The notes below the pieces were generated by a model. That model searched no databases and was not told where the DNA came from. It saw only the letters and a list, made by a program, of their open reading frames with translations. The translations under genes were made by a program, and so were the position numbers. A stretch of DNA of 64,000 bases from Devriesea agamarum (lineage in GTDB: Bacteria > Actinomycetota > Actinomycetes > Actinomycetales > Dermabacteraceae). How positions within the stretch are numbered: the first letter of the stretch is position 1; every line of letters begins with the position of its first letter. Location of the stretch: contig NZ_LN849456.1 of NCBI RefSeq assembly GCF_900070355.1, positions 2,108,001 through 2,172,000 of the forward strand, read 5' to 3'. This document shows, piece by piece, positions 1 through 64,000 of this stretch.

Positions 1-589
1 AAAAAGTGTCCGGCTGGAGCTGGTTGCTTAGCCGTGTAGTCAGGCCCCCGAACGCGGTGAGCGAACGCAGACCAGCACGCATGTCATCGTCGAGATCGTC
101 GATTATGGCGCGCACAATCAGCGGGATGAAGTTCGCCAGCTGCACGTTGCCGTCGGCTCCCGGCTGAGGATGGTCGATGCACACGCACCCAACCCGTCGA
201 TAGACCCGCAGGGCCGCCGTATTTGCCGGGTTGACGGTGAGGGTGAGAACGCTGAGTTTTTCGCGCAGCATGCAGTCAGAGGCCTCGCTGAACAATCGTC
301 CTGTGACCACTGATTGGCGATAGCGCGGGGCTACGAAAAACATGTCGGCAATGCCTTCACCGGGGTGTGCGGTGCGTCGGCCATTGCTGCGAAATACTCC
401 GATCGTGCCGATAACCCGGTCATCGTCACAGGCCAGGAGAAAGCAATATGGGCCCCGGTCGGTAATTTCCCGATGAAACTGCTGTGCTGTGACGCCGCTG
501 CTCACCGGATTCGGGTTGTCGGCGTGGGAGGTAAAGAGATCGGCGACGGCGGGAGCATCGCTTTCCCGGTAATCCCTAATAATGACCAT
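1..589 (-). CDS. GNAT-family N-acetyltransferase, C-terminus cut by window edge
   Basis: The reading frame starts at an ATG at 589 and is open to the left edge, so at least 196 residues are present and the stop lies outside. The translation begins MVIIRDYRESDAPAVADLF and contains the GNAT pattern: a central strand with DRVIGTIGVF, a cofactor-loop region around VAPRYRQSVVTGRLF, and the C-terminal stretch LTVNPANTAALRVYRRVGC, which is typical of the last strands of GNAT enzymes. The classic RxxGxG/A pyrophosphate loop is degenerate. It sits 21 bp downstream of the FabZ-like gene on the same strand, so it is probably the next gene of the biosynthetic operon. An acetyl or acyl transfer in product tailoring or self-protection is inferred only from context. 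Confidence 0.75.
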   Translation of the reverse strand, partial: MVIIRDYRESDAPAVADLFTSHADNPNPVSSGVTAQQFHREITDRGPYCFLLACDDDRVIGTIGVFRSNGRRTAHPGEGIADMFFVAPRYRQSVVTGRLFSEASDCMLREKLSVLTLTVNPANTAALRVYRRVGCVCIDHPQPGADGNVQLANFIPLIVRAIIDDLDDDMRAGLRSLTAFGGLTTRLSNQLQPDTF

Positions 590-610
590 CGTGGTGTTCT
601 TTCGCGGGTG

Positions 611-1243
611 TTAACCGAGTCGCTCGGTCACGATGAGTGTTCCTGCGGCAACCACCTTGCGATCCACGGTCGCCCGCACCTGGGCTTCGCGCAGACCGGA
701 ATATCGTGCGCCGAGCCGGGCAGACAGGTTCAAAACATCGCCGGGCACAACCAGCCGTGAGAACTTCATCTTGTTGATGGATCCCAAATAGCCGACGTGT
801 TGGCTCAGCTGTGAAGACGTGGCGCCGTCATCGGGTGACCCGGTGACCTGATGGGTTGTCTGCCGGGCGCTTTGCTCGGTGGCTTTCGCTGCGGCTTCTT
901 TGTGTTCGGCGATATAGATCACCGCGATGAGCTGTGCGAGGGCTTCAACAATCATCACCCCGGGCATGATCGAATGATCGGGGTAGTGGCCGGCGAAATA
1001 CGGCTCGTTAATGGAGACGGCCTTAATTCCTTCGCCGCTCAGCCCGGGGTGGACATTGTGAGCGCGGTCGATCATGAGCATGGGCCAACGATGCGGCAGC
1101 ATTTGCTTAATGTCGTCGCTGGAATAGGAATATAGCTGCTGCGATGTGTCCCCTGTTTGTGGGCATGTTTTCTGGGCGTACCTATCTTGGTTGGCAGGTC
1201 CCTGGGTCGAACTTTCTCGTAGGGGTAGCGATACGGAGGTCAT
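611..1243 (-). CDS. FabZ-like 3-hydroxyacyl-ACP dehydratase
   Basis: Hot-dog fold dehydratase of 210 residues. The family signature is clear: LPHRWPMLMID near residues 49-59, then the catalytic His at about 86 in FAGHYPDHSIMPGV and the catalytic Glu at about 100 in PGVMIVEALAQ. The family removes water from 3-hydroxyacyl-ACP to give trans-2-enoyl-ACP. Two features differ from standard FabZ of about 150 residues: a 40-residue N-terminal tail and a low-complexity insertion at about residues 112-140 rich in Ala, Gln, Ser and Thr. The start overlaps the stop of the upstream carrier-protein gene by 4 bp, indicating translational coupling. With FabG, FabD and the carrier protein it would form a discrete reducing acyl-chain module; no ketosynthase is visible in the window. 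Confidence 0.85.
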   Translation of the reverse strand: MTSVSLPLRESSTQGPANQDRYAQKTCPQTGDTSQQLYSYSSDDIKQMLPHRWPMLMIDRAHNVHPGLSGEGIKAVSINEPYFAGHYPDHSIMPGVMIVEALAQLIAVIYIAEHKEAAAKATEQSARQTTHQVTGSPDDGATSSQLSQHVGYLGSINKMKFSRLVVPGDVLNLSARLGARYSGLREAQVRATVDRKVVAAGTLIVTERLG

Positions 1244-1542
1244 GATGCGGGAGTGTTGCGTTCGATGTGGTCGACCATTGCGTTAATGGAACCGAAGGCT
1301 TGGGAATCGTCATCGCTTACCGACACCCCGAATTCGTTATTGACCATCACCACGACTTCGAGGGTGTCCAGCGAATCCATTTCCAAACCTCGTCCAAATA
1401 GAGGTTGATTATCGGAAATGATGTCAGGGCTAGTTTCTAGGCCCAGGCTGTTAATGATGTTGTTTTTGAGTTTCCAGTTCGTCGCCATTCGCTGCTCGGC
1501 TTTGTCGCGAATAGAGGCGGCATTGAGATGTGATGTAGACAT
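1240..1542 (-). CDS. Acyl carrier protein (first of two in the cluster)
   Basis: A 100-residue protein with the acyl carrier fold signature. The segment GLEMDSLDTLEVVVMVNNEFG carries the phosphopantetheine-accepting Ser at residue 57 in the DSL motif, followed by the helix II and helix III pattern of ACPs. A roughly 20-residue N-terminal extension precedes the fold. Its 3' end overlaps the FabZ-like start by 4 bp and it follows FabG after a 149-bp gap, so it most likely carries the growing acyl chain handled by FabG and FabZ. The second ACP of the cluster sits beside the AMP ligase, which suggests two different carrier-bound substrates. Confidence 0.9.
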   Translation of the reverse strand: MSTSHLNAASIRDKAEQRMATNWKLKNNIINSLGLETSPDIISDNQPLFGRGLEMDSLDTLEVVVMVNNEFGVSVSDDDSQAFGSINAMVDHIERNTPAS

Positions 1543-1691
1543 ATGGGGTCCTTTTCGGTGGTGAAACGGTGATGGGTTCGAGGGGCGATGGGCCGGTTGC
1601 GGCCTCGTCGGCTCAGCTCTTTCGCCTCAGCTCTGTCGGGATCGCGCTGGGTGCTCTGGTTGGTTCGGATGGGCAGCGACAGAGCGTCAAG

Positions 1692-2453
1692 TCAGCCGGT
1701 GATCATGCCGCCATCCACGGTGAGCACCTTGCCGGTGACATAGGAGGCGGCTGGGCTGGCTAAGAAGGTGACGCACTGGGCAACCTCGCTGGCGGTTCCA
1801 AGTCGTCCCAGTGGGATGGCGCTGGCTGCCTGTTCGCGGGAAGAGGCTGACAATTTGGCGACCATATCGGTGTCGATGAAACCCGGAGCCACGCAGTTGA
1901 CGCGGATGCCTCGGCTGGCGGTTTCGAGCGCGAGGGTTTTGGTCAGGGCGATGCATCCGCCTTTGCTGGCGGCGTAGTTGATCTGTCCGCTGCGACCGGC
2001 GATGCCGCTGGTGGAACTGATCACCACAATGGAGCCGCCGCTGCTGTACATGGCCTTTACGGATTCGCGAGCGCATCGGAATGTGCCGGTGAGATTAGTG
2101 TCGATGACGTCGTGCCATTTGCGGGTGCTCATCGTGGCGGCGTGACCGTCAGAGGTGATCCCGGAATTGAGCACGCTCACATCCAGGCGTCCGAAACGCT
2201 CTCGGACCGCGCGGAAGGCGGCGAGTACGCTCGCATCATCAGCGGTGTCCAGGTTCAAGACCAGGGCCTGCCTGCCCGCATCCTCAACTTGCTCGGCGAT
2301 TTGCTGCGCCGCCTCTGCTCGCAAGCGATAGGTGATGGCGACATCGCACCCGGCTTTCGCCAGCGCGACCGCGGTGGCGGCACCGATTCCGCGGGAGGAA
2401 CCGGTCACAAGTGCCACAGTGCCCGGAGTAAACAGATTCATCAGCTCAGCCAC
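1692..2453 (-). CDS. FabG-like 3-oxoacyl-ACP reductase (SDR family)
   Basis: Classical short-chain dehydrogenase/reductase, 253 residues. The cofactor loop is VALVTGSSRGIGAA, the structural NxG motif appears as VLNSGIT, the catalytic Ser lies in ISSTSG, and the Tyr-Lys pair is in YAASKGG. The C-terminal VTGKVLTVDGGMI is typical of FabG. The expected reaction is NADPH-dependent reduction of 3-oxoacyl-ACP. The chosen start is a GTG at 2453 that overlaps the SbnB-like stop by 8 bp and has GAGGGTGA a few bases upstream; an ATG at 2441 is possible but has no clear ribosome-binding site. Gene order with ACP and FabZ downstream supports a discrete acyl-chain reducing set rather than primary fatty-acid synthesis. 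Confidence 0.88.
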   Translation of the reverse strand: MAELMNLFTPGTVALVTGSSRGIGAATAVALAKAGCDVAITYRLRAEAAQQIAEQVEDAGRQALVLNLDTADDASVLAAFRAVRERFGRLDVSVLNSGITSDGHAATMSTRKWHDVIDTNLTGTFRCARESVKAMYSSGGSIVVISSTSGIAGRSGQINYAASKGGCIALTKTLALETASRGIRVNCVAPGFIDTDMVAKLSASSREQAASAIPLGRLGTASEVAQCVTFLASPAASYVTGKVLTVDGGMITG

Positions 2454-3627
2454 GGGTCACCTCACCCTCATCCGCGGCGTGATCTTGCGCGGAGTGGTCT
2501 TGCGCAGGGCGGCTGGGTTGCACGGGGCTGTCTTGTGCGGCGTGGCCATGCGCGGGGCCGTCCTGTGTGGACTCTCCCTGCGAGGTGAGGTCGCTTGGCG
2601 CTAAGTTGCCGTGGCTCGCGCCGGTGACCGGGTGATGCTCGGGGGTGAAACCCTCCAAATCCACGCCGACACCGTGACGTTGGCAGTAAGTGAGAACCTC
2701 CCTGGCCAGAGCAATATCGAGCACGCCTAGCCCAAACGGGGAGAACACGATCCGTTTGGCCTCGGGCACGGCAGCGGCACCGAACAGCATGTCGCCCAGC
2801 GAGCAATCAATGAAGTCCCGGTGACCGCGAATTTTCTCGGCCAGGTGCAGGCTGGTCTCTTCCCGGCACACGTGGTCGGGATCATCGACGACATTGGCGG
2901 CGGTCAGAATCGACTGAGGCGTCAGATCGCGCAGAGACAGATGTAAAACCACCTGATGCGCAGGACCAGGCAGCTCCGAGAGGTCTAGCGAATGGCTGGA
3001 ATCGGTGGTGGCAATGGTGACCGTATCGCTGCTTTCAAAAACGTCCGCGGGACAATCAGCGGTGGTGACGGTGATCTCGCGATGCGCTAGGGCCAGTAAC
3101 CCGCCGAATGTTTGGGCTCGGTGCGGTAAAACGTCGTGCACCACGATGGTGCGCAAATCGGGGTGCAGCTGCGCGAGCTCGCGCACGGTCTGCAAGTTGA
3201 TGGTGCCGCACCCGATCACCCCGACGGTGTGCACGGGACGACCGCAGTGCAAAACCTGGCTGGCTAAAGCCCCGCTGGCCGCGGTGCGAGCGATGGAGAT
3301 CTGACTGGATTCAAGAACCGCCAGAGGATAACCGGTGTCCGGGGAGTTCAGGATCAACAGAGCCGACGCGCGCTGCTGGCCCTGTTCGGTATTGCTCGGA
3401 AATGAAGCAATCCACTTCATCCCCATGGCTTCGTGATCCCCCTCCAGATGAGCTGGAAGGGCGATGATGCGATCCGAGGGGTGATTCAGCGGACGCAGAA
3501 AACACGAGAACGGCACAACGGTGTGGCCGAGGCTATGCATCATGTAGGCGTGTTGCACAGTGCCGACGGTCGATAATTCGGGGCTAGAGAGGGCGCGGGC
3601 GACATCCGCGCTATTGAGCGCTTTCAT
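2446..3627 (-). CDS. SbnB-like N-(amino-carboxyethyl)-L-glutamate dehydrogenase (ornithine cyclodeaminase family)
   Basis: This 393-residue protein belongs to the ornithine cyclodeaminase/mu-crystallin family. It shows the GMKWIASFPSN segment, the ASALLILN strand, the TAASGALASQVL helix and a Rossmann loop HTVGVIGCGTINLQT. SbnB of the staphyloferrin B pathway oxidatively splits N-(1-amino-1-carboxy-2-ethyl)-glutamate to L-2,3-diaminopropionate and 2-oxoglutarate using NAD. The SbnB assignment rests on the direct 4-bp overlap with an SbnA-like gene plus the SbnI-like gene upstream. The last 50 residues are a low-complexity tail of repeated Ala-Gln-Asp-His elements not expected in the family. 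An ordinary ornithine cyclodeaminase is the alternative but is unlikely beside SbnA. Confidence 0.85.
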   Translation of the reverse strand: MKALNSADVARALSSPELSTVGTVQHAYMMHSLGHTVVPFSCFLRPLNHPSDRIIALPAHLEGDHEAMGMKWIASFPSNTEQGQQRASALLILNSPDTGYPLAVLESSQISIARTAASGALASQVLHCGRPVHTVGVIGCGTINLQTVRELAQLHPDLRTIVVHDVLPHRAQTFGGLLALAHREITVTTADCPADVFESSDTVTIATTDSSHSLDLSELPGPAHQVVLHLSLRDLTPQSILTAANVVDDPDHVCREETSLHLAEKIRGHRDFIDCSLGDMLFGAAAVPEAKRIVFSPFGLGVLDIALAREVLTYCQRHGVGVDLEGFTPEHHPVTGASHGNLAPSDLTSQGESTQDGPAHGHAAQDSPVQPSRPAQDHSAQDHAADEGEVTRG

Positions 3628-4826
3628 TGGGCTTTCCTTCGGGACAGGCGTTGTGGAGTGAGGTCAATCGGCTGCGGGTTCTCAAGAGAGAACGCCCAGG
3701 TCTCGGGGCTCGGCAAAGGGCCTAGGCGCTCACGCACCCAGGACGGCGAGTACACGGTGTCCAGGTATCGGTTACCGCCATCGGGCATCAGGGCCACGAC
3801 GTGAGCCCCGGCCAGTTCGCTCCCCAGCTGCCGGGCGCACCGCACAATGGCGGTCGCAATCGCGCCGGATGAGCCACCGAGAAGCAGCGATTCAGTGCGC
3901 AAGAGTTCCTGGCAGCCGATAACACAGTCCATATCGGTCACCAGAACGAGGTAATCCGCGAGCCCGTCAGCCATGAGCTGCGGGCGCACGGCAGCTCCGT
4001 GTCCGGGGATGTAACGGGGGCCGTCGATCAGGGGCTCCCCGAAGATCCGGCTCGATATGGAATCCACCGCAATCACGGTGACATCCCGGCCAAGACGGCG
4101 AAGCTCCTCGGAACATCCCCGCAGGGTGCCGCAGGACCCGGCGGCAACCACCAGGTGAGTGATGTCGGGTACGTCGCGCAGAATCTCGGCGATGGTTGCG
4201 CGGTGCGCACGCGGGTTATCAGGATTTTGGTACTGGTTTGGCCACCAGGTATTCGGGATTGTCCGGCAGATCTCGTGGACCCGGGCCAACCGTGCGGGCA
4301 GGTATTCACCAGTGGCAGGATCTGGATGCTCAATCACCTCGACCTGCGCACCGTAGGCGCGCATCAAGGCGATATTGGTCGGGGTTGCCTTGACGTCGGT
4401 GACGCAATGGAAACGAAGACCGTAGGCGGTGCACAGCTGGGCTAGCGCAATGCCGAGGTTGCCGGAGGAGGATTCCACCACCGTGGTGACGCCCGGGATA
4501 ATCCGGTGATCGTGAAGAGCCCGGGTGAGCATCATCTGGGCAGCTCGAGCTTTAATACTGCCGCTCAGATTGTATTTTTCGAGCTTCGCGTACAGCGTGA
4601 ACGCGGAGGTAGACAGGAATTTATCGAGTCGGATCAGCGGGGTGTTCCCAACCATGGTTGCCAGGGTGTGGGTCACTGATTGGTGCGGCACAGGATCTTC
4701 GCTGGGCAGTGCCAGGCCTTCGCTGCACAGTGCGGTGCGCTCTTCGGGCGGCGCAGAGCCGTCCTTGGGATGCAGCGGGAGCTCGGGGGCCTGTTCGGGC
4801 ATAGTGGCGGTGGCTAGCAGGCTCAT
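3624..4826 (-). CDS. SbnA-like PLP enzyme, N-(amino-carboxyethyl)-L-glutamate synthase
   Basis: Cysteine-synthase-fold PLP enzyme of 400 residues. The PLP Lys is K92 in NLSGSIKARA, the substrate loop is SSSGNLGIA and the phosphate-binding loop is GGSSGAIATA. SbnA joins O-phospho-L-serine and L-glutamate to give the intermediate cleaved by SbnB. The start is an ATG at 4826 that forms a 4-bp ATGA overlap with the LanB-like gene. The gene ends with a 4-bp overlap into sbnB. The first 50 residues before HTLATMVGNTPLIRL are an extra Pro/Glu/Leu-rich tail absent from SbnA of about 326 residues. Plain cysteine synthase is less likely because of the SbnB and SbnI neighbours. Confidence 0.88.
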   Translation of the reverse strand: MSLLATATMPEQAPELPLHPKDGSAPPEERTALCSEGLALPSEDPVPHQSVTHTLATMVGNTPLIRLDKFLSTSAFTLYAKLEKYNLSGSIKARAAQMMLTRALHDHRIIPGVTTVVESSSGNLGIALAQLCTAYGLRFHCVTDVKATPTNIALMRAYGAQVEVIEHPDPATGEYLPARLARVHEICRTIPNTWWPNQYQNPDNPRAHRATIAEILRDVPDITHLVVAAGSCGTLRGCSEELRRLGRDVTVIAVDSISSRIFGEPLIDGPRYIPGHGAAVRPQLMADGLADYLVLVTDMDCVIGCQELLRTESLLLGGSSGAIATAIVRCARQLGSELAGAHVVALMPDGGNRYLDTVYSPSWVRERLGPLPSPETWAFSLENPQPIDLTPQRLSRRKAQ

Positions 4827-7264
4827 CGCGGTTCGCCTTTCGCCATCGCAACCCAGTGCTTGCGGGTCACATGGAAGCGGAACTCGCTGGTGTAGCGGCC
4901 CCCGTGCTCGTCGGTCAGCCAGCTTTCCTGCGGATGAGGAAGACACTCGCTCGCGGTGACGCGCGACCCTCCACTGAGGCGTTCCTGGCGTACCAGCCGG
5001 GTAAATGTTGACACCAACAGCGGACTTGTGAAGTCGACATAGACAGGTTTGGTTTCGCTGGGAAACTTCATAAAGACACAGCTCGGCAGCTGGTGGGCCC
5101 GGCGCCACCGGTCCACGGTGGCAAAAACGTCGGCTTCGCTGGCGTGACCGGGCAACGACAGGTCATCTAGACCCACCTGCCAGGTCTGCCGAAACAGCAC
5201 CAGATCATCAATCGTCAGACGCGGAGCTGAGGAGCCGGGAAGGCCAATTTTGAACGCATCGCACGCGAGGATTGAGAGGGGAACGGCCCATAGCTCCGCC
5301 AGGGTGGCAGTGCGCTGATCTGGGAACACGCCGATAAAACCGGTGTCGTGGGGGCGCAGTTCGATACAGCCAGCAGGAACGACATGGCGCGGGTCAGTCG
5401 GGATTGCCGTGGTGAAGCCGATCCCGGTTTCGGAGGTACCGATCCGGGCGGGTTTGGTGCGTCCGGTGTTGCGCCGCCACGCTTCGGGGAAAAGCGGCAC
5501 GATCCTGCTGCTGCCGAGCACGGTATTGATGGCGTCGCGCACGATCAGGTTTGCTCTGTCGGCCAGTGGCCATTCAAACAGTGGGGTTTCGCAGGAGGCG
5601 AGGCAGGCATGCAGCTCGCTGATCACCACCTGGTAGTTGCCCTGAGCGATCTCCTCGGCGGAGGAGGTGAGGATGTGAATATCGGGGCTGTGCACAGCCA
5701 TCGCCGGAATCAGGTGGTCTGGCAGTGGGAACTGCCGGTGGACTTCGGCGGCGATGTCGGCGGATTTCATGCACACCCGGTTGGCGTGACCAGAGGCGTC
5801 GCCCAGGATGGCATTCCACCGCTGGGAGAGTTCCGCGGTGACCCCGGTGAGGGTGGGGGTGTCATCGCCCCAGAACAGGGACATGGACGGCGCCCATACG
5901 TCGGCCAGGGTGAGGGTGTGTCCGGGCCTCATCCGGGAGGAGATCAGGGTGGTGAGCTGCTCGGTGTAACGGGCGGTGAGCTCTGCGGCAAACCAATCGG
6001 CAGAGCGCAGAACCAGGTCCAGCGGGGCGGAAATACGCTCTAGCAGATCCCGTCCGATACCGGTGTCAATCCCCTGGTCGCAATCGAAATAGGCGATAGT
6101 GCGAGCGGCATAGGCCCGACCTTCATGGCGCTGGGCTTTCTCTTGGGTGAGCTGTGTGAACTCTTGATCGAGCCGACGGATCAGCGTGCGAATATCCCGG
6201 TGTCTGCGTGGCCTTGCGGTTAGGGTCGCGGTGAGCTGGTCAATTAGCTGGTTAAACCGGGCCAAGGTCTCCTGGCAGCGGATGCGAGTGACCGAGCAGT
6301 CAATAGCATCGACCCGGTCGGAGAGGAGCTGCCAGGAGATGGGCGAGATCGGCAGCGCCCCGTTCCAGTGCACCAAACGTTTGCGCGCGTATCGGGTGAT
6401 GATCTTTTCGACGATCTCCCGGGTGAATTCCTGGCCGGGGTGGCGCTCGCGCAAGGTTGTGAGAATGTCCGGTCCGGTGCGCATTCCGTCGATGAGGCTC
6501 AGCACCGCGAGATCCGCAGCGGGCACTCGCAGCGGCGGCAGCGAGCGCCGGCGTATGATCCCGTGCTCCGGGTCAATCGCGTGGTCTACGCGCACCAGCG
6601 GAGGGAACCACCAGCGGGCTCCGGCATCAGCCAGTTGGGCGGCAATCGCGTTAATTGCCCAGGCCTCTAGTCGGACGACGGTGGCGCGCGGGGTTCGAGA
6701 GAACGCGGTGGGTAGGCAGGCCGTGTCGGTCTGACCGATTGGAATCCAGGAAATCGGGCCGAAATAGCCAATGGATTCGGCTTTGCTGCAATAGCGCTGC
6801 CAGTAGCTCGCGACTGCGCGCTCGCGGTTGCGACGCTTGGACCTCGGGTAGGTGTCGATGGGGCCGAGTTTTGCGACACAGGTGTCGATGAGCTGAGGGT
6901 TTTGCCAGGTGATCGCGGTCAACAGGTCGGGGTCTGCGCAAAGCTTGGCTATCGCGTTGGATGAGTGCACGCGCTCAGCCTCGAACAGCTCGGTGAAGGC
7001 GTCGGCGTCGAGGTCGCCGCGATCCAGATCCTCTAACGCTTTGGCTAATGCATCGCTTTGTAATAGGTCTAGGCCGTCGGCGGAGAAGCCTGCGCTGCGC
7101 AATAACCCGGCTCCGAACACTGCCCACGGGGTGGTGCCAAGCGGCACTGTGCGGTGCAGCAGGTCCCGGATCGCGGGTGCGGAACCATGCGTGGAGCTGA
7201 GCGCGTCATCCCCGACGCTGGCCGGGTCACGGTGGGAGTAGTTCGTCATGGTGGTGGTGCTCAT
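4823..7264 (-). CDS. Stand-alone LanB-type (lantibiotic dehydratase N-terminal) enzyme
   Basis: An 813-residue protein resembling the glutamylation half of LanB dehydratases. Recognisable parts are the early RRNRERAVASYWQRYCSK segment leading into ESIGYFGPISW (about residues 143-175), WWFPPLVRVDH, a middle region with LHACLASCETPLFEWPL, and the C-terminal stretch FMKFPSETKPVYVDFTSPLL. Full LanB enzymes transfer glutamate from Glu-tRNA to Ser/Thr and have a separate elimination domain; that domain is absent here. Stand-alone relatives known as PEARLs add amino acids from aminoacyl-tRNA to a peptide. No precursor peptide or LanC gene is visible, so its acceptor is unknown. It overlaps both neighbours by 4 bp, between the aminotransferase and sbnA-like genes. 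The family call is fairly secure; the reaction is inferred. Confidence 0.7.
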   Translation of the reverse strand: MSTTTMTNYSHRDPASVGDDALSSTHGSAPAIRDLLHRTVPLGTTPWAVFGAGLLRSAGFSADGLDLLQSDALAKALEDLDRGDLDADAFTELFEAERVHSSNAIAKLCADPDLLTAITWQNPQLIDTCVAKLGPIDTYPRSKRRNRERAVASYWQRYCSKAESIGYFGPISWIPIGQTDTACLPTAFSRTPRATVVRLEAWAINAIAAQLADAGARWWFPPLVRVDHAIDPEHGIIRRRSLPPLRVPAADLAVLSLIDGMRTGPDILTTLRERHPGQEFTREIVEKIITRYARKRLVHWNGALPISPISWQLLSDRVDAIDCSVTRIRCQETLARFNQLIDQLTATLTARPRRHRDIRTLIRRLDQEFTQLTQEKAQRHEGRAYAARTIAYFDCDQGIDTGIGRDLLERISAPLDLVLRSADWFAAELTARYTEQLTTLISSRMRPGHTLTLADVWAPSMSLFWGDDTPTLTGVTAELSQRWNAILGDASGHANRVCMKSADIAAEVHRQFPLPDHLIPAMAVHSPDIHILTSSAEEIAQGNYQVVISELHACLASCETPLFEWPLADRANLIVRDAINTVLGSSRIVPLFPEAWRRNTGRTKPARIGTSETGIGFTTAIPTDPRHVVPAGCIELRPHDTGFIGVFPDQRTATLAELWAVPLSILACDAFKIGLPGSSAPRLTIDDLVLFRQTWQVGLDDLSLPGHASEADVFATVDRWRRAHQLPSCVFMKFPSETKPVYVDFTSPLLVSTFTRLVRQERLSGGSRVTASECLPHPQESWLTDEHGGRYTSEFRFHVTRKHWVAMAKGEPR

Positions 7265-8643
7265 GGCGCCGTCATTTCGTCAGTGGGAAGGGGCCGCGGC
7301 CCGTCGTGGATGTCGTGCGAGCCCTGGGTGTCGTGTGAGCCCTGGATGTCATGTGAGTCGTGGGTGTGGTTCAGGTCGCCGGTGAGCGCGCAGGCTAGTC
7401 GCCGCGCTCCGTCGGCCAGCAGGTCTGGGCGACAATGGCTGAACGACAGACGCAAGCAGGTCCGGTACGGGTGATGCTCGCTGATCGCGAAGTGGCAGCC
7501 GGGAACGTACATGACTCGGTGCTGCGTGGCCCGCTCGGCGAGTTGAAAGGTGTCGATTCCGTCGGGCCCGGTGAGCCAGAGGTAAAACCCTCCGGACGGT
7601 TCGGTCCACCGCCACCCGGCATCGGTCAGAGCGCTCTCAGCGAGGGCACGACGCAGGCTCTCGTGCTTTGCTCGATACCGTTGCCGGTAACCGTTAATCA
7701 GCGCGTCCCAGCCCGCCTCACGCGAGATGATCCCGACGATGTCGTGGGCCAGTGCCGACGGCGACAGGGTGAGAACTTCCGTCGCAGAACGCAGCTGATC
7801 ATGCAGGTAGGTGGGCGGGTCAATCCAACCGCAGCGCAGCCCGGGGGCGAGCACTTTGGAGAAGGTCCCGAGGTAGACCACCCGCTCGGGAGCGATAGAT
7901 TTCAGCGCTGGGAAGGTCTGGTCGGTGAAGGACAGTAACCCGTATGGATTGTCTTCGACTACCAGCAGGTCCAGGTCGGCGCAGACGCGCATCAGCTCGC
8001 GACGACGCTGAGGGGGCTGGGTGATGCCGGTCGGGTTATGGAAGGTCGGTACGGTGTATACAAAACGCACGCGATGCCCGGCCCGCCGAGCTGCTTTCAC
8101 GCATTCAACCAGTGCGTTGGGATTGAGACCGTGCTCGTCGATGGGGCAGTCAACCAGGGTCAGCCCCGCGAACTGGAAGGCCGCACTAGCCCCCGGGTAG
8201 GCGGGTGATTCGCAGATGACCGCGTCTCCAGGTTCGGCCAGTCCGCGGGCCACGGCGACCAAAGCGGTTTGGGAACCGGAGGTGGGGATCAGATGCTCAC
8301 TGGCGGGGATGTGTTCGCGGGCGGTGAGGTCCGTGATGGCACTGGTCAGGGGACCGCGCACGGTGAGCGGCGAATACTGCAAAAGGGTTGAGGCGCCGAG
8401 CCGGAGCCGACGGGCGATGTGTTCGGCGAGTTCATATGCGGGCAGGTCGGTGAGGTCGGGAAGGCCGCCGGCAAACGAAATGGTGCCTGGATGCAGCTCG
8501 AATAGGTTTGGCATCTCGACGCCTCGGCGGGGCCGGTTGCGGTCGGTAGCTCGATTCGTGGTGCTCTCGGGTGCGGCTGTGGCGGGTTCTGCCGACGGTC
8601 GTTGTGTTGTCCCCAGGTGGGCCGTGGGGTGGTGGGGGCTCAT
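7261..8643 (-). CDS. PLP-dependent aminotransferase, class I/II (AAT/MocR-like catalytic domain)
   Basis: A fold-type I aminotransferase of up to 460 residues without the GntR helix-turn-helix found in MocR proteins. Diagnostic motifs are ISFAGGLPDL, LIPTSGSQTALVAVARGL, VPTFHNPTG, VVEDNPYG and the PLP-Lys region YLGTFSKVLAPGLRCGW. The substrate cannot be read from sequence; relatives act on 2-aminoadipate, aromatic or branched amino acids. The C-terminus ends in three near-identical hexapeptides (SHDIQG type) that match an 18-bp DNA repeat. The ATG at 8643 lies 12 bp after the upstream ACP stop; an internal ATG at 8514 with GAGG seven bases upstream is an alternative that would remove a 43-residue disordered leader. 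Confidence 0.82.
   Translation of the reverse strand: MSPHHPTAHLGTTQRPSAEPATAAPESTTNRATDRNRPRRGVEMPNLFELHPGTISFAGGLPDLTDLPAYELAEHIARRLRLGASTLLQYSPLTVRGPLTSAITDLTAREHIPASEHLIPTSGSQTALVAVARGLAEPGDAVICESPAYPGASAAFQFAGLTLVDCPIDEHGLNPNALVECVKAARRAGHRVRFVYTVPTFHNPTGITQPPQRRRELMRVCADLDLLVVEDNPYGLLSFTDQTFPALKSIAPERVVYLGTFSKVLAPGLRCGWIDPPTYLHDQLRSATEVLTLSPSALAHDIVGIISREAGWDALINGYRQRYRAKHESLRRALAESALTDAGWRWTEPSGGFYLWLTGPDGIDTFQLAERATQHRVMYVPGCHFAISEHHPYRTCLRLSFSHCRPDLLADGARRLACALTGDLNHTHDSHDIQGSHDTQGSHDIHDGPRPLPTDEMTAP
7311..7364. repeat. Three tandem 18-bp units inside the aminotransferase gene
   Basis: Units at 7311-7328, 7329-7346 and 7347-7364 share the pattern TGTCGTGTGAGCCCTGGG with a few substitutions. 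They encode the repeated hexapeptide near the C-terminus of the aminotransferase and keep the frame open. Confidence 0.8.
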
Positions 8644-8655
8644 GGTGAGGGTCCG

Positions 8656-8901
8656 TTACTTGTCCGCACTGACACGGGTGGCTTCAGCGAAGGCGTGCAG
8701 ATCCGCCGCGTTGCCGAGCCTGCCGTCAGCCAACATGGCGGGGTCGATGTCGATCCGGTAGGTATCTTCAACCGCCACCAGAATGTCCAGCAGAGTCAGG
8801 GAGTCCACCCCGCAGCTAGCGAAGGGGAGAGTGGGATCATCAATGGTCAGACCGCATTTTTGGGTGAGTAGATCGGTGAACTCAGTCAGGGTCATGGGCA
8901 T
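8656..8901 (-). CDS. Acyl/peptidyl carrier protein (second of two in the cluster)
   Basis: An 81-residue carrier protein. The motif CGVDSLTLLDILVAVEDTY contains the phosphopantetheine-accepting Ser at residue 34 and the acidic helix that follows it in ACPs. It lies between the AMP-ligase gene (57 bp upstream) and the aminotransferase (12 bp downstream). That placement suggests it receives the substrate activated by the AMP ligase, possibly diaminopropionate or another amino acid that the aminotransferase helps make. This protein has no N-terminal extension, unlike the first ACP. Confidence 0.9.
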   Translation of the reverse strand: MPMTLTEFTDLLTQKCGLTIDDPTLPFASCGVDSLTLLDILVAVEDTYRIDIDPAMLADGRLGNAADLHAFAEATRVSADK

Positions 8902-8957
8902 GGGGGCATCCTTCTCACGTGTGTGGGGAGCGAACTAAACCGGGGCGGAATGCCGGT

Positions 8958-10748
8958 TTAGACGCTGGAGGCGAGGGCTTTCGGGGCGCGATCCGCAGGT
9001 ACATCTGCCTTGGCATCCGGCGGTCTGCTGGCATTCGCATGCGGTCTGCTGCCATGCGGGGCGTGGTACTCCTGAGCGATGGGAGCGCTGTGTAATCGGG
9101 TCCGGTCGGGTTTCCCGTTGGGTGTCAAGGGCACATCAGTCAGGCGGACAATGCGGTCGGGCTGGCGTGCCGGGTCCAGCTCGATGCCCAGGTGCTCAGC
9201 CACCCGGGCAGGGTCCACGGTCCCGGTGTAGAACAGTGTGAGGTCGGCATCCTCGCTGGCAGGGCGGGGAACAATTGCGGTGTCGAGATCGCTGATCTGT
9301 TCGGCAGTGGTTTCGATGTCGTACACGGACAACCGGATTCCTCGACGTTTAATCAGGTCATCATCTCGGCCGAGGAAATACAGTCGATCCTCAGCATCGA
9401 GATAGCCCTGGTCACCGGTATGAAGCTCCAGGGATCCGTCTGGAGTGGGAACGAACCGTTGCTGGGTGGACATCGGAACGTTCCAGTACCCGGCCATCAC
9501 GGTGGGTCCGGACACCACGATCTCTCCGGGCTGACCGACGGGACGAGCAGTGCCATCGGCAGCGATGATCCGGATGCGGGTGCCGGGAAGGGCTCGTCCG
9601 ACCGACTCGGGGTGGGCGGTCCATTCCGATGGCGGCAAAATGGAGATGCGTTTGCACTCCGTCATGCCGTACATGGAGGCGAACTCTGCCCCAGGAAGCA
9701 GCGCGAGCAGCTGTTTCATGATCTCTGCGGGCATTCTGGCGCCGGTGTTTGTCAGCAGTCGTACCGGCGCGGGGATGGCGCGGTTGCGGCTGAGTGTGAG
9801 CAGCATGTGGGCGAGGGCTGGGACCAGCGGGATCACGCTGATATGTTCCCGACGGATGAGATCGAGCAGCTTGATGTCGTATTGCGGGTCGGCTAGCACG
9901 ATCCGAGCCCCGCTCCAGGCTGCGAGGAAAATCTGGTAGAGCCCGTAGTCGAAGGCCAAGGGCAGTCGGCACAGGATGACGTCGGAGTGGGTGTACATCA
10001 GGGTGTCGGCAATTGCCTGGACGGCTGACAGGATGCAGCTGTGGGGGCTCATCACGCCGTGGGGTTTCCCGGTGCTGCCGGAGGTGTAGATCAGCAGCCC
10101 CAGGGCGTCGGGTGTGCAGCTCGATGGCTTTGCCGCCAACTGAGTCGTCGATCCGGCAGCTTGTGGGTTAGTTGCTGCGGCAGTAGTTGGTGGTGTATTC
10201 GCTGACTCTGTGGTCGGTTGTTCCGCCACGAGAGCGATCTCATCCCAGGTCGCCACGATGGCTGGTGCACAGGTAGCCGATGCACAGGTAGCCGGTGCGC
10301 AGGTGGCCGCCCCTGCTGTAGCGGGCTGGTCGGCGGCAGGTGCGGGGATGGTGGATTTGTGTATCGGCGGACCCGGGGAATAGTCGGGCTGATGAGCAGC
10401 GCTATCGGTGCTGTGACCGGCGCCGCTGGGGTGGCACCCGATTACCAGGGTGGGGGAGCAGTCGGCGACTAGTTCCCGGATCTGGGAGTCGGTCAGATTC
10501 GGGTGCACTGGCACGAACACCGCTGCGCGGCTCAGCGTCGCCCACAGTGCGAGGACGACCAGGGCGTCGGATGGGGCAGAGCACAGGACGCGGTCTCCGG
10601 GGCGAACCCCGTGCCTTTGCATCCACTGCTCAACCCGCTGCACTCGTTCGGTGAGCTGTCGCCAGGTGAAACGTCGATGAGTGTCGATTAGTGCGATGTC
10701 GTCCGGCCATAAGCGGGCACAGCGCTGAAGGAGCTCATGCACCAACAT
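8958..10748 (-). CDS. AMP-dependent ligase / stand-alone adenylation enzyme
   Basis: ANL-superfamily enzyme of about 596 residues. The core motifs are GLLIYTSGSTGKPHGV (A3), MYGMTECKR (A5 region), LHTGDQGYLDAEDRLYFLGR (A7-A8), DDLIKRRGIRLS and the C-terminal LTPNGKPDRTRL with the catalytic Lys (A10). Such enzymes activate an acid as acyl-AMP and load it onto a carrier protein; the ACP gene directly downstream is the likely partner. The preferred start is an ATG at 10748 with AGGAAGAG upstream, overlapping the FabD stop by 14 bp; a longer frame reaches back to 10802 but has no support. Between the A2 and A3 regions there is an unusual insertion of about 80 residues rich in Ala, Thr and Cys, which includes three DNA-level repeats. 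Confidence 0.88.
   Translation of the reverse strand: MLVHELLQRCARLWPDDIALIDTHRRFTWRQLTERVQRVEQWMQRHGVRPGDRVLCSAPSDALVVLALWATLSRAAVFVPVHPNLTDSQIRELVADCSPTLVIGCHPSGAGHSTDSAAHQPDYSPGPPIHKSTIPAPAADQPATAGAATCAPATCASATCAPAIVATWDEIALVAEQPTTESANTPPTTAAATNPQAAGSTTQLAAKPSSCTPDALGLLIYTSGSTGKPHGVMSPHSCILSAVQAIADTLMYTHSDVILCRLPLAFDYGLYQIFLAAWSGARIVLADPQYDIKLLDLIRREHISVIPLVPALAHMLLTLSRNRAIPAPVRLLTNTGARMPAEIMKQLLALLPGAEFASMYGMTECKRISILPPSEWTAHPESVGRALPGTRIRIIAADGTARPVGQPGEIVVSGPTVMAGYWNVPMSTQQRFVPTPDGSLELHTGDQGYLDAEDRLYFLGRDDDLIKRRGIRLSVYDIETTAEQISDLDTAIVPRPASEDADLTLFYTGTVDPARVAEHLGIELDPARQPDRIVRLTDVPLTPNGKPDRTRLHSAPIAQEYHAPHGSRPHANASRPPDAKADVPADRAPKALASSV
10265..10309. repeat. Three tandem 15-bp units in the AMP-ligase gene
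   Basis: Consecutive units of the form GTGCACAGGTAGCCG at 10265-10279, 10280-10294 and 10295-10309. They encode ATCAP/ATCAS-type pentapeptides in the low-complexity insertion that precedes the A3 nucleotide-binding loop. Confidence 0.8.
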
Positions 10749-11688
10749 GGGCGGTCTCTTCCTGGTCGATGGCCTGCACCTCACGCCATCCTCGTCCAAC
10801 ACAGGGGCCGCATAGCACCAGATCTCGCGGTCTGCTGATGCTGCGCTGAGGCAAATCGGGAAACTCTCGGCGCAGCAGACCGCTGAGCACCTTCGCCGGG
10901 GGAAGGCAGATCACTTCATCGGGAGAGCAGGCAGCGATCCTCCTCATGCACGCATCCCAACGCACGGGTTCAGTGATCTGCTCAATCAGGCGTTCTCGCA
11001 GCTCAGCACCTGAGGTGACCAGGGCTCCATCCAGATTTTGGATCACGGGAATGCGAGGGTCATGGAACTGAACCTCGGCGATGGTCGCACGAAATTCGTC
11101 CCGGGCGGGATTCATATAGGGAGTGTGAAACGCCCCGGCCACGGCGAGGCGTCGCACCGCGGCGCCGCACGGAGGTTGGCGCACGAGGTCCTCGATGCGT
11201 TCCTCTGTTCCTGCCGCGACCAGTTGACCAGCGCCATTAACAGTCGCCAAGTAGATATCGCGGGAGCGCAAGTCCGCCAGCACCTCGGACATCTCGCCGC
11301 CGAGCACCGCGGCCATCGCGGAGGGCTGCGCGGAGCAAGCTTTTGCCATGGCCAGACCTCTAGCCCGGGCCAGCCGCACTGTATCGGAGGGGCTCAGTGC
11401 GCCCGCTAGGCAGGCGGCAGCGAGTTCTCCGACGGAGTGACCGGCGATCGCCGAGGTGTCATCCGTAACTACCGATGCGGCCAGGATCGCCTGTGCGACC
11501 AGAAGTGGTTGCGCATTTTCGGTGAGCTGGATGGTCTCCGCGGTGGCCTTTGTTCCGAGTTGCACGAGGTCGGTGTCACTCGCGTGCGACCACGCGAGGA
11601 TCTGCTCCGCGTGGTCCGGCGAGGTCAGCCAGGCCGCGAGCATCCGCGGTTTTTGGGCGCCCTGTCCGGGGGCGACGACGATGCTCAT
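10735..11688 (-). CDS. FabD-like malonyl-CoA:ACP transacylase
   Basis: Acyltransferase of 317 residues. It starts IVVAPGQGAQKPRML, has the nucleophile elbow GHSVGELAAA with Ser at 85, the conserved Arg region RLARARGLAMAKA, and the catalytic His in GAFHTPYMNPARDEF. The AFH motif is the malonyl-selective type. It would supply malonyl-ACP to the discrete chain-building enzymes of the cluster. The stop overlaps the AMP-ligase start. A second, primary-metabolism FabD would be expected elsewhere in the genome; its presence in this operon argues for a specialised role. The last 40 residues, with CGPCVGRGWREVQ, extend past the usual end of the fold. Confidence 0.88.
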   Translation of the reverse strand: MSIVVAPGQGAQKPRMLAAWLTSPDHAEQILAWSHASDTDLVQLGTKATAETIQLTENAQPLLVAQAILAASVVTDDTSAIAGHSVGELAAACLAGALSPSDTVRLARARGLAMAKACSAQPSAMAAVLGGEMSEVLADLRSRDIYLATVNGAGQLVAAGTEERIEDLVRQPPCGAAVRRLAVAGAFHTPYMNPARDEFRATIAEVQFHDPRIPVIQNLDGALVTSGAELRERLIEQITEPVRWDACMRRIAACSPDEVICLPPAKVLSGLLRREFPDLPQRSISRPRDLVLCGPCVGRGWREVQAIDQEETAHVGA

Positions 11689-11714
11689 GGAATCTCCTCG
11701 ATACGGGGCCGCGG

Positions 11715-12527
11715 TTAGTTGCGGCCGCCGCTGGCGCGGAACCGCACTGCAGCGAAGATGACGAACCCGATGAACCAGGCCAACATGTTGACGATGGCTA
11801 ACACCAGGGACGAGTGCGCGCCGCTGGGCGAGTAGCCGCCGTCGAGGGCGTAGCGGGCGAGCGTGGAGATGCCAAACATCGGGGTCCAGCGGCCGATCTC
11901 CAGGATGATGCCTGACAGTGGGATGAAGAGGTTCCCGATAAACGCGAGCGCGGTGATGGTGATACCGGGAACGTGAATGACAACTTCGGGTTTCACCGCG
12001 AGGCCGAGCCCCAGCCCAAGAGCCGCGAAGATAGCAGAGCCCAACCAGGCGACGACTAATCCGATAACCCAGACCTGTGCCGGGGCGTCGGCTCCGGTGA
12101 CAGCGCCCAAAATACCGACCAAAATGACGGGGAGGGTTGCCGCCACCATCGAGGCAGCAACTTTAGACAGGATGTATCCCATGGTGCCGAGCGGGGTGAG
12201 GCGCATGGTGCGCATCCAGCCGGAAGACTTTTCAATGCTGATGCCGACGGCGTTAGCGGTGGCTGAGGTTGCCGCGCCATAGACGGCAATGCCGATCATC
12301 ATCCAGGCGGCGAAATTGCCGTGCGGTATTCCGGCGTGTGCGGGCCCGGTTTTAAACAGTGCTAAATACAGCACGGCGGGTAGCGCAAGCGAGAAGATCA
12401 GAGCTTGGCGTTTAAAAGGACGTTTGAGTTCGTAGCGCAAATAGCGCAGCTGAAAACCGCCAGCTTTGCGGGAACTGAGCGGACGCAGGGCGCGGTGGGT
12501 GCCGACAGTGGGCGAGGGTGAGGTCAT
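11715..12527 (-). CDS. ABC-2 type transporter permease
   Basis: A 270-residue membrane protein with about six hydrophobic segments, starting at the FSLALPAVLYLALF stretch and including the paired segments MVAATLPVILVGILGAV and VWVIGLVVAWLGSAIFAAL. The layout matches the ABC-2 exporter permeases (DrrB/YhiH type). It follows its ATPase gene after 51 bp and precedes fabD by 26 bp. Export of the cluster product, or self-resistance, is the likely role given its position and the adjacent DesK/DesR-like regulators; the substrate cannot be read from sequence. Confidence 0.85.
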   Translation of the reverse strand: MTSPSPTVGTHRALRPLSSRKAGGFQLRYLRYELKRPFKRQALIFSLALPAVLYLALFKTGPAHAGIPHGNFAAWMMIGIAVYGAATSATANAVGISIEKSSGWMRTMRLTPLGTMGYILSKVAASMVAATLPVILVGILGAVTGADAPAQVWVIGLVVAWLGSAIFAALGLGLGLAVKPEVVIHVPGITITALAFIGNLFIPLSGIILEIGRWTPMFGISTLARYALDGGYSPSGAHSSLVLAIVNMLAWFIGFVIFAAVRFRASGGRN

Positions 12528-12578
12528 GACGGGTCCTTCATAAAAAGTATGTGGGGTTCAGCGGCGGCGTGAGCGGTG

Positions 12579-13526
12579 TTATTTGCTGGTGAGGGTGAGG
12601 AAGGCTTCTTCGAGGCTGCGAGGAGCTATTTCCAGTTCTTTGGCACCAGCGGTGAGCAGCGCGGTCGCAAATGCGTCGCTGTCGGGGTGGTCGAAATAGG
12701 TGCGGTGTCCGCGCCGGTCGATCAGTTTGGCTTTGGGGTCGCTCAGCAATGCGTTCACGGCGTCGTCGGGAAGAACACACGACAACACGCGTCCGGCGGT
12801 GGCGGTGCGGATTTCGTCGACGCTGCCGTCGGCGACGATCTGGCCGTCTTTAATCATGATGACGCGGTCTGCGAAATTGTCGGCTTCTTCAAGATAATGG
12901 GTAGCGAAAACAACGGTGCGACCCCGGCTGGTGTCTTGGCGAACCTGTTTCCAAAAGTCGTGGCGTGCGTTGATATCCATGCCTGCGGTGGGTTCGTCGA
13001 GAATCATGATCTCGGGGTCGGGCAGCAGGGCGAGCGCGTACCGAAGGCGCTGGACTTCACCGCCTGAGCTTTTGCCGACGGTGCGGTCGGCGAGCTGGGT
13101 GATGTTGGCGCGTCTCATACATTCTTCAACATCGGCCCCGCGGTAGAGCGAGCCAATCATGTTCATGGTGTCGCCCATGGTGAGGTCGGGAAGCATCCCG
13201 CCGCTCTGCATCACTGCCGAGATGAGCCCGGCGTGAGCGGCGGTGATGGGGTCTAATCCAAAAACGCTGACGCTTCCGCTATCGGGCTTGGTCAGTCCGA
13301 GCAGAAGATCAATGCTGGTGGACTTGCCGGCGCCGTTGGGGCCGAGAAAGGCGACAACTTCACCGCGCCCAATCGACAGCGACAGGTTATTCACGGCGGT
13401 GATGGTTTTCTGCTCTGAGATGGTGAAGGTCTTCGTGACCCGGTCCATCCGCAGTGCGGTGTTCGGATCGGGAACGCTGTCACCGGATGCGGCTGAGGCG
13501 GTGGACGCTGTGGTGGTGCTCATCAT
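12579..13526 (-). CDS. ABC transporter ATP-binding protein (DrrA-like exporter)
   Basis: A 315-residue nucleotide-binding subunit. Walker A is GPNGAGKST, the Q-loop is SAVMQSGGM, the signature is SSGGEVQRLRYAL in place of the usual LSGGQ, and Walker B is IMILDEPTAGMD; the H-loop is FATHYLEEAD. The C-terminal part after about residue 225 resembles the accessory region of antibiotic exporters. It is the partner of the permease directly downstream. The gene order SbnI-like, ATPase, permease, FabD suggests it is expressed with the biosynthetic genes. Confidence 0.9.
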   Translation of the reverse strand: MMSTTTASTASAASGDSVPDPNTALRMDRVTKTFTISEQKTITAVNNLSLSIGRGEVVAFLGPNGAGKSTSIDLLLGLTKPDSGSVSVFGLDPITAAHAGLISAVMQSGGMLPDLTMGDTMNMIGSLYRGADVEECMRRANITQLADRTVGKSSGGEVQRLRYALALLPDPEIMILDEPTAGMDINARHDFWKQVRQDTSRGRTVVFATHYLEEADNFADRVIMIKDGQIVADGSVDEIRTATAGRVLSCVLPDDAVNALLSDPKAKLIDRRGHRTYFDHPDSDAFATALLTAGAKELEIAPRSLEEAFLTLTSK

Positions 13527-13568
13527 TTCGCTTTCAAGGTGTGAACTACGGGTGCTGGCGGTGCTGGC

Positions 13569-14237
13569 TCAGGTCGGGATCGTCAGGGCGACGTCATCGT
13601 GCTCAGATCGTGGCGGCGGCCAGAGACTCCCGGTGGCCAGATTCTTGTCCAGAAGTATCGGAGCAAACTGGGTAATTCCCGAAGGAAGCGGGCCGTAGTC
13701 CATCGCCAGCTGGGCGATATCGCGCCAGAGCAGGGGAGTCCAGGTGAAGACGGGGATGGCGGGATCCAGCCCGAGGGTGGACGGCACTCGCCGGGCAAAT
13801 CCCAGCTGTAGTTGGCTCGCAACCGCGTGCACAGCGGTAAAGAGATGCCGCGTGTGGTGAGGACGCTGGCCAAGAAACCGCCGCTGTCCCCAGGTGCTCA
13901 CACAGCCCAGAGGCCTGGTGTCATCGCTCGCGAGGTGCGGCGGAATCTCGGTGGCCTGGAGGCTATCTAAAACATATGACCAGCTAGGAATGCGGGTGTG
14001 GGCCGGCAGCGAGATGACGGTCGCGGGAATGTGGGTCCAGCCGAGTTGCCGTGCGGCGAGCGCCCGGTGGGCTCCGTCCAGGATGATCTTTTGACCCCGG
14101 TAGACGGTGGCGAGGATGGGCCAGCGCAAAGTGCTGGTGCTGAGGTCTTTGCGCAGCGCATCTACATGCTCGGAATCGACCTGCTCGTGCCACAACAGCT
14201 CGCTGAGGCGAACCTCTTCGTGGCATAGCGTGTGCAT
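13569..14237 (-). CDS. SbnI-like ParB/sulfiredoxin-fold serine kinase
   Basis: A 222-residue protein with the ParB-like N-terminal domain: VDALRKDL, then RWPILATVYRGQKIILDGAHRA, where DGAHR (residues 54-58) is the ParB/SerK nucleotide-binding motif. The C-terminal part (MDYGPLPSGITQFAPILL) resembles the end of SbnI from the staphyloferrin B cluster. SbnI makes O-phospho-L-serine from free serine, the substrate of SbnA. Because SbnA- and SbnB-like genes lie in the same run of genes, this function is more likely than DNA partitioning. It is the first gene after a 154-bp gap that contains possible operator repeats. A plain ParB-domain DNA-binding regulator is the main alternative. Confidence 0.72.
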   Translation of the reverse strand: MHTLCHEEVRLSELLWHEQVDSEHVDALRKDLSTSTLRWPILATVYRGQKIILDGAHRALAARQLGWTHIPATVISLPAHTRIPSWSYVLDSLQATEIPPHLASDDTRPLGCVSTWGQRRFLGQRPHHTRHLFTAVHAVASQLQLGFARRVPSTLGLDPAIPVFTWTPLLWRDIAQLAMDYGPLPSGITQFAPILLDKNLATGSLWPPPRSEHDDVALTIPT

Positions 14238-14270
14238 CGTGGTCTCCGGGTGCTCAAAGGTGAGTGACTG

Positions 14271-14283
14271 ATAGCCAGGCTAT
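14271..14283. promoter_or_regulatory. 13-bp palindrome upstream of the SbnI-like gene
   Basis: ATAGCC-A-GGCTAT is a perfect dyad 34 bp upstream of the SbnI-like start. It could be an operator or part of the promoter; there is no direct evidence of a binding protein. Confidence 0.35.
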
Positions 14284-14341
14284 GCACGCTTGGAGCCCCG
14301 GTCACTAGATTCTGAGCTGCTGCCGATAAACGCAACCGCAG

Positions 14342-14380
14342 GTCATGGCTATGTCATGCGCGCGACATGACGAGTGTCAT
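14342..14380. promoter_or_regulatory. Phased GTCATG motifs, candidate response-regulator operator
   Basis: GTCATG occurs at 14342-14347 and 14353-14358, its reverse complement CATGAC at 14366-14371, and GTCAT at 14376-14380. The first two are 11 bp apart, close to one helical turn, and the second and third form an inverted repeat with a 7-bp spacer. The cluster lies between the response-regulator gene and the first gene of the biosynthetic run, so it is a natural place for the DesR-like regulator to act. Binding is an inference. Confidence 0.45.
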
Positions 14381-14391
14381 TTGCTGCTCGT

Positions 14392-14997
14392 TTACAGCCA
14401 GCCCCGGTCTTGGCAGTAGGAAATAGCGCTGATTCTGCTGTTGGTCCCTAGCTTCGTCATCGCCGACGAAATGTAGTTGCGGACTGTGCCGGGCGAGAGG
14501 AACAGCAGTTTGGCGATCTCCAGGGTGGATACACCGCGTGCGAGTTGACGCATCACATCCAGTTCCCGTTCATTCAGCGGGCACGGACCTAGCTGAAGAG
14601 CCTCAGCTGCCAGGTCGGGGTCGAGAACCGTTCGGCCTTGAAGAACCTCATGAATGGAGTCAATCAGTCTCACCGCGGTGATGGTCTTAAGCAGATACCC
14701 GTTGGCCCCAGCCTTGATCGCAACCTGAAGGTAACCGCTGCAGGCGAGTGAGGTGAGCAGAATGATTTTGCCGGTGTAGCCGTGTTGGCGAACCGCGCGG
14801 GTAATGTCGATGCCGTTGGGGCCGGGCATTTTGACGTCGATCAGCATTAAGTCGGGGTGATGCTGCTCTAGTGCGGGAATGACGGCGTGGCCGTTGCTCA
14901 GCCGAGCGACTACCTCGAACTCGGGGTCGGTCTGTAGGAGCACCTCAAAAGCTTCGGCGACGAGTTCGTCGTCATCGACCAAAATTATCCGTACCAC
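14392..14997 (-). CDS. NarL/LuxR-family response regulator (DesR-like)
   Basis: A 201-residue two-component response regulator. The receiver domain has the acidic pocket VDDDE, phospho-acceptor Asp54 in LMLIDVKMPG, the conserved Thr/Ser in ILLTSLA and Lys in GYLLKTITAV. The C-terminal LuxR helix-turn-helix begins with LNERELDVMRQLARGVSTLEIAKLL and includes LSPGTVRNYISSAMTKLG. The start is a GTG at 14997. The cognate histidine kinase lies 135 bp upstream on the same strand. Together they probably control the exporter and biosynthetic genes that follow. Confidence 0.92.
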   Translation of the reverse strand: MVRIILVDDDELVAEAFEVLLQTDPEFEVVARLSNGHAVIPALEQHHPDLMLIDVKMPGPNGIDITRAVRQHGYTGKIILLTSLACSGYLQVAIKAGANGYLLKTITAVRLIDSIHEVLQGRTVLDPDLAAEALQLGPCPLNERELDVMRQLARGVSTLEIAKLLFLSPGTVRNYISSAMTKLGTNSRISAISYCQDRGWL

Positions 14998-15132
14998 GTT
15001 GTCCCTGTCGCTTAATCCTGATGGTGCCTCCCGACTATTTTCACCTACTCAATCTCGTAACCTGACCCTGCGCTGATGCCCATCCTGACCGGCGTTAGCG
15101 CCCCTCAGGCCCAGCCCCAACCCGACATCGCC

Positions 15133-16290
15133 TTATTTCTCCGAGTCGGATGGATTGTCGATCGGCAGCTGTACTTCGAGCCGGAAACAGTTTTTCTCAC
15201 AGGGGCCGGCGTGCACGGTTGTGCCCCGTCGCGATAAGCGTTCGCGCAGATGGTTCAGCCCAGTTCCGGTATCGGGAGATGCTGCATCGGGTGGGCAACC
15301 ATCGTTGATCAACCGGATGAGCGCGCGATCATCCACGATCCGCACCGTGATCCAGCAGGTGGTCGGTTGCGAGTGTTTCAGCATATTGGTGATGCCTTCG
15401 CGCAGAACTTCTGCGATGGCTTTGCTGAGGGCGGCGTCGTGAATGGGTTCGGTGTCGGCGTGCACGGTGATCCCAAGGCCCTTAGCGATGACTTTCGCTG
15501 AGGACAGCTCGTCGCTCAGATCCGGGGTCATAGAGGTGCGAATGAGCTGCTGAAGTTGCTGCCGCCCGCACAGGATCGCCTGATGGGATTCTTGAATCTG
15601 GTTTTTTGCCCGCTCGACGTCCTGATCGATCAGATTTAATGCTGCTTGTTGACGCAGGGAGACCGCGACGAATGTCCGGCCGATGACGTCGTGCAGCTCG
15701 CGGGAGATCCGTAAGCGTTCTTTGTCGATGTTCGCGCGGGTCAACTGTTCTTGGGCGATCAGTGCTTCGTTGCGGAACCGGGCCAGCATGAAGAAACTCA
15801 TCAAGACGGTGATGATGGTGAGCCCGGCGATGATGATTTCGGTCTGGGTGAAGATCTGGAACGGACCAGCGGAGACAAGGAAGATTTCCACCAACCCTGT
15901 GATGACGAGCCCCCACCAGGCATAGCGTCGAGAAAGCGCGAGGAATACGGCCATGGGGATCACCCCGGCCACGTGGATACCGGGTGTTGCTGTGGCGACC
16001 AGCAGGACGATGACGCTACAGATCAGACTCAGCACGCGCCACCGCATCGTGGTGAGATTGCGCAAGCAGGTGGTCTGTAACGGCCAATACACCGCCACGA
16101 TGGCAAGCGCACACCCGGAATAGACGATGCTGGCTAGAAGACTCCAGGTGGTGGTTGGGGTGGTCAGGATCTGGTGCCAGGTGTCGATCACTCCGAATCC
16201 GGTGGCGGCGGCACTGACCACGAGCGATGCGAGCTCGGCCCCCGGAAAGTGGGAGCGCGGCCGGAAGGTGGAGTGTGCTTTACCGCCCAT
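15133..16290 (-). CDS. DesK-like sensor histidine kinase
   Basis: A 385-residue membrane kinase. About five or six hydrophobic segments occupy residues 20-170 (for example VLSLICSVIVLLVATATPG and TEIIIAGLTIITVLMSFFML). The HisKA_3 dimerisation box ERLRISRELHDVIGRTFVAVS carries the phospho-acceptor His. The ATPase part shows the N-box EVLREGITNMLKHSQ and the G-box GTGLNHLRERLSRRG. The start ATG at 16290 (MGGKAHSTFRPR) is chosen because the longer frame to 16851 runs antisense through the divergent radical SAM gene. The region 16291-16452 is the shared divergent promoter space. Membrane state or the product itself is a possible signal, by analogy with DesK-type kinases linked to ABC-2 exporters. 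Confidence 0.88.
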   Translation of the reverse strand: MGGKAHSTFRPRSHFPGAELASLVVSAAATGFGVIDTWHQILTTPTTTWSLLASIVYSGCALAIVAVYWPLQTTCLRNLTTMRWRVLSLICSVIVLLVATATPGIHVAGVIPMAVFLALSRRYAWWGLVITGLVEIFLVSAGPFQIFTQTEIIIAGLTIITVLMSFFMLARFRNEALIAQEQLTRANIDKERLRISRELHDVIGRTFVAVSLRQQAALNLIDQDVERAKNQIQESHQAILCGRQQLQQLIRTSMTPDLSDELSSAKVIAKGLGITVHADTEPIHDAALSKAIAEVLREGITNMLKHSQPTTCWITVRIVDDRALIRLINDGCPPDAASPDTGTGLNHLRERLSRRGTTVHAGPCEKNCFRLEVQLPIDNPSDSEK

Positions 16291-16452
16291 CAGCCTTGTC
16301 TGGTGAGTCGTGTCGACGAGATGAACTGTGTCGATCAGCCGGATATATTTCGCCCCAATGTAAGGGGGAGATTCCCCGGACACAAATTCGCATCGTTCGA
16401 CGCGTTGGATAGGGACTGGTTTCATCCTGAAGCTGTCACCTACGGTGGACCT

Positions 16453-17679
16453 ATGCCGCGCCGTTTGCCGTTTACCGTCGTCACGAAACCTACCGGTGCG
16501 GCCTGCAATCTCAACTGCACGTACTGTTTTTTCCTGTCCAAAGAAAAGCTGTATCCGCACGACACACTGCGGATGTCTCCGGCAGTTCAAGAGCGGTACA
16601 TCCGTGCCTATCTCGCCGCACAACCTGACGGTGATGTGACCTTGACCTGGCAAGGCGGGGAACCAACTCTGATGGGTCTGGATTTTTTCCGCCGCGCCTG
16701 CGAATTGGTGCGGCGGTACGCTCGACCGCGCCAGCGAGTTCAGCAGTCCATCCAAACCAACGGCGTTTTGGTGACCGATGAATGGGCTGCGTTCTTTGCC
16801 CGCGAAGGTTTTCTGGTGGGTTTGTCGATGGACGGACCGGCCGATATCCACGACACCTATCGGGTGAACAAGGCGGGGCGCGGAACGTATGGCCAGGTGG
16901 TGCGGGGCTGGGAGGCTCTACAGCGACAAGGCGCCGAGGTCAATATTCTGTGCACCGTTCACGCCGGGAACCAGAATCATTCGTTGGAGGTCTATCGTCA
17001 TTTCCGCGATGACCTCGGGGCGAAGTATATGCAGTTCATTCCGATTGTGGAGCGGGTGCTGCCGGAGGATCTTGAGCTCGCCAACCAGGGATGGGTTGAC
17101 GGTGACGGTGGCACGCGCCTGCTCTATCTTCAGCACGGTGATGCCGTCACCGAACGGTCGGTGAACCCGGCGGCATACGGTCGTTTTCTATCCGAGATCT
17201 TTGCCGAGTGGATCGCCCACGACGTAGGTACCGTGTTCGTTCAGGATGTGGATGTGGCGTTGTCGGCCATGTTCGGTCAGTACACGTTGTGTGTGCATGC
17301 TCCGGAGTGTGGCGGGGCGCTCGCCGTGGAGCATAACGGCGATGTTTATTCGTGTGATCACTATGTTGAGCCGGATTATCGCCTGGGTAGCGTGCTCACC
17401 GATGATTTCGCCGACTTGCTGTGTTCGCCGAGTCAGCGCAGTTTCGGACGGGGAAAGCGTACTGACCTGCCTTCGCAGTGCCTGCGCTGCTCGGTCCGTC
17501 CGCTGTGTCACGGGGGGTGCCCGAAGGATCGGTTCATTGATTCTGAGGATGGCGAACCCGGGTTGAATTACCTGTGCGCTGGTTACCGTCATTTTTATGA
17601 AACTGCTTTGCCTGGGTTGCGGGCGATGGCGCGCCTGGTGGCGTCGGGGCGGGAAGCCCGCGAGGTCATGACGTCCTAG
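16453..17679 (+). CDS. Radical SAM/SPASM protein, anaerobic sulfatase-maturating enzyme type
   Basis: A 408-residue radical SAM enzyme. The cluster motif is CNLNCTYC near residue 20, with GGEPTLM in the core and IQTNGVLV and SMDGP further on. The C-terminal SPASM region holds the auxiliary-cluster Cys residues in CVHAPECGG, GDVYSCDHYV, CLRCSVRPLCHGGC and LCAGYRHFY. The family converts Cys or Ser to formylglycine in sulfatases. The ATG at 16453 is chosen because KPTGAACNLNC then sits at the usual distance from the N-terminus. It is transcribed away from the histidine kinase; no sulfatase or peptide substrate is seen nearby, so a link to the biosynthetic cluster is unproven. Confidence 0.88.
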   Translation: MPRRLPFTVVTKPTGAACNLNCTYCFFLSKEKLYPHDTLRMSPAVQERYIRAYLAAQPDGDVTLTWQGGEPTLMGLDFFRRACELVRRYARPRQRVQQSIQTNGVLVTDEWAAFFAREGFLVGLSMDGPADIHDTYRVNKAGRGTYGQVVRGWEALQRQGAEVNILCTVHAGNQNHSLEVYRHFRDDLGAKYMQFIPIVERVLPEDLELANQGWVDGDGGTRLLYLQHGDAVTERSVNPAAYGRFLSEIFAEWIAHDVGTVFVQDVDVALSAMFGQYTLCVHAPECGGALAVEHNGDVYSCDHYVEPDYRLGSVLTDDFADLLCSPSQRSFGRGKRTDLPSQCLRCSVRPLCHGGCPKDRFIDSEDGEPGLNYLCAGYRHFYETALPGLRAMARLVASGREAREVMTS

Positions 17680-17793
17680 GGACGTGAGTTGCCCCCCTCG
17701 CAGATGACCAGCACGACAACCTGACGCTAACCTGAGAGGCGTACGCGCTGCGGCGCTCCGCTCGCTCCCGACTCTTCGAGAGGTCCACCATTT

Positions 17794-18813
17794 ATGGGTG
17801 AACTATCCCTAACATTCGAGATCGTCTCCTTGGCGGTTCTCGTGGCGATCCTTCTGCTCGATTTGTTGATCGTCTTCAAACGACCGCACGAACCGTCCAT
17901 TAAGGAATGTACGGCGTGGATCGGTTTTTACGTGGGTCTTGCCATTGTGTTCGCCATCATCTTGATTTTTGTGGGCAACGCCGAGGTGGCAGGGCAATTC
18001 GTGGCTGGCTGGCTCACCGAGTATTCGCTGAGCGTGGACAACCTGTTTGTGTTCATCGTGATTATGACCAAGTTTGCGGTGCCACGGAAGTATCAGCAAG
18101 AAGTCCTGATGGTCGGGATCATTATTGCTCTCATCGCTCGCGCGATCTTTATTGTGATTGGCGCCGTGGCGATTAACCACTTGTCGTGGCTATTCTATAT
18201 TTTCGGCATTTTCCTGTTCTGGACTGCTTGGCAGCAGGTCAAAGGGGAGGATGAGGATGAGGAGCAGGATTCCTTCATCATGCGCACTCTCAAGCGCTTC
18301 ATCCCGGTGACCGAACACTACGAGGGAAATAAACTGCGCACTCGGATCAATGGCAAAGCCATGTTCACTCCGATGCTGCTGGTGTTCCTCACCATCGGCT
18401 TGACCGATGTCATGTTCGCCCTGGACTCCATTCCCGCGATCTTTGGTATCACCCAGAATCCGTTCCTGGTGTTTACCGCGAACCTATTTGCTTTGATGGG
18501 GTTGCGTCAGCTCTACTTCCTGCTGGGTGGGCTCATGGATCGCCTGGTGTACCTTCACTACGGTCTCGCTGCGATCTTGGCGTTCATCGGCGTGAAGCTC
18601 GTCCTGCACGCTCTACACGAGAATAATCTGCCGTTCATCAACGGTGGGCAGCCGATCCATCAGGTGCCAGAAATCCCGATTTGGCTATCGCTTACGGTGA
18701 TTATCGGTTCGATGGTGGTTGCCACCGTTGCGTCCTTGGCCTCGCGGCGCAACGCGGATCGAGATGCTGATTCCGAAAGCATCGAGCACAGCCCCGATGC
18801 GGGTAAGGAGTAA
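17794..18813 (+). CDS. TerC-family integral membrane protein
   Basis: A 339-residue membrane protein with about nine hydrophobic segments. TerC features are the early LLLDLLIVFKR helix, EYSLSVDNLFVFIVIMTKF with conserved acidic and Asn residues, and the second repeat LTDVMFALDSIPAIFGITQNP. Members of the TerC/Alx/MeeY family export or handle manganese and calcium, often at the site of protein secretion. The region upstream (17680-17793) was checked for a yybP-ykoY manganese riboswitch and none was seen. It is convergent with the next gene, from which it is separated by strong hairpins. Confidence 0.92.
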   Translation: MGELSLTFEIVSLAVLVAILLLDLLIVFKRPHEPSIKECTAWIGFYVGLAIVFAIILIFVGNAEVAGQFVAGWLTEYSLSVDNLFVFIVIMTKFAVPRKYQQEVLMVGIIIALIARAIFIVIGAVAINHLSWLFYIFGIFLFWTAWQQVKGEDEDEEQDSFIMRTLKRFIPVTEHYEGNKLRTRINGKAMFTPMLLVFLTIGLTDVMFALDSIPAIFGITQNPFLVFTANLFALMGLRQLYFLLGGLMDRLVYLHYGLAAILAFIGVKLVLHALHENNLPFINGGQPIHQVPEIPIWLSLTVIIGSMVVATVASLASRRNADRDADSESIEHSPDAGKE

Positions 18814-18926
18814 CGCCCGTCCGGAGTCAGGGGATAACTCCTGGTTCGGCTTTGCCGGTGGACCTCGCCCGATCCAGCGCATAATGCGGGTCGGCGCAGG
18901 AGCCCACTCGGCTGCTTGGACACCAT

Positions 18927-18983
18927 AAAGCGTGAGGCGCGCTGATCGTAGGTTGATTTTACGATCAGCGCGCCTCACGCTTT
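18927..18983. terminator. 24-bp perfect inverted repeat, bidirectional terminator candidate
   Basis: Arms 18927-18950 and 18960-18983 are exact reverse complements (starting AAAGCGTGAGGCGCGC) around a 9-base loop. There is no long T-run on either side. It lies between terC and the convergent secreted-protein gene and could serve both. Confidence 0.7.
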
Positions 18984-19010
18984 GATGCCGGGATGCTGAA
19001 TATCCGCGGT

Positions 19011-19077
19011 GCAGGCTCGCGCCTGCTCAGCGAGATATCTGAGGCTGGAGCCTGCACGTCCAGTCCTCAGATATCTC
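19011..19077. repeat. Two further hairpins between convergent genes
   Basis: A small hairpin GCAGGC-TCGC-GCCTGC occupies 19011-19026. A longer one has arms GAGATATCTGAGG at 19032-19044 and its complement at 19065-19077, extended inwards by CTGGA/TCCAG with one unpaired T. The inner loop repeats the GCCTGC word of the first hairpin. They may help end transcription; the repeated words suggest a common origin. Confidence 0.55.
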
Positions 19078-19110
19078 AGAGCTCGATCGACGAGATGCCG
19101 CCGAGGTATA

Positions 19111-20004
19111 TCAGTAAATACCGTCGCCCTTTGCGCCGAAGAATGCGAAGTCGCCAATGGTGGACGAATCAGCGCGGCCATTGACGAGCGGAACATCCTT
19201 ACCGGACGATGGCGGGTTCGGGCCGCGCATCACGTACTTGATACCACCGAATTTATTCCCGGTAGCGTAGTAGTTCTGGACGGCCTGGAGGAATGCGGGA
19301 TAGCACGGTGAGGAGTCGGTCAGCTCCACGCCGGTGGCCTTTTGGACATCGGTGGCTAACGGGGCGGCGATGCCCATGGGTTCGAGAACGACCTTGGTGT
19401 TGAGACGTCCACCAGCAGTGATGCCGTCCTGCCACTGTAGGTTCAAGTCAAACTCTTTGCCGGCGGGCTGATCGTCTCTCAGCATGCGCAGCAGGATTGC
19501 CTGGGTGTCGCCAGGGCTAAAGGTAGTCTCCGTGGTGGTGTTACCGGCTCCCTTACCAATGGTGCCGAGGTAGTTCCCCTTGAGGTCCTCGTAGCCGTAG
19601 TACGAGCTGGAGGTGGTGAACGCGCGGTGGTCAGTGACGCGCCCGTGGTCCGGGAGGTTCACCAGTTGCATCTTGTAGATGAGGTCGTACTTGTAGTTCG
19701 GGCTGCCCAGCTTCAGGGCTTTGGAGCCAACATTCTTGACGTTGAGGTAGCTGTTGCCCAGGAAGCCGTTGGCGCTGCCGACAGGCTGGTAGTAGTTGAT
19801 CTCCAACGTGACGCCGGTCTGGTCTGGAATGCTGCGGATGTAACCGTCGAAGTAATCTTGAATCTTCTTCAGGTTTTCTGGCCTGCAGGCTGCCGAAGCG
19901 GCGAAGGCCGGGCTACCGGTGACTATTGCTACGGTTGGCACCGCCCACATCGCGCCTTTGGCGAGGGTCCGCCGAGAGACGAGTTTTTCTTGATCGGGTG
20001 TCAC
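19111..20004 (-). CDS. Exported protein with a Tat-like signal, function unknown
   Basis: A 297-residue protein starting at a GTG (20004) with AGGAG five bases upstream. The N-terminus SRRTLAKGAMWAVPTVAIV followed by GSPAFAAS is a twin-arginine-type signal peptide with an Ala-x-Ala cleavage site. The mature part is rich in Tyr, Gly and Asn (YYQPVGSANGFLGNSYLNV, FTTSSSYYGYEDLKGNYLG) and has two Cys residues, CRPEN near its start and SPCYPAF, that could form a disulfide. It resembles the plain beta-rich exported proteins of Actinomycetota; I do not recognise a named family. The longer frame starting at 20058 has no ribosome-binding site. The 682-bp gap upstream has no convincing gene. Confidence 0.72.
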   Translation of the reverse strand: MTPDQEKLVSRRTLAKGAMWAVPTVAIVTGSPAFAASAACRPENLKKIQDYFDGYIRSIPDQTGVTLEINYYQPVGSANGFLGNSYLNVKNVGSKALKLGSPNYKYDLIYKMQLVNLPDHGRVTDHRAFTTSSSYYGYEDLKGNYLGTIGKGAGNTTTETTFSPGDTQAILLRMLRDDQPAGKEFDLNLQWQDGITAGGRLNTKVVLEPMGIAAPLATDVQKATGVELTDSSPCYPAFLQAVQNYYATGNKFGGIKYVMRGPNPPSSGKDVPLVNGRADSSTIGDFAFFGAKGDGIY

Positions 20005-20686
20005 GTTTACTCCTGGTATCTCCTGATGGGTTCGTGCGACGACATCACTACCGACCAATGCTGTTATGGTCCACTATGAAATGCTTCCGCGCGACATGCC
20101 GCAACCATTGCCTTACGGTGTAGTTAGACCGTACCACCAATTAGTACCGTCCCAACGGGACTGGACCTAATGTCATATGCAGGCACAATGTCGCGATGCT
20201 GGTCAGTCCAGCTGGTTCGGTCCCGCTGAGCCGATTGTGAGTGTGTTATGTGTCCCGATGGATCCGAGTGGTTTTGTCGTGGAGGAGCCAAGATCTTAGG
20301 TGTCTCATATGTCTTGTGGCCTCGGTGTTTAGTCGGTGCGGCTACGTGTTTCTGCGTCATGAACCGCGGCCCCGGTTCATCTTTCTGAGAATGATAATTG
20401 TGATCGTCTCGTCCATAAGTTGGTGTGAAGCGGCCTACCGCAGGCGGCACCGTGCTTCACGCCATCGGTGCCGCCCACGATAGGCCGCTTCATCTTTGTT
20501 TTTAGTTGTGTACGGTGCGCCGCGGTGTTGTTCACCTCGGGCCACCGAAGGGGTCCCCACCGCGTTACCTTGCGACGCGTACACAGTGGCGTGGCAATGC
20601 TCGGCGGGTCGGGGGATAGCCTAAAGGCCCGCTATGGCAGATGGACAGCTCCAGCCGATGAGCAACTCCAGCGAATGGAGAGCGCG
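20005..20686. other. 682-bp intergenic region without a convincing gene
   Basis: Open frames here have biased composition and no ribosome-binding sites. The only clear structures are a hairpin at 20426-20490 and AT-richer sequence around 20090-20160 that may hold the promoter of the exported-protein gene. Confidence 0.5.
20426..20490 (+). terminator. Long hairpin followed by a T-rich tract
   Basis: Outer arms GAAGCGGCCTA (20426-20436) and TAGGCCGCTTC (20480-20490) enclose a second paired stretch, GGCGGCACC with GGTGCCGCC. It is followed on the plus strand by ATCTTTGTTTTT. It looks like a rho-independent terminator for the plus strand, yet no plus-strand gene precedes it; it may end an unrecognised transcript, or act for the minus-strand lipase gene. 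Confidence 0.6.
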
Positions 20687-21739
20687 TCAGCTCGCAGGAG
20701 CGGGGGCTGGCGCGGGGTCTTTTGGTGCCGGTAAGTACGGTGGAATCCACCAGCAGTTCACGGGCTTTGCCTCAGCTGGGTTCAGTGCGTTCACAACCAT
20801 CTGATAGGCGACCGGGTCGTAGGTGAAGTTCTGATGTCCGTGCGCATCGAGGCCGCACACATTTTGCACGACTTCGTTCTTGACGCCGGGCTCATCAATA
20901 ATCGCGTTCGTATACGGGGTGACCACTAAATCCAGCTTGGTGGTGATGACCGTGTACTTCACGCCGGGCACGGTCAGGCCACCCTCATTGAGTTCTTTCA
21001 AGAACGGTGAGCCCTCCAATTGCTGGAGCAGTGAGGTGCGGTTGTGCTTGTCGATAATCTCTTCCTTAAGGGACGGGGCTTCTTTCAATACATCGCGAAT
21101 CAGGTTCTTCAAGCCCCACATGGTGGTTCCATGGTTAGAGGGCACGAGACCGATTAAGTGATTGACCTTGGAGGCTCCGCCGTACCACTTGATGTATGCC
21201 CGCGGAAGCGGGCCACCGCCCTGCGAGTGTCCGATCAGATCGACTTTCTTTGCGCCGGTTGCCTTCAGAACCCGATCGACGAATCCCGCCATGAAGGCGG
21301 CGGACTGCCGAATATCGCCGGCGAATGACGTGGAGTCATTCGTCGGGTTGGTCGAGGGGTTGTAGTTGAAGGTGTACACGCAGTATCCGGCGTTGCGCAG
21401 ATGTGGCGAGTAGAATGACCAGGCAGAAAAGGCGTCTTCAATCGTCCCGGGGATTAGGACGATGGGATTCTGGCCCTTCTTTGGCTTACAACTGAAATCG
21501 TTTGCGCCACGGGGCCACATACCGGGGGTGATCCCGGCCGCGGCTTTGGCGGCGATGAAGGTGTGGAGTTCGGCTCCCTGACGGGTGGAGGGAATGCCAC
21601 CCGGGCTGGTGGCAGCTTCGACGCCGCCGGGATTCTCGGGGGTAGGCAGCGGTGTCGATGCCTGTGCGGCACCGGCGCCGGTGATTACCGAACCTATTAG
21701 CGTCAGTGCGAAACCGACATTTAGCAGACGAGAACGCAT
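20687..21739 (-). CDS. Secreted triacylglycerol lipase (alpha/beta hydrolase)
   Basis: A 350-residue secreted lipase. The signal peptide is LLNVGFALTLIGSVITG ending at AQASTP. The mature enzyme shows the oxyanion-hole strand NPIVLIPGTIEDAFSAW, the nucleophile elbow VDLIGHSQGG and a later acidic/His pair around TKLDLVVTPY and DAHGHQNFTYDP. The pattern is that of actinobacterial lipases of the Cutibacterium type that release fatty acids from host sebum or environmental lipids. Of two adjacent ATGs, the second (21739) is five bases from AGGAG. The protein ends in a Pro-Ala tail with no sorting signal. Confidence 0.88.
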   Translation of the reverse strand: MRSRLLNVGFALTLIGSVITGAGAAQASTPLPTPENPGGVEAATSPGGIPSTRQGAELHTFIAAKAAAGITPGMWPRGANDFSCKPKKGQNPIVLIPGTIEDAFSAWSFYSPHLRNAGYCVYTFNYNPSTNPTNDSTSFAGDIRQSAAFMAGFVDRVLKATGAKKVDLIGHSQGGGPLPRAYIKWYGGASKVNHLIGLVPSNHGTTMWGLKNLIRDVLKEAPSLKEEIIDKHNRTSLLQQLEGSPFLKELNEGGLTVPGVKYTVITTKLDLVVTPYTNAIIDEPGVKNEVVQNVCGLDAHGHQNFTYDPVAYQMVVNALNPAEAKPVNCWWIPPYLPAPKDPAPAPAPAS

Positions 21740-21884
21740 CATTGCTCCTTCTCAGGTTAGATTTTTCGGTTCTTATGACATCGGCACCACATATATGGGA
21801 TATGTGATGCCGATGTCATGAAGGGTGTGTGCGGGGTGGAGCGGATCGCCGCCCCGCACCTGACTTATTTCATCCGTAGGACTG

Positions 21885-24104
21885 TTACTTCACCTGGTAG
21901 GTTGCGGTTCCAGCGATATCGTTGACGTCATTTCCGACCATGACTCGGTAGGTGCCTGGACGGACGACAAACTTATCTTTTTCTCCCTTCCATATAGCGA
22001 GTTGCAACGGATCGACAGTCATTTCGACGGTCTTTTGTTCGCCCGGCTTCAGCTCGACTTTGGTGAAGGCCCCGAGCTCGCGAGGAGGAGTGGTCAAATC
22101 CGGGGTGCTGGGTTTTCCGATGTACACCTGCGGAACCACTTTGCCAGTGCGTTTGCCAGTATTTGTCACGGTGACTCGGACCTTGAGCGGGTCTTTCGAT
22201 GACCCGTGGTCCTTCACAAGAGCCACATTGGAGTAGGAGAACGTGGTGTAGGACAATCCGTACCCAAATGGGAACAGGGGCTTTTGACCGTTCGCGGAGT
22301 ACCACCGATACCCCATGAATACGCCCTCGGTGTAATTGGCTTGGAAACCGAGCTTTGATCCGGGGAACTGGTCGCTGTGCGAGGCAGGCTTCTGCTCGTT
22401 GGATGCGGGGAAGGTCTGCGGCAGGCGTCCGGACGGGTCAACTTCCCCGAACAAGAGGCGAGCGGTTGCTTCACCGCCCGCTTCGCCCGGGTACCAGGTG
22501 TTGAGAACACCTTTTACCGAGTCGAGCCACGGCATGAGAACGGGGCCGCCGTTTTGGGTTACCACGATGGTGGGTGCGCGTCGCGCTGCGATATTCACCG
22601 AGTTGTTGACATGGGGCATGAAATTGAGACCCGGGCGATCAAACAGCTCGGTAGACACAGTGGTGGCTACGACAATCACCAGGTCGGACTTCTTCGCGGA
22701 TAGAGCGATACCGGCGGGGTTCCATTCGGAGACCCAGTCCACCTCCACCCGATCCCCGTAACGCGCCTTAATACGGTCGAGTAGATTGTCGCGGGTGATG
22801 GCGTTGACGGCTGATGATCCGCCGCCCTTCAGAGCGCTCTTGGCTCCATCGCCGACCACGGTTACACGGTGGATCTTGGGATCCTTGGCGTTCAGCGGCA
22901 AAATCCCGTCGTTCTTGAGCAGGACGGAACCAGCTTCGGATGCTTTCTGGGCAACAGCTTGGCCGCGCGAGACTGGGATTTCGCGGATGGTGCGCTGCCG
23001 ATCACCTCGCTCGGAATCCCACGGGTGATCAAACAGGCCGAAGCGGAACATCTGCACGAGCGTTTCGCGCACACGTGTACGCACGTCATCCCAGCTCATG
23101 TCGCCGTTTTTAATAGCCCGGGTGACGAGCAGCTTTGACGTCCAGAAGTTGCCGGGAAGTTCGACGTTCAGACCGTTCTTAATATCTGTTGGCGACCAGG
23201 CTGCCGGGTAGTCAGTGACCACGAAGCCTTTGAATTTCATATTTTCGCGTAGGTCCCGCTTCAGCGTTTCCGGGTTGCCGCAGGCGGGCTTGTTGTTCAC
23301 CTTGTTGTAGGCGCACATGACGATGGCGGGATCCGACTTTGCGATCGCGATCTGGAACGGCTTTTCGTAGATCTCGTGCAGGGTCCGGTCGTCAATGTTT
23401 GAGGAGTTCTGAGTCCGGTTGGTCTCCTGATTGTTGGCCACATAGTGCTTAATGGTGGCCATCAGCCCGGTGCTCTGGACGCCTTCGACATGAGCGGCGG
23501 CTATCTCGCCTGATAGCAGGGGGTCTTCGCCAAAGTATTCAAATGTGCGGCCTGCGGTGGGGTTGCGGGCAAGGTTAAAGCCGGGTGAGAACAGGACGTC
23601 CTGTCCGCGGTCGCGAGCATCTTGAGCGATTGCTTTTCCATAGGACCGAGCTAGACCCGGGTCAAAGCTCGCAGCCTGGGTGATCGGGGCTGGCATCTCA
23701 GTGGCTTTGTCACCATTTCGCAGGCCTGAAGGGCCGTCAGTCATGATGACGGCAGGCACCCGTAATTCCGGAATGGCGGGTATATAGCCGATGTACTTTG
23801 GTCCTTTTTTGGGGGCTGTGCCGCCAATGAGTCCACCGTCTCCGTGGAGCATATGAATGAGTTGATCTTCATTCATAGCCTTCATCAAAAGATCTGCCCG
23901 AGCTTCCGGTGAGAGATCTTTGTTCAGCCAGGGATATGTTGCAATATCGGCGGCGCTATTACCCGTGGAGGGTATAGGTGAGGCTGTTGATGTGAGTGCA
24001 GAACCCCCCACTAGCATTGAGACCCCAAGAACAATGGCAGCCGTTCGAGATAGCAGTGGGCGACGTCGTCGATTGGGGGTGGCGTCGGTTTGAGCGTCGG
24101 GCAT
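21885..24104 (-). CDS. Secreted glycoside hydrolase family 3 enzyme (beta-glucosidase-like)
   Basis: A 739-residue GH3 enzyme with a signal peptide (AIVLGVSMLVGGSALTSTAS). The N-terminal barrel has VIMTDGPSGLRNG, the AFEYFGEDP-like motif as TFEYFGEDPLLSG, KHYVANNQETNR and the nucleophile Asp in GFVVTDYPAAW. The second domain has VLLKNDGILPL and the PGEAGGEATARLLFGEVDPSGRLPQTFP stretch. The C-terminal fibronectin-III-like domain begins at about residue 620 (VRVTVTNTGKRTGKVVPQVY). Such enzymes remove terminal beta-linked glucose or related sugars outside the cell. A 22-bp palindrome lies 140 bp upstream. Confidence 0.92.
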   Translation of the reverse strand: MPDAQTDATPNRRRRPLLSRTAAIVLGVSMLVGGSALTSTASPIPSTGNSAADIATYPWLNKDLSPEARADLLMKAMNEDQLIHMLHGDGGLIGGTAPKKGPKYIGYIPAIPELRVPAVIMTDGPSGLRNGDKATEMPAPITQAASFDPGLARSYGKAIAQDARDRGQDVLFSPGFNLARNPTAGRTFEYFGEDPLLSGEIAAAHVEGVQSTGLMATIKHYVANNQETNRTQNSSNIDDRTLHEIYEKPFQIAIAKSDPAIVMCAYNKVNNKPACGNPETLKRDLRENMKFKGFVVTDYPAAWSPTDIKNGLNVELPGNFWTSKLLVTRAIKNGDMSWDDVRTRVRETLVQMFRFGLFDHPWDSERGDRQRTIREIPVSRGQAVAQKASEAGSVLLKNDGILPLNAKDPKIHRVTVVGDGAKSALKGGGSSAVNAITRDNLLDRIKARYGDRVEVDWVSEWNPAGIALSAKKSDLVIVVATTVSTELFDRPGLNFMPHVNNSVNIAARRAPTIVVTQNGGPVLMPWLDSVKGVLNTWYPGEAGGEATARLLFGEVDPSGRLPQTFPASNEQKPASHSDQFPGSKLGFQANYTEGVFMGYRWYSANGQKPLFPFGYGLSYTTFSYSNVALVKDHGSSKDPLKVRVTVTNTGKRTGKVVPQVYIGKPSTPDLTTPPRELGAFTKVELKPGEQKTVEMTVDPLQLAIWKGEKDKFVVRPGTYRVMVGNDVNDIAGTATYQVK

Positions 24105-24527
24105 AACTTCTCCTCGTCGAGCTCTGTGTCGTAGGTACTACTGTCGGGAAACTATGAAACCACAGCGGTTCAGGACTGTGGAAGTTTGCTGAGGGTTCTC
24201 TCTGTGCTATGTCCGCCCTTTATCCAGGGTTTAGTGCCCCATAATGATCGCTAGCTAGCGATCATCCGTGTTGGCGATCATAAATAGTCAGGGAGACATA
24301 CCTTTCGACAGTCCTTATGTATTAGCGGGACTGCACTTTAGTGCTCAGCTTTCTTTCAGATTCGCTGTTTGACCGAGTCAGCTGTCCTACCCCGGAGCAC
24401 TCGGGCCCCGTCGCCGGCGGAGGTATTTCTCTACCAGGTATCTCTCGGCCAGGTATGTCCGAAACTGGATGCAGTCGAGCGGGAAACCGCCGGAAAGGGA
24501 GTGACAGCGGTGGCGTAGGCTATCGCC
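24105..24527. other. 423-bp divergent promoter region
   Basis: This gap separates the GH3 gene from the divergent antiporter pair. It contains the palindrome described separately and AT-richer DNA at 24260-24345 suitable for promoters. No gene is recognised. Confidence 0.5.
24244..24281. promoter_or_regulatory. 22-bp perfect palindrome plus a third half-site
   Basis: ATGATCGCTAG at 24244-24254 is followed directly by its exact reverse complement to 24265. A further GCGATCAT half-site lies at 24274-24281. The arrangement is typical of an operator bound by a dimeric repressor and is placed to control the GH3 gene; no regulator gene is adjacent. Confidence 0.5.
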
Positions 24528-25010
24528 GTGAAGATCAACGAGACCATCCTCCCGGGCCTCGGGGTGCGCCAGGAGCTTGCGTTGGAATCGGGGCGACGGT
24601 TATGCCTGGTCGGTTTGCGCGACGGCACCACCACCCTATGTGTATCCAGCATCGATGATCCCGACGCGATGGAAATTAGCGTGCCGCTCAGCGAAAAAGA
24701 GGCCGCGACGCTCGGCAGCCTACTGGGAGGGCCTGAGCTAGCCCGCAGCCTGGCTCGTGAGCAAGAAGACCTCGACGGAGTCAGCACCCACCAGCTTACT
24801 CTGCCCAAGACCTCCCGGTACGTCGGGCAGCCCTTGGGCTCAACCCGTCTGCGCACCCGCACCGGTGCGTCCGTCGTGGCGGTCATCCGCGACGGAGTTA
24901 CAGAACCCTCACCCGGGCCAGACTTTGTTCTCCACGCCGGTGACCGCGTGGTCGTGGTAGGCACGCCCCAGGGGCACCAGATGGCCCTGGATATTCTGCG
25001 CGAAAGCTAA
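24528..25010 (+). CDS. RCK_C (TrkA-C) regulatory subunit of a cation/proton antiporter, KhtT-like
   Basis: A 160-residue cytosolic protein with a GTG start at 24528. The N-terminal 70 residues (LPGLGVRQELALESGRRLCL) match the KhtT N-domain, and the C-terminal RCK_C domain shows VGQPLGSTRLRTRTGASVVAVIRDG and LHAGDRVVVVGTPQG. KhtT binds nucleotides such as c-di-AMP and gates the KhtU antiporter. The gene lies 53 bp before the antiporter gene on the same strand, as expected for the pair. Confidence 0.85.
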   Translation: MKINETILPGLGVRQELALESGRRLCLVGLRDGTTTLCVSSIDDPDAMEISVPLSEKEAATLGSLLGGPELARSLAREQEDLDGVSTHQLTLPKTSRYVGQPLGSTRLRTRTGASVVAVIRDGVTEPSPGPDFVLHAGDRVVVVGTPQGHQMALDILRES

Positions 25011-25063
25011 GTCACCGCGAGGTTCGCAGCCTCTGGCCCCCAGTTCCCTAGAGAGAGGATAAC

Positions 25064-26254
25064 GTGCACGCTTCGACGCTTGCGATCCTCGAATTGGGAC
25101 TCGTATTTTTCGCATTGGGTCTACTTGGACGACTCGCGCACCGGGTTGGCATCTCTCCGGTCCCGTTTTACCTGCTCGGCGGTTTAGCCTTTGGACACGG
25201 AGGGTTTCTCGAACTCCCTCACATCATGGATTTCGCATCGGTGGCCAGCGAAATCGGTGTCATCTTGCTGCTGTTCGTCCTCGGGTTGGAGTATTCCGCG
25301 CGGGAACTCGTCACCGGCATGCGACGATCCTGGCAAGCAGGTGTTCTCGACATCGTGCTCAACGCGCTCCCGGGAGCGTTGCTCGTACTGGCCATGGGAT
25401 GGGGCCCGTTGGCAGCACTTGCTTTCGCCGGTGTTACCTATATTTCCTCCTCGGGCATCATTGCGAAGGTGCTGAGTGATTTAAAGCGCCTCGGTAACCG
25501 TGAAACCCCGATTATCCTCAGTCTCTTGGTCTTTGAGGATCTGGTCATGGCGATCTATCTGCCGGTGCTCACCACGTTACTGGCCGGGGTCAGCTTTCTG
25601 ACCGGTGCCCGTAGCCTGGCAATTGCGCTCGGCGCGGTGGCGGTTGTCATGGTGATTGCCCTGCGGTACGGGCACGTGCTCTCCCGGCTCATCGAAAGCG
25701 AACTGCAAGAAGCATTCATGCTGGTCATGCTAGGGGCAACCCTATTTGTGGCCGGGGTTGCGGCGCAGATCAATGTGTCCTCCGGGGTCGGTGCGTTCCT
25801 CCTCGGAATCGCGATTGCTGGTTCCACGGCGGAAAAGGCCACCCGGCTGGTGGAACCTCTGCGCGACCTTTTCGCTGCGATGTTCTTCGTGGTGTTCGGG
25901 CTCACCACCAGTCCCGCGACAATTCCCGGCGTGCTGGCACCGGCTCTTCTTCTGGCCATCATCACCGCCATCACCAAGATTGCGACGGGCATCTGGGCTG
26001 CCCGACGACAGGGGATTGCTCTGCCCGGTCAGATTCGTACGGGCACCACACTTGTGACGCGCGGGGAGTTTTCGATTGTGATCGCCTCGCTCGCTATGGC
26101 TTCCGGAACGGTCCCGCAAACATTTGGTGCGCTGGCAACGGTGTACGTGTTGCTGCTCGCTGTGATCGGCCCGATATTGGCGCGTCTTTCGGGTCCACTG
26201 GCTCATGTCGTCGCCGCCGCCAAGCGCTTGCGCCGAGCCCAAGGTGCCGGATAA
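25064..26254 (+). CDS. CPA2-family cation/proton antiporter, KhtU-like
   Basis: A 396-residue membrane protein with about twelve hydrophobic segments. CPA2 features include the first helices with GRLAHRVGISPVPFYLLGG, VILLLFVLGLEYSARELV, SSSGIIAKVL and LVFEDLVMAIYLP; the Glu-Asp of the last motif lies at the position of the ion-binding site. It lacks the C-terminal RCK domain of KefB, which is supplied by the separate KhtT-like subunit upstream. The pair probably expels potassium in exchange for protons under alkaline or osmotic stress. Confidence 0.9.
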   Translation: MHASTLAILELGLVFFALGLLGRLAHRVGISPVPFYLLGGLAFGHGGFLELPHIMDFASVASEIGVILLLFVLGLEYSARELVTGMRRSWQAGVLDIVLNALPGALLVLAMGWGPLAALAFAGVTYISSSGIIAKVLSDLKRLGNRETPIILSLLVFEDLVMAIYLPVLTTLLAGVSFLTGARSLAIALGAVAVVMVIALRYGHVLSRLIESELQEAFMLVMLGATLFVAGVAAQINVSSGVGAFLLGIAIAGSTAEKATRLVEPLRDLFAAMFFVVFGLTTSPATIPGVLAPALLLAIITAITKIATGIWAARRQGIALPGQIRTGTTLVTRGEFSIVIASLAMASGTVPQTFGALATVYVLLLAVIGPILARLSGPLAHVVAAAKRLRRAQGAG

Positions 26255-26327
26255 ATAGGTCTCTGACCTGGGAAGGCAAGCCTCAGCTTGCTTGATGTCA
26301 AGAGATCTGAGGGGTAGCGTCCCCGCT

Positions 26328-27197
26328 ATGAGCACCGTCAAGATATGTCCTCAGCCGTGTGCCGCGGAGTCTGTCTGCGGTGAGTATCCCTGCCTGGAGT
26401 GGTCCGAGACAGGGGAAGTCAGGTTTGAAACAGATGTCGCCAACCGAGAGAACGATCCACAGAACGAAATAGCCAAGCCCGAGGCGGAACTGGTCGAGCT
26501 CCGCGTGTCTCACGACCGAAGTGCGACCTCTCGACGCCTGAACCAATTGCGGGCCGGGGTGCTCGGAGCCAATGACGGCATCGTCTCGGTTGCGAGCATC
26601 GTGATCGGCGTCGTAGCAGCGACATCGAACGCGGCCGCCATTGCGGTGGCCGGTGTCGCAGCCCTCTCGGCGGGAGCACTGTCGATGGCCGTGGGGGAAT
26701 ACGTATCGGTGTCCACCCAGAAAGACACCGAACAGGCACTGTTTGAACGCACCCGCGTCGCGCTTGCCACCGACCCGCACGGCGAACTCGTGGCTTTGAC
26801 GGATGCCCTGGTAGAGACCGGGATTCCCCGAGATCTGGCATCAGAGGCCGCCACTCGGATGACCGCGCACGACGCGTTAGATGCTCATTCCCGGGTGCGC
26901 TTTGGGATTGAGGAGGCGTCCATGGCCTCTCCCGGTGCGGCAGCATGTGCTTCACTCGGCGCTTTTGCCCTGGGCGGGCTCATTCCCTTACTCGCATCGC
27001 TGCTTACCCCGGCCCCATGGACCATTCCCATGATCGTGGTCGCGGTGATCTTAGCGCTGGCAGCGACCGGGTTCGTCAGCTCTAAACTCGGCCAAGCCGC
27101 GTCCGGGCGCGCCACAATCCGCACCATTGTGGGTGGCATCCTCGCGATGGCGATTACGTTCGGGATTGGTTCACTGCTCGGGGTAGGAATCGCCTGA
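26328..27197 (+). CDS. VIT1/CCC1-family metal transporter
   Basis: Up to 289 residues. The VIT core begins at SRRLNQLRAGVLGANDGIVSVASIV, followed by ALSAGALSMAVGEYVSVSTQKDTE, and three C-terminal helices from PGAAACASLGAFALGGLIPLL. These proteins move Fe2+ or Mn2+ across a membrane. The true start is uncertain: the first 60 residues include five Cys (VKICPQPCAAESVCGEYPC) and are unlike other members, and a GTG at 26503 would give a standard-length protein. Small hairpins at 26257-26269 and 26276-26291 separate it from the antiporter gene. Confidence 0.8.
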   Translation: MSTVKICPQPCAAESVCGEYPCLEWSETGEVRFETDVANRENDPQNEIAKPEAELVELRVSHDRSATSRRLNQLRAGVLGANDGIVSVASIVIGVVAATSNAAAIAVAGVAALSAGALSMAVGEYVSVSTQKDTEQALFERTRVALATDPHGELVALTDALVETGIPRDLASEAATRMTAHDALDAHSRVRFGIEEASMASPGAAACASLGAFALGGLIPLLASLLTPAPWTIPMIVVAVILALAATGFVSSKLGQAASGRATIRTIVGGILAMAITFGIGSLLGVGIA

Positions 27198-27204
27198 TAT
27201 CCAG

Positions 27205-27311
27205 GTCAGTGTTGGGTCGTCTAGCACCATGTCAGTGTTGGGCCCGCCAGCACTACGTCGGCGTCGGGTCGGTCAGCACAACTAGGTCACTGTTGGGCCG
27301 GCCAGCACCAG
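27205..27311. repeat. Four imperfect 26-bp tandem repeats
   Basis: Units start with GTCAGTGTTGGG or close variants and end CCAGCACNAN, at 27205-27230, 27231-27256, 27257-27282 and 27286-27311; a 3-bp insert precedes the last unit. They fill most of the space between two convergent genes and are not part of a plausible reading frame. Confidence 0.75.
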
Positions 27312-27352
27312 GCTCGGAGCATTAATCGTTACAGGACCATCCCGGCACCGGG

Positions 27353-28780
27353 TCAGTCGCCAGTTACCACCCAGGGCGTAGAGGGCATAGCATCCGGGTC
27401 GAAGGCGAGCACGAGATCATGCACATCGTCAATGCCCGGATATCCGAGAGAGGCTGAGATCTGTTCGATAACCTGCGGAACACTCTCCCCTCGCTGAAGC
27501 CGTTCCCGCAGGGTCACGGCGCCATCGCGTTTAGCTAACCGTGCCCCCGAGGTGTTGACGGCGAGCGGAACATGCACGTAATCCGGGGTGGGTAGGCCGA
27601 GCAGGTGTGCCAGATAGGCCTGGCGGGGCGCAGAGGTCAGCAGATCATCACCTCGCACGATCTGTCCCACACCCTGGTATGCGTCATCCACCACCACCGC
27701 GAGGTTATAGGCCACCACGCCATCGCCGCGTCGCAGCACCAGGTCGTCTACGGAGGCTGACACGATCCCTGCATGGCGGTCATGCACGGTCCAAGATCGG
27801 ACGCTAGAGCGCAGGCGGAGTGCGGGTTCGCGCGAAAGCTCCCGCATCCGGGCTCGTCCCCGTTCCCGCGCTGCCTCGTTCAGATTCCGGCAGGTACCTG
27901 GGTAGGCCCCCGGTGGGGAATGCGGCGCGGATGGTGCCGACAGAATTTCCCGGCGGGTGCAATAACACTCGTACGCCAAGCCCTGTTCCGTGAGCGTGGA
28001 TAGGGCACGCGCATAAGCATCAGAGCGGGAAGACTGGAACAACACCTCGTCGTCGTAATCGAGCCCTAAGGTCGCCAAGTCCTCAAGCTGACGGGTCGCC
28101 GCCCCGGGTCGCACCCGGTCGAGATCTTCAACGCGCATCACAAAGGGGCGACCTTCTCGCCGCGCCGCCATCCACGCCAGCACAGCGGTGCGGAGATTGC
28201 CCAGGTGTAAGTCACCACTCGGCGACGGAGCATAACGCCCCGCCCCGGCAATGCGACGCAGAATCACGTGATCGGTGGGATCCTCCTCATCGCGCTCATC
28301 AGTGGGTAAAAACCCAAGCCTAGAGGCCAAACGCCGCGACCGTAGATTGGCGCTCGCCGTGTGCACAATGATTTCTGTCCCGGGCAGCATCCGGTCAGCC
28401 AGGCCCAACAGGGCGCGCATCGCCTCGGTGGCGTACCCCTGCCCCCAGGCCTCAGGCAGCATCCGGTAATAACAGTTCAGGACTTTCCGACCGTTCAAGG
28501 TCAGGAACTTGGTGCCGCAGACCCCTACCACGCGCCCATGCGCACCCGTCTCCGGGCGAAGCCGCACACAGTGGTAACCGATCCCATCGGTGTGCCATTT
28601 CAGCAGCCAGCGATTGAGCACATGCCGCATTTGGTCAACGGTGCTGAGCGGGCCAATTGAATCGTCCGCGAATGCCGCGGGATGAGAGTGGATATTCCAC
28701 AGCGCAGGGAGATCGTGCGCTGTCACCGGTGTGAGCTCCAAACGGGGCGTGAGAAGCGGTCGGTCCACGGGTGTGTACAC
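27353..28780 (-). CDS. Fusion of a GNAT domain with glutamyl-Q tRNA(Asp) synthetase
   Basis: One continuous frame encodes two enzymes. Residues 1-175 from the chosen start are a RimJ/RimL-type GNAT (LLTPRLELTPVTAHDLPALW, WGQGYATEAMRALL, SANLRSRRLASRLGF). The rest is GluQRS: RYAPSPSGDLHLGNLRTAV with an HxGN class I motif, the Cys pair YECYCTRREI, and LAKRDGAV in place of KMSKS. GluQRS attaches glutamate to queuosine in tRNA(Asp). The junction falls about four residues after the last GNAT strand with no stop between. A GTG at 28780 is preferred because TACACT lies seven bases upstream, as in leaderless actinobacterial mRNAs; the frame itself opens at 28915. Confidence 0.82.
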   Translation of the reverse strand: MYTPVDRPLLTPRLELTPVTAHDLPALWNIHSHPAAFADDSIGPLSTVDQMRHVLNRWLLKWHTDGIGYHCVRLRPETGAHGRVVGVCGTKFLTLNGRKVLNCYYRMLPEAWGQGYATEAMRALLGLADRMLPGTEIIVHTASANLRSRRLASRLGFLPTDERDEEDPTDHVILRRIAGAGRYAPSPSGDLHLGNLRTAVLAWMAARREGRPFVMRVEDLDRVRPGAATRQLEDLATLGLDYDDEVLFQSSRSDAYARALSTLTEQGLAYECYCTRREILSAPSAPHSPPGAYPGTCRNLNEAARERGRARMRELSREPALRLRSSVRSWTVHDRHAGIVSASVDDLVLRRGDGVVAYNLAVVVDDAYQGVGQIVRGDDLLTSAPRQAYLAHLLGLPTPDYVHVPLAVNTSGARLAKRDGAVTLRERLQRGESVPQVIEQISASLGYPGIDDVHDLVLAFDPDAMPSTPWVVTGD

Positions 28781-28787
28781 GCCAGCA

Positions 28788-28793
28788 AGTGTA
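28788..28793 (-). promoter_or_regulatory. Possible -10 element of a leaderless promoter
   Basis: On the minus strand TACACT ends seven bases before the GTG at 28780. The spacing fits leaderless transcripts of Actinomycetota and is the reason for the start chosen for the GNAT-GluQRS gene. Confidence 0.4.
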
Positions 28794-28980
28794 GGGGGAT
28801 CGATGCGGGAAGGTGACGTCAGGCGGGTGCGGTATGTGGCGCAAGCGCACAGGGTTACGAGGCGAGGTCGCGCGGTGAGGATGCCCTCTTTAACGTGCCG
28901 GTGCACGGCTTTCATGGCGCCTTGACGTTGAGCTATAGCACCGCAAGGTCATGCCATAGCACCACGAGGTTGAGCCGTGA

Positions 28981-29026
28981 CATCGCGAGGCGGTGACCGC
29001 GTTGTCACGGTCACCGCCTCGCGATG
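28981..29026. terminator. 19-bp perfect hairpin downstream of the conserved membrane-protein gene
   Basis: Arms 28981-28999 (CATCGCGAGGCGGTGACCG) and 29008-29026 are exact complements with an 8-base loop. It lies about 110 bp past the stop of the 29135-29860 gene and upstream of the GNAT-GluQRS gene. There is no clear T-run. Confidence 0.65.
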
Positions 29027-29134
29027 GTGGGTCGCTAGAGCCCAGCTGCTCTCGAGCAACGGCCACACGCCGTGGTAGGACGGGTTTGGCTACGCGTGCT
29101 CGGCAGTGGAATCCAACGACGGTCTACATGCCGA

Positions 29135-29860
29135 TCAGAGATCGCCGCGGTGGGTGCCGCGCTTCTTCTCGTCCTCTTCGCGACGAGCCTTCTCAGCTGC
29201 CGTGTCAGAGGTCAGCGAACCTGCAACGTCACCGGCTTCGGCGCCCGCAACCGTGTCGGACACTTCGGCGCCATCCTTGTCGTCCGAACCGGCGGCCGGA
29301 TAGTGGGCGCGAGCGAAATCAGCGGGCGGTGCCCACGGATCCTCAATCGGACGGGTCTTCTTCCAGGCCACATATCCGGCTGCGGCACCTGCGCCGACCA
29401 GGGTCAGCAGGAACAGCGTCTTGCCCACGGAGCGCTTCTTCTTGCGCTTGGTGGGGGTGGTGACTGCCGAGTGAATGTCCTTGTAGCCCTTCTCCCATTC
29501 CTTACGGGCAGCGTCCACAGCGGCGGCAACAGTTGCCTGAACCGTGGCATTGGTGGCGCCGTAGGTCTTCTTAGCGCGCGGAAGGTAATCCTGGCGCACG
29601 TCCTCCCGCAGCTTTGCGGCGTTCGGATTGATTTTCTCGGCAAGATTCATAACGCGCTCGTTCTGCTTGGCGACGCCGCGGCGAACACGATCGGCCACGA
29701 CCGGGCTGTACGTGTCGTAGAAATCCGTGGCGCGCATACGCGCTTCGTGGGCACCCTCGGTTACGAGGGGGCCAACGTTGGAAAAGACGCGGCTAAGACC
29801 GGCGTTGGCCTGCTCGATCCCCTTCTTCGTCGCCTTCTTCTTGCAGCACATGATGCCCAT
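29135..29860 (-). CDS. Conserved actinobacterial membrane protein of unknown function (DUF5324-like)
   Basis: A 241-residue protein. It starts MGIMCCKKKATKKGIEQANA, continues with a long helical, basic region (residues 15-135) with VVADRVRRGVAKQNERVMNLAEKINP, then a Lys-rich stretch TPTKRKKKRS and one transmembrane helix TLFLLTLVGAGAAAGYVAW at about residues 150-168. The C-terminal 70 residues are acidic and low complexity. Proteins of this shape are usual beside ppiA and rhomboid genes in Actinomycetota, which matches the location. AAGGAAA precedes the ATG at the right distance. No enzymatic motif is present. Confidence 0.7.
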   Translation of the reverse strand: MGIMCCKKKATKKGIEQANAGLSRVFSNVGPLVTEGAHEARMRATDFYDTYSPVVADRVRRGVAKQNERVMNLAEKINPNAAKLREDVRQDYLPRAKKTYGATNATVQATVAAAVDAARKEWEKGYKDIHSAVTTPTKRKKKRSVGKTLFLLTLVGAGAAAGYVAWKKTRPIEDPWAPPADFARAHYPAAGSDDKDGAEVSDTVAGAEAGDVAGSLTSDTAAEKARREEDEKKRGTHRGDL

Positions 29861-30446
29861 CGCGGGTTTCCTTTCGCAATCGATACGGCAGACGTCTTAC
29901 GGCGACCGCCGACGGAGGCGTGACGGGATGCCTGTACATCCTTACCGGACCATACATATACCGGGCCTGCGCCCCACAGTACATATATGTGTAACCGTGG
30001 TGAGACCACACGATATGAACGGTCCGGGACGAACGGACGTCCCATACCGTCTCAGCCTACCGTGTCGCGGCTCACCGTGCGCTGGGACGCGGCGGGCCAT
30101 CGCCGAAAGTCGGTGATGAGCGGTGGTGATCCGCGGCCATTTACAGCAGCTATCTATAGCCGAATGACGATCGAATAGCGATCCCGGTCTAGCGCGGGTA
30201 CGTGGGCAAGGGTGGGTGTGACTCGACTGATTAGAGGAGGGGCTTACTCGCTGACATGACGGTGTCGGTGGGTCTGCTGTCCAGTTGAATGTGTGTGCGG
30301 GGCGAGGGAAATGTGCGACCTGATCGTTGTTTATAACGCTTCGGTCAATTTGAGTGGACGTGTTGACTTAGTCCAACCGGCCATGTCTAACCTTCTATAG
30401 GTGCGATACCTATCAGGAGGGGATATCCGAAGATCGGAGCAGGCCA
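29861..30446. other. 586-bp intergenic region with a promoter and an inverted repeat
   Basis: The left part serves the divergent minus-strand gene. On the right, TTGACT at about 30363 and an inverted repeat ATAGGT-GCGAT-ACCTAT at 30397-30413 precede the small secreted-protein gene. No gene is recognised in the middle. Confidence 0.45.
30397..30413. promoter_or_regulatory. Inverted repeat before the small secreted-protein gene
   Basis: ATAGGT at 30397-30402 and ACCTAT at 30408-30413 surround GCGAT, about 34 bp before the start codon and next to the sequence AGGAGGGG. It could be an operator or a small hairpin in the leader. Confidence 0.4.
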
Positions 30447-30767
30447 ATGAAGGTAGGGAAATCTACGATAACCGCACTAGTAACGATGAGTCTCTCGTGG
30501 GGTGGCGGTGCGGTCGCAAGCGCCAGGCCCACGATTGGGAATCGCGTGCCCCTCGTTGAGAAGGGCTCCGAGGTTGTGGGCAACCCGCTTGTTCATTTCA
30601 CCAAGCCAGAAATTATGAATACGGATCAGGGGGGTCTGTATAAGTTTGATGACGCTCGAACCGGCAAGAAGTACGCTTACTTTATCGACAAGCAAGGAAG
30701 CGTTTCCGAGGGAGCTGTAAAGGGTAAGGTTGTTGCCCACCTGCGGAAGGGCTTGGTGGGAAGTTAA
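30447..30767 (+). CDS. Small secreted protein, function unknown
   Basis: A 106-residue protein with a signal peptide (KSTITALVTMSLSWGGGAV, cleavage after VASA). The mature part of about 80 residues has no Cys and contains the segments VGNPLVHFTKPEIMNT and LYKFDDARTGKKYAYFIDKQ, followed by a basic end VAHLRKGLVGS. Base composition is lower in GC than the surrounding genes. A gene for a two-helix membrane protein follows 101 bp downstream, then a strong terminator. The arrangement resembles a bacteriocin and its immunity protein, but I do not recognise the family and the role is speculative. Confidence 0.6.
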   Translation: MKVGKSTITALVTMSLSWGGGAVASARPTIGNRVPLVEKGSEVVGNPLVHFTKPEIMNTDQGGLYKFDDARTGKKYAYFIDKQGSVSEGAVKGKVVAHLRKGLVGS

Positions 30768-30868
30768 GGCTGGTGAATACTATGATCGCGGCAACTGTAT
30801 CAAGATTAACTATTGGCTAACCGTTGAAGAAGTCCAACGTGGGCCCATAACTGCACATGAGGTGACCA

Positions 30869-31108
30869 ATGGAACGATATAAGAAGAGAGGATTGCAGCA
30901 CTCCCCGCGGTTCTGGGTGTGGGTCCTCATAGCCATCATTCTCTACCTCGCAATAGGCTCGTCTCCTGAAATTTCGACGGGGCTTAAAATTGCGCTGATC
31001 GCATGCATCTGGGCTCCGCTGGTGATTTATCTTGGGTACGTCTTCATCGGGTATGTGAAAGAAGGCTTCAGGGAAGGCGATCCAGATACTAAACGCCCGG
31101 CTCGTTAA
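30869..31108 (+). CDS. Small two-helix membrane protein
   Basis: A 79-residue protein with a basic N-terminus (MERYKKRGLQ), two hydrophobic segments (WVWVLIAIILYLAIG and IALIACIWAPLVIYLGYVFIGY) and a charged tail. The ATG is preceded by GAGGTG. It shares an apparent transcription unit and terminator with the small secreted protein and could be its immunity or export partner. No family is recognised. Confidence 0.55.
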   Translation: MERYKKRGLQHSPRFWVWVLIAIILYLAIGSSPEISTGLKIALIACIWAPLVIYLGYVFIGYVKEGFREGDPDTKRPAR

Positions 31109-31198
31109 ACAGTGAACGGATGTATGTAAACCACTGCGAGTAGCCGTCATGTAGTGAGTAGGTTTAAGCCTTCCACGAGTACGTTGAAAACCATCCCT

Positions 31199-31242
31199 GT
31201 CACTAGGGGCTGTTAGCCTAAAGGCTAACAGCCCCTAGTGAC
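31199..31242 (+). terminator. Strong rho-independent terminator
   Basis: Perfect 21-bp arms at 31199-31219 and 31222-31242 (GTCACTAGGGGCTGTTAGCC) are followed by TTTTCTTTGTCTTT. It closes the small secreted protein / membrane protein unit. Confidence 0.9.
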
Positions 31243-31413
31243 TTTTCTTTGTCTTTATAGTCAAAGACGAATCGGTGCTCGTTGAGGATTTGGGGCGTCG
31301 TTTAGGCGTTATGGATCTGGCCCGGTGCCCTTCCCGCTACGCTCAGATGTGATCCAACGGGCCGCGCGTCGCAGCGACCGGCCCCGAGAACCCCACGTCG
31401 TCCGGAGGAAGTA

Positions 31414-33081
31414 GTGCCTGATCCGTTTGCCATCACCATTGATGATGCCCGCCTGCCACTCGTGCTCGCCCTAGATATCGGGTCCACCGGAACACGCGGC
31501 GGTATCTACGATGCCACCGGTCGTCCGCTCTCCGGAGTCCGAGCGAAAATAGCTCACGCGTTCACTACGGACACCGACGGCACCAGTGAAATTGACGCAG
31601 ATCAACTGGTTGACGAAGTAGCTCGGGTGATCGACACAGTGCTCGCCAAACTTCAGGACCGATGGCGGAGATCCAGGCGCTCCGCTCTGACCGGTGATGA
31701 TGGAGACCACGGCGTTGAGTCGCATCAGAAGACCACGCCGCAGGCCACGACTAGGACCTTGCAGACCGCCGGAGCGCAAGAAACGGCTGCGTCGCAGGAG
31801 ATAACTGGGCCGCAGGTGCACGCAGTCGGTTTCGATGTGTTCTCTGCGAGCCTGGTCGGGGTGGATACGGACGGTCAGGCAGTCACCCCATGCACCACCT
31901 ACGCCGACTCCCGCCCTACAGGTGACGTCGATGAGTTACGCCGGGAACTCGACGAAGCCCAGATACAGCAGCTCACCGGAACCCGGCTACACACCTCGTA
32001 TTTACCGGCGAAACTGCGCTACCTGGCGCGCACGCAACCTGAAGTTTTCGCACGCTGCGAAACCTTTATGACCATCGGGGAATACGTTCATGCGCGCCTA
32101 CTCGGGGTGTCGGCGATCGGAACCGCTGAAGCGGGCTGGACAGGAATGCTTGAGCGTCGTACCGGGCAATGGTCCACCGACATTGTGCGAGCCGCAGGCA
32201 TTAAAACCTCGCAGCTGAACCCCGTGCACAACCCCGATAACACGCTCAGCAGTACCCGAACCGATGCGCGGTGGCCGGCACTCGCCGGTGCCCGGTGGCT
32301 GCCGGTGGTGGGGGACGGGCTCACCGCAAATCTCGGTATCGGAGCTGTCGGCGCCTCAACATTCGGTATGTCCGCGGCCACCAGCGGAGCCGTGCGGGTG
32401 GTGGCCGAGACAGATATTGACACCCTGCCCACCGGCTTATGGTGCTACCGGATTGATGATCACCGCTCACTGGTCGGGGGCGCCCTCAACGATGTGGGAC
32501 GCCTCATCCAATGGGTGGAAGCCGTGGTCAACCGTGCCGAACCGGAAGTATCTGACCGTTCCGGGACTTTGCCAGTGGCCTGGTTCGATACCGCCTTTAC
32601 CGCTGATCCCACGCCCGCAACCCCGCTGGTTCTGCCGTTCCTGTCCGGGGAACGCTCCACCGGATGGAACGGAAACGCCCGGCTGACCATGACCGGAATC
32701 GGGGCGGCGACCACCTCTCAGGACCTCGTGCGAGGCGTTTTTGAAGGGGTTGCGCTGTCTTATCGGCGTGTGTTCGATCAGCTGGTTGAGGTCGCCGGAC
32801 GCCCGAGGCAGGTCATGCTCTCCGGAGGTGCGGTAACCGCTCTGCCCAGCTGGGTTCAGGTGTTGGCCGACGTGCTAGAAACCCCCGTGCACCACGTCGA
32901 GCTGAAACGGTCAACCATGCGGGGTGCTGCCTTGCTGGCCCTGGACGTGATTGATCCGGACGGTGAGCGTGCCCCGGTCCCATCGGCACGAGTAGTGCAG
33001 CCGCGCCCCGAGTTCGCCGAACACTACCGTCAGCGGATGGCCGCCTTCGAGGAGCTGTATGCGCGTGACGTGGCGGGCTAA
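31414..33081 (+). CDS. FGGY-family carbohydrate kinase
   Basis: A 555-residue sugar kinase with a GTG start behind GGAGGAAGTA. The first ATPase-fold motif is LALDIGSTGTRGGIYDATG, the second domain shows LPVVGDGLTANLGIGAVG and MSAATSGAVRVV, and FGGY signature 2 region is GVALSYRRVFDQLVEVAGRPRQVMLSGGAV. Substrate specificity is not clear; gluconate or a pentulose is plausible. An insertion of about 45 residues (90-135), rich in Thr, Gln and Ala, interrupts the N-terminal domain. No transporter or isomerase of a sugar pathway is adjacent. Confidence 0.85.
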   Translation: MPDPFAITIDDARLPLVLALDIGSTGTRGGIYDATGRPLSGVRAKIAHAFTTDTDGTSEIDADQLVDEVARVIDTVLAKLQDRWRRSRRSALTGDDGDHGVESHQKTTPQATTRTLQTAGAQETAASQEITGPQVHAVGFDVFSASLVGVDTDGQAVTPCTTYADSRPTGDVDELRRELDEAQIQQLTGTRLHTSYLPAKLRYLARTQPEVFARCETFMTIGEYVHARLLGVSAIGTAEAGWTGMLERRTGQWSTDIVRAAGIKTSQLNPVHNPDNTLSSTRTDARWPALAGARWLPVVGDGLTANLGIGAVGASTFGMSAATSGAVRVVAETDIDTLPTGLWCYRIDDHRSLVGGALNDVGRLIQWVEAVVNRAEPEVSDRSGTLPVAWFDTAFTADPTPATPLVLPFLSGERSTGWNGNARLTMTGIGAATTSQDLVRGVFEGVALSYRRVFDQLVEVAGRPRQVMLSGGAVTALPSWVQVLADVLETPVHHVELKRSTMRGAALLALDVIDPDGERAPVPSARVVQPRPEFAEHYRQRMAAFEELYARDVAG

Positions 33082-33417
33082 TGGTCGGGAGGTTGCTTGC
33101 TACGTGCGACGTGAAGGGATGCTCTCGGGCGTTCACCCGTGATGCATGGCGCGGTCAGTTAACTTAGGGCTGGTGCCATGGAACGCGGTCCGAGCGACGG
33201 CGTGACCCTGATGCGTGACAGTCGTGGTGTCATGACCGGGTGATGCGGTCGTGGGAGAGACCGCAATCCATCGGCGAAACGGTAAGCGGGCAGCAGAACC
33301 TACCACCGAGAAAAGTCCAGGTCACGGCTGCTGCGGACGTGAAAATCGGATGCATCGACGGGGATTGAGCTTCGCAAGTTGTCCCGCGGACCGTGTCGTC
33401 TGTGCGAGGATGAGCCC
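33082..33417. other. 336-bp intergenic region
   Basis: Lies between the sugar kinase and ppiA genes on the same strand. No terminator hairpin or gene stands out; it presumably carries the ppiA promoter. Confidence 0.4.
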
Positions 33418-33957
33418 ATGTTCGCAACACTGCACACCTCTGTCGGGGACATCCGTCTCGAACTTTTCCCGGACCACGCTCCGAAGACCGTCGAGAACTT
33501 CGTCGGTCTCGCGAAGGGCACCAAGGAATTCACGGATCCTCAGACCAACCAGAAGGTGACCCGTCCGTTCTACGACGGCATCTCCTTCCACCGTGTCATC
33601 GACGGATTCATGATCCAGGGTGGATGTCCGCTCGGCACCGGAACCGGTGGCCCCGGCTACACCTTCGACGACGAGATTCACCCCGAAAAAGACTTTAACT
33701 CCCCGTACGTTCTGGCTATGGCGAACGCGGGCAAGCGGATGAACGCTATTACCGGTCGTCCTTCAGGCACCAACGGCTCTCAGTTCTTCATCACTGTGGG
33801 CCCGACCCCGCACCTGATGGGCAAGCACACCGTCTTCGGCCAGGTCGCCGACGAGGAGTCCAAGAAGGTTGTGGACTCCATTGCGACCACCAAGACGGAT
33901 ATGCGTGACCGCCCGCTTGAGGAGATCACCATTAACTCGGTGACCGTCGAGGACTAA
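33418..33957 (+). CDS. ppiA: Cyclophilin-type peptidyl-prolyl cis-trans isomerase
   Basis: A 179-residue cytosolic cyclophilin. It begins [20 protein letters not shown] and shows [51 protein letters not shown] and [20 protein letters not shown], which contain the catalytic Arg and the substrate-binding residues. The start ATG at 33418 has GAGGA eight bases upstream; an open extension to 33379 is not conserved. In many Actinomycetota this gene lies next to the rhomboid gene close to gyrA; here they are 3.5 kb apart because accessory DNA sits between them. Confidence 0.95.
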
Positions 33958-34039
33958 CCCACCTGCGCCACTGCGCGGTTGATGTTCTCACCACAACCTG
34001 ATTGCACGATGCGTCGGCTGGGTGAGAGCTCATGACGAT

Positions 34040-34095
34040 ATGCAGCAGGCCCCGGACTCTACGCTCATGTGCAAAGAGTCCGGGGCCTGCTGCAT
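34040..34095. terminator. 21-bp perfect hairpin between ppiA and the MMPL remnant
   Basis: Arms 34040-34060 and 34075-34095 are exact complements (ATGCAGCAGGCCCCGGACTC) with a 14-base loop. The flanking genes converge on it, so it probably ends both transcripts. Confidence 0.75.
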
Positions 34096-34147
34096 GACCT
34101 ATGAGCCGTTGGGGGTGAGGCTTGCCCAGCTGTGCCGGTGGGGCAGC

Positions 34148-35597
34148 TCAACCGCGCCGGGTGTGCCGAGCTAGCCGTCCAGGCCACCACATGGCGCGTC
34201 CGAGCAGTGCAAACAGCGCCGGAACCAGTACCGTGCGCACGAGCAAGGTGTCCACCAGCACGCCGAGACCGACGATCAACCCCAGCTGTCCGAGCACGAC
34301 TAGCGGCAGCACCCCTAGCGCTGCGAATACGGCGGCAAGCACAATACCCGCACTGGTGATCACCACCCCCGTCCGGCTGACAGCGTGGACCATGCCGATC
34401 CGAGTGGCGCGACGGATCCCGCCCGGAATCCCGTCGTCGAGCAGACGGATAGTTTCATGCCGTGCCCGATGCACGAGGAAAATCGTGTAATCAATCCCGA
34501 GGGCAACCAGGAACAGGAACGACAGCAACGGCACCGTGATGTCCAGGGCTGGAAATCCCAGCAGATGGGTTCCCACAAAACTGCCGAGCCCGATAGCTGC
34601 CAGGGCACTGAGCACATTGACAGCCACCAGCACCAGCGGCGCAACCACCGCGCGCAACATCACGGCTAAGACGATCAGCACCACCGCGAGAATCCACGGG
34701 GCGACCACCATCAGGTCGCGCATGGAATCATGGCGGATGTCCAGAGCCGTGGCGCTCGATCCGCCGACCAGGGCGTGTGCCCCCGGAATGTTTCCGACGG
34801 CGTCGCGAAGATCCTGGGCCTCCCGCTGCGCTGCTGCGGAATCCGGTTCTGCCGAGCCCACCGCCCGCAGTTGAACCAGACCACTGGGGCTGGTGCCGGT
34901 CGGGGTGACGCGCCGAATACCGTCGACATGGGCCGCGGCATTCATCACTTGTTTCTGCGATGAGCTGGAGGCGACGATGAGGTGCGGTTGGGCCTCACCA
35001 GCGGGGAAATGTTCACCCATGACGCGCAGGCCTTCCGCCGAATCGCTCGGCACAGCAAATTGTTCCAGCTGAGTGAGTCCGACTCTGGTTCCGATTAGTC
35101 CGCATGCGAACACGACCAGAAGAAGGACGGTGCCAACAGTCGCAAGGACGGGCCGCCGGGTAGTTGCCGAGGCCACCGCGTGGAAAATCCCGCGGTCATT
35201 GTCGGTGGCGCTGTCCGTGGCAGTGCTGGACTGCGTGGCTGTGCGTGTGTTGATATCGGGTGCCGCAGCAGCCTGAGCGGGAATGGAGGATTGAGCTGTG
35301 CTCGTGCCATGAGGTTCCCCTGCGCCGCCGTGATGTGCCGCTGTGTCATCCCCTGTGCTGGTGTCATGACGTGTCGGTGGCTCACCTGCTGCGACGGCGG
35401 GGCGGGGAATGAAGGGCCAGAAGACGCCGCGTCCGGTGATCGCGAGCAGGGGAGTCAGCATGAAGAGCACCAAAATAAGCGCGGTCATCAGGCCGACCGC
35501 AGCCGCGATACCGAGGCCGCGGGTCGCGGGCATGACCGCTGCGATCAGAGTCAGAAGCGCGATCACGACGGTGAGGTTAACGTCCGAAGGGCACTTC
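34148..35597 (-). pseudogene. MMPL/RND-family transporter, 5'-truncated
   Basis: The C-terminal two-thirds of an MMPL transporter. The intact part starts near LTVVIALLTLIAAVMPATRG and continues through GIAAAVGLMTALILVLFML, a low-complexity loop, the extracellular domain (GTRVGLTQLEQFAVPSDSAE, GEAQPHLIVASSSS) and the second set of helices with PLLSFLFLVALGIDYTIFLV. The first transmembrane helix and porter domain are missing. The open frame continues to 36178, but that extension is only the antisense of the integrase remnant; the break is at about 35590. No start codon with a ribosome-binding site is seen at the junction, so it is probably non-functional. Intact relatives are about 700-750 residues. 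Confidence 0.82.
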
Positions 35598-36068
35598 ATG
35601 CGCAACGGTGACGTCATCGACGAACTGGTCGCTGAGCTCGCCGTCGCCAGGCTGTCGCGTGACGACGCAAGTGACCTGCTGACGCCCACAGACGACGGCC
35701 CCGACATTGCGGCCCTGAACGCCCGTCTCGTCGAGCTGGAGGGCCGAGAGACGTCAATCGCCCTACTGATCGTCGGGGTCAAGATGAAACCCGCCGCCGT
35801 GGAGCCCGCCCTCGACGAGCTGCACTCGGAACTGCGTAGCGTCAGCGAGCAGATCGCGCGGACGGTGCGCCGCGACCCGCTGGCCGAGGCCGTCGGACGC
35901 GAGGACGTGCGCGTCTGGTGGGACCGGCTGACTCTGGCTCGAAAGCGTGTCACCGTGGAAACGCTGATGGATGTGCGCATCCAATCCGTTGGCCACGGGC
36001 GCAGGGTGCGAACTACCGAGCAGACACTGGAGACCATCAAGATCGTCTCTGGAAGAAGGGAAGCGTGA
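35598..36068 (+). pseudogene. Serine site-specific recombinase (integrase), C-terminal remnant
   Basis: About 156 residues matching the end of large serine integrases: the helical segment DELVAELAVARLSRDDASDLL, the coiled region NARLVELEGRETSIALLIVG, LHSELRSVSEQIARTVRRDPL and the final VRVWWDRLTLARKRVTVETLMD. The catalytic resolvase domain and zinc-ribbon part are missing; the fragment begins at the junction with the MMPL gene, which runs in the opposite direction. The usual reading is an integrated element that used the MMPL gene as target and later lost most of its integrase by deletion. Confidence 0.75.
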
Positions 36069-36070
36069 CA

Positions 36071-36202
36071 ATGACTGACATCATGCGCTGCGAGCACGGC
36101 TTCCACTACCACCGCGGCCCCCACGCGTGCGACTGTGGCAACCATGACGATGACTGCCCCTGCTGGGCGTCGAAGCAAGCGGAGGACGCCGGGGAGCGTT
36201 AG
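36071..36202 (+). CDS. Cys/His-rich 43-residue protein
   Basis: A short frame starting 2 bp after the integrase stop. It has the ligand-like pattern RCEHGFHYHRGPHACDCG followed by NHDDDCPCW, with five Cys and five His in 43 residues, consistent with a small metal-binding protein of phage or mobile-element origin. It is known only from sequence; whether it is expressed is unclear. Confidence 0.5.
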   Translation: MTDIMRCEHGFHYHRGPHACDCGNHDDDCPCWASKQAEDAGER

Positions 36203-36314
36203 CCATCCCGGCGGGTTGCCGCACGCGCTCCGCGTGTTTGCCCTGTGTCAGCGATACTCCGCTCAACTGAGTCCGTCTAGAGGGAACCCTCGGAACTGGC
36301 GCGGGCGCGACAAA

Positions 36315-36346
36315 GCCCCAGAGCGGTTTTTCTGCCGCTCCGGGGC
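36315..36346. terminator. Hairpin terminator, probably bidirectional
   Basis: Arms 36315-36326 (GCCCCAGAGCGG) and 36335-36346 pair with one mismatch around a T-rich loop. It lies between the mobile-element fragment on the plus strand and the two-gene cassette on the minus strand. Confidence 0.65.
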
Positions 36347-36361
36347 CGGTCATGCCCGCTT

Positions 36362-36619
36362 TTACGAGCTGATCGCGTTCACTGCTTCGATGATCGATGC
36401 TTCTGGGTGCTGCTTCCGGTATTCCTTGACAGCTTTCGGATCGATGCCGTCGGCAGCACCGGGTCTGACGTTTTCCTGCTTGCTTCCGAAGAACGTCAGG
36501 ATCATGATGGCCCACGCCCCGAAGATCGCGGTCACGAGCCAGGTATCAAATACCACGTAGGCGACAGCCGCTGCCGCGAGGCAGGCGAATACCAATGTGT
36601 ACCTGAGGTTCCGTTTCAT
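36362..36619 (-). CDS. Small two-helix membrane protein
   Basis: An 85-residue protein from ATG 36619, which is preceded by AGGGG. It has a basic start (MKRNLRYT), two hydrophobic segments (LVFACLAAAAVAYVVF and WLVTAIFGAWAIMILTFFG) and a polar tail with KAVKEYRKQHPEASIIEAV. It lies 17 bp after the secreted-protein gene on the same strand. The pairing recalls a bacteriocin with an immunity protein; no family is recognised. Confidence 0.6.
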   Translation of the reverse strand: MKRNLRYTLVFACLAAAAVAYVVFDTWLVTAIFGAWAIMILTFFGSKQENVRPGAADGIDPKAVKEYRKQHPEASIIEAVNAISS

Positions 36620-36636
36620 TTCGCCCCTAACTTCCT

Positions 36637-37185
36637 TCACCACTTCCAGGGGCAGGCCTTCTTGACGGCTGCAATGCCGAGCAGTTCGGCTCCCAACGCG
36701 GCAGCAGCCCCGCCGAGAGCCTTCAGCTTCTCATGAGAGAAGCTCGCTCCCCACATCAGCTTGATTGCCTTAGTCACGCCGCCTAACGAATCCATCAGCT
36801 TCTTGATCTTAATGATCTTGGCAATCGGGATCGCAGTGGTGCCAATGGCCAGCAGAATAGCGCCTGAGCACTCTAGGAAGCCGGTGGGCTCGGTGACGAC
36901 CATGCCCTCGATCGTCAAGGGCTTCTCCTGCAAGTTCTGAGCCACCCAGAGGCGGGTCGCCGCGTCTCCTTTGAGGAGGACAGACTCGGGGATCTGGTCG
37001 ATCGCCCGCAGTAGCTCTTCAATCTGCTGCGCGTCGCCGACGGAGGAACCCGTGACCGAGACGACGGTCTCCGCAATGGGTTCCGCTGCTCGTGGCGCGG
37101 CAGTGGCGGGCGCGATGGTCGTCATCGCGAGCGCCGAAGCAACCACGACGGTAGTTGATACACTGATCACTTTTTGGATTTTCAA
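36637..37185 (-). CDS. Secreted protein of actinobacterial type, possible bacteriocin or toxin
   Basis: A 182-residue protein starting at a TTG (37185) with TAGGAGAGAG directly upstream. The signal peptide is VISVSTTVVVASALAMTTI with cleavage after ATAAP. The mature protein has IEELLRAIDQIPESVLLKGD, a single Cys in GFLECSGAILLAIGTTAIP, a basic amphipathic region KIIKIKKLMDSLGGVTKAI, a Gly/Ala-rich hydrophobic helix GGAAAALGAELLGIAAV and the end KKACPWKW. The two hydrophobic helices could insert in membranes. AT-rich DNA upstream (37186-37260) contrasts with the surroundings and suggests transfer. Confidence 0.6.
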   Translation of the reverse strand: MKIQKVISVSTTVVVASALAMTTIAPATAAPRAAEPIAETVVSVTGSSVGDAQQIEELLRAIDQIPESVLLKGDAATRLWVAQNLQEKPLTIEGMVVTEPTGFLECSGAILLAIGTTAIPIAKIIKIKKLMDSLGGVTKAIKLMWGASFSHEKLKALGGAAAALGAELLGIAAVKKACPWKW

Positions 37186-37356
37186 GCTCTCTCCTATGAG
37201 ATATTGACATTGACCAAGGTACTTCTTAAGTATATCATTAATAATAGTGTATTTCATATCGTTCAAAAAATGGCCACGGTTGGTTCCTCAAAATCGATGT
37301 GGTGGCGATGAATACGGTCGTGCTCAGACGCGTAGGTTTGTTACGGCTACGTCGGT

Positions 37357-37380
37357 CTTAGCGCTTTCACGCTAAGTTTT
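37357..37380 (+). terminator. Small hairpin with T-run in the divergent region before the rhomboid gene
   Basis: CTTAGCG (37357-37363) and CGCTAAG (37370-37376) around a 6-base loop, followed by TTTT. No gene ends here on the plus strand, so it may be a relic of the accessory DNA or a leader hairpin. Confidence 0.4.
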
Positions 37381-37470
37381 ATGACGCTCTGTCAGATCAA
37401 TCGAACGGTTGACTTTGCTGGTGACAGCCTCCGTGCGCCGAATGTCTGACCGGTGGTGTAGGAATGAGGG

Positions 37471-38286
37471 ATGACGTCTCCATCGCCTCAAGATTCGCCC
37501 CGTCGACGCCCTACCTATGGCTTACCCGGTCCGTCGCAAACCGGAGCTGAGCAGCACGAAACGCTGGATGACGAAGCCCGCGCGGTGTTCGTCTACCCGC
37601 CACAAGGATCCGGTGGTACCGAAACGGGCCTCTCAGGTGGTTTAGGCCAGACTCCACCTGGAGGGCTGTATCAAACCCCGGAGCAGCCACGTACGGTAAC
37701 CAAACGAGTTATCGCTCCAGGAACTCCCGTGGTGACGTACACGGTGATCGCTCTGTGTGTGCTCGCCTACCTGGGGCAGATGCTGATCCCGGAGAAGGTG
37801 GAGTTTTATGGGGCGTTTATGCCCGCGCTCGCCGCCGACCATCCATGGACGTTCCTGACCGCCGGTTTCCTGCATGCCGGGGTCATACACATCGTGTTCA
37901 ACATGTACGTGCTCTGGGTGGTGGGACGCGCGGTTGAACAGGCGTACGGCTGGTGGCGCTATCTCACGATCTACCTGGTATCGATAATCGCCGGGAACGT
38001 GACCATGTATGTGACGGCGTTGGCCTCCGCCGAAACCTGGATTACGTGGGCCGTGGGCGCGAGTGGTGGCGTGTTTGGCCTGTTTGGGGCCCTGTTTATC
38101 CTGGCGAAGAAGATGCATCAGCCGACCGGACAGATCTTGATTCTGGTGGCCATCAACCTTTTCATCACGTTCTATTTCCCGAACATTGCGTGGCAGGCGC
38201 ATGTCGGGGGCTTAGTGGTGGGGACGGCGATCGCGACCGTCATGCTGTATGTGCGTCCGCGGGTTCGCCCCTGGTATCGGGTGTGA
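37471..38286 (+). CDS. Rhomboid-family intramembrane serine protease
   Basis: A 271-residue membrane protein with a 75-residue Pro/Gly-rich cytosolic N-terminus and about six helices. The active site is visible: HAGVIHIVFNMYVLWVVG, the nucleophile Ser198 in AVGASGGVFGLFG and the catalytic His in IAWQAHVGGLVVG. Rhomboids cut transmembrane substrates within the bilayer. Actinobacterial homologues lie beside ppiA, which supports the view that the DNA between them here is inserted. Confidence 0.92.
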   Translation: MTSPSPQDSPRRRPTYGLPGPSQTGAEQHETLDDEARAVFVYPPQGSGGTETGLSGGLGQTPPGGLYQTPEQPRTVTKRVIAPGTPVVTYTVIALCVLAYLGQMLIPEKVEFYGAFMPALAADHPWTFLTAGFLHAGVIHIVFNMYVLWVVGRAVEQAYGWWRYLTIYLVSIIAGNVTMYVTALASAETWITWAVGASGGVFGLFGALFILAKKMHQPTGQILILVAINLFITFYFPNIAWQAHVGGLVVGTAIATVMLYVRPRVRPWYRV

Positions 38287-39168
38287 GCGTCGTCGGGTGC
38301 GTGGAACCCGGGCCGGGCATCAGAGAATCTGGCACCGACATCGCATGGGAAGTTGAGCGGGTGCCCTTGGCCTTGGGCTTGGCGTCGGTGCCTCATCAAC
38401 ATCGGGGTGAACACCGACCGTGAAACTACAGCGGTGTGACTATCCCCAGGGTGTGGATAACTTTGGGGATGGAGTGAGGAGAAACCTGAACTAAAGCTGA
38501 AAACTGTGGATAACCGCGGGGATTCTGTGGACGTTCATGGGTGTGTCTGCTGCGGAGGGTGTTCTGGGTGTCGCCGCTGAACTGGCTGCGGTGGTGCGAT
38601 CCGAGGACGGTTTTACAGTTCGGGCCTAGTTCGGTGCGCTTATTTTCCACCGCCTCTGGCCGCCGCTGCGGCGGGAGGCATGAGGGGCGTCATGGGCTCG
38701 GGTCGCGGCGCGATGTTGGGGGAGCTTGGCGGGCGCGCCTGATGTCCCCCTCTCGCATTTAGATGGCTATCTTTGCTGGTAGAACGGAGAATACGATCCG
38801 AAGTGGCGCTGTAGCCTCAGTGGACAGTGTTTGGTCTGCTGCTCATACCTATTGTGGCGGTGCGGAGGTGAAGCCGAGGGGGGCGAGGTGCGCTCGAGGG
38901 GGTGCGGCGAATAGCGCGTGACGGCAGGCGCGGTGGCGCATCTGGGCGGCAGTCATCCACAACCGGTACGGGGCGACACGCGAGCACACCTGCGAAATAA
39001 CAAGCGTGTGATTAGTCCCCAGCTGTGAATAATTTTGTGGATAACTCTGTGGGAGCGTAGATCAGAGGCGGGTCTTTCACACTGGCGGCGGGCTGTCGGG
39101 GCCTTTTCGCGTCTTGGTGGGCATCCCCTCGCAGTCGATCGATTGGGGTCTGTGGGGAGTGATGTATC
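38287..39168. other. 882-bp non-coding region with several DnaA boxes
   Basis: No gene with a ribosome-binding site is seen. The region contains the DnaA boxes listed separately and several runs of GTGTGGATAA-like sequence. It separates the rhomboid gene from the pyroglutamyl peptidase gene, which are convergent. Confidence 0.6.
38452..39044. promoter_or_regulatory. DnaA-box cluster, candidate origin or DnaA-binding locus
   Basis: Perfect TGTGGATAA boxes lie at 38452-38460, 38505-38513 and 39036-39044. One-mismatch boxes are TCATCCACA at 38953-38961 (opposite orientation) and TGTGAATAA at 39024-39032. The two on the right are 12 bp apart. Such density in a gene-free region is typical of oriC or of a DnaA-titrating site. 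Genes normally flanking oriC (dnaA, dnaN, rpmH) are absent and no strongly AT-rich unwinding element stands out, so the exact role is open. Confidence 0.5.
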
Positions 39169-39813
39169 TCAGTGCTCTGACCCACCAGAGATTTTCATAT
39201 CGCTTGCGTCGCTGCCCAGATTGAGGGTCACGTCCACGGCTCGGGCAAGTGCGATACCACTCGTGCGTGCGGGTAGGTCGGATACCGCAGGCACATGGAT
39301 GAATCCGGCCCAGCGGATTTGCTGATTAGTGCTCGCGACGTGCATGAGCCGATAAAAAACGTCATTGCATACGTATGTACCTGCGGTTTGAGACACCGCT
39401 GCGGGAATATCGTCACAGGTGAGGGCGTGCACAATACGTTTCAGAGGCAACGTCGAGAAATATCCGACCGGGCCACTGGGAATGCAGGGTTCATCGATGG
39501 GCTGAGCGCCGTCATTGTCAGGGATGCGAGCGTCGCGAATATTGACGGCGACGCGCTCAACCGTGACAGCTGTTCGGCCGCTGGCGAGACCGGTTGCGAT
39601 AACGAGTCGTGGACGATGCTGCGCGATTAGATCTAGAACAACCTGTGCCCCGCCGCCACCTTCTGCCGTGCCGAAGGTCACCGGTATCTCGGCTACCTCC
39701 ACGTCAACATAGCGGGAGAGCAATTCTTGGGCGTGGCAGACGGCACCCCAGGAGGGATTGGCATTATTTCCGCCGAACGGAGCGAATCCGGTGAGTAGAA
39801 CGTCGGTTCCCAT
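39169..39813 (-). CDS. pcp: Pyroglutamyl-peptidase I
   Basis: A 214-residue cytosolic cysteine peptidase that removes N-terminal pyroglutamate. It starts with VLLTGFAPFGGNNANPSW; the catalytic Glu is in TAVTVERVAVN, the Cys in GTYVCNDVFYRLMH and the His in WAGFIHVPAV. Length and motif order match Pcp of other bacteria. The ATG is preceded by AGAGGT. The WYL regulator gene lies 16 bp upstream on the same strand. Confidence 0.93.
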   Translation of the reverse strand: MGTDVLLTGFAPFGGNNANPSWGAVCHAQELLSRYVDVEVAEIPVTFGTAEGGGGAQVVLDLIAQHRPRLVIATGLASGRTAVTVERVAVNIRDARIPDNDGAQPIDEPCIPSGPVGYFSTLPLKRIVHALTCDDIPAAVSQTAGTYVCNDVFYRLMHVASTNQQIRWAGFIHVPAVSDLPARTSGIALARAVDVTLNLGSDASDMKISGGSEH

Positions 39814-39829
39814 GCGGAGTACCTCTTTC

Positions 39830-40783
39830 TTAGGGGGAGGGGTGGGCCTGTGCTAGATGGCACGCTAGATCGTGTATTCGTCGAACTGCGTCAGGCGGAC
39901 TGATCACCTGAATATGATCCCCGAACTGGAGAAGCTGGCGAACAGACTCCATCTCGGGATATGCGAGCGTAATCTGAACCCATTCACCCTGTGTTTCCGC
40001 GATGTTGATGATTCGTGATCCGAGGATGCGTCGGGCAAGGTCGAGACGCGTGGCCCGCAGCTTTGCATGAATCGTCACCGCCCGTGCTGGTGAAAATTCG
40101 TCCATCAGACGGTCCCAGACACTGGTGAGTGTTTGTCCTGCGCGGAGATCTGCCTGCTCCTGAAGAACCTCATAGGTTTCAATGCGACTCGCTTTGAACA
40201 TGCGAGGAACGGTTTTGACATCGCCAATGAGGTACCAGGAGGCCGCTTTATTTATCAGGCCGTAGGGGTCAACAAGGAGCTGTGTACTTACTAGCTCTCC
40301 GCTTCGTCGGTAGCGGAGACGGATACGGCGTCGATTACGTGCGGCCTCTAGCAAGTCGTGCAGGTCCATATTGTGTTCGTTGGAAAACCATCCCGACGAA
40401 TCAATGCGCAGGACGTCTGCCAGAGGTAAAGCTTCATCGTGGGGCATCCGGGATGCGGCGGCAGCAAGTTTTTGTTGGGTCTGGGCGCTCACGTTGCCGA
40501 GGCCGATCTGTGCGAGTGTGCTCGGAATAATGCCAGTCGTGGTTAAGAGTTGAATTTCGGCGGGGTTGAGTCGTGCCAGGTCTAGCCGGGCTCGCCTATC
40601 TAAGACGATGGCTCCATATCGACCCCGCTCAGTGCGGATAGGTGCGCCTGCGGCTGATAACGCCTCGACATCTCGCAGGATAGTGCGTTGAGATACCTCG
40701 AACCGACGGGCTAGTTCTCTGCTCGTTAATCGGTCATGGGTCTGCAAGAGCAACAGCATGGACAGCAGGCGGGCTGATTTCAC
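39830..40783 (-). CDS. WYL-domain transcriptional regulator (YafY/DeoR-like)
   Basis: A 317-residue regulator. The N-terminal helix-turn-helix is SRELARRFEVSQRTILRDVE. The WYL domain contains the signature in AASWYLIGDVK preceded by LLVDPYGLINK, and a C-terminal WCX-like part (ITLAYPEMESVRQLLQFG). WYL domains sense ligands, often nucleic-acid or small-molecule effectors. It is divergent from the glyoxalase-fold gene at 40879, and an imperfect dyad GACA-TTAGT-TGTC lies between them, so that gene is the likely target. The start is a GTG at 40783. Confidence 0.88.
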   Translation of the reverse strand: MKSARLLSMLLLLQTHDRLTSRELARRFEVSQRTILRDVEALSAAGAPIRTERGRYGAIVLDRRARLDLARLNPAEIQLLTTTGIIPSTLAQIGLGNVSAQTQQKLAAAASRMPHDEALPLADVLRIDSSGWFSNEHNMDLHDLLEAARNRRRIRLRYRRSGELVSTQLLVDPYGLINKAASWYLIGDVKTVPRMFKASRIETYEVLQEQADLRAGQTLTSVWDRLMDEFSPARAVTIHAKLRATRLDLARRILGSRIINIAETQGEWVQITLAYPEMESVRQLLQFGDHIQVISPPDAVRRIHDLACHLAQAHPSP

Positions 40784-40806
40784 GGGCCTGATCTTTTCAT
40801 AAAGAT

Positions 40807-40819
40807 GACATTAGTTGTC
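40807..40819. promoter_or_regulatory. Short dyad between the WYL regulator and the glyoxalase-fold gene
   Basis: GACA (40807-40810) and TGTC (40816-40819) flank TTAGT in the 95-bp divergent space. It is a possible operator; the match is short. Confidence 0.3.
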
Positions 40820-40878
40820 GTATATCAGTGATGGTCTGAGTGGTGACAGAATAAATCGAACCGAGGAGTGATCTCTCC

Positions 40879-41244
40879 ATGCCAGCCCCAAATCTTTTTC
40901 TGATATACGTCAGTGATACGGAACGTTCGACCGCGTTCTACAGCAATCTGTTCGACATTGAGCCGGTCTTTGTTAGCCCTCGCTACGTCGCCTTCGAGGT
41001 AGCTCCAGGAGTCCTCTTTGCGGTGTGGAGCGGGCATAGCCACGATCTATCGGGGACCGCTTCGCGAGCGAGTGAGGTGGGGCTGATGATTCCCAACTCG
41101 GCCACCGAGATCGATGACCTCTACCTGCAATGGTTAGCCAAGGGGGCACGGGTGGTGAAGGAGCCCCACGATGATGTGTTTGGTCGCACCTTCATGGTTG
41201 CTGACCCTGACGGGAATGTCATTCGTGTGAGCCCCGTCGACTGA
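40879..41244 (+). CDS. VOC-superfamily (glyoxalase/bleomycin-resistance fold) protein
   Basis: A 121-residue protein of the vicinal oxygen chelate fold, made of two beta-alpha-beta-beta-beta units: NLFLIYVSDTERSTAFYSNLF in the first, and DDLYLQWLAKGARVVKEPHDDVFG with the final VADPDGNVIRVSPVD in the second. The DPDGN motif is diagnostic. Enzymes of this group are lyases, dioxygenases or drug-binding proteins; the metal ligands and substrate cannot be assigned here. A GAGGAG site precedes the ATG. It is transcribed divergently from the WYL regulator that probably controls it. Confidence 0.85.
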   Translation: MPAPNLFLIYVSDTERSTAFYSNLFDIEPVFVSPRYVAFEVAPGVLFAVWSGHSHDLSGTASRASEVGLMIPNSATEIDDLYLQWLAKGARVVKEPHDDVFGRTFMVADPDGNVIRVSPVD

Positions 41245-41311
41245 GGTGGGCCTATTCGTCGATGCGCATACTTGGCGATAGGTGTGCCCGATAAGTCCTT
41301 TGCGGACCCGG

Positions 41312-41332
41312 GTTGAGTGCGTTAGACTCAAC
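41312..41332. promoter_or_regulatory. HAIR element, HspR operator
   Basis: GTTGAGT-N7-ACTCAAC at 41312-41332 matches the HspR-associated inverted repeat (consensus CTTGAGT-N7-ACTCAAG) except for the outermost base pair. It lies about 190 bp before the Hsp20 start. HspR normally represses dnaK, clpB and small heat-shock genes in Actinomycetota. Confidence 0.8.
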
Positions 41333-41520
41333 TTTGGAATACGTGGGGTGCGAGCGGCGTTGCACTTCACGTAAGTTCGGATCTGAGGTGATAGAAACCA
41401 GGCCCGCATGCCTCACTGGCACCCCTGTGGATGGCCGCGTGGATGTCGGGTCACGGATCGCACCGTAGGTCTGTTCCCCCTAGATCACAGCATGATCGCA
41501 CGACGAAGGAGAACCAAGTC

Positions 41521-41964
41521 ATGGCACGCTCGTTCAACCCCCTGCATGAAATGGACCGCATCCTCTCGGACATGACCAGGACGCCTGCATCACTGGCTAT
41601 GCCCATGGACCTTTTCCGCAACGGTGATGTGTTCGTGGCACAGGTCGACCTGCCGGGTGTAGACCCTGCATCGATCGACGTCGACGTCGAGGATCGGACC
41701 CTGACCATCCGCGCGGAACGCACGTCGGCTCCAGCTGACGAAGATCGCCAGTGGCTATCGCACGAGCGCCCCGTGGGAACGTTCGCACGTCAACTCACGC
41801 TGGGCACCCGGGTGGCGCTGGACCGCATCGAGGCCAGCTACCACGACGGTGTTTTGGAACTGACCATCCCTATGGCCGAGGAAGCCAAGCCCCGCAAGAT
41901 TTCCGTGGCCCACCGCGATGAAAAGAAAACCATCACTGGCGAAGCTGATCGCGTCGCCGAATAA
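41521..41964 (+). CDS. Hsp20/alpha-crystallin small heat-shock protein
   Basis: A 147-residue chaperone. The alpha-crystallin domain runs from about residue 35 to 130: VFVAQVDLPGVDPASIDVDV, RTLTIRAERTS, SHERPVGTFARQLTLG and YHDGVLELTIPMAEEAKPRK. The start ATG at 41521 follows GAAGGAGAA. Hsp20 proteins hold unfolding proteins for DnaK/ClpB. The upstream HAIR element indicates HspR control, and a clear hairpin terminator follows. Confidence 0.94.
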   Translation: MARSFNPLHEMDRILSDMTRTPASLAMPMDLFRNGDVFVAQVDLPGVDPASIDVDVEDRTLTIRAERTSAPADEDRQWLSHERPVGTFARQLTLGTRVALDRIEASYHDGVLELTIPMAEEAKPRKISVAHRDEKKTITGEADRVAE

Positions 41965-42075
41965 GACCACGCCGCCGCTACGGCATCCTCACACGAGGTG
42001 ACGAGCGGGATCTGACCTGTGGTGTACAGGTAGAAGTTCACTCCCTCATGCTCGCGGCGGCTCGGATCCATGGAC

Positions 42076-42114
42076 AGCTGAGGGGTGTCGCGCACATTGC
42101 GGCACCCCTCAGCT
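42076..42114. terminator. Hairpin terminator after the Hsp20 gene
   Basis: AGCTGAGGGGTG at 42076-42087 pairs exactly with 42103-42114 around a 15-base loop. There is no marked T-run. Confidence 0.7.
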
Positions 42115-42155
42115 ATGCCTGTCGTAGGCAGATGTACCCGTCGTAGGGTATGAGA

Positions 42156-42836
42156 ATGGCGAATTGTGATGAAAGCAGTGCACCCGATCCCTTAGCGAAG
42201 GCCTTTCCGCCGTTTGGTGTACGCATTGAAGCGGGTGAGCTCACTCTGAGGCTCATGCGGGATCAGGACTTCCCGGAATACTTTGAACTTCTCGACTCCC
42301 CGATCTTCGAGGATGAGGAAGCCGACCACGTGTTCCCGTGGTATCGACAGAACCCAAGCGAACGTCAACGCGGTGCCCTCATATATCAGTGGAAGGTGCG
42401 TGCGGGTTTTGAGCCGGACGGTTGGCGCCTGCCCATGGCGGTACTCAAAAATGGTCGAATCATTGGGTCGCAGGAAATATCGGCAGAACAGTTTTCTGTC
42501 ACGCGATGCGTTCGTTCAGGATCATGGCTCACACGTTCTGAACAGGGCCGCGGATTTGGCAAACTGATGCGGCAGATGATGCTGGTGTTTGCGTTCGACT
42601 ACCTCGGGGCGACCCGCGCAGAATCATCCGCGGTAATTGGCAACCAGGCATCATTCGGGGTGTCCCGAGTCTGTGGCTATGAGCTGAATGGTACGAGTGT
42701 TGAGTCTGCAGGTGGAAGATCGGTGGTGGAACAGCGATTTGTTGTCACCCCGGACACGCTCGTGCGACCCGACGTGGAGGTTCGCGTTATCGGACTGACC
42801 GATGAGTTACGTGAAATGCTCGGCGTTTTTCAGTAG
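42156..42836 (+). CDS. GNAT-family N-acetyltransferase
   Basis: A 226-residue acetyltransferase of the RimJ/RimL group. It has LTLRLMRDQDFPEYFELLDS, a central LPMAVLKNGRIIGSQEIS strand and the acetyl-CoA loop RSEQGRGFGKLMRQMML, followed by GATRAESSAVIGNQASFGVS. The second of two close ATGs (42156) is chosen because AGGG lies seven bases upstream. The gene ends 66 bp before the left 98-bp direct repeat of the AbiE island. The substrate is unknown. Confidence 0.85.
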   Translation: MANCDESSAPDPLAKAFPPFGVRIEAGELTLRLMRDQDFPEYFELLDSPIFEDEEADHVFPWYRQNPSERQRGALIYQWKVRAGFEPDGWRLPMAVLKNGRIIGSQEISAEQFSVTRCVRSGSWLTRSEQGRGFGKLMRQMMLVFAFDYLGATRAESSAVIGNQASFGVSRVCGYELNGTSVESAGGRSVVEQRFVVTPDTLVRPDVEVRVIGLTDELREMLGVFQ

Positions 42837-42902
42837 GGAGTCGTGGCCGCTGCGGCACCCGCAGACCTTGTTGAGGCGGAGACCCTCGTATCGCGCCCAA
42901 CA

Positions 42903-43000
42903 CCTAGGACACGGGTTCAGGCTCTGGGGCGGCCTTTGTTCCGTTGACACTGAGAAAGCGTTCGCGCGCGAATCTGGTGCCGACGATGATGGCGCCGGTG
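42903..43000. repeat. Left 98-bp direct repeat (fragment of the ROK gene 3' end)
   Basis: Identical to 45025-45122 except for one base (C/T in the GCGGYCTTTG segment). On the minus strand it encodes the last 32 codons and the stop of the ROK regulator found to the right. The two copies are 2122 bp apart and bracket the AbiE pair, as attachment sites or a duplication would. Confidence 0.92.
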
Positions 43001-43041
43001 CGTAACCCATGGCCAGCAGCTGTTCGGTTGACCCTCCTGGA

Positions 43042-43100
43042 GTAACATACTAAGCACCTGCATGAGTATTGTGCTTATCTTGTAACATCATAGGTGTTAC
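43042..43100. promoter_or_regulatory. Promoter/operator region of the AbiE pair
   Basis: Two inverted repeats precede the antitoxin gene: TAAGCAC (43051-43057) with GTGCTTA (43071-43077), and GTAACA (43082-43087) with TGTTAC (43095-43100). GTAACA also occurs at 43042-43047. AbiEi antitoxins are known to repress their own promoter through inverted repeats, so these are likely binding sites. Confidence 0.55.
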
Positions 43101-43123
43101 TTTCTCAGCTCAGGAGGTGTCTG

Positions 43124-44077
43124 ATGCGCTCTGTCGACGTGATCACCACGCTTGAAGAGCTCGGATCTTCTCAATGGGGACTCGTCACCACCGGCCAGGC
43201 TGAGGAATACGGAATTTCCCGGGTCACGATGGGGAGGCTCCGCGACGACGCCATCATTTCGCCTGTGCGACGCGGCGTGTGGGCATTGCCTTCGGCGGAC
43301 CACGGACCCCTTCAGGATTTGAAGGCAGCGTGGCTGAGTACAAACTCCAAAGCGCTTGGAGGGGAACGCTTAAACCCGTGCGATGTCGTCGTGTCGTTCG
43401 TCTCGGCGGCCACCGTGCACGGTCTTGGAAATCTCATTCCCCAGCAGCATGAATTCACCGCGCCGAAGCGTCGACAAACCATTCAGTCAGATCTTCGGTT
43501 TCACCGCGCGGATGTCACGGGTGATGTCGTCATCGTCCACGGATTGCCGGTGACTTCCATTCCGCGAACCGTGGCAGATCTCGCCGCGACATCGATCGAT
43601 TTCGACCATCTTGGAACCATCATTAGCGATGCGCTTGCCTTTCCTGATGTGCGTCCTCGTGACCTTGCGGCCCGACTTGATCCCTATGCGGGGAGATACG
43701 GTTATGCGAATGGCGCTTTGCTCGTCGAGGCGAGCCTAGAGGTGGTGGGCCTTCCCGCTGTGGCGATGAATCTCAGTGCAACCCGCGCTCTGGCGAAGGC
43801 TTTTGCGTCCCAGAGCTCGATTAACCTTGCTTCGGGGCTTGATGAGGCTATTGCTCGGCAACTCAAAAAATCAGGACTGGTTGAGAGGCTCGCTCACCTT
43901 ATCGGGGAGGCCTTTAACCAACATGGAAGTCCGTTCCAGTCTAGTTCCGATGCGGTTCAAGGACCTTTAAAGGGGAAACTCCCCAAAATACAGCTCGGTA
44001 TATTTGAAGACCCCAGTGTTCAACACTCTGATCGTGCTCGCTCCCACAATCACGACGAAGCTGATATGGAAGAATAA
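43124..44077 (+). CDS. AbiEi-type antitoxin
   Basis: A 317-residue protein starting at an ATG (43124) six bases after AGGAGG. The N-terminal winged-helix domain of AbiEi antitoxins is seen in LVTTGQAEEYGISRVTMGRL followed by DDAIISPVRRGVWALPSAD; the next domain holds VVVSFVSAATVHGLGNLIPQ, FTAPKRRQT and VHGLPVTSIPRTVADLA. AbiEi represses the operon and counteracts the AbiEii toxin. The C-terminal 60 residues are polar and may be disordered. The stop is 2 bp before the toxin start. The pair lies between 98-bp direct repeats. Confidence 0.88.
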   Translation: MRSVDVITTLEELGSSQWGLVTTGQAEEYGISRVTMGRLRDDAIISPVRRGVWALPSADHGPLQDLKAAWLSTNSKALGGERLNPCDVVVSFVSAATVHGLGNLIPQQHEFTAPKRRQTIQSDLRFHRADVTGDVVIVHGLPVTSIPRTVADLAATSIDFDHLGTIISDALAFPDVRPRDLAARLDPYAGRYGYANGALLVEASLEVVGLPAVAMNLSATRALAKAFASQSSINLASGLDEAIARQLKKSGLVERLAHLIGEAFNQHGSPFQSSSDAVQGPLKGKLPKIQLGIFEDPSVQHSDRARSHNHDEADMEE

Positions 44078-44079
44078 AG

Positions 44080-45069
44080 GTGGTTAATTCTAAGCGTCGA
44101 AGACGACCTCAAACGCCCCAAGCGCTGCGGGCGTCATTAAACCAAAAACTCAAGAATGCTGTTAACGTGAAGGGTGCATCGATCGAAGAGGTGCGCAAGC
44201 AATTCGCCTTCCAACTGCTTTTCCGCCGCATGTTTAGTGAGGACAATGGGCGATGGATAGTTCTCGGCGGTAATGCCCTATTGCTCCGTACCGGAGGAGG
44301 CCGCTTCACCCAGGATGTCGACTTAGCGCGCGCCGAAGGATGGGAAAGCGATGATGAATTGAGAGCTGAGTTTCAAGAAATTCTCACCCGCGACGTGGGG
44401 GATCCTTTCAGTTTCGTGATCGATCGTTTTACTTCGCATGACCGTAGCGACCCCTATGGTTACGGATCTAAAACAGCGACGGCGCACCTCACCGTCTTTC
44501 TCGGTCCCAAAGTTTTTGAGTGGTTTACCATTGATTTCACAGTGCGCCGGCATGTTACTGGTCCCGTGGACTATCTAGCTCTTAACCCCGTAATAGATCA
44601 CGAAGTGTTGGGTGACCTCCCAAAGGTCCCTGTCGTTCCAATCGAAAATCAAATAGCAGATAAGGTCTGTGCATTATACGAAAAACATAACGGGCCGACA
44701 GCCTGGTCGACGCGTTACCGAGATTTAGCAGACATTGTTCGCATTGTGCTGGATTTGGAGATCGATGGTGCTCGACTCAAAACCATGCTTCGTTATGAAT
44801 GTTCGCGGCGCCGAATCCATGAATTACCCAGAGCGCTTTGTGCGCCACACGAGTCTTGGATCAGTGAATATCCGGCTGCTGCCCGCCGATTTACGGGTTT
44901 CCCCGCAGCATTTCACGATCTCGACCAGTCGCTTAGCTGCGCAGGACGCTGCCTGAACACGGTGCTTGACGGAACCCTCGCTGAAGGGGTGTGGGATCCA
45001 TCCGCGCAGCGCTGGCGTGAAAATCCTAGGACACGGGTTCAGGCTCTGGGGCGGTCTTTGTTCCGTTGA
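44080..45069 (+). CDS. AbiEii-type nucleotidyltransferase toxin
   Basis: A 329-residue DUF1814 protein. Motif I is VLGGNALLLRTGGGRFTQDV with the metal-binding Asp pair at 79 and 81, and the later motifs are VPIENQIADKVCALYEK and TRYRDLADIVRIVLDL. Toxins of this group add nucleotides to tRNA or act through GTP binding and give phage abortive infection or bacteriostasis. The start is a GTG. The last 14 residues (PRTRVQALGRSLFR) are encoded within the right direct repeat, antisense to the ROK gene, so the toxin borrows its C-terminus and stop codon from the insertion site. Confidence 0.88.
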   Translation: MVNSKRRRRPQTPQALRASLNQKLKNAVNVKGASIEEVRKQFAFQLLFRRMFSEDNGRWIVLGGNALLLRTGGGRFTQDVDLARAEGWESDDELRAEFQEILTRDVGDPFSFVIDRFTSHDRSDPYGYGSKTATAHLTVFLGPKVFEWFTIDFTVRRHVTGPVDYLALNPVIDHEVLGDLPKVPVVPIENQIADKVCALYEKHNGPTAWSTRYRDLADIVRIVLDLEIDGARLKTMLRYECSRRRIHELPRALCAPHESWISEYPAAARRFTGFPAAFHDLDQSLSCAGRCLNTVLDGTLAEGVWDPSAQRWRENPRTRVQALGRSLFR

Positions 45070-45122
45070 CACTGAGAAAGCGTTCGCGCGCGAATCTGGT
45101 GCCGACGATGATGGCGCCGGTG
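45025..45122. repeat. Right 98-bp direct repeat (3' end of the intact ROK gene)
   Basis: Second copy of the 98-bp repeat. It begins one base before the ROK stop codon and includes the last 32 codons of that gene, as well as the end of the AbiEii gene on the other strand. Confidence 0.92.
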
Positions 45123-46177
45123 GCGACCACGCGGGATCCGAGTGGGATCGTCAAGATATCGGGGCTCCAACCCAATCGTCTGGTGAGGGTGTCGACAATG
45201 CCGCGGGTGAGCACGCTTTTTGCTGCCGCTGCCTCACCGCCAATGGCAATCCGGTCGGGGTCGATAAATTCGATCACCGGGGCGAGCCCGTCCCCGATCA
45301 TGTGCGAGGCTTGCTGGACGAAAGCCACGGCGTCACTGTCGCCCGCGAAGGCACGAGAATATACGTTCTGGCCCCGGCGTTCGAGGCTCGGACCGGTGCT
45401 TAGAAGTCGGTATAGCTGGTCCCAGTTGCCTTTGCTGAGTTCCCCTGCTTCGCCATGGGCGCCGCGGTGGATGGACCCTCCCAGGACCAGGCCGCACTCG
45501 ATATGCGAGCCGAGAAGCAAGCAAATCATGGTGCCGGTGTCGGGAACATTGACTGCCCCGGCGAGCGCTGCCAGGTTGGCATTGTTTTCCACGATGACGG
45601 TGGTTTGATACCGCTGGGTCAAAAAATCGTGGAGAAGAGAGCCGCGCCAGCGGTGAAAAATCCCTGAGCGGGTGATGATGCGGGTATTTTGCACGACGCC
45701 CATCACGGCTACCACGAGGCACGCCAGGGGAGTGTTGCGGATGGTGTTCTCGGCGAGGGCTTCGTTCAGGAGCTCTTCGATCAGGAGCGGAAGGTCATCG
45801 ACACCGCGAAAGTTGTCGGGTACATCGAGGGAACGCTGGGCGCGCGGCGTGGCGTCGAGGTCGGTGATATGCACTTCGATCCGGTCACTGTGTAAAACCA
45901 CTGCGCCGACTAAAAACGCGTGGGTAGCGAGCCGGTAGCGTCTGCTGGGGCGGCCACCGCGAGGAGTGGAACCGGTGGGGGCTTCCTCGGTGATCACCCC
46001 GCCTTCCAACAGTGCGTTGATGGCTGACGCCACCGTGGGCCTGGATAATCCTGACGCGCGGCAGATATCAGAGATGGTTTCGGGGGTGCTGGCACGGCGC
46101 AGGACTTGGATCACGGTGCGCTGACTGACGAACGACATCCCCGGGGGGACGAACAGGTCAGGCGCAGTGGCTGGCAT
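45026..46177 (-). CDS. ROK-family transcriptional regulator
   Basis: A 383-residue repressor with ATG 46177 behind GAGGAG. The N-terminal winged helix is TISDICRASGLSRPTVASAI, followed by the wing GSTPRGGRPSRRY. The ROK domain has VVAVMGVVQNTRII, VIVENNANLAALAG, CLLLGSHIECGLVLGGSI and HRGAHGEAGEL. The usual zinc Cys motif (CxCGxxGC) is missing. Such proteins sense sugars or phospho-sugars and control sugar uptake. No sugar genes are adjacent. Its 3' end is the integration point of the AbiE island, and 44 bp overlap the toxin gene on the opposite strand. Confidence 0.87.
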   Translation of the reverse strand: MPATAPDLFVPPGMSFVSQRTVIQVLRRASTPETISDICRASGLSRPTVASAINALLEGGVITEEAPTGSTPRGGRPSRRYRLATHAFLVGAVVLHSDRIEVHITDLDATPRAQRSLDVPDNFRGVDDLPLLIEELLNEALAENTIRNTPLACLVVAVMGVVQNTRIITRSGIFHRWRGSLLHDFLTQRYQTTVIVENNANLAALAGAVNVPDTGTMICLLLGSHIECGLVLGGSIHRGAHGEAGELSKGNWDQLYRLLSTGPSLERRGQNVYSRAFAGDSDAVAFVQQASHMIGDGLAPVIEFIDPDRIAIGGEAAAAKSVLTRGIVDTLTRRLGWSPDILTIPLGSRVVATGAIIVGTRFARERFLSVNGTKTAPEPEPVS

Positions 46178-46786
46178 CGGGCACTCCTCGGGTGACACGG
46201 CGGCTGATCAGGCTCGTCTTAGCTGGTGGCTAGAGACTAATGCGGAACCTGACCAGATGGTCAACGTCTGTTATAGCGGGTCGACCTTTGAATGGCGAGG
46301 GCCGTCCGGCATAGCCGACAAATATAACGACGTTATTAGAAGAACAATGTGGTGATGCGGGGATATAGCCGGTTGATTAAGCGGATTCATTTTAGGTGCG
46401 ATGGTCCCGCTGACCCCGGCAGAAAGTCCCGCCTCTGACCTATCGGACTACTGTGCGATGAGCAGATGAAGTCCGTTCATATGGCGCAATGAACTCTCAT
46501 ATGCGGCCATGGAGTGTGACAGTTGAATATTACCGTTGAATATAAAAATTAAATGCGTGAACACAATGTGGTCACGAATTGTCGCGGTTGGAAGCTTTCG
46601 GCGCCCGTCGTGTCCTTAACGGCGCACCGTGAAGGAATAGCTGCACACGGCGTTCATGGCCGCGCTCGGTTATGTCTGTCGACCCGGTCCACGGTGTTCG
46701 TGGAGCGGTCGGTTATGTCTGTCGCCTCGGTTATCGCTATGGCCTCGGTTGCGCCTGGGTGCGGTCGTTGCGACCGGAGCGCCCTG
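46178..46786. other. 609-bp intergenic region
   Basis: AT-richer DNA at 46320-46560 probably holds the ROK promoter. A 16-bp direct repeat, TCGGTTATGTCTGTCG, occurs at 46666-46681 and 46709-46724 just past the hutG stop. No gene is recognised. Confidence 0.45.
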
Positions 46787-47983
46787 TTATGACCGGGAAG
46801 CTCTGATCCAGTGGGTCACGGCGGTGTCGATGAGACGGGCTCCAGTGCGTGCGGTCCGGTTATCAATGTCGAGGTGCGGATTGAGTTCCACCACGTCGAC
46901 TAAGGCCAGTGACCCGCTGCTGGCCGCTGTGCGTACGGCGCAGTCAATCAACGGCATCGCCACACCGTATGCGGCGGGCGCTGATACCCCGGGCGCGTGC
47001 GCAGCGGGGAGTACGTCGAGGTCGATGGTGAGATAGAGAAGGTCGAGATCCCGAACAAAGTGCTCAACGAAACTGCGCACCGCCGAGAAACCTCCCTCAG
47101 CGCACTCCACATCGGTGAGATACGAAACCCCGAGGTCGTGAGCCTTTGAAAAGAGCACGCCGGTGTTGGATGGTTCGCTGATCCCCAGGACGGCGTAACG
47201 AAGCGCCCTGCCGCAGCGCTGTTCAGAATTAGCCATCTGTAAAAACGGGGTGCCGGAGGTCGGCTGGTCCTCATGGCGCAGGTCAAAGTGGGCGTCGAGG
47301 TTGAGCACACCCCAGCGCACGTCGCCGCCCAAGCGTCCGGAGCGAAGCAGCCCCTGGTAGGAAGCCCAGGCTGTTTCATGCCCGCCGCCGAGCGCAACCG
47401 CGAGATCGTGGGGACGGGCGCGGAGAATAGCCGCGAGTTTGTCGCCCATCTTCGCCTGCGCTGTTTCCAGGTCATGCCCATGGACCCGGATATCTCCATG
47501 GTCGAATACGGGAACATCCGTCGTGGCGCGCGCATCATGCAATGCGAGCGGTGCCAGTGCGCGGCGCAGCTGATCGGGGCCTAGGGCTGCTCCTGTTCGG
47601 CCGCGGTTGCGGCGCACACCTTCGTCGGAACAAAAGCCTGCCATGTGAATGGCTAGATGGTGTGGATCGGTGGGCGCCGGGTCGTGGTGCCCGTTTGATG
47701 CCCAGCCCTGCTGTGCGCTGGACAGCCGGTCCTGATGTGCGTCCATTGCCGAGCTCTGATGTGCGTTGGATACAGGTCTGTGCCGAGGGGAAGAGGGTGA
47801 GTTTGATCCGGGAGCGCTGCGAACCACCTGGTGCCAACGGGCGTGCTGGGCGCCGTCGCCGTCGTGGCGACCCGTCCATAGGTCTGCGGCCGCGGTCGAC
47901 AGTGCGTCGCGCCTAGCCCGATTGTGCTGGGCCGTGGCAGCCTCATCGGCGCCGGGAACGTCGTCGGAAATACCGGTGTTCAT
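46787..47983 (-). CDS. hutG: Formimidoylglutamase (arginase/ureohydrolase family)
   Basis: A 398-residue ureohydrolase. The manganese site is visible in VALGGGHETAWASY, VLNLDAHFDLR and YLTIDLDVLPAAHAPGVSAP. The reaction splits N-formimidoyl-L-glutamate to glutamate and formamide, the last step of this histidine pathway. The assignment to hutG follows from the neighbouring hutU, hutI and hutH; agmatinase or arginase are excluded by context only. An insertion of about 60 residues (45-105) rich in Ser, His and Gln lies before the fold. It is divergent from the IclR regulator. Confidence 0.9.
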   Translation of the reverse strand: MNTGISDDVPGADEAATAQHNRARRDALSTAAADLWTGRHDGDGAQHARWHQVVRSAPGSNSPSSPRHRPVSNAHQSSAMDAHQDRLSSAQQGWASNGHHDPAPTDPHHLAIHMAGFCSDEGVRRNRGRTGAALGPDQLRRALAPLALHDARATTDVPVFDHGDIRVHGHDLETAQAKMGDKLAAILRARPHDLAVALGGGHETAWASYQGLLRSGRLGGDVRWGVLNLDAHFDLRHEDQPTSGTPFLQMANSEQRCGRALRYAVLGISEPSNTGVLFSKAHDLGVSYLTDVECAEGGFSAVRSFVEHFVRDLDLLYLTIDLDVLPAAHAPGVSAPAAYGVAMPLIDCAVRTAASSGSLALVDVVELNPHLDIDNRTARTGARLIDTAVTHWIRASRS

Positions 47984-48050
47984 GAGTTCCTCATCCTGGG
48001 TATACGTCTGGCGCGGGCTCGCCCCGCACCGTCACCCCATATGCACACCC

Positions 48051-48066
48051 TGCCACCTAGGTGGCA
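48051..48066. promoter_or_regulatory. Perfect 16-bp palindrome in the hutG / regulator promoter region
   Basis: TGCCACCTAGGTGGCA lies 14 bp before the IclR start and 68 bp before the hutG start. Its length, symmetry and position suit the operator of the adjacent IclR regulator. Confidence 0.65.
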
Positions 48067-48079
48067 TGCTGGCCACATC

Positions 48080-48850
48080 ATGTCATCAAAAGTTCCCGCC
48101 GCCGATGCTACTTTGCGGGTGCTCGCGCATCTGTCTGCTCAGCGCGGACCGGTGCCTGCCGCTCGACTCGCTGCTGAACTTCAGTTGCCGCGCTCAACCG
48201 TGTACGACCTGCTGTCGGTGCTGACCGAGCACGGGTTCGTTCTTCATCTGCGCGAAGAACGCCTCTATGGGCTTGGGCCCGCCGCATTCGCTCTGTCCAG
48301 TGCCTATTCGCGGCAGGCGCCTCTGGCTCGGGTTGGTCGACCGGTGATGGAACGGTTGGTCGATGAGATCGGAGAGTCCGGGCATTTGGCGGTGCTGCAT
48401 GGCCGGGATGTGCTGTACATCGTTGAAGAACGCGCCCGAAATCGACCGTCGCTGGTGACGGATGTGGGGGTTCGTATCCCCGCTCATTTGACGGCTAGCG
48501 GTCGGTCGTTGCTGGCGGGTTTGCCTCCGGCGCACGTCAACGTGCTGTATAGCAGTGTCGAAGATTTCACGCATCGCACCTCAGCGGCCGCCCCACGCAG
48601 TCCGCGGGAACTGAAGGATTTACTCAAGCAAGTCCGTCGCGATGGGGTGGCGCATGAGTGCGGGGAGGTGACGGAAGGTTTCGCCTCAGTGGCGGCGCTT
48701 GCCCGCGATCATGCTGGGATGCCTGCAGCGGCAGTGGCGTTGACCTGGGTTGATACGAGAGCCGGGGAGGAGGAAGCGGCACGTTTTGCGCGGGCAGTGC
48801 GTCGCGCTGCCGATGATCTGACCCGGGCCCTGCACGGTCGGAAGCCGTAG
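48080..48850 (+). CDS. IclR-family transcriptional regulator of histidine utilisation
   Basis: A 256-residue regulator with ATG 48080. The winged helix is VPAARLAAELQLPRSTVYDL followed by LLSVLTEHGFVL; the IclR effector domain has VDEIGESGHLAVLHGRDVLY, HLTASGRSLLAGLPP and DGVAHECGEVTEGFASVAA. The gene stands between divergent hutG and the hutU-hutI-hutH genes that follow in the same direction, so control of histidine breakdown is the natural role. Urocanate or another intermediate may be the ligand, by analogy with other Hut regulators. Confidence 0.88.
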   Translation: MSSKVPAADATLRVLAHLSAQRGPVPAARLAAELQLPRSTVYDLLSVLTEHGFVLHLREERLYGLGPAAFALSSAYSRQAPLARVGRPVMERLVDEIGESGHLAVLHGRDVLYIVEERARNRPSLVTDVGVRIPAHLTASGRSLLAGLPPAHVNVLYSSVEDFTHRTSAAAPRSPRELKDLLKQVRRDGVAHECGEVTEGFASVAALARDHAGMPAAAVALTWVDTRAGEEEAARFARAVRRAADDLTRALHGRKP

Positions 48851-48982
48851 CTCACAGAGCACCGCATTATCCGTAATCCCGGACAGTACCGTGTGGTGAG
48901 TGTGAAGCAGCGTCGGTTCAATGTGGTCTCCTGGAAGGGCCGTCCGGGCCCGAGCGCCACTTTTCGATGGGGAAGGACCACG

Positions 48983-50830
48983 ATGACCACCGAACACACT
49001 CCTGCGCCAGCAACGTCACCTGCACCACTGTCCCCGCCGTCAAACCTCATGCCCCCGCAATCTGACTCGACCCACACCCCCGCGGGTCCTCGCGCAGTCC
49101 GAGCCCCCCGCGGCACCGAGCTGACGGCCAAGAGCTGGCAAACCGAAGCGCCGCTGCGAATGCTCATGAATAACCTCGACCCCGAGGTGGCCGAACGCCC
49201 CGATGACCTCGTGGTGTACGGCGGAACCGGGCGTGCAGCCCGCTCCTGGGACGCATTTGAGGCCATCATCGCCTCCCTGAAAGAACTGGAAGACGACGAG
49301 ACACTGCTAGTCCAGTCGGGGAAACCCGTCGGCATCATCCGCACCCACCCGTGGGCGCCGCGAGTTCTGATCGCCAACTCCAACCTGGTCGGCGACTGGG
49401 CGACCTGGCCCGAGTTCCGCAGGCTCGAAGCCGAAGGACTCATGATGTACGGCCAGATGACTGCGGGTTCGTGGATCTACATCGCCACCCAGGGGATCCT
49501 GCAAGGCACCTTTGAAACCTTTGCGGCAGTGGCTCGAAAGCTGAACGCCGAAGGCCGACTGTCTGAACCGACCCTGGCTGGGACGCTCACACTGACCGCA
49601 GGCTGTGGCGGGATGGGTGGAGCCCAGCCGCTTGCGGTGACCCTGAACGGGGGCGCGGTGCTGGTGGTGGACGTTGACGAGTCACGTCTGCGGCGGCGCC
49701 TTGCCAAACGGTATCTCGACGAGGTGGCGCCCAACCTGGATGAGGCCATCAGCCGTTTAACGGCAGCTGTCAAGGAACGTCGTCCATTGTCTGTCGGGCT
49801 GGTGGGCAACGCCTCGGAGGTTTTCCCCGAAATGCTGCGCCGCCACCGTGCCGGCGAGGTGCATGTGGACGTTGTGACCGACCAGACCAGCGCCCACGAT
49901 CCGCTCAGCTATCTGCCCACCGAGTTCGATGTGGAGCACTGGCATACCGAGGCTGCCGCCGACCCGGAAGGGTTCACCAAGAAATCCCGCGAAGCGATGG
50001 CCCGGCATGTGCGCGCCATGGTGGAGTTCCAGGACGAAGGCGCAGAGGTCTTTGACTACGGGAACTCGATCCGCGACGAAGCGCGTCTGGCTGGATACCA
50101 CCGCGCCTTCGAGTTCCCCGGGTTCGTCCCCGCCTACATTCGGCCACTGTTCTGCGAAGGGCTGGGACCATTCCGGTGGGTGGCGCTGTCTGGTGACCCG
50201 AACGACATCGCGGTCACCGATGCCGCGCTCAAAAACCTGTTCCCCGAGAATGAGCATCTGCACCGGTGGCTGGACGCAGCGGCTACATACGTGGAGTTCG
50301 AGGGTCTGCCCGCACGTATCTGCTGGCTGGGCTACGGTGAACGGCACCGGGCAGGGCTGCTGTTTAACCAGCTGGTGCGCGACGGCGCAGTGAAAGCCCC
50401 GATTGTGATTGGCCGTGACCACCTCGACTCCGGTTCCGTCGCCTCACCCTACCGAGAGACCGAAGGCATGCTAGACGGCTCGGACGCCATCGCCGACTGG
50501 CCGCTGCTGAACGCCCTGACCTCGACCAGTTCCGGCGCGACCTGGGTCTCCATTCACCATGGCGGAGGCGTGGGTATTGGCCGCTCGATCCATGCGGGGC
50601 AAGTGGGGGTAGCTGATGGCACGGACTTAGCTGCGGAAAAACTCACCCGCCTACTCACGAACGATCCGGCTCTTGGCGTGATGCGGCATACGGACGCCGG
50701 ATATTCCCGCGCGGCCCAGGTCGCTACCGAGCGCGGTGTGCGGATCCCGATGCCGCCCCGTCTGAGAGATTCGGAAGAACATGCAGAAGTACCCGCGGAA
50801 AGGACTACGGGCCATGACGCGTCACGGTGA
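48983..50830 (+). CDS. hutU: Urocanate hydratase
   Basis: A 615-residue NAD-dependent enzyme converting urocanate to imidazolone propionate. The start ATG (48983) follows GGAAGG; an upstream in-frame ATG has no support. Family segments are [28 protein letters not shown]-like [62 protein letters not shown] with the conserved Cys, and [17 protein letters not shown]. The first 45 residues are a Pro/Thr-rich tail. It is the first structural gene of hutU-hutI-hutH. Confidence 0.96.
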
Positions 50831-50853
50831 GGTCGACCGGGTCAGGAGGCCTG

Positions 50854-52140
50854 ATGACCAGTGAGCTGATAACCGGGATTAGTGAGCTGACCACTCTCGA
50901 TGCACCGCTGCACGACGCAAATATCGCCCCGGTTCTGCACGATGCCGCCATCGTCATCGACGACGGTTTAATTGCCTGGGTCGGACCCGCCGCGCACGCC
51001 CCCGCCGCTGATCGGCACACCGACCTGGAAGGCCGAGCCGTCTTGCCCGGGTGGGTGGACTCCCATACTCACCTCGTTTTCGATGGCGACCGGTCCGCAG
51101 AATTCGCGGCCCGGATGGCAGGGGAGTCGTACCAGGCCGGTGGTATTTCGGTCACCACCGACGCCACCCGATCAGCTAGCGATGACCGACTGGATGCGTT
51201 GATCACGGCACGCATCGACGAGGCGCGTCGAGGCGGTACCACCTATATCGAAACCAAAACCGGATACGGGCTGAGCATCGACCAGGAAGCGCGGGCTGCC
51301 CGCATAGCATCCCGCCACGCCGACGAGGTGACGTTCCTCGGAGCCCACCTAGTTCCCGACGGACAAGACGCCGACCTGTACACCGAGGACGTGGCCGGCC
51401 CCATGCTCGACGCAGTGATCACCGCCGCGGGAGAGTCTGGAGGGTCCCGACTGTTCTGGGCCGATGTGTTCTGTGAACGCGGCGCGTTCAATGAGACCCA
51501 ATCCCATCGGGTCCTGACCGCAGCGAAGGCCGCAGGCTTGGGGCTTCGGGTTCACGGCAATCAACTTGGACCTGGGCCCGGGGTTCGGCTCGCGGTGGAA
51601 TGCGGCGCTGCGAGCGTGGATCACGTGAACTATCTGAGCGATGGAGACGTCGATGCGCTCGCCGGGTCCGGGGGTGGGCACGCTGCCGACGGGGCTAGGG
51701 CGCAACCGGGTTGGGAAACCGTGGCGACGGTTCTGCCCGCCTGCGATCTGTCCACGCGGGCCCCGCTGGCCCCGGCGCGGCGCCTGTTGGATGCCGGGGT
51801 GAGCATCGCTCTTGCCTCCAATTGCAATCCGGGCACCTCCTATACGACGTCCATGTCATTTTGCGTGAGCACCGCCGTGTTGCAGATGGGGCTGTCCATC
51901 GCCGAAGCGGTGGCGGCGGCAACCCTCGGCGGGGCCAGAGCTCTGCGCCGGGACGCCGAATCGCTGGCAGCGCGCACCCATCCCGGCCCTGAACAGACCT
52001 GGGCTCCCATTGGCCGTATCACCCCCGGGCATCGCGCTGACCTTCATGTTCTTAATGCCCCCGCCGCGATTCACCTCGCCTACCGGCCAGGGATGCCGAT
52101 GACGCACAGCGTGTGGCGGGCAGGCGAGCGCATCGTGTGA
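50854..52140 (+). CDS. hutI: Imidazolonepropionase
   Basis: A 428-residue amidohydrolase that opens imidazolone propionate to formimidoylglutamate. The start ATG (50854) has CAGGAGG upstream. Zinc/iron ligands appear in WVDSHTHLVFDGDRS; YIETKTGYGLS, LRVHGNQLGPGPGVRLAVEC and the DHVNYLSDGDVDALA segment follow. The late motif reads LASNCNPGTSYTTSM; most family members have Asp where this protein has Asn323, and that Asp is a metal ligand. A short Gly-rich insertion lies at about residue 275. It is coupled closely to hutU (23 bp gap). Confidence 0.92.
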   Translation: MTSELITGISELTTLDAPLHDANIAPVLHDAAIVIDDGLIAWVGPAAHAPAADRHTDLEGRAVLPGWVDSHTHLVFDGDRSAEFAARMAGESYQAGGISVTTDATRSASDDRLDALITARIDEARRGGTTYIETKTGYGLSIDQEARAARIASRHADEVTFLGAHLVPDGQDADLYTEDVAGPMLDAVITAAGESGGSRLFWADVFCERGAFNETQSHRVLTAAKAAGLGLRVHGNQLGPGPGVRLAVECGAASVDHVNYLSDGDVDALAGSGGGHAADGARAQPGWETVATVLPACDLSTRAPLAPARRLLDAGVSIALASNCNPGTSYTTSMSFCVSTAVLQMGLSIAEAVAAATLGGARALRRDAESLAARTHPGPEQTWAPIGRITPGHRADLHVLNAPAAIHLAYRPGMPMTHSVWRAGERIV

Positions 52141-52340
52141 GCCCTAGGCGTTGGAGGCGGATCTGGCCGTGGACACAGATCGTGCCGTTGCCAGCGGGTC
52201 TGAACTTTACCGCGGGTCTGGCCTTTGCCCGTGGGGTCGGTCTCTGGCTACCGATCCGGTCTTCGGCCGCCGAGCTGACCCTCGGTAACCAATCCGACTC
52301 TTTCCCCGACCATTGACTCGATAAATCAGGAGAACGTTTG

Positions 52341-53990
52341 ATGAACCAGCAGCCCACCCCGTCCCCCGACGTGCATCGAGACGGCCTGACTCCCGACATA
52401 GGAGGAGGCTGCCCGGGAGGAGGCCACCTGGGCTCCGATACAGCTGCTGCTGAGTCTGTCGTCCGCCTCGGGATTCAAGGGCTCACCGCAGCTGATGTGT
52501 TGGCCGTGGCGCGCGACGGGGCACGAGTTGAGCTGACCGAGGAATCCCGACGCACGGTAGCGCAGGTCCGCGCCCATATCGACGCCCTCGCCCACGCCGA
52601 CCGCCCGGTCTACGGGGTGTCCACCGGGTTTGGTGCGCTCGCGAATAAACACATCCCGCCCAGTCAGCGCACCGCCCTGCAACGCTCACTAATCCGCTCA
52701 CATGCGGCAGGCATCGGCCCCGAGGTAGAACGCGAGGTGGTGCGCGCCATGATGCTGCTGCGCGCCCGCACCCTGGCCTCAGGGCGAACCGGGGTGCGTC
52801 CCGAAGTCGTGGAGACCATGCTCGCCCTGCTAAACGCCGGGATCACGCCGATTGTGCACGAGTATGGTTCGCTCGGCTGCTCAGGCGACCTCGCCCCGCT
52901 CTCGCACTGCGCACTAGTTTTGATGGGAGAGGGACGGGCGCGCGATCAGGATGGACACGAACGACCCGTCGCCGACCTGCTTGCAGAACACGACATCACC
53001 CCGGTGGTGCTGGCCGAAAAAGAAGGCCTCGCGCTGATTAACGGCACCGACGGCATGCTCGGCCAGCTGCTCATGGCGATTGCTGACCTCGACCAACTAG
53101 TGCGGATAGCGGACGTGACCTGCGCATTCAGTGTGCAAGCGCTGCTCGGCACAGACGCGGTGTTCCGCCCTGAACTGCACGGCCCGCTGCGGCCTCATCC
53201 CGGCCAGAGCGCCTCAGCGGCCAACCTGTTTGCGCTCTTGCAAGGGTCGGGCATCGTGGAGGAGGTGCATCGCAGTGCCTCCCGGGTGCAGGACGCTTAT
53301 TCACTGCGCTGCGCCCCACAGGTCGCCGGGGCAGTACGCGACACCCTCGAGCACGCCCGCACCGTGGCAACCCGTGAGCTCGCCGCGGCGATCGACAACC
53401 CGGTGGTGCTTGAAGACGGCACTGTCACCTCGAACGGGAACTTCCATGGCGCGCCGGTCGCCTATGTTCTGGACTTCCTGGCGGTAGCCGTTGCCGATTT
53501 GTCGTCCATTGCCGAGCGACGTACCGACCGCCTGCTCGACCCAGCACGCTCGCACGGCCTGCCCGCCTTCCTCGCGGATGACCCGGGTGTGGATTCAGGG
53601 CTCATGATCGCCCAGTACACGCAGGCTGCGTTGGTCGCAGAGAATAAACGCCTTGCGGTGCCGGCGAGCGTCGATTCGATTCCCTCCTCCGCGATGCAGG
53701 AGGATCACGTCTCGCTTGGCTGGCATGCCGCTCGCAAACTGCGCCTGGCGGTGGGGAATCTGCGTCGAGTGCTGGCAATTGAGCTGGTGGCGGCAGCGCG
53801 CGGGATGGATATGCGCTCGCCGCTCGCTCCGTCGCCCGCCACCGAAGCGGCCCTTAACCTGCTGCGCACGAGCGTGCCCGGCCCAGGGCCGGACCGTTTC
53901 CTCGCCCCGGATCTCGCATCCGCTGAATCGCTGCTGGCCACTGGTCGTCTGCTCGCTGAGGTGGAGCGGGTGCTCGGTCCTTTGGCTTAG
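52341..53990 (+). CDS. hutH: Histidine ammonia-lyase
   Basis: A 549-residue enzyme that deaminates histidine to urocanate. ATG 52341 follows AGGAGA. Family features are VYGVSTGFGALANKHIP, the MIO-forming triad in GSLGCSGDLAPLSH (residues 180-182, Cys-Ser-Gly in place of Ala-Ser-Gly), LALINGTDGMLGQL and the YTQAALVAENKRLA helix. Cys at the first MIO position also occurs in other actinobacterial homologues. The N-terminal 40 residues are an extra Gly/Pro-rich tail. Unusually it is the last hut gene although it carries out the first step. Confidence 0.95.
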   Translation: MNQQPTPSPDVHRDGLTPDIGGGCPGGGHLGSDTAAAESVVRLGIQGLTAADVLAVARDGARVELTEESRRTVAQVRAHIDALAHADRPVYGVSTGFGALANKHIPPSQRTALQRSLIRSHAAGIGPEVEREVVRAMMLLRARTLASGRTGVRPEVVETMLALLNAGITPIVHEYGSLGCSGDLAPLSHCALVLMGEGRARDQDGHERPVADLLAEHDITPVVLAEKEGLALINGTDGMLGQLLMAIADLDQLVRIADVTCAFSVQALLGTDAVFRPELHGPLRPHPGQSASAANLFALLQGSGIVEEVHRSASRVQDAYSLRCAPQVAGAVRDTLEHARTVATRELAAAIDNPVVLEDGTVTSNGNFHGAPVAYVLDFLAVAVADLSSIAERRTDRLLDPARSHGLPAFLADDPGVDSGLMIAQYTQAALVAENKRLAVPASVDSIPSSAMQEDHVSLGWHAARKLRLAVGNLRRVLAIELVAAARGMDMRSPLAPSPATEAALNLLRTSVPGPGPDRFLAPDLASAESLLATGRLLAEVERVLGPLA

Positions 53991-54017
53991 ACAGGTGTGC
54001 GGCGCGGGGTCGCCGGT

Positions 54018-54043
54018 GCCCGGGTCCTTTCGTGGACCCGGGC
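54018..54043. terminator. Hairpin between hutH and the convergent ABC permease gene
   Basis: GCCCGGGTCC (54018-54027) pairs exactly with GGACCCGGGC (54034-54043) around TTTCGT. The genes on both sides converge on it. Confidence 0.7.
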
Positions 54044-54155
54044 GGTTAGGGCATCTGGACTAACAAGGACGGGTGTTCGCGTGGGGCTGGAGCTGTGTGG
54101 TGTTCGCCTGATCGTGATTTGAATCAGGCCCTGCTGCTGCGCTGTGTCCGTCGGG

Positions 54156-56438
54156 TTAGTTGGTGGCTCCGGGTCGCCATTGGCGCAGGCGTTCGCGTTG
54201 GGTTATTACCGAGATGGCGGTCATGGCGAGGGCTGCGAGCAGGGGTAGTACGGTGGTGGCGATGACGTAGCCCGGCGGGAAGTAGCCGTTGATTGGTGGG
54301 AGGGTGAAGGGCAGTGTGGTCCAGTAGGCAACACCGATCCCAACCCCGATGGCGATGCACATTGGGATAAGGACTCGCGCCAGACTGATACTGATCAGCA
54401 CGCCTGGTTTTGGACTCCACATGCTTAGCACGCCGGTACGGTCGCTAGAAGTACGAGAATCTCCGAGGATGCTGCCGCTGATCGCCAAAGCGAGCATAAC
54501 TGCGGCTAAGGTTCCGTAAAACGGTAGCCAGCGCGCCTGCTCTAGGCGGCTATCTGAAAGGGCGCGTGCCTCTTGACCGGGGTCTGTGAGACCTGGTCCC
54601 GGAATGATGTGGCGGACAAGTTGCTGGCGAAAATGCTCGAATGGAATGGGCTGTTCGTTTAGGGATGTGAGGTAGTATGAAGCACTTCCTAGGTAATTGT
54701 GGTGATCTTTATGAGGAATTAAAGGGTCTTCAACGATGACTTCAAGCTTGGAAAATCCGTCGTTCGTGACGATGAGTTCTACTTCTCGGGACTTGGGAAA
54801 TTGATCAACGGTGAGAGTGGTGTTCTGGCAGCTGAACACGATTTTCTGGAGTGTTGGGCACGTGCCGGTAATGATCGCATCTCCAGGGCGCTTCTGGGAG
54901 TCGGGCCGTTCAATTTTAAGGTAACCAAAGCGGTCATCGATCATTGCACGCAATGTTGTTTGAAGCTGGGGAATATTTTCCCACTCAACACGAGCGATGG
55001 TCCCACGGGAGAGATTTTCCTGGGTCAGTGCATGTTCTTCTGCGGTGTCGGTCATTGTGCTCATCACCATCACATGGCCAGTGAGAACGATGACCAGGGT
55101 CATGGCTGCTGTGAGTCGGCGAGTCGACTTTGCACCGTTAAGAACTTGGCGACCCCCGATGAGTAGGCCGGTGGCTCCGGTGTGGCGACCTATGGTCACA
55201 AGGACTCGGGCCGCGCCCGCGCAAAGGGATCCGATGAATGAGGGAATTGTTAATGCAACGAAAAAGATCCCCGTATAAGCAATCAGTGTGCGGGCGTAGT
55301 TGTCGGTGTGTTTCAGACTCCAGGTCACGAGCGTAACTAGTAAAAAACACGCGATGGGAAGTGCGGCGAGTTTCCACCAACGCTCGCGAAATGGCTTTCC
55401 GTGAAGGCGTGTGGACATGGCTGCTAGGCGGGTGCGATTAGTCCACCACACAATCCCGAAGCTGGTCATCCCTCCGAGTGCATAGAACCCGATAAGTAGG
55501 GGCAAGTTGGCCCGCATGTCCGCAGAGAGAATGGGGTAGCTGACATACGGTAGACGGACGTCAACTAAGCAGATGGTCGCTAGCACGGCGGTGGCAGCTA
55601 AGGCCCCCACCAACATGGGGCGTCGAGTAGCGCCAGCCACGAATGCCCTGCGTTGCGCCGCGTTGGCCCCCAGGATCGTCATGACAACTTGTTGTCGGTC
55701 GCGCTTTGAGGAACCGACGCGTGCGCCGGCGAGCATTAAGATGGTGGCGGGAAGGATCAAGAAGATAATCGCTAAACCGAGCGGTGTTTCAACCGGTGGA
55801 ATCGAACTTATTCCTCCCGCATCTGCACTATTGAATGGCGAGATATCTGTAGGGGGCTTCCGGCCATTCAGGGGGTGCGCGGAAGATTCGTCGAAAGTTC
55901 CTGCTCGAGGTCGTATGTAGGCCAGTTTTTCGTCCGGTGAGATGAGCCCTTCGCGACCGATGGTTCCCGGTGCCCGTGTGCCATATCGTTGAACAGTAGT
56001 GTCACCTTCAGGGGACGCGGCTAAGGCGGGAGATAGCAGCACCTCGCCCGGTTCGGGCCACGAAGAGAGCCCAGGGGGTAATACTGAGTTAGGCCCCGGC
56101 GCGATAATCATCGCGATGAACGATGAATTAAGCGCGGTTACGTTTATGATTTTTAGCGCTCCCTCACCGGGAAGGGCGTAGCCTGCGGTGATGTCTGGGG
56201 ACCTTTTGTAGTCTCGTTCAAGTCCTTCTTGGTATGCCGCCAAAATGATGCCGATAGCTGCGTAGGACAGGATCAGGAAGAACGTGGCCAAGGCGAGCAG
56301 GATTGAGGGTATGTGTCGGTCGGGGCGGGAGCGGTGGATGGTGCGCCCCAGGGTGTACCAGTAGCGTCGGTCTTCCCGGGCCGAGCGGGTTGCTGTTTTG
56401 GATGCCGCCTGGGGGTGATGTTTGGTTGCGGTGTTCAT
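54156..56438 (-). CDS. FtsX-like ABC transporter permease
   Basis: A 760-residue membrane protein starting at ATG 56438, which overlaps the ATPase stop by 4 bp. There is one N-terminal helix (ILLALATFFLILSYAAIGIIL), an external domain, then the helices of a first FtsX unit (LAIIFLILPATILMLAGARVG, ATAVLATICLVDV), more helices and a C-terminal group ending VIATTVLPLLAALAMTAIS. The layout of MacB/LolE-like permeases with two membrane halves is evident. Substrate unknown; peptide antibiotic export or resistance is a frequent role in this group. GC content is lower than in the neighbouring hut genes. Confidence 0.82.
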   Translation of the reverse strand: MNTATKHHPQAASKTATRSAREDRRYWYTLGRTIHRSRPDRHIPSILLALATFFLILSYAAIGIILAAYQEGLERDYKRSPDITAGYALPGEGALKIINVTALNSSFIAMIIAPGPNSVLPPGLSSWPEPGEVLLSPALAASPEGDTTVQRYGTRAPGTIGREGLISPDEKLAYIRPRAGTFDESSAHPLNGRKPPTDISPFNSADAGGISSIPPVETPLGLAIIFLILPATILMLAGARVGSSKRDRQQVVMTILGANAAQRRAFVAGATRRPMLVGALAATAVLATICLVDVRLPYVSYPILSADMRANLPLLIGFYALGGMTSFGIVWWTNRTRLAAMSTRLHGKPFRERWWKLAALPIACFLLVTLVTWSLKHTDNYARTLIAYTGIFFVALTIPSFIGSLCAGAARVLVTIGRHTGATGLLIGGRQVLNGAKSTRRLTAAMTLVIVLTGHVMVMSTMTDTAEEHALTQENLSRGTIARVEWENIPQLQTTLRAMIDDRFGYLKIERPDSQKRPGDAIITGTCPTLQKIVFSCQNTTLTVDQFPKSREVELIVTNDGFSKLEVIVEDPLIPHKDHHNYLGSASYYLTSLNEQPIPFEHFRQQLVRHIIPGPGLTDPGQEARALSDSRLEQARWLPFYGTLAAVMLALAISGSILGDSRTSSDRTGVLSMWSPKPGVLISISLARVLIPMCIAIGVGIGVAYWTTLPFTLPPINGYFPPGYVIATTVLPLLAALAMTAISVITQRERLRQWRPGATN

Positions 56439-57157
56439 AGGGCATTGAGGTGGGCCGGGCCGTCTTCGGATGGCACAAGTTGGTAGACCGCGTCGGCTCG
56501 GTGTCCGAGGTCGAGGTCGTGGGTGACCATGAGGACTGCGCTTCCCCAACGCTCGGGGATGGACAGTATTAGATCCCCGACCATGTCTCGGAATTCGGTG
56601 TCGAGGGATCCGGTGGGTTCGTCGGCCAGCACAAGCTGGGGTTTGGTGATTAGCGCCCGGGCGATGGCTACGCGCTGTCGTTCGCCGCCGGATATGTCGC
56701 GGGTGAGGATGCCTGTGGTGGGAAGGGAAAGATCCTCGAGAAGTTTTTTAGCGGCGTCGAAAGCTTCGGTTCTGCTGGACCCGGACAGCAGAGCGGCTAC
56801 TGCGACGTTCTCGATGGGTTCAAGTTCATCGATCAGTTCGCCGTGTTGGAACACCATGGAGACAGTGTGTCTTAGGTATTCCTGTTTTTGTTGCTTAGAC
56901 ATTTTCGAGACATCATCGCCATTGACTGTGATGACTCCTGTCGAGGGCTTAACGAGGCCGAGGATCGCGGATAGGAGGGATGATTTGCCGGACCCGGAAC
57001 GCCCGATAATCGCAGCGCTTGTGCCTGGTTCCAGGTGCAAACTCGCCTTGTCGACGACAAGGCGGCGCCCATACTTAAGAGAAACTTCATCAACTTTCAG
57101 CACCGGCGCCGCATCCTGTCTCGGTGTGGAGTTCTTTGTGGCTTGGGGATGGCCCAC
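56435..57157 (-). CDS. ABC transporter ATPase, MacB/LolD-like
   Basis: A 240-residue ATPase. Walker A is IIGRSGSGKSSLL, Q-loop VSMVFQHGELIDEL, signature ISGGERQRVAIARAL, Walker B LVLADEPTGSLD and H-loop MVTHDLDLGHRA. This is the LolD/MacB group that drives FtsX-type permeases; its partner is the gene directly downstream. The first 18 residues are an extra tail and the exact start is uncertain. Confidence 0.92.
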   Translation of the reverse strand: MGHPQATKNSTPRQDAAPVLKVDEVSLKYGRRLVVDKASLHLEPGTSAAIIGRSGSGKSSLLSAILGLVKPSTGVITVNGDDVSKMSKQQKQEYLRHTVSMVFQHGELIDELEPIENVAVAALLSGSSRTEAFDAAKKLLEDLSLPTTGILTRDISGGERQRVAIARALITKPQLVLADEPTGSLDTEFRDMVGDLILSIPERWGSAVLMVTHDLDLGHRADAVYQLVPSEDGPAHLNAL

Positions 57158-57299
57158 GAAGCAGGCTGCTGCGACTTCGCGGGTCGTACCACCTAGCGTG
57201 ACATGAGGGATTAACGAGTGATGCCGCCATCAGGGTAGAACATCCGACCTCTAGGGGCTTGCGAGTGAGCTTTCGCTTTGCTACCCGTACCATGAGTGC

Positions 57300-57734
57300 A
57301 TGTCGGACTTCATCGCCCGTATTCCGCAGGAGCTGCGTGCCGTGGGCGCCTCAACCGTATGGCGGCTGGTGTTCGTGGCGGTGGCTATTGTGGCCAACGT
57401 CGGTTTTTACCTGCCTAAGGTGCCTGCGGTTCCGGGCGGCCTCACTATTCCGGGCTTGGACAAAGTTGTTCATGGTGTGGTGTTTGCGCTCACGGCGTGG
57501 GCTTTGCTGAGGATTCTTGCGCCGCGTCGTCGGTTCCCGGCGGGCTGGGTGGTGTTGCTGCTGCTGTGTCATGCGGGGGTTATCGAGTTGGTTCAGGGGT
57601 GGCTGTTGTCGGGGCGTTCGGCGGATGCTTGGGATGTTCTTGCCGATGTGGTCGGCATTGTGGTGGGAGTTGTCGGATGGCGTTTTGAGCAGGTGCGGCA
57701 GTGTTCGACCGAGTGGTCAGATATCCGCGAGTGA
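57300..57734 (+). CDS. VanZ-like membrane protein
   Basis: A 144-residue protein with four hydrophobic segments: LVFVAVAIVANVGFYLP, DKVVHGVVFALTAWALL, GWVVLLLLCHAGVIELVQGW and DVLADVVGIVVGVVGWRF. The motif LDKVVHGVVFAL and the closing DVLADVVGI are typical of the VanZ fold, whose founder affects teicoplanin resistance; most members have no known role. TACCAT ends six bases before the ATG, so the mRNA may be leaderless. Confidence 0.82.
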   Translation: MSDFIARIPQELRAVGASTVWRLVFVAVAIVANVGFYLPKVPAVPGGLTIPGLDKVVHGVVFALTAWALLRILAPRRRFPAGWVVLLLLCHAGVIELVQGWLLSGRSADAWDVLADVVGIVVGVVGWRFEQVRQCSTEWSDIRE

Positions 57735-57999
57735 CCGTGTCTGAAGCTGTGGAAATCCATATGTTTTGCGGGAGTGACGCCGTCACGTGACGTAAAGTTG
57801 CGGTATGTTGCTGTGGTGAACTGCAACAATTGCTGGGATAAACGCAGTTCTTTGGTGCGGAGTTCGGGGTACCTTTGATGGTTGCCTGAGCGCCAAATTT
57901 GGGTTGTGTTGGTAGGTACTGGTGTGCGTGCGGCGTACCCTGGTGGCTGACCTAGCGGTAGTTGAACAATGAGTCATCATTGAGGAAAGGACCCATCAC
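57735..57999. other. Intergenic region before the DUF4258/HicA-like gene
   Basis: Contains the dyad GTGACG-C-CGTCAC at about 57773 and AT-rich DNA that may hold a promoter. No gene is recognised. Confidence 0.35.
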
Positions 58000-59115
58000 G
58001 TGTCCTCGGAAGATGCCCATCCCCACGTGGGAGACCGGACACGCCATAGCCTGGCAGAACTTCTGATCTCCTGCGACGACCTGGACTTTAGCGTGGAGGG
58101 GGACGGCCATGACCGCGCGCTGAGAATTGCGCCCGTCGATGCTGCCCGCCTTGCCGCAAGACTAATGGACCAGGTTGCCGAGGCGATGGCGCAGCAGTAT
58201 GAGATCCAACCTCCCGGCGCAGCCAAAGTGGCGACTCTGCGTCCGATCCCGTCACCACTGGACCTAGCGAAAACTCCGAGCCGCCACCGAACCCCGGGCT
58301 CTGACCAGGCGCAAGGCAAACATCACGACGATGATGCGCACGCTCCCTCGCCACTGGACCTCATGAAGGCGCTGGAAGAAAGCATCCGCCCCCGGGACGG
58401 ACACCTACCGCCCAGCGCAAACTCCGGCGATGCGCACCAGCCCACCACGGCCCTCGGTGATGAACGCCCGAATCCCTTCAACAAGGCGTCGCACCCTGTG
58501 CTGGTGCGCAGTCCGCAGCGATCAGCCGCCCACGACGGTGCCCAGCGGTACGCCACCATTGAAAGCGGTGGCGAACTCACATTCCGCCGCACCGACCACA
58601 TCGTGCCCCCGGAAAACCTGTACCGAGGTTTTGAAATTCTGCCCGGCGCCAGGGAATACGCTGACCGCTGCGGTTTCACCCTCGACCAAGTCGTCGAAGC
58701 GGCCTGCGAACCTGACGAAGAATGGCTATCGGATCGAGGTAGCGCGGATTACCGTCTCAAAGGGGATGTCTGCGCGGTCGTCGCCCACGACACTGGGTCG
58801 ATCCTGTCCGTCTATTCCCGCTCCCGAGCCCTGCGTGACCAAGCCAGAGCTGAATCCACCGGTGTGCAGGTTGTCAGACGCTCTTACTCCGGAGGCCCCG
58901 GAAACCGTTATCCCACGACCAACTCTGATCTCATTGCTCGTTTGCGTCGGGCAGGGTTCGACGTGTCCTGGGGCAAGGGACATCCGAAAGTCACTCACCC
59001 TGATCATCCTGGCGAATCCATGCCGTTCCCGCTGACGCCCTCGGATGCGCGCGGAATGCGCAACACCGTCACCGACCTCAACCGCATCTTCGGGGTTGAT
59101 CTTCGCGACGTCTAA
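58000..59115 (+). CDS. Protein with DUF4258-like and HicA-like segments, function unknown
   Basis: A 371-residue protein with a GTG start after GAGGAAAGG. Residues 1-75 form a compact acidic domain (LAELLISCDDLDFSVEGDG); 75-195 are low complexity with PSPLDLAK/PSPLDLMK repeated. Residues 205-290 (GAREYADRCGFTLDQVVEAA, LKGDVCAVVAHDTGSILSVY) resemble the DUF4258/RelE-like fold. The end (LIARLRRAGFDVSWGKGHPK followed by THPDHPGESMPFPLTPSDAR) resembles HicA dsRNA-binding toxins, including the GKG-H stretch with the expected His. Both similarities are by eye and modest. No antitoxin gene is adjacent. Confidence 0.55.
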   Translation: MSSEDAHPHVGDRTRHSLAELLISCDDLDFSVEGDGHDRALRIAPVDAARLAARLMDQVAEAMAQQYEIQPPGAAKVATLRPIPSPLDLAKTPSRHRTPGSDQAQGKHHDDDAHAPSPLDLMKALEESIRPRDGHLPPSANSGDAHQPTTALGDERPNPFNKASHPVLVRSPQRSAAHDGAQRYATIESGGELTFRRTDHIVPPENLYRGFEILPGAREYADRCGFTLDQVVEAACEPDEEWLSDRGSADYRLKGDVCAVVAHDTGSILSVYSRSRALRDQARAESTGVQVVRRSYSGGPGNRYPTTNSDLIARLRRAGFDVSWGKGHPKVTHPDHPGESMPFPLTPSDARGMRNTVTDLNRIFGVDLRDV

Positions 59116-59219
59116 GCCCGACGATCACGAACCATCGGTGTATCTGCTGTTCAAAGGCCGCAGCTCACCCCTGAACCCTGCAAAGCTTTCGACCCCGAAG
59201 GGCCGGCCTGCAAAGGCGT

Positions 59220-61439
59220 CTATCCTTTGCGCCCGGCCCGGTTCAGCCGCACCAGCAAGTACAGGAAATAGGGTGCGCCGATGACCGCGGTCGTGGTACC
59301 AGCAGGCAACTGCATTGGAGCGATCACAGTTCGCCCGATCACGTCGGCAACCACCACGAGCAGCGCGCCCAAAGCCGTTGCAAGAATCAGCAGCGGACGG
59401 TGCCGGGGGCCGACCAGCATTCGCGCAGCGTGAGGGGCGACGAGACCGACGAACGAGATCACCCCGACCACCGCGGTCGCAGTCGCTGCTAAGACCACTG
59501 CGAGAACGAGCGTCACCCAGCGCAAGGCACCCACCCGAACCCCGAGCACCCGCGGAGTGGTGGGGTCCAGCTGAACCAGGTCGAGCGCACGAGCAATGCC
59601 AAACGCGACAGCCACACCGATGGCAAGAACCACAGCGGCCACAATTACCCGGATTCCACTGGCACCGTACGAGGAACCAGAGAGCCAGGTCAACGCTTTG
59701 GCCTGATCCCACGGGTCAGTTCCCACGATGATCAGGGTGGTAATCGACAGAGCTGCGGTACCGACCCCAAGGCCAACTAATACCAAACGGGTGCTGCCGT
59801 CGCCGCCTCCGCTCACCCCAAGGCCCAGCACAATCGCCGCGGCAATAGCAGCCCCGATCAACGCACCGGTGATCACACCGCTGAAACCCGCAGACGGAAC
59901 CAGAATGAGGGAGGTGATCGCACCGGTGCCTGCGGCCGCGCTCACCCCGAGCAGACTCGGATCCGCGAGGGGGTTGCGGGTTGTGGCCTGGACCAGCGCC
60001 CCGGAGAGCGCAAGCAGTCCTCCGGCCAGAGCCGAGACTCCCACCCGAGGCCACCGAGAATCGAGGATTAACTCGATGCGTCCGCTGGCCTGTCCTCGCA
60101 GCCAATTCACCACGTCACCGAGCAGAAGTTTCGCATCGCCCAGCAAAACCGCGATGAGGATCGCGACCACGGCTAACGCAATGCCGAGCGCAACGGTGCG
60201 TCGTGGCCCCCACCAGCGGTTGGTGGGCAGACCGCGAGAAGCTAGCAGCGCCGCCGAGTCTAAACCGACTGGACGCGCCCGCCCGAGCACGACCGCCAGC
60301 ACAACCATCACCACGGCGCCAATCAAACTGGTGGCCACCCCGGTGGGTACTTCGAGTGCGCCCATAGCCCCAAGACCTGCCCGCAGGCCGACGTCGGCGC
60401 CGATTGAGATGAGCGTTCCCAGCAGCGCCGAGACGATAAAGAGCGGCGCGGTCAGCCGGAGCATCCGCAGCCGGGGGGCGAGCAGCCGTGCGACGACGGG
60501 GGCGACCAGACTGACAAAACCGAGTGGTCCCACCACGCTGACCGCCGCCGCGGCCAACAGCACCGCGCAGACCACGCTGATTGAACGCAGCAGCCCGACC
60601 CGGACGCCGAGCGTGCGCGCCGCGTCCTCTCCGAGTGACAGCACATCGAGCTGCCGAGACAGCAGGAAGATGACCGCGGCCACGACGATGGCTAGCGGAG
60701 TGATGCGGGCTAGCGGTCCCATACTGGACTGTGAAAGGGTCCCCGATGCCCACGCGTATAGCCCGGTGGTGCGCTCGGTGTTGAGCAGGATCAGCAGGCC
60801 GGTCAGGGAGGTGAGTCCCATGGTGAGGACGGTGCCGCCGAGCACCAGCCGCAGCGGGTCGCGGGCGCCGCGGGCGAGCATCATGACGATAAGAGCCGCA
60901 GCCATGCCGCCGCCGAAGGCGAGGATGGTCCCGCCGAGGGTTCCGACCCCGAACCCGGCCACCGCAGCGACGGTCAGGCAGAAATACGCTCCGGCATTGA
61001 TCGCCAGGGTGTCGGCTGATGCCAGCGGGTTGCGCGAGAGACTCTGGAGGAGCGCACCTGACAGTCCGAGCATCGCCCCTACGATGATCCCGGCGAGCAG
61101 CCGGGGCACGCGGGTGGTGGTGATGATCGTGCTGGTCTGGGCGTCGGCAGTGCCCGTCAGGGTTTGCACCACGTCATTCCATCCGAGGTCAGAGGTGCCC
61201 TGGGAAAGGTGCACGATGCTGAGCGGAATGATCGCCAGTGTCAGCAGGGCAACGACCAGCACAAAGGGTATGAGCTCTCCCCGGCGCCGCGCCGGGTGAT
61301 GATTGCGTCGCGCCGGGTGGTGGTCAGGGCGGCCGGTCTGGCCGCCTGTGGGTCGCACCGGGCTCGAGCACTGCGTGAGACCAGCTGAGCGGATGGAATC
61401 GGAGGGGTTGGTCAGGTTAGCTGCGGCGGCTGCGCTCAC
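59220..61439 (-). CDS. Fused double permease of a siderophore ABC importer (FecCD/FhuB type)
   Basis: A 739-residue protein made of two FecCD permease units joined end to end, as in FhuB. Unit one includes VPRLLAGIIVGAMLGLSGAL, QSLSRNPLASADTLAINAGA and GPLGFVSLVAPVVARLL; unit two repeats the plan with WPRVGVSALAGGLLALSGAL, QATTRNPLADPSLLGVSAAA and GVISFVGLVAPHAARML. About 18-20 helices. The GTG at 61439 overlaps the lipoprotein stop by 4 bp; the longer frame to 61502 is not needed. It forms the channel for the ATPase and lipoprotein upstream. Confidence 0.92.
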   Translation of the reverse strand: MSAAAAANLTNPSDSIRSAGLTQCSSPVRPTGGQTGRPDHHPARRNHHPARRRGELIPFVLVVALLTLAIIPLSIVHLSQGTSDLGWNDVVQTLTGTADAQTSTIITTTRVPRLLAGIIVGAMLGLSGALLQSLSRNPLASADTLAINAGAYFCLTVAAVAGFGVGTLGGTILAFGGGMAAALIVMMLARGARDPLRLVLGGTVLTMGLTSLTGLLILLNTERTTGLYAWASGTLSQSSMGPLARITPLAIVVAAVIFLLSRQLDVLSLGEDAARTLGVRVGLLRSISVVCAVLLAAAAVSVVGPLGFVSLVAPVVARLLAPRLRMLRLTAPLFIVSALLGTLISIGADVGLRAGLGAMGALEVPTGVATSLIGAVVMVVLAVVLGRARPVGLDSAALLASRGLPTNRWWGPRRTVALGIALAVVAILIAVLLGDAKLLLGDVVNWLRGQASGRIELILDSRWPRVGVSALAGGLLALSGALVQATTRNPLADPSLLGVSAAAGTGAITSLILVPSAGFSGVITGALIGAAIAAAIVLGLGVSGGGDGSTRLVLVGLGVGTAALSITTLIIVGTDPWDQAKALTWLSGSSYGASGIRVIVAAVVLAIGVAVAFGIARALDLVQLDPTTPRVLGVRVGALRWVTLVLAVVLAATATAVVGVISFVGLVAPHAARMLVGPRHRPLLILATALGALLVVVADVIGRTVIAPMQLPAGTTTAVIGAPYFLYLLVRLNRAGRKG

Positions 61440-62425
61440 GCGTAGACGCCTACCAGCTGATCGATGAACATGCTCAAAGGCTTCGGGCCGCCGTAAATCC
61501 AAAGGCCCTGGGCTACGGGGTGGACGTCACCGCGTTTGACCGCGGGAATTGAGGTCCACACCGCGTTTTTGCTCAGATCGTTCTTGACGGGGTCGTTTGT
61601 CGGATCGGCCCAGTAAAAGATGCGGGTGTTCTCGGGAATCTTGGTGAGTGCTTCCAGATCCAAGGTGCCAAGGCCCCAGCCGTCGTCCCCCGGCTCATTC
61701 CACGCGTTCTTAAGTCCCGCTTTATTGGCGGCGGCTCCGGGCAGCGATCGGTTTCCATGCACGCGGAAGGTCACCTGACCACCGGTCACATAGGGGTAGA
61801 TAAACAGGTAGGGCTGGTCAGCTGCGGGCGTGAGCTTGGCCTTCACCTGGTCGAGATGCTTGTCAAAGGCTGCGAGGTTTTCCTCGGCTTGAGCTTTCTT
61901 CCCGACGACTTCGCCGGTCACCAGGTGGTTTTGACGCATGAGGTCCAGGGGGCGGGTGGCATCGGCACCCTTCAGCAGCAACACCGGCGCGATCTTGCCC
62001 ATTTGGTCCAGAGCATTGTCGGGAATAGATGCGTCGATTCCGAGAATGAGATCGGGGGCGAGCGCCGCCACCGCGTCGATACTCGGGGTGGTGCGCAACC
62101 CGACATCTTTCATCCCCGCAGGCAGAGGGTTAGCTTTGCCCGCCCACTCGCCGTAGCCCTTGATATCGGTGATGCCGATCAGCGGGCCGCCGACAGACAG
62201 CACGTCGTCGACGCTGCTCCATTCGAGCGCGACAACCTTGGTGGCGGGCTTGGGAAGGGTGACATCTTTGCCTTTGACATCCTCCACAGTGATGGGTCCG
62301 CCTCCGCTACTGGATGCGGCAGGCGCATCCTTGGCAGGTTCGGTAGTGCCGCAGGCGGCAAGTCCGAGGCCGAGCAACGGAACGGTGGTGCCAAAGCGGA
62401 TGAGAGAGCGGCGGGACAGTGACAT
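61436..62425 (-). CDS. Siderophore-binding lipoprotein (FecB/FhuD-like)
   Basis: A 329-residue substrate-binding protein. The N-terminus SRRSLIRFGTTVPLLGLGLA ends in the lipobox LAAC; the twin Arg suggests Tat export. The mature protein has the FepB/FecB fold: VVALEWSSVDDVLSVGGPLIG, IDAVAALAPDLILGIDASIP, a long linking helix and VWTSIPAVKRGDVHPVAQGL. The ligand is most likely an iron-loaded siderophore. It lies between the ATPase gene and the permease gene, all in one direction. Confidence 0.92.
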   Translation of the reverse strand: MSLSRRSLIRFGTTVPLLGLGLAACGTTEPAKDAPAASSSGGGPITVEDVKGKDVTLPKPATKVVALEWSSVDDVLSVGGPLIGITDIKGYGEWAGKANPLPAGMKDVGLRTTPSIDAVAALAPDLILGIDASIPDNALDQMGKIAPVLLLKGADATRPLDLMRQNHLVTGEVVGKKAQAEENLAAFDKHLDQVKAKLTPAADQPYLFIYPYVTGGQVTFRVHGNRSLPGAAANKAGLKNAWNEPGDDGWGLGTLDLEALTKIPENTRIFYWADPTNDPVKNDLSKNAVWTSIPAVKRGDVHPVAQGLWIYGGPKPLSMFIDQLVGVYA

Positions 62426-62535
62426 GGTGCCTCCAGGGCTACGAGTGGGGGAGAGGGGATACGTGCAATGGGTTGTAATGCAGTCGTTAACGGTGCGCTG
62501 ACCTGCTCAAAGTGCGGTTGTCGGTGTGGTTTAGT

Positions 62536-63477
62536 TCATGCGGCACCGAGTGTGGCGGCATGCTGAGCGGTGGGGGTGTTGTCGTCGAGATGGGCGAGGG
62601 CACCGAGCAGGTCGATGCGCAGCAGGCCGGTGGTTTCGTGGGTGCTGACGTCGACGTCGACGCCGTACACCTCCCGAAGGCGGTCAGCCGTAAGGACCTC
62701 GCGGGGGGATCCGGTGGCGACGACCCGCCCCTCGCACAGTAGGACGATGTCGTCGGCGACAGCGGCGGCTTGTTGCAAGTCGTGCAAAACAATGCCGACA
62801 GCCAGGTGACGGCTGCGGGCGAGGGAACGGACCAGGCGCAGGAGCTCAACTTGGTGGCGCAAGTCGAGGTGGTTGGTGGGTTCGTCCAACAGCAGGATGT
62901 CGGTGTCTTGGGCGAGGCATGAGGCCAGCCAAACCCGCTGCATCTGGCCACCGGACAGGGTGTCAACGGGGCGGTGAGAAAGATCGGTGAGTCCGGTTGC
63001 CTCGAGCGCGCCGGCGATGGCGGCAGGTCCGTGTGGGTCGCGGGAGGTGAAGCGGGAGCGGTGCGGGTGCCGTCCGAATGCGACGACGTCTTGGACGGTG
63101 AAACCGCCCGGGGTGGGGCGGTTTTGTGAGAGCAGTGTTAAGTGGGTGGCGAGTTCGCGCGGCGAGAGGTCGCTAATGCTGCGTCCGCCGAGTTCAACGC
63201 GACCTGTCTGGGCTCGGTGCAGGCCTGACATGGCGCGCAGCAGCGTGGATTTTCCACTTCCGTTGGGCCCGATGAGGACCGTGACTCGGCCGCGCTGGAT
63301 GCTGGCGTCGACGTCGTGAACAACTCGGGTGCCGTCGTAGGCCAGGCATACCGAGCGCGTGCCGAGGGGGGTTTCGGAGGTCTGTTCACCCGTGGACGGG
63401 GCAGATTGGGCCGCATTGTGCGCCTGCGCTGAGGCGCGGTCGCGCGACGGCTCAGAATTCCGAAACATTGTCATCAC
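62536..63477 (-). CDS. Siderophore ABC importer ATPase (FecE/FhuC-like)
   Basis: A 313-residue ATPase with a 40-residue N-terminal tail. Walker A is LIGPNGSGKSTLLRAMSG, Q-loop LTLLSQNRPTPGGFTVQDVV, signature LSGGQMQRVWLASCLAQ, Walker B ILLLDEPTNHLDL and H-loop GIVLHDLQQAAAVAD. It is the first gene of the importer operon. The GTG/ATG start at 63477/63474 has no ribosome-binding site, but TAATTT ends seven bases upstream on the minus strand, so a leaderless mRNA is plausible; a possible iron box overlaps this -10 element. Confidence 0.93.
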   Translation of the reverse strand: MMTMFRNSEPSRDRASAQAHNAAQSAPSTGEQTSETPLGTRSVCLAYDGTRVVHDVDASIQRGRVTVLIGPNGSGKSTLLRAMSGLHRAQTGRVELGGRSISDLSPRELATHLTLLSQNRPTPGGFTVQDVVAFGRHPHRSRFTSRDPHGPAAIAGALEATGLTDLSHRPVDTLSGGQMQRVWLASCLAQDTDILLLDEPTNHLDLRHQVELLRLVRSLARSRHLAVGIVLHDLQQAAAVADDIVLLCEGRVVATGSPREVLTADRLREVYGVDVDVSTHETTGLLRIDLLGALAHLDDNTPTAQHAATLGAA

Positions 63478-63483
63478 GGAAAC

Positions 63484-63506
63484 GAAATTAGGGCCACCTT
63501 AGTTTC
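63484..63506. promoter_or_regulatory. Possible IdeR/DtxR iron box at the importer promoter
   Basis: On the plus strand TTAGGG at 63488-63493 and CCTTAG at 63497-63502 form an imperfect dyad resembling DtxR-family boxes (TTAGG..CCTAA). It overlaps the putative -10 element of the importer operon, as expected for iron repression. Confidence 0.45.
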
Positions 63507-63599
63507 TGCGCAAGCACTGGGTCACTGAGGTGGGACGGATCACTTAAGGCCCCGGGGTGCATGTGGTGCGTGTGGGGCATGCGGGGCGTCGGGTGTGGG

Positions 63600-64000
63600 T
63601 TATGCGCTCGCGGTGGCGGTATCGCTGAGGTTCGATGCAGCTTTTGCCTGACGACGGGCGAGCAGCAGTCGGGCCGAATCGCTTGCGACCCACAGGGATG
63701 CCCCGAGCATGATCGCGTCCTTAATGACTAGGCGTCCTGCTCCGGACAGGAACGGGAAGCCGTGGGTTTCGGCACCGAGGTTGGGTACCCAGGCTTCGGG
63801 GGTGGTGACCAGGAAGGATAGGGTGACCAGGCTCATGCCGGTGAGCAGCAGGCCGCCGATCATGCTGAACCACGGGTTGATCCATCCGGCGGCGATCAGA
63901 AGGCCGAGCAGCACGATAATTGCACCGATGAACAGTGCTGTCGGGTAGGTGCCGGCGGCCTCATGCCAGGCTCGGTTGGTGGGGTTCAGCGCGCCTTCGG
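63600..64000 (-). CDS. YkgB/RclC-like (DUF417) membrane protein, N-terminus outside the window
   Basis: The last 133 residues of a membrane protein whose start lies beyond the right edge; the frame is open to position 64000. It has TALFIGAIIVLLGLLIAAGW, FSMIGGLLLTGMSLVTLSFLVTTPE and GAGRLVIKDAIMLGASLWV. This order, with LSFL-TTP and the GR-L-KD-LG motif, is that of the YkgB/RclC family linked to chlorine-stress or redox functions in some bacteria. The C-terminal tail is Ala/Ser-rich. Confidence 0.72.
   Translation of the reverse strand, partial: EGALNPTNRAWHEAAGTYPTALFIGAIIVLLGLLIAAGWINPWFSMIGGLLLTGMSLVTLSFLVTTPEAWVPNLGAETHGFPFLSGAGRLVIKDAIMLGASLWVASDSARLLLARRQAKAASNLSDTATASA

Follow-up and report, generated by a model that had tools for sequence, protein, structure and literature searches.

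A ParB-fold gene beside diaminopropionate genes in Devriesea agamarum is a divergent relative of SbnI and SerK and a putative accessory serine kinase

Background

What is a gene of the ParB fold doing in a biosynthetic operon? The question is raised by a stretch of 64,000 nucleotides from Devriesea agamarum (hereafter the window), in which such a gene shares a run with the genes for SbnA and SbnB, the enzymes of a route to 2,3-diaminopropionate. A survey of the ParB fold names two of its members, SerK and SbnI, as enzymes (PMC12704722). SerK, an archaeal ADP-dependent serine kinase (PDB 5x0b), has been described in Thermococcus (PMC5120207), while SbnI (PDB 6nr6, 5ujd and 5uje) belongs to staphyloferrin B biosynthesis (PMC7139808, PMC12414870). 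The kinase activity of SbnI is reported to require Glu20 and Asp58 (PMC9641203, citing Verstraete 2018), and DNA binding and a response to heme have also been described for it (PMC7139808).

In the open-licence literature, we found no paper on the window's cluster as a whole, none that brings ParB together with diaminopropionate and phosphoserine, and none that describes an SbnI-type gene combined with a LanB-like, KS-type cluster. Here we compare the gene, its neighbors and its relatives in other genomes. Our main conclusion is that it falls on the SbnI/SerK side of the fold and probably encodes a serine kinase that adds to, rather than completes, the supply of O-phosphoserine.

Results

The gene stands first in a run with sbnA and sbnB

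An open reading frame (ORF) of 222 aa with an ATG start spans exactly positions 13569-14237 on the minus strand, and a sequence-only reading of the window had correctly seen in it a ParB-fold gene within a biosynthetic operon. It is the first gene of a co-directional run that includes SbnA (TIGR03945, 366.6 bits, cut-off 349.95) and SbnB (TIGR03944, 332.1, cut-off 326.9), both identities being confirmed; the sequence-only reading had counted eight genes between the SbnI-like gene and sbnA, where there are actually six, over roughly 9.7 kb (Table 1). From the SbnI-like gene onward, successive genes overlap or lie within 51 nt of each other, the exceptions being 314 nt before the PLP enzyme and 149 nt before the carrier protein; this spacing suggests few transcripts. 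The next genes on the 5' side form a two-component pair. A scan for terminator-like patterns at the inverted repeat of the intervening gap (14352-14372) gave nothing above chance.

The cluster continues to the left of the window (L010:4109-13589) with the 802-aa GNAT-domain protein, a GcvT-like protein, a 791-aa protein, a weakly PPTase-like protein, a 459-aa protein for which a Pfam scan gave no match, and an MFS exporter. The 791-aa protein contains ketoacyl-synthase sequence in two stretches, matches AmcF of cispentacin below the cut-off and may be a fused KS-CLF. In the LanB-like protein, Lant_dehydr_N is the only Pfam family above the cut-off; its gene shares the cluster with those for a carrier protein, an adenylation enzyme and a KS-type protein. 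Relatives of it occur on Streptomyces plasmids, one of them adjoining ACP, AMP-binding, ATP-grasp and condensation-domain genes, and a possible role of the LanB-like protein is to link tRNA-borne amino acids in a pathway other than RiPP biosynthesis. At the other end, a long plus-strand ORF for a Radical SAM/SPASM protein (16174-17679) overlaps the opposite-strand histidine kinase ORF, so at least one of the two starts is probably wrong.

Table 1. Features of the window around the SbnI-like gene
Feature	Position	Strand	Basis
N-terminal part of 802-aa GNAT-domain protein	1..589	-	
FabZ-like dehydratase	611..1243	-	
Acyl/peptidyl carrier protein	1240..1542	-	
FabG-like ketoreductase	1692..2453	-	
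SbnB	2446..3627	-	
SbnA; ORF extends to 5108, likely start ATG at 4826	3624..4826	-	
LanB-like protein (Lant_dehydr_N), 813 aa	4823..7264	-	
PLP aminotransferase-fold enzyme (MppQ-like, below cut-off)	7261..8643	-	
AMP-forming ligase / adenylation enzyme	8958..10802	-	
FabD/MdcH-like acyltransferase	10735..11688	-	
ABC-2 type permease (Pfam match under cut-off)	11715..12527	-	
ABC transporter ATPase	12579..13526	-	
SbnI/SerK-like ParB-fold protein, putative free-serine kinase, 222 aa	13569..14237	-	Profiles, alignment, tree
PSGIT, codons 185-189, equivalent of SbnI PAGVT motif	13671..13685	-	Alignment
DGAHR, codons 54-58, Asp54 = SbnI Asp58	14064..14078	-	Alignment
Glu18 codon, equivalent of SbnI Glu20, presumed catalytic	14184..14186	-	Alignment; role from PMC9641203
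154-nt gap 5' of SbnI-like gene, with inverted repeat; possible promoter/operator	14238..14391	-	
Response regulator (Response_reg + LuxR-type HTH)	14392..14997	-	
ORF with histidine kinase (HisKA_3), true start probably internal	15133..16851	-	

Profiles and tree place the protein with SbnI and SerK

Searches with the single sequence gave weak signals, and the family assignment was therefore settled by profiles. The equivalog models for SbnI (NF033589; 23.9 bits, E 2.3e-5) and SerK (NF053625; 20.1 bits) gave the window protein scores far short of the 350 and 380 bits set as their curated cut-offs, and ParB_N, its sole Pfam match, scored 13.7 bits, under a cut-off of 26.3. In the PDB, the best matches were SbnI (E 0.0038), Noc (0.011) and SerK (0.34). 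Two further results caution against assigning the family by the N-terminal domain only: ParB-like partition families were the nearest in PHROGs, with E down to 2.4e-6 but only over window residues 20-76, and three archaeal plasmid ParB-family records matched at E 7e-4 to 6e-3.

Profile A4, made of the window protein and two Cutibacterium-type proteins (L018 and L016), matched the SbnI structures at E 8.9e-11, 1.4e-7 and 2.8e-7 over about query residues 6-193. (Alignment A3, which also held the archaeal protein L063, was misaligned in its C-terminal part, and A4 and A5 were used instead.) Query residues 6-193 align with residues 7-206 of 5uje, that is, over nearly the full length and beyond the N-terminal ParB-fold domain, which bears out the C-terminal likeness to SbnI that had been claimed; the best ParB/Noc match of the same profile was Noc, at E 0.0037 and in the N-domain only (residues 24-87), and SerK was matched at E 1.3. 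Compared by hhalign, the window sequence reached 97.7% over 183 columns with a profile of 40 Bacilli SbnI sequences, against 65% over 79 columns with a profile of eight ParB-type proteins; the corresponding hmmsearch scores were 46.2 and 10.8 bits. Among the 12,010 ORFs of at least 80 aa in the window and in loci L009-L150, the Bacilli SbnI profile found five at E <0.05, namely those of the window, L009, L016, L018 and the archaeal SbnI/SerK-like L063.

In a tree of the N-domain (52 rows, 103 columns kept; L201, missed by the motif pattern, was left out), nine ParB rows split from SbnI, SerK and the window protein at 99/97, and the window protein paired with Cutibacterium at 97/88. The window row is a deep, long branch of 1.83 changes per column and falls under a long-branch warning of possible false joining, so that its finer placement is unsure. 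An AlphaFold model from the three-row alignment A4 had a mean pLDDT of 44.6. Judged by these sequence comparisons, the window protein is placed with SbnI and SerK within the ParB fold and is not a partitioning ParB; the profiles and the tree favor SbnI/SerK over the closer kinship to ParB at which the N-domain searches weakly hint.

Residues of the kinase and of SbnA

Both catalytic residues of SbnI have equivalents in the window protein, Glu18 and Asp54, the latter in the DGAHR motif at residues 54-58 that the sequence-only reading had singled out. Trp86, Arg150 and PSGIT (185-189) also agree with the SbnI/SerK family, and the residues invariant in an 18-row family alignment are retained. No intact counterpart exists for the C-terminal ~30 residues of SbnI: its stretches GRxLNLxxPL and LRxYxExVY, which follow PAGVTRF, are lacking or changed in both the window protein and the Cutibacterium proteins.

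How constant are the two catalytic residues among relatives? In 40 SbnI-like proteins of Bacilli found by HMM, the Glu is kept in all 40 and the Asp in 39. A 42-row residue alignment has both in 42/42 by construction, as its rows were picked by a pattern demanding both residues; 38 of the 40 Bacilli proteins passed this pattern, and L201, which has both residues, failed it for another reason. In one Bacilli protein (L219:9552-10445), Tyr replaces the catalytic Asp, and the stretches read around its gene hold no SbnA, which marks it out as a candidate for an SbnI that is not a kinase.

Three SbnA residues, Arg132, Tyr152 and Ser185, have been reported as selective for O-phosphoserine (PMC12414870). 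The window SbnA keeps the equivalents of Lys47, Arg132, Gln151 and Tyr152 and has Gly in place of Ser185. All 32 SbnI-linked SbnA proteins of Bacilli have Arg at position 132; among 78 generic CysK-like sequences, at least 74 show a gap there. Gly at position 185 is common (36 of the 49 SbnA ORFs of loci L091-L139; 6 of the 32 SbnI-linked Bacilli proteins); it is thus no argument against the use of phosphoserine, yet the site is weaker as positive proof.

The linkage is rare in the host's class and has precedents elsewhere

Within the host genome, the window gene is the only SbnI-family match (NF033589; profile A5), and a single SbnA lies over the cut-off among five candidates scored. The one ParB_N match at E <= 0.001 (115.5 bits) is located elsewhere and is the host's own ParB. 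Whole-genome searches with profile A5 found an SbnI-like gene in 1 of 394 genomes of the host's class, the window's own. Queried with the window protein, these genomes gave six partial matches other than its own gene, at 16.5-18.8 bits, which we took as chance, and a search of the 58 nearest relatives returned only the window's own gene. SbnA itself is over the cut-off in 41 of the 394 genomes; no SbnI-like ORF was found at 60 other SbnA loci of the class (49 over the cut-off among the matches listed, and 11 weaker), with up to 20 kb covered around each and less at contig ends.

The closest parallel is on a plasmid of Cutibacterium modestum, where an SbnI-like gene (L009) lies about 1 kb from sbnA-sbnB. 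Its product, WP_002526555.1, annotated as a hypothetical protein, is 30.5% identical to the window protein over 85% and shares its tree branch, but the cluster around it is of NRPS type. Near-copies of this SbnI-like gene and its SbnA gene occur on a MAG contig labelled Corynebacterium (L016), whose label or binning may be wrong.

We also sampled 398 genomes of the Bacilli, the class of Paenibacillus radicibacter; with E 1e-6 as the threshold, SbnI-family matches turned up in 50 of them, in five over the cut-off. Forty loci from 39 of these 50 were analyzed; the other 11 genomes were set aside on the likeness of their scores to those of genomes included. At 32 of the 40 loci, SbnA is found no more than 11.5 kb away (19 times in the first 20 kb read and 13 times further upstream); 26 loci have SbnB in the first 20 kb. 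As to the eight loci lacking SbnA, the contigs of L206 and L222 run out some 3 kb upstream, and the other six showed no SbnA further upstream either, L205 being covered for only 7 kb more, to its contig end. Since 13 of the 32 loci have SbnI and SbnA 10.4-11.5 kb apart, the distance in the window is ordinary. Association of an SbnI-like gene with diaminopropionate genes is, then, rare in the host's class, with known precedents elsewhere. An archaeal MAG contig offers a parallel to the SbnI-SbnA pairing, with an SbnI/SerK-like gene (L063:9462-9938) directly adjoining a CysK-like gene.

A syntenic cluster lacks the gene

The host genome encodes SerC, an ordinary source of O-phosphoserine (539.4 bits, cut-off 401.65). 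G309, a genome of 9.2 Mb from the host's class, carries a cluster syntenic with the window's (G309:C1:3407800-3427700, locus L103). All 12 cluster proteins compared, a set without FabG, the response regulator and the histidine kinase, match at 34-68%, and the clusters also match in SbnA (52%), SbnB (50%), the ABC ATPase (54%) and the MFS protein (49%). A whole-genome profile search of G309 gave no SbnI-like match; the flanks of its cluster (L277 and L278) hold neither an SbnI-like gene nor a good match to the two-component pair, the regulator being matched at 34.7% over just 75 aa. SerC, the syntenic cluster lacking the gene and a report that in Staphylococcus aureus SbnI is redundant with the phosphorylated serine pathway (PMC12414870) together point to a putative kinase that would be an extra, cluster-bound supply. 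The SbnI-like gene is probably an accessory supplier and not an indispensable step.

Discussion

The gene at 13569-14237 probably codes for a free-serine kinase of the SbnI/SerK type, whose O-phosphoserine would feed the SbnA/SbnB route to diaminopropionate on top of that from SerC. Family, residues and linkage are the observed part of this reading. The predicted kinase would move phosphate from a nucleotide to serine by way of Glu18 and Asp54, both the reaction and the donor nucleotide being presumed; we take the separate roles of the two residues, as base and as metal/phosphate site, to be those in SerK. SbnA, if the flow reaches it, would combine O-phosphoserine with glutamate into N-(2-amino-2-carboxyethyl)-glutamate, from which SbnB would release 2,3-diaminopropionate for the cluster product, with the kinase as a cluster-borne supply beside SerC. 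The idea that the gene supplies SbnA with O-phosphoserine, put forward by the sequence-only reading, is thus upheld as to family, residues and linkage with SbnA and SbnB, and weakened by scores below the SbnI and SerK cut-offs and by the lack of the SbnI C-terminal end. That it "completes" the route is too strong, with SerC in the genome and the gene missing from the G309 cluster.

How closely does the protein resemble known systems? With SbnI, it shares the N-domain, a middle and C-terminal match up to residue ~193, the Glu20/Asp58 equivalents, the DGxHR and PAGxT motifs and the linkage with SbnA and SbnB, but it is only about 20% identical to the SbnI-type row L185 and lacks the last ~30 residues. 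The settings differ as well: the window gene comes first in a KS/LanB-type cluster, whereas SbnI comes last in the siderophore operon sbnA-I. SerK shares the HE and DGxHR signature, and the Trp and the C-terminal Pro motif align with the SerK-like row L063; unlike the window protein, SerK serves cysteine and serine metabolism, and its direct match to the window protein is the weaker one. EdeB, which we set beside the window protein by description only, is encoded by an SbnI-like ParB-family gene in the edeine cluster, the product of which contains diaminopropionate, but it is a 256-aa promoter-binding activator from Brevibacillus (PMC9641203). The window protein is a rare and divergent member of the SbnI/SerK kind.

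EdeB also suggests another function. The gene could be mainly a pathway-specific transcription regulator, as EdeB is or as in the second role of SbnI, its kinase activity lost or minor. EdeB, with its SbnI-like domain, binds the promoter of its cluster, and its deletion is reported to lower transcripts (PMC9641203); SbnI too binds DNA (PMC7139808); the window gene comes directly after a two-component pair, beside the gap with the inverted repeat, and the flanks of the G309 cluster lack both an SbnI-like gene and a good match to the pair. We nevertheless think this unlikely, as both catalytic residues are kept, no Pfam HTH match was found in the window protein up to E 1, the C-terminal end of SbnI is missing and the strong link to SbnA itself is one that a regulator would not need. 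By analogy with SbnI and EdeB, the gene is possibly a regulator as well as a kinase gene.

Less likely again, the protein may be a degenerate or re-purposed relative that keeps the nucleotide-binding fold for another task, such as phosphorylating a different hydroxy amino acid or a cluster intermediate. Its long branch and shortened C-terminus fit such a history, and the fold survey reports varied nucleotides, among them CTP, which was bound by a SerK-like protein from an archaeon (PMC12704722); retention of the family-invariant residues and the presence of SbnA and SbnB in both actinobacterial contexts argue the other way. Finally, a chromosome- or plasmid-partitioning ParB or a ParB-type nuclease that sits in the cluster by chance is very improbable in spite of the ParB-like N-domain matches: it was rejected on profile A4, the hhalign and hmmsearch comparison and the 52-row tree, no ParA is among the neighbors scanned, DGAHR stands where the GERR motif would be, and the host has a ParB of its own.

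Returning to the serine kinase, we tentatively suggest, as a possibility rather than an expectation, that the window and Cutibacterium proteins form an actinobacterial subfamily of their own, made up of short serine kinases that have a single purpose and are devoid of the SbnI C-terminal end. Individual diaminopropionate clusters might have gained them and so been freed from central serine metabolism, and these kinases might use another phosphate donor and lack the DNA-binding role of SbnI.

Kinship with SbnI and SerK explains the misleading appearance of a "ParB" in a biosynthetic cluster, and the linkage seen here shows that diaminopropionate genes have SbnI-type proteins beside them in rare cases outside Bacilli too. 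The syntenic SbnA/SbnB cluster that lacks the kinase-like gene offers a natural comparison for what a dedicated supply of O-phosphoserine adds.
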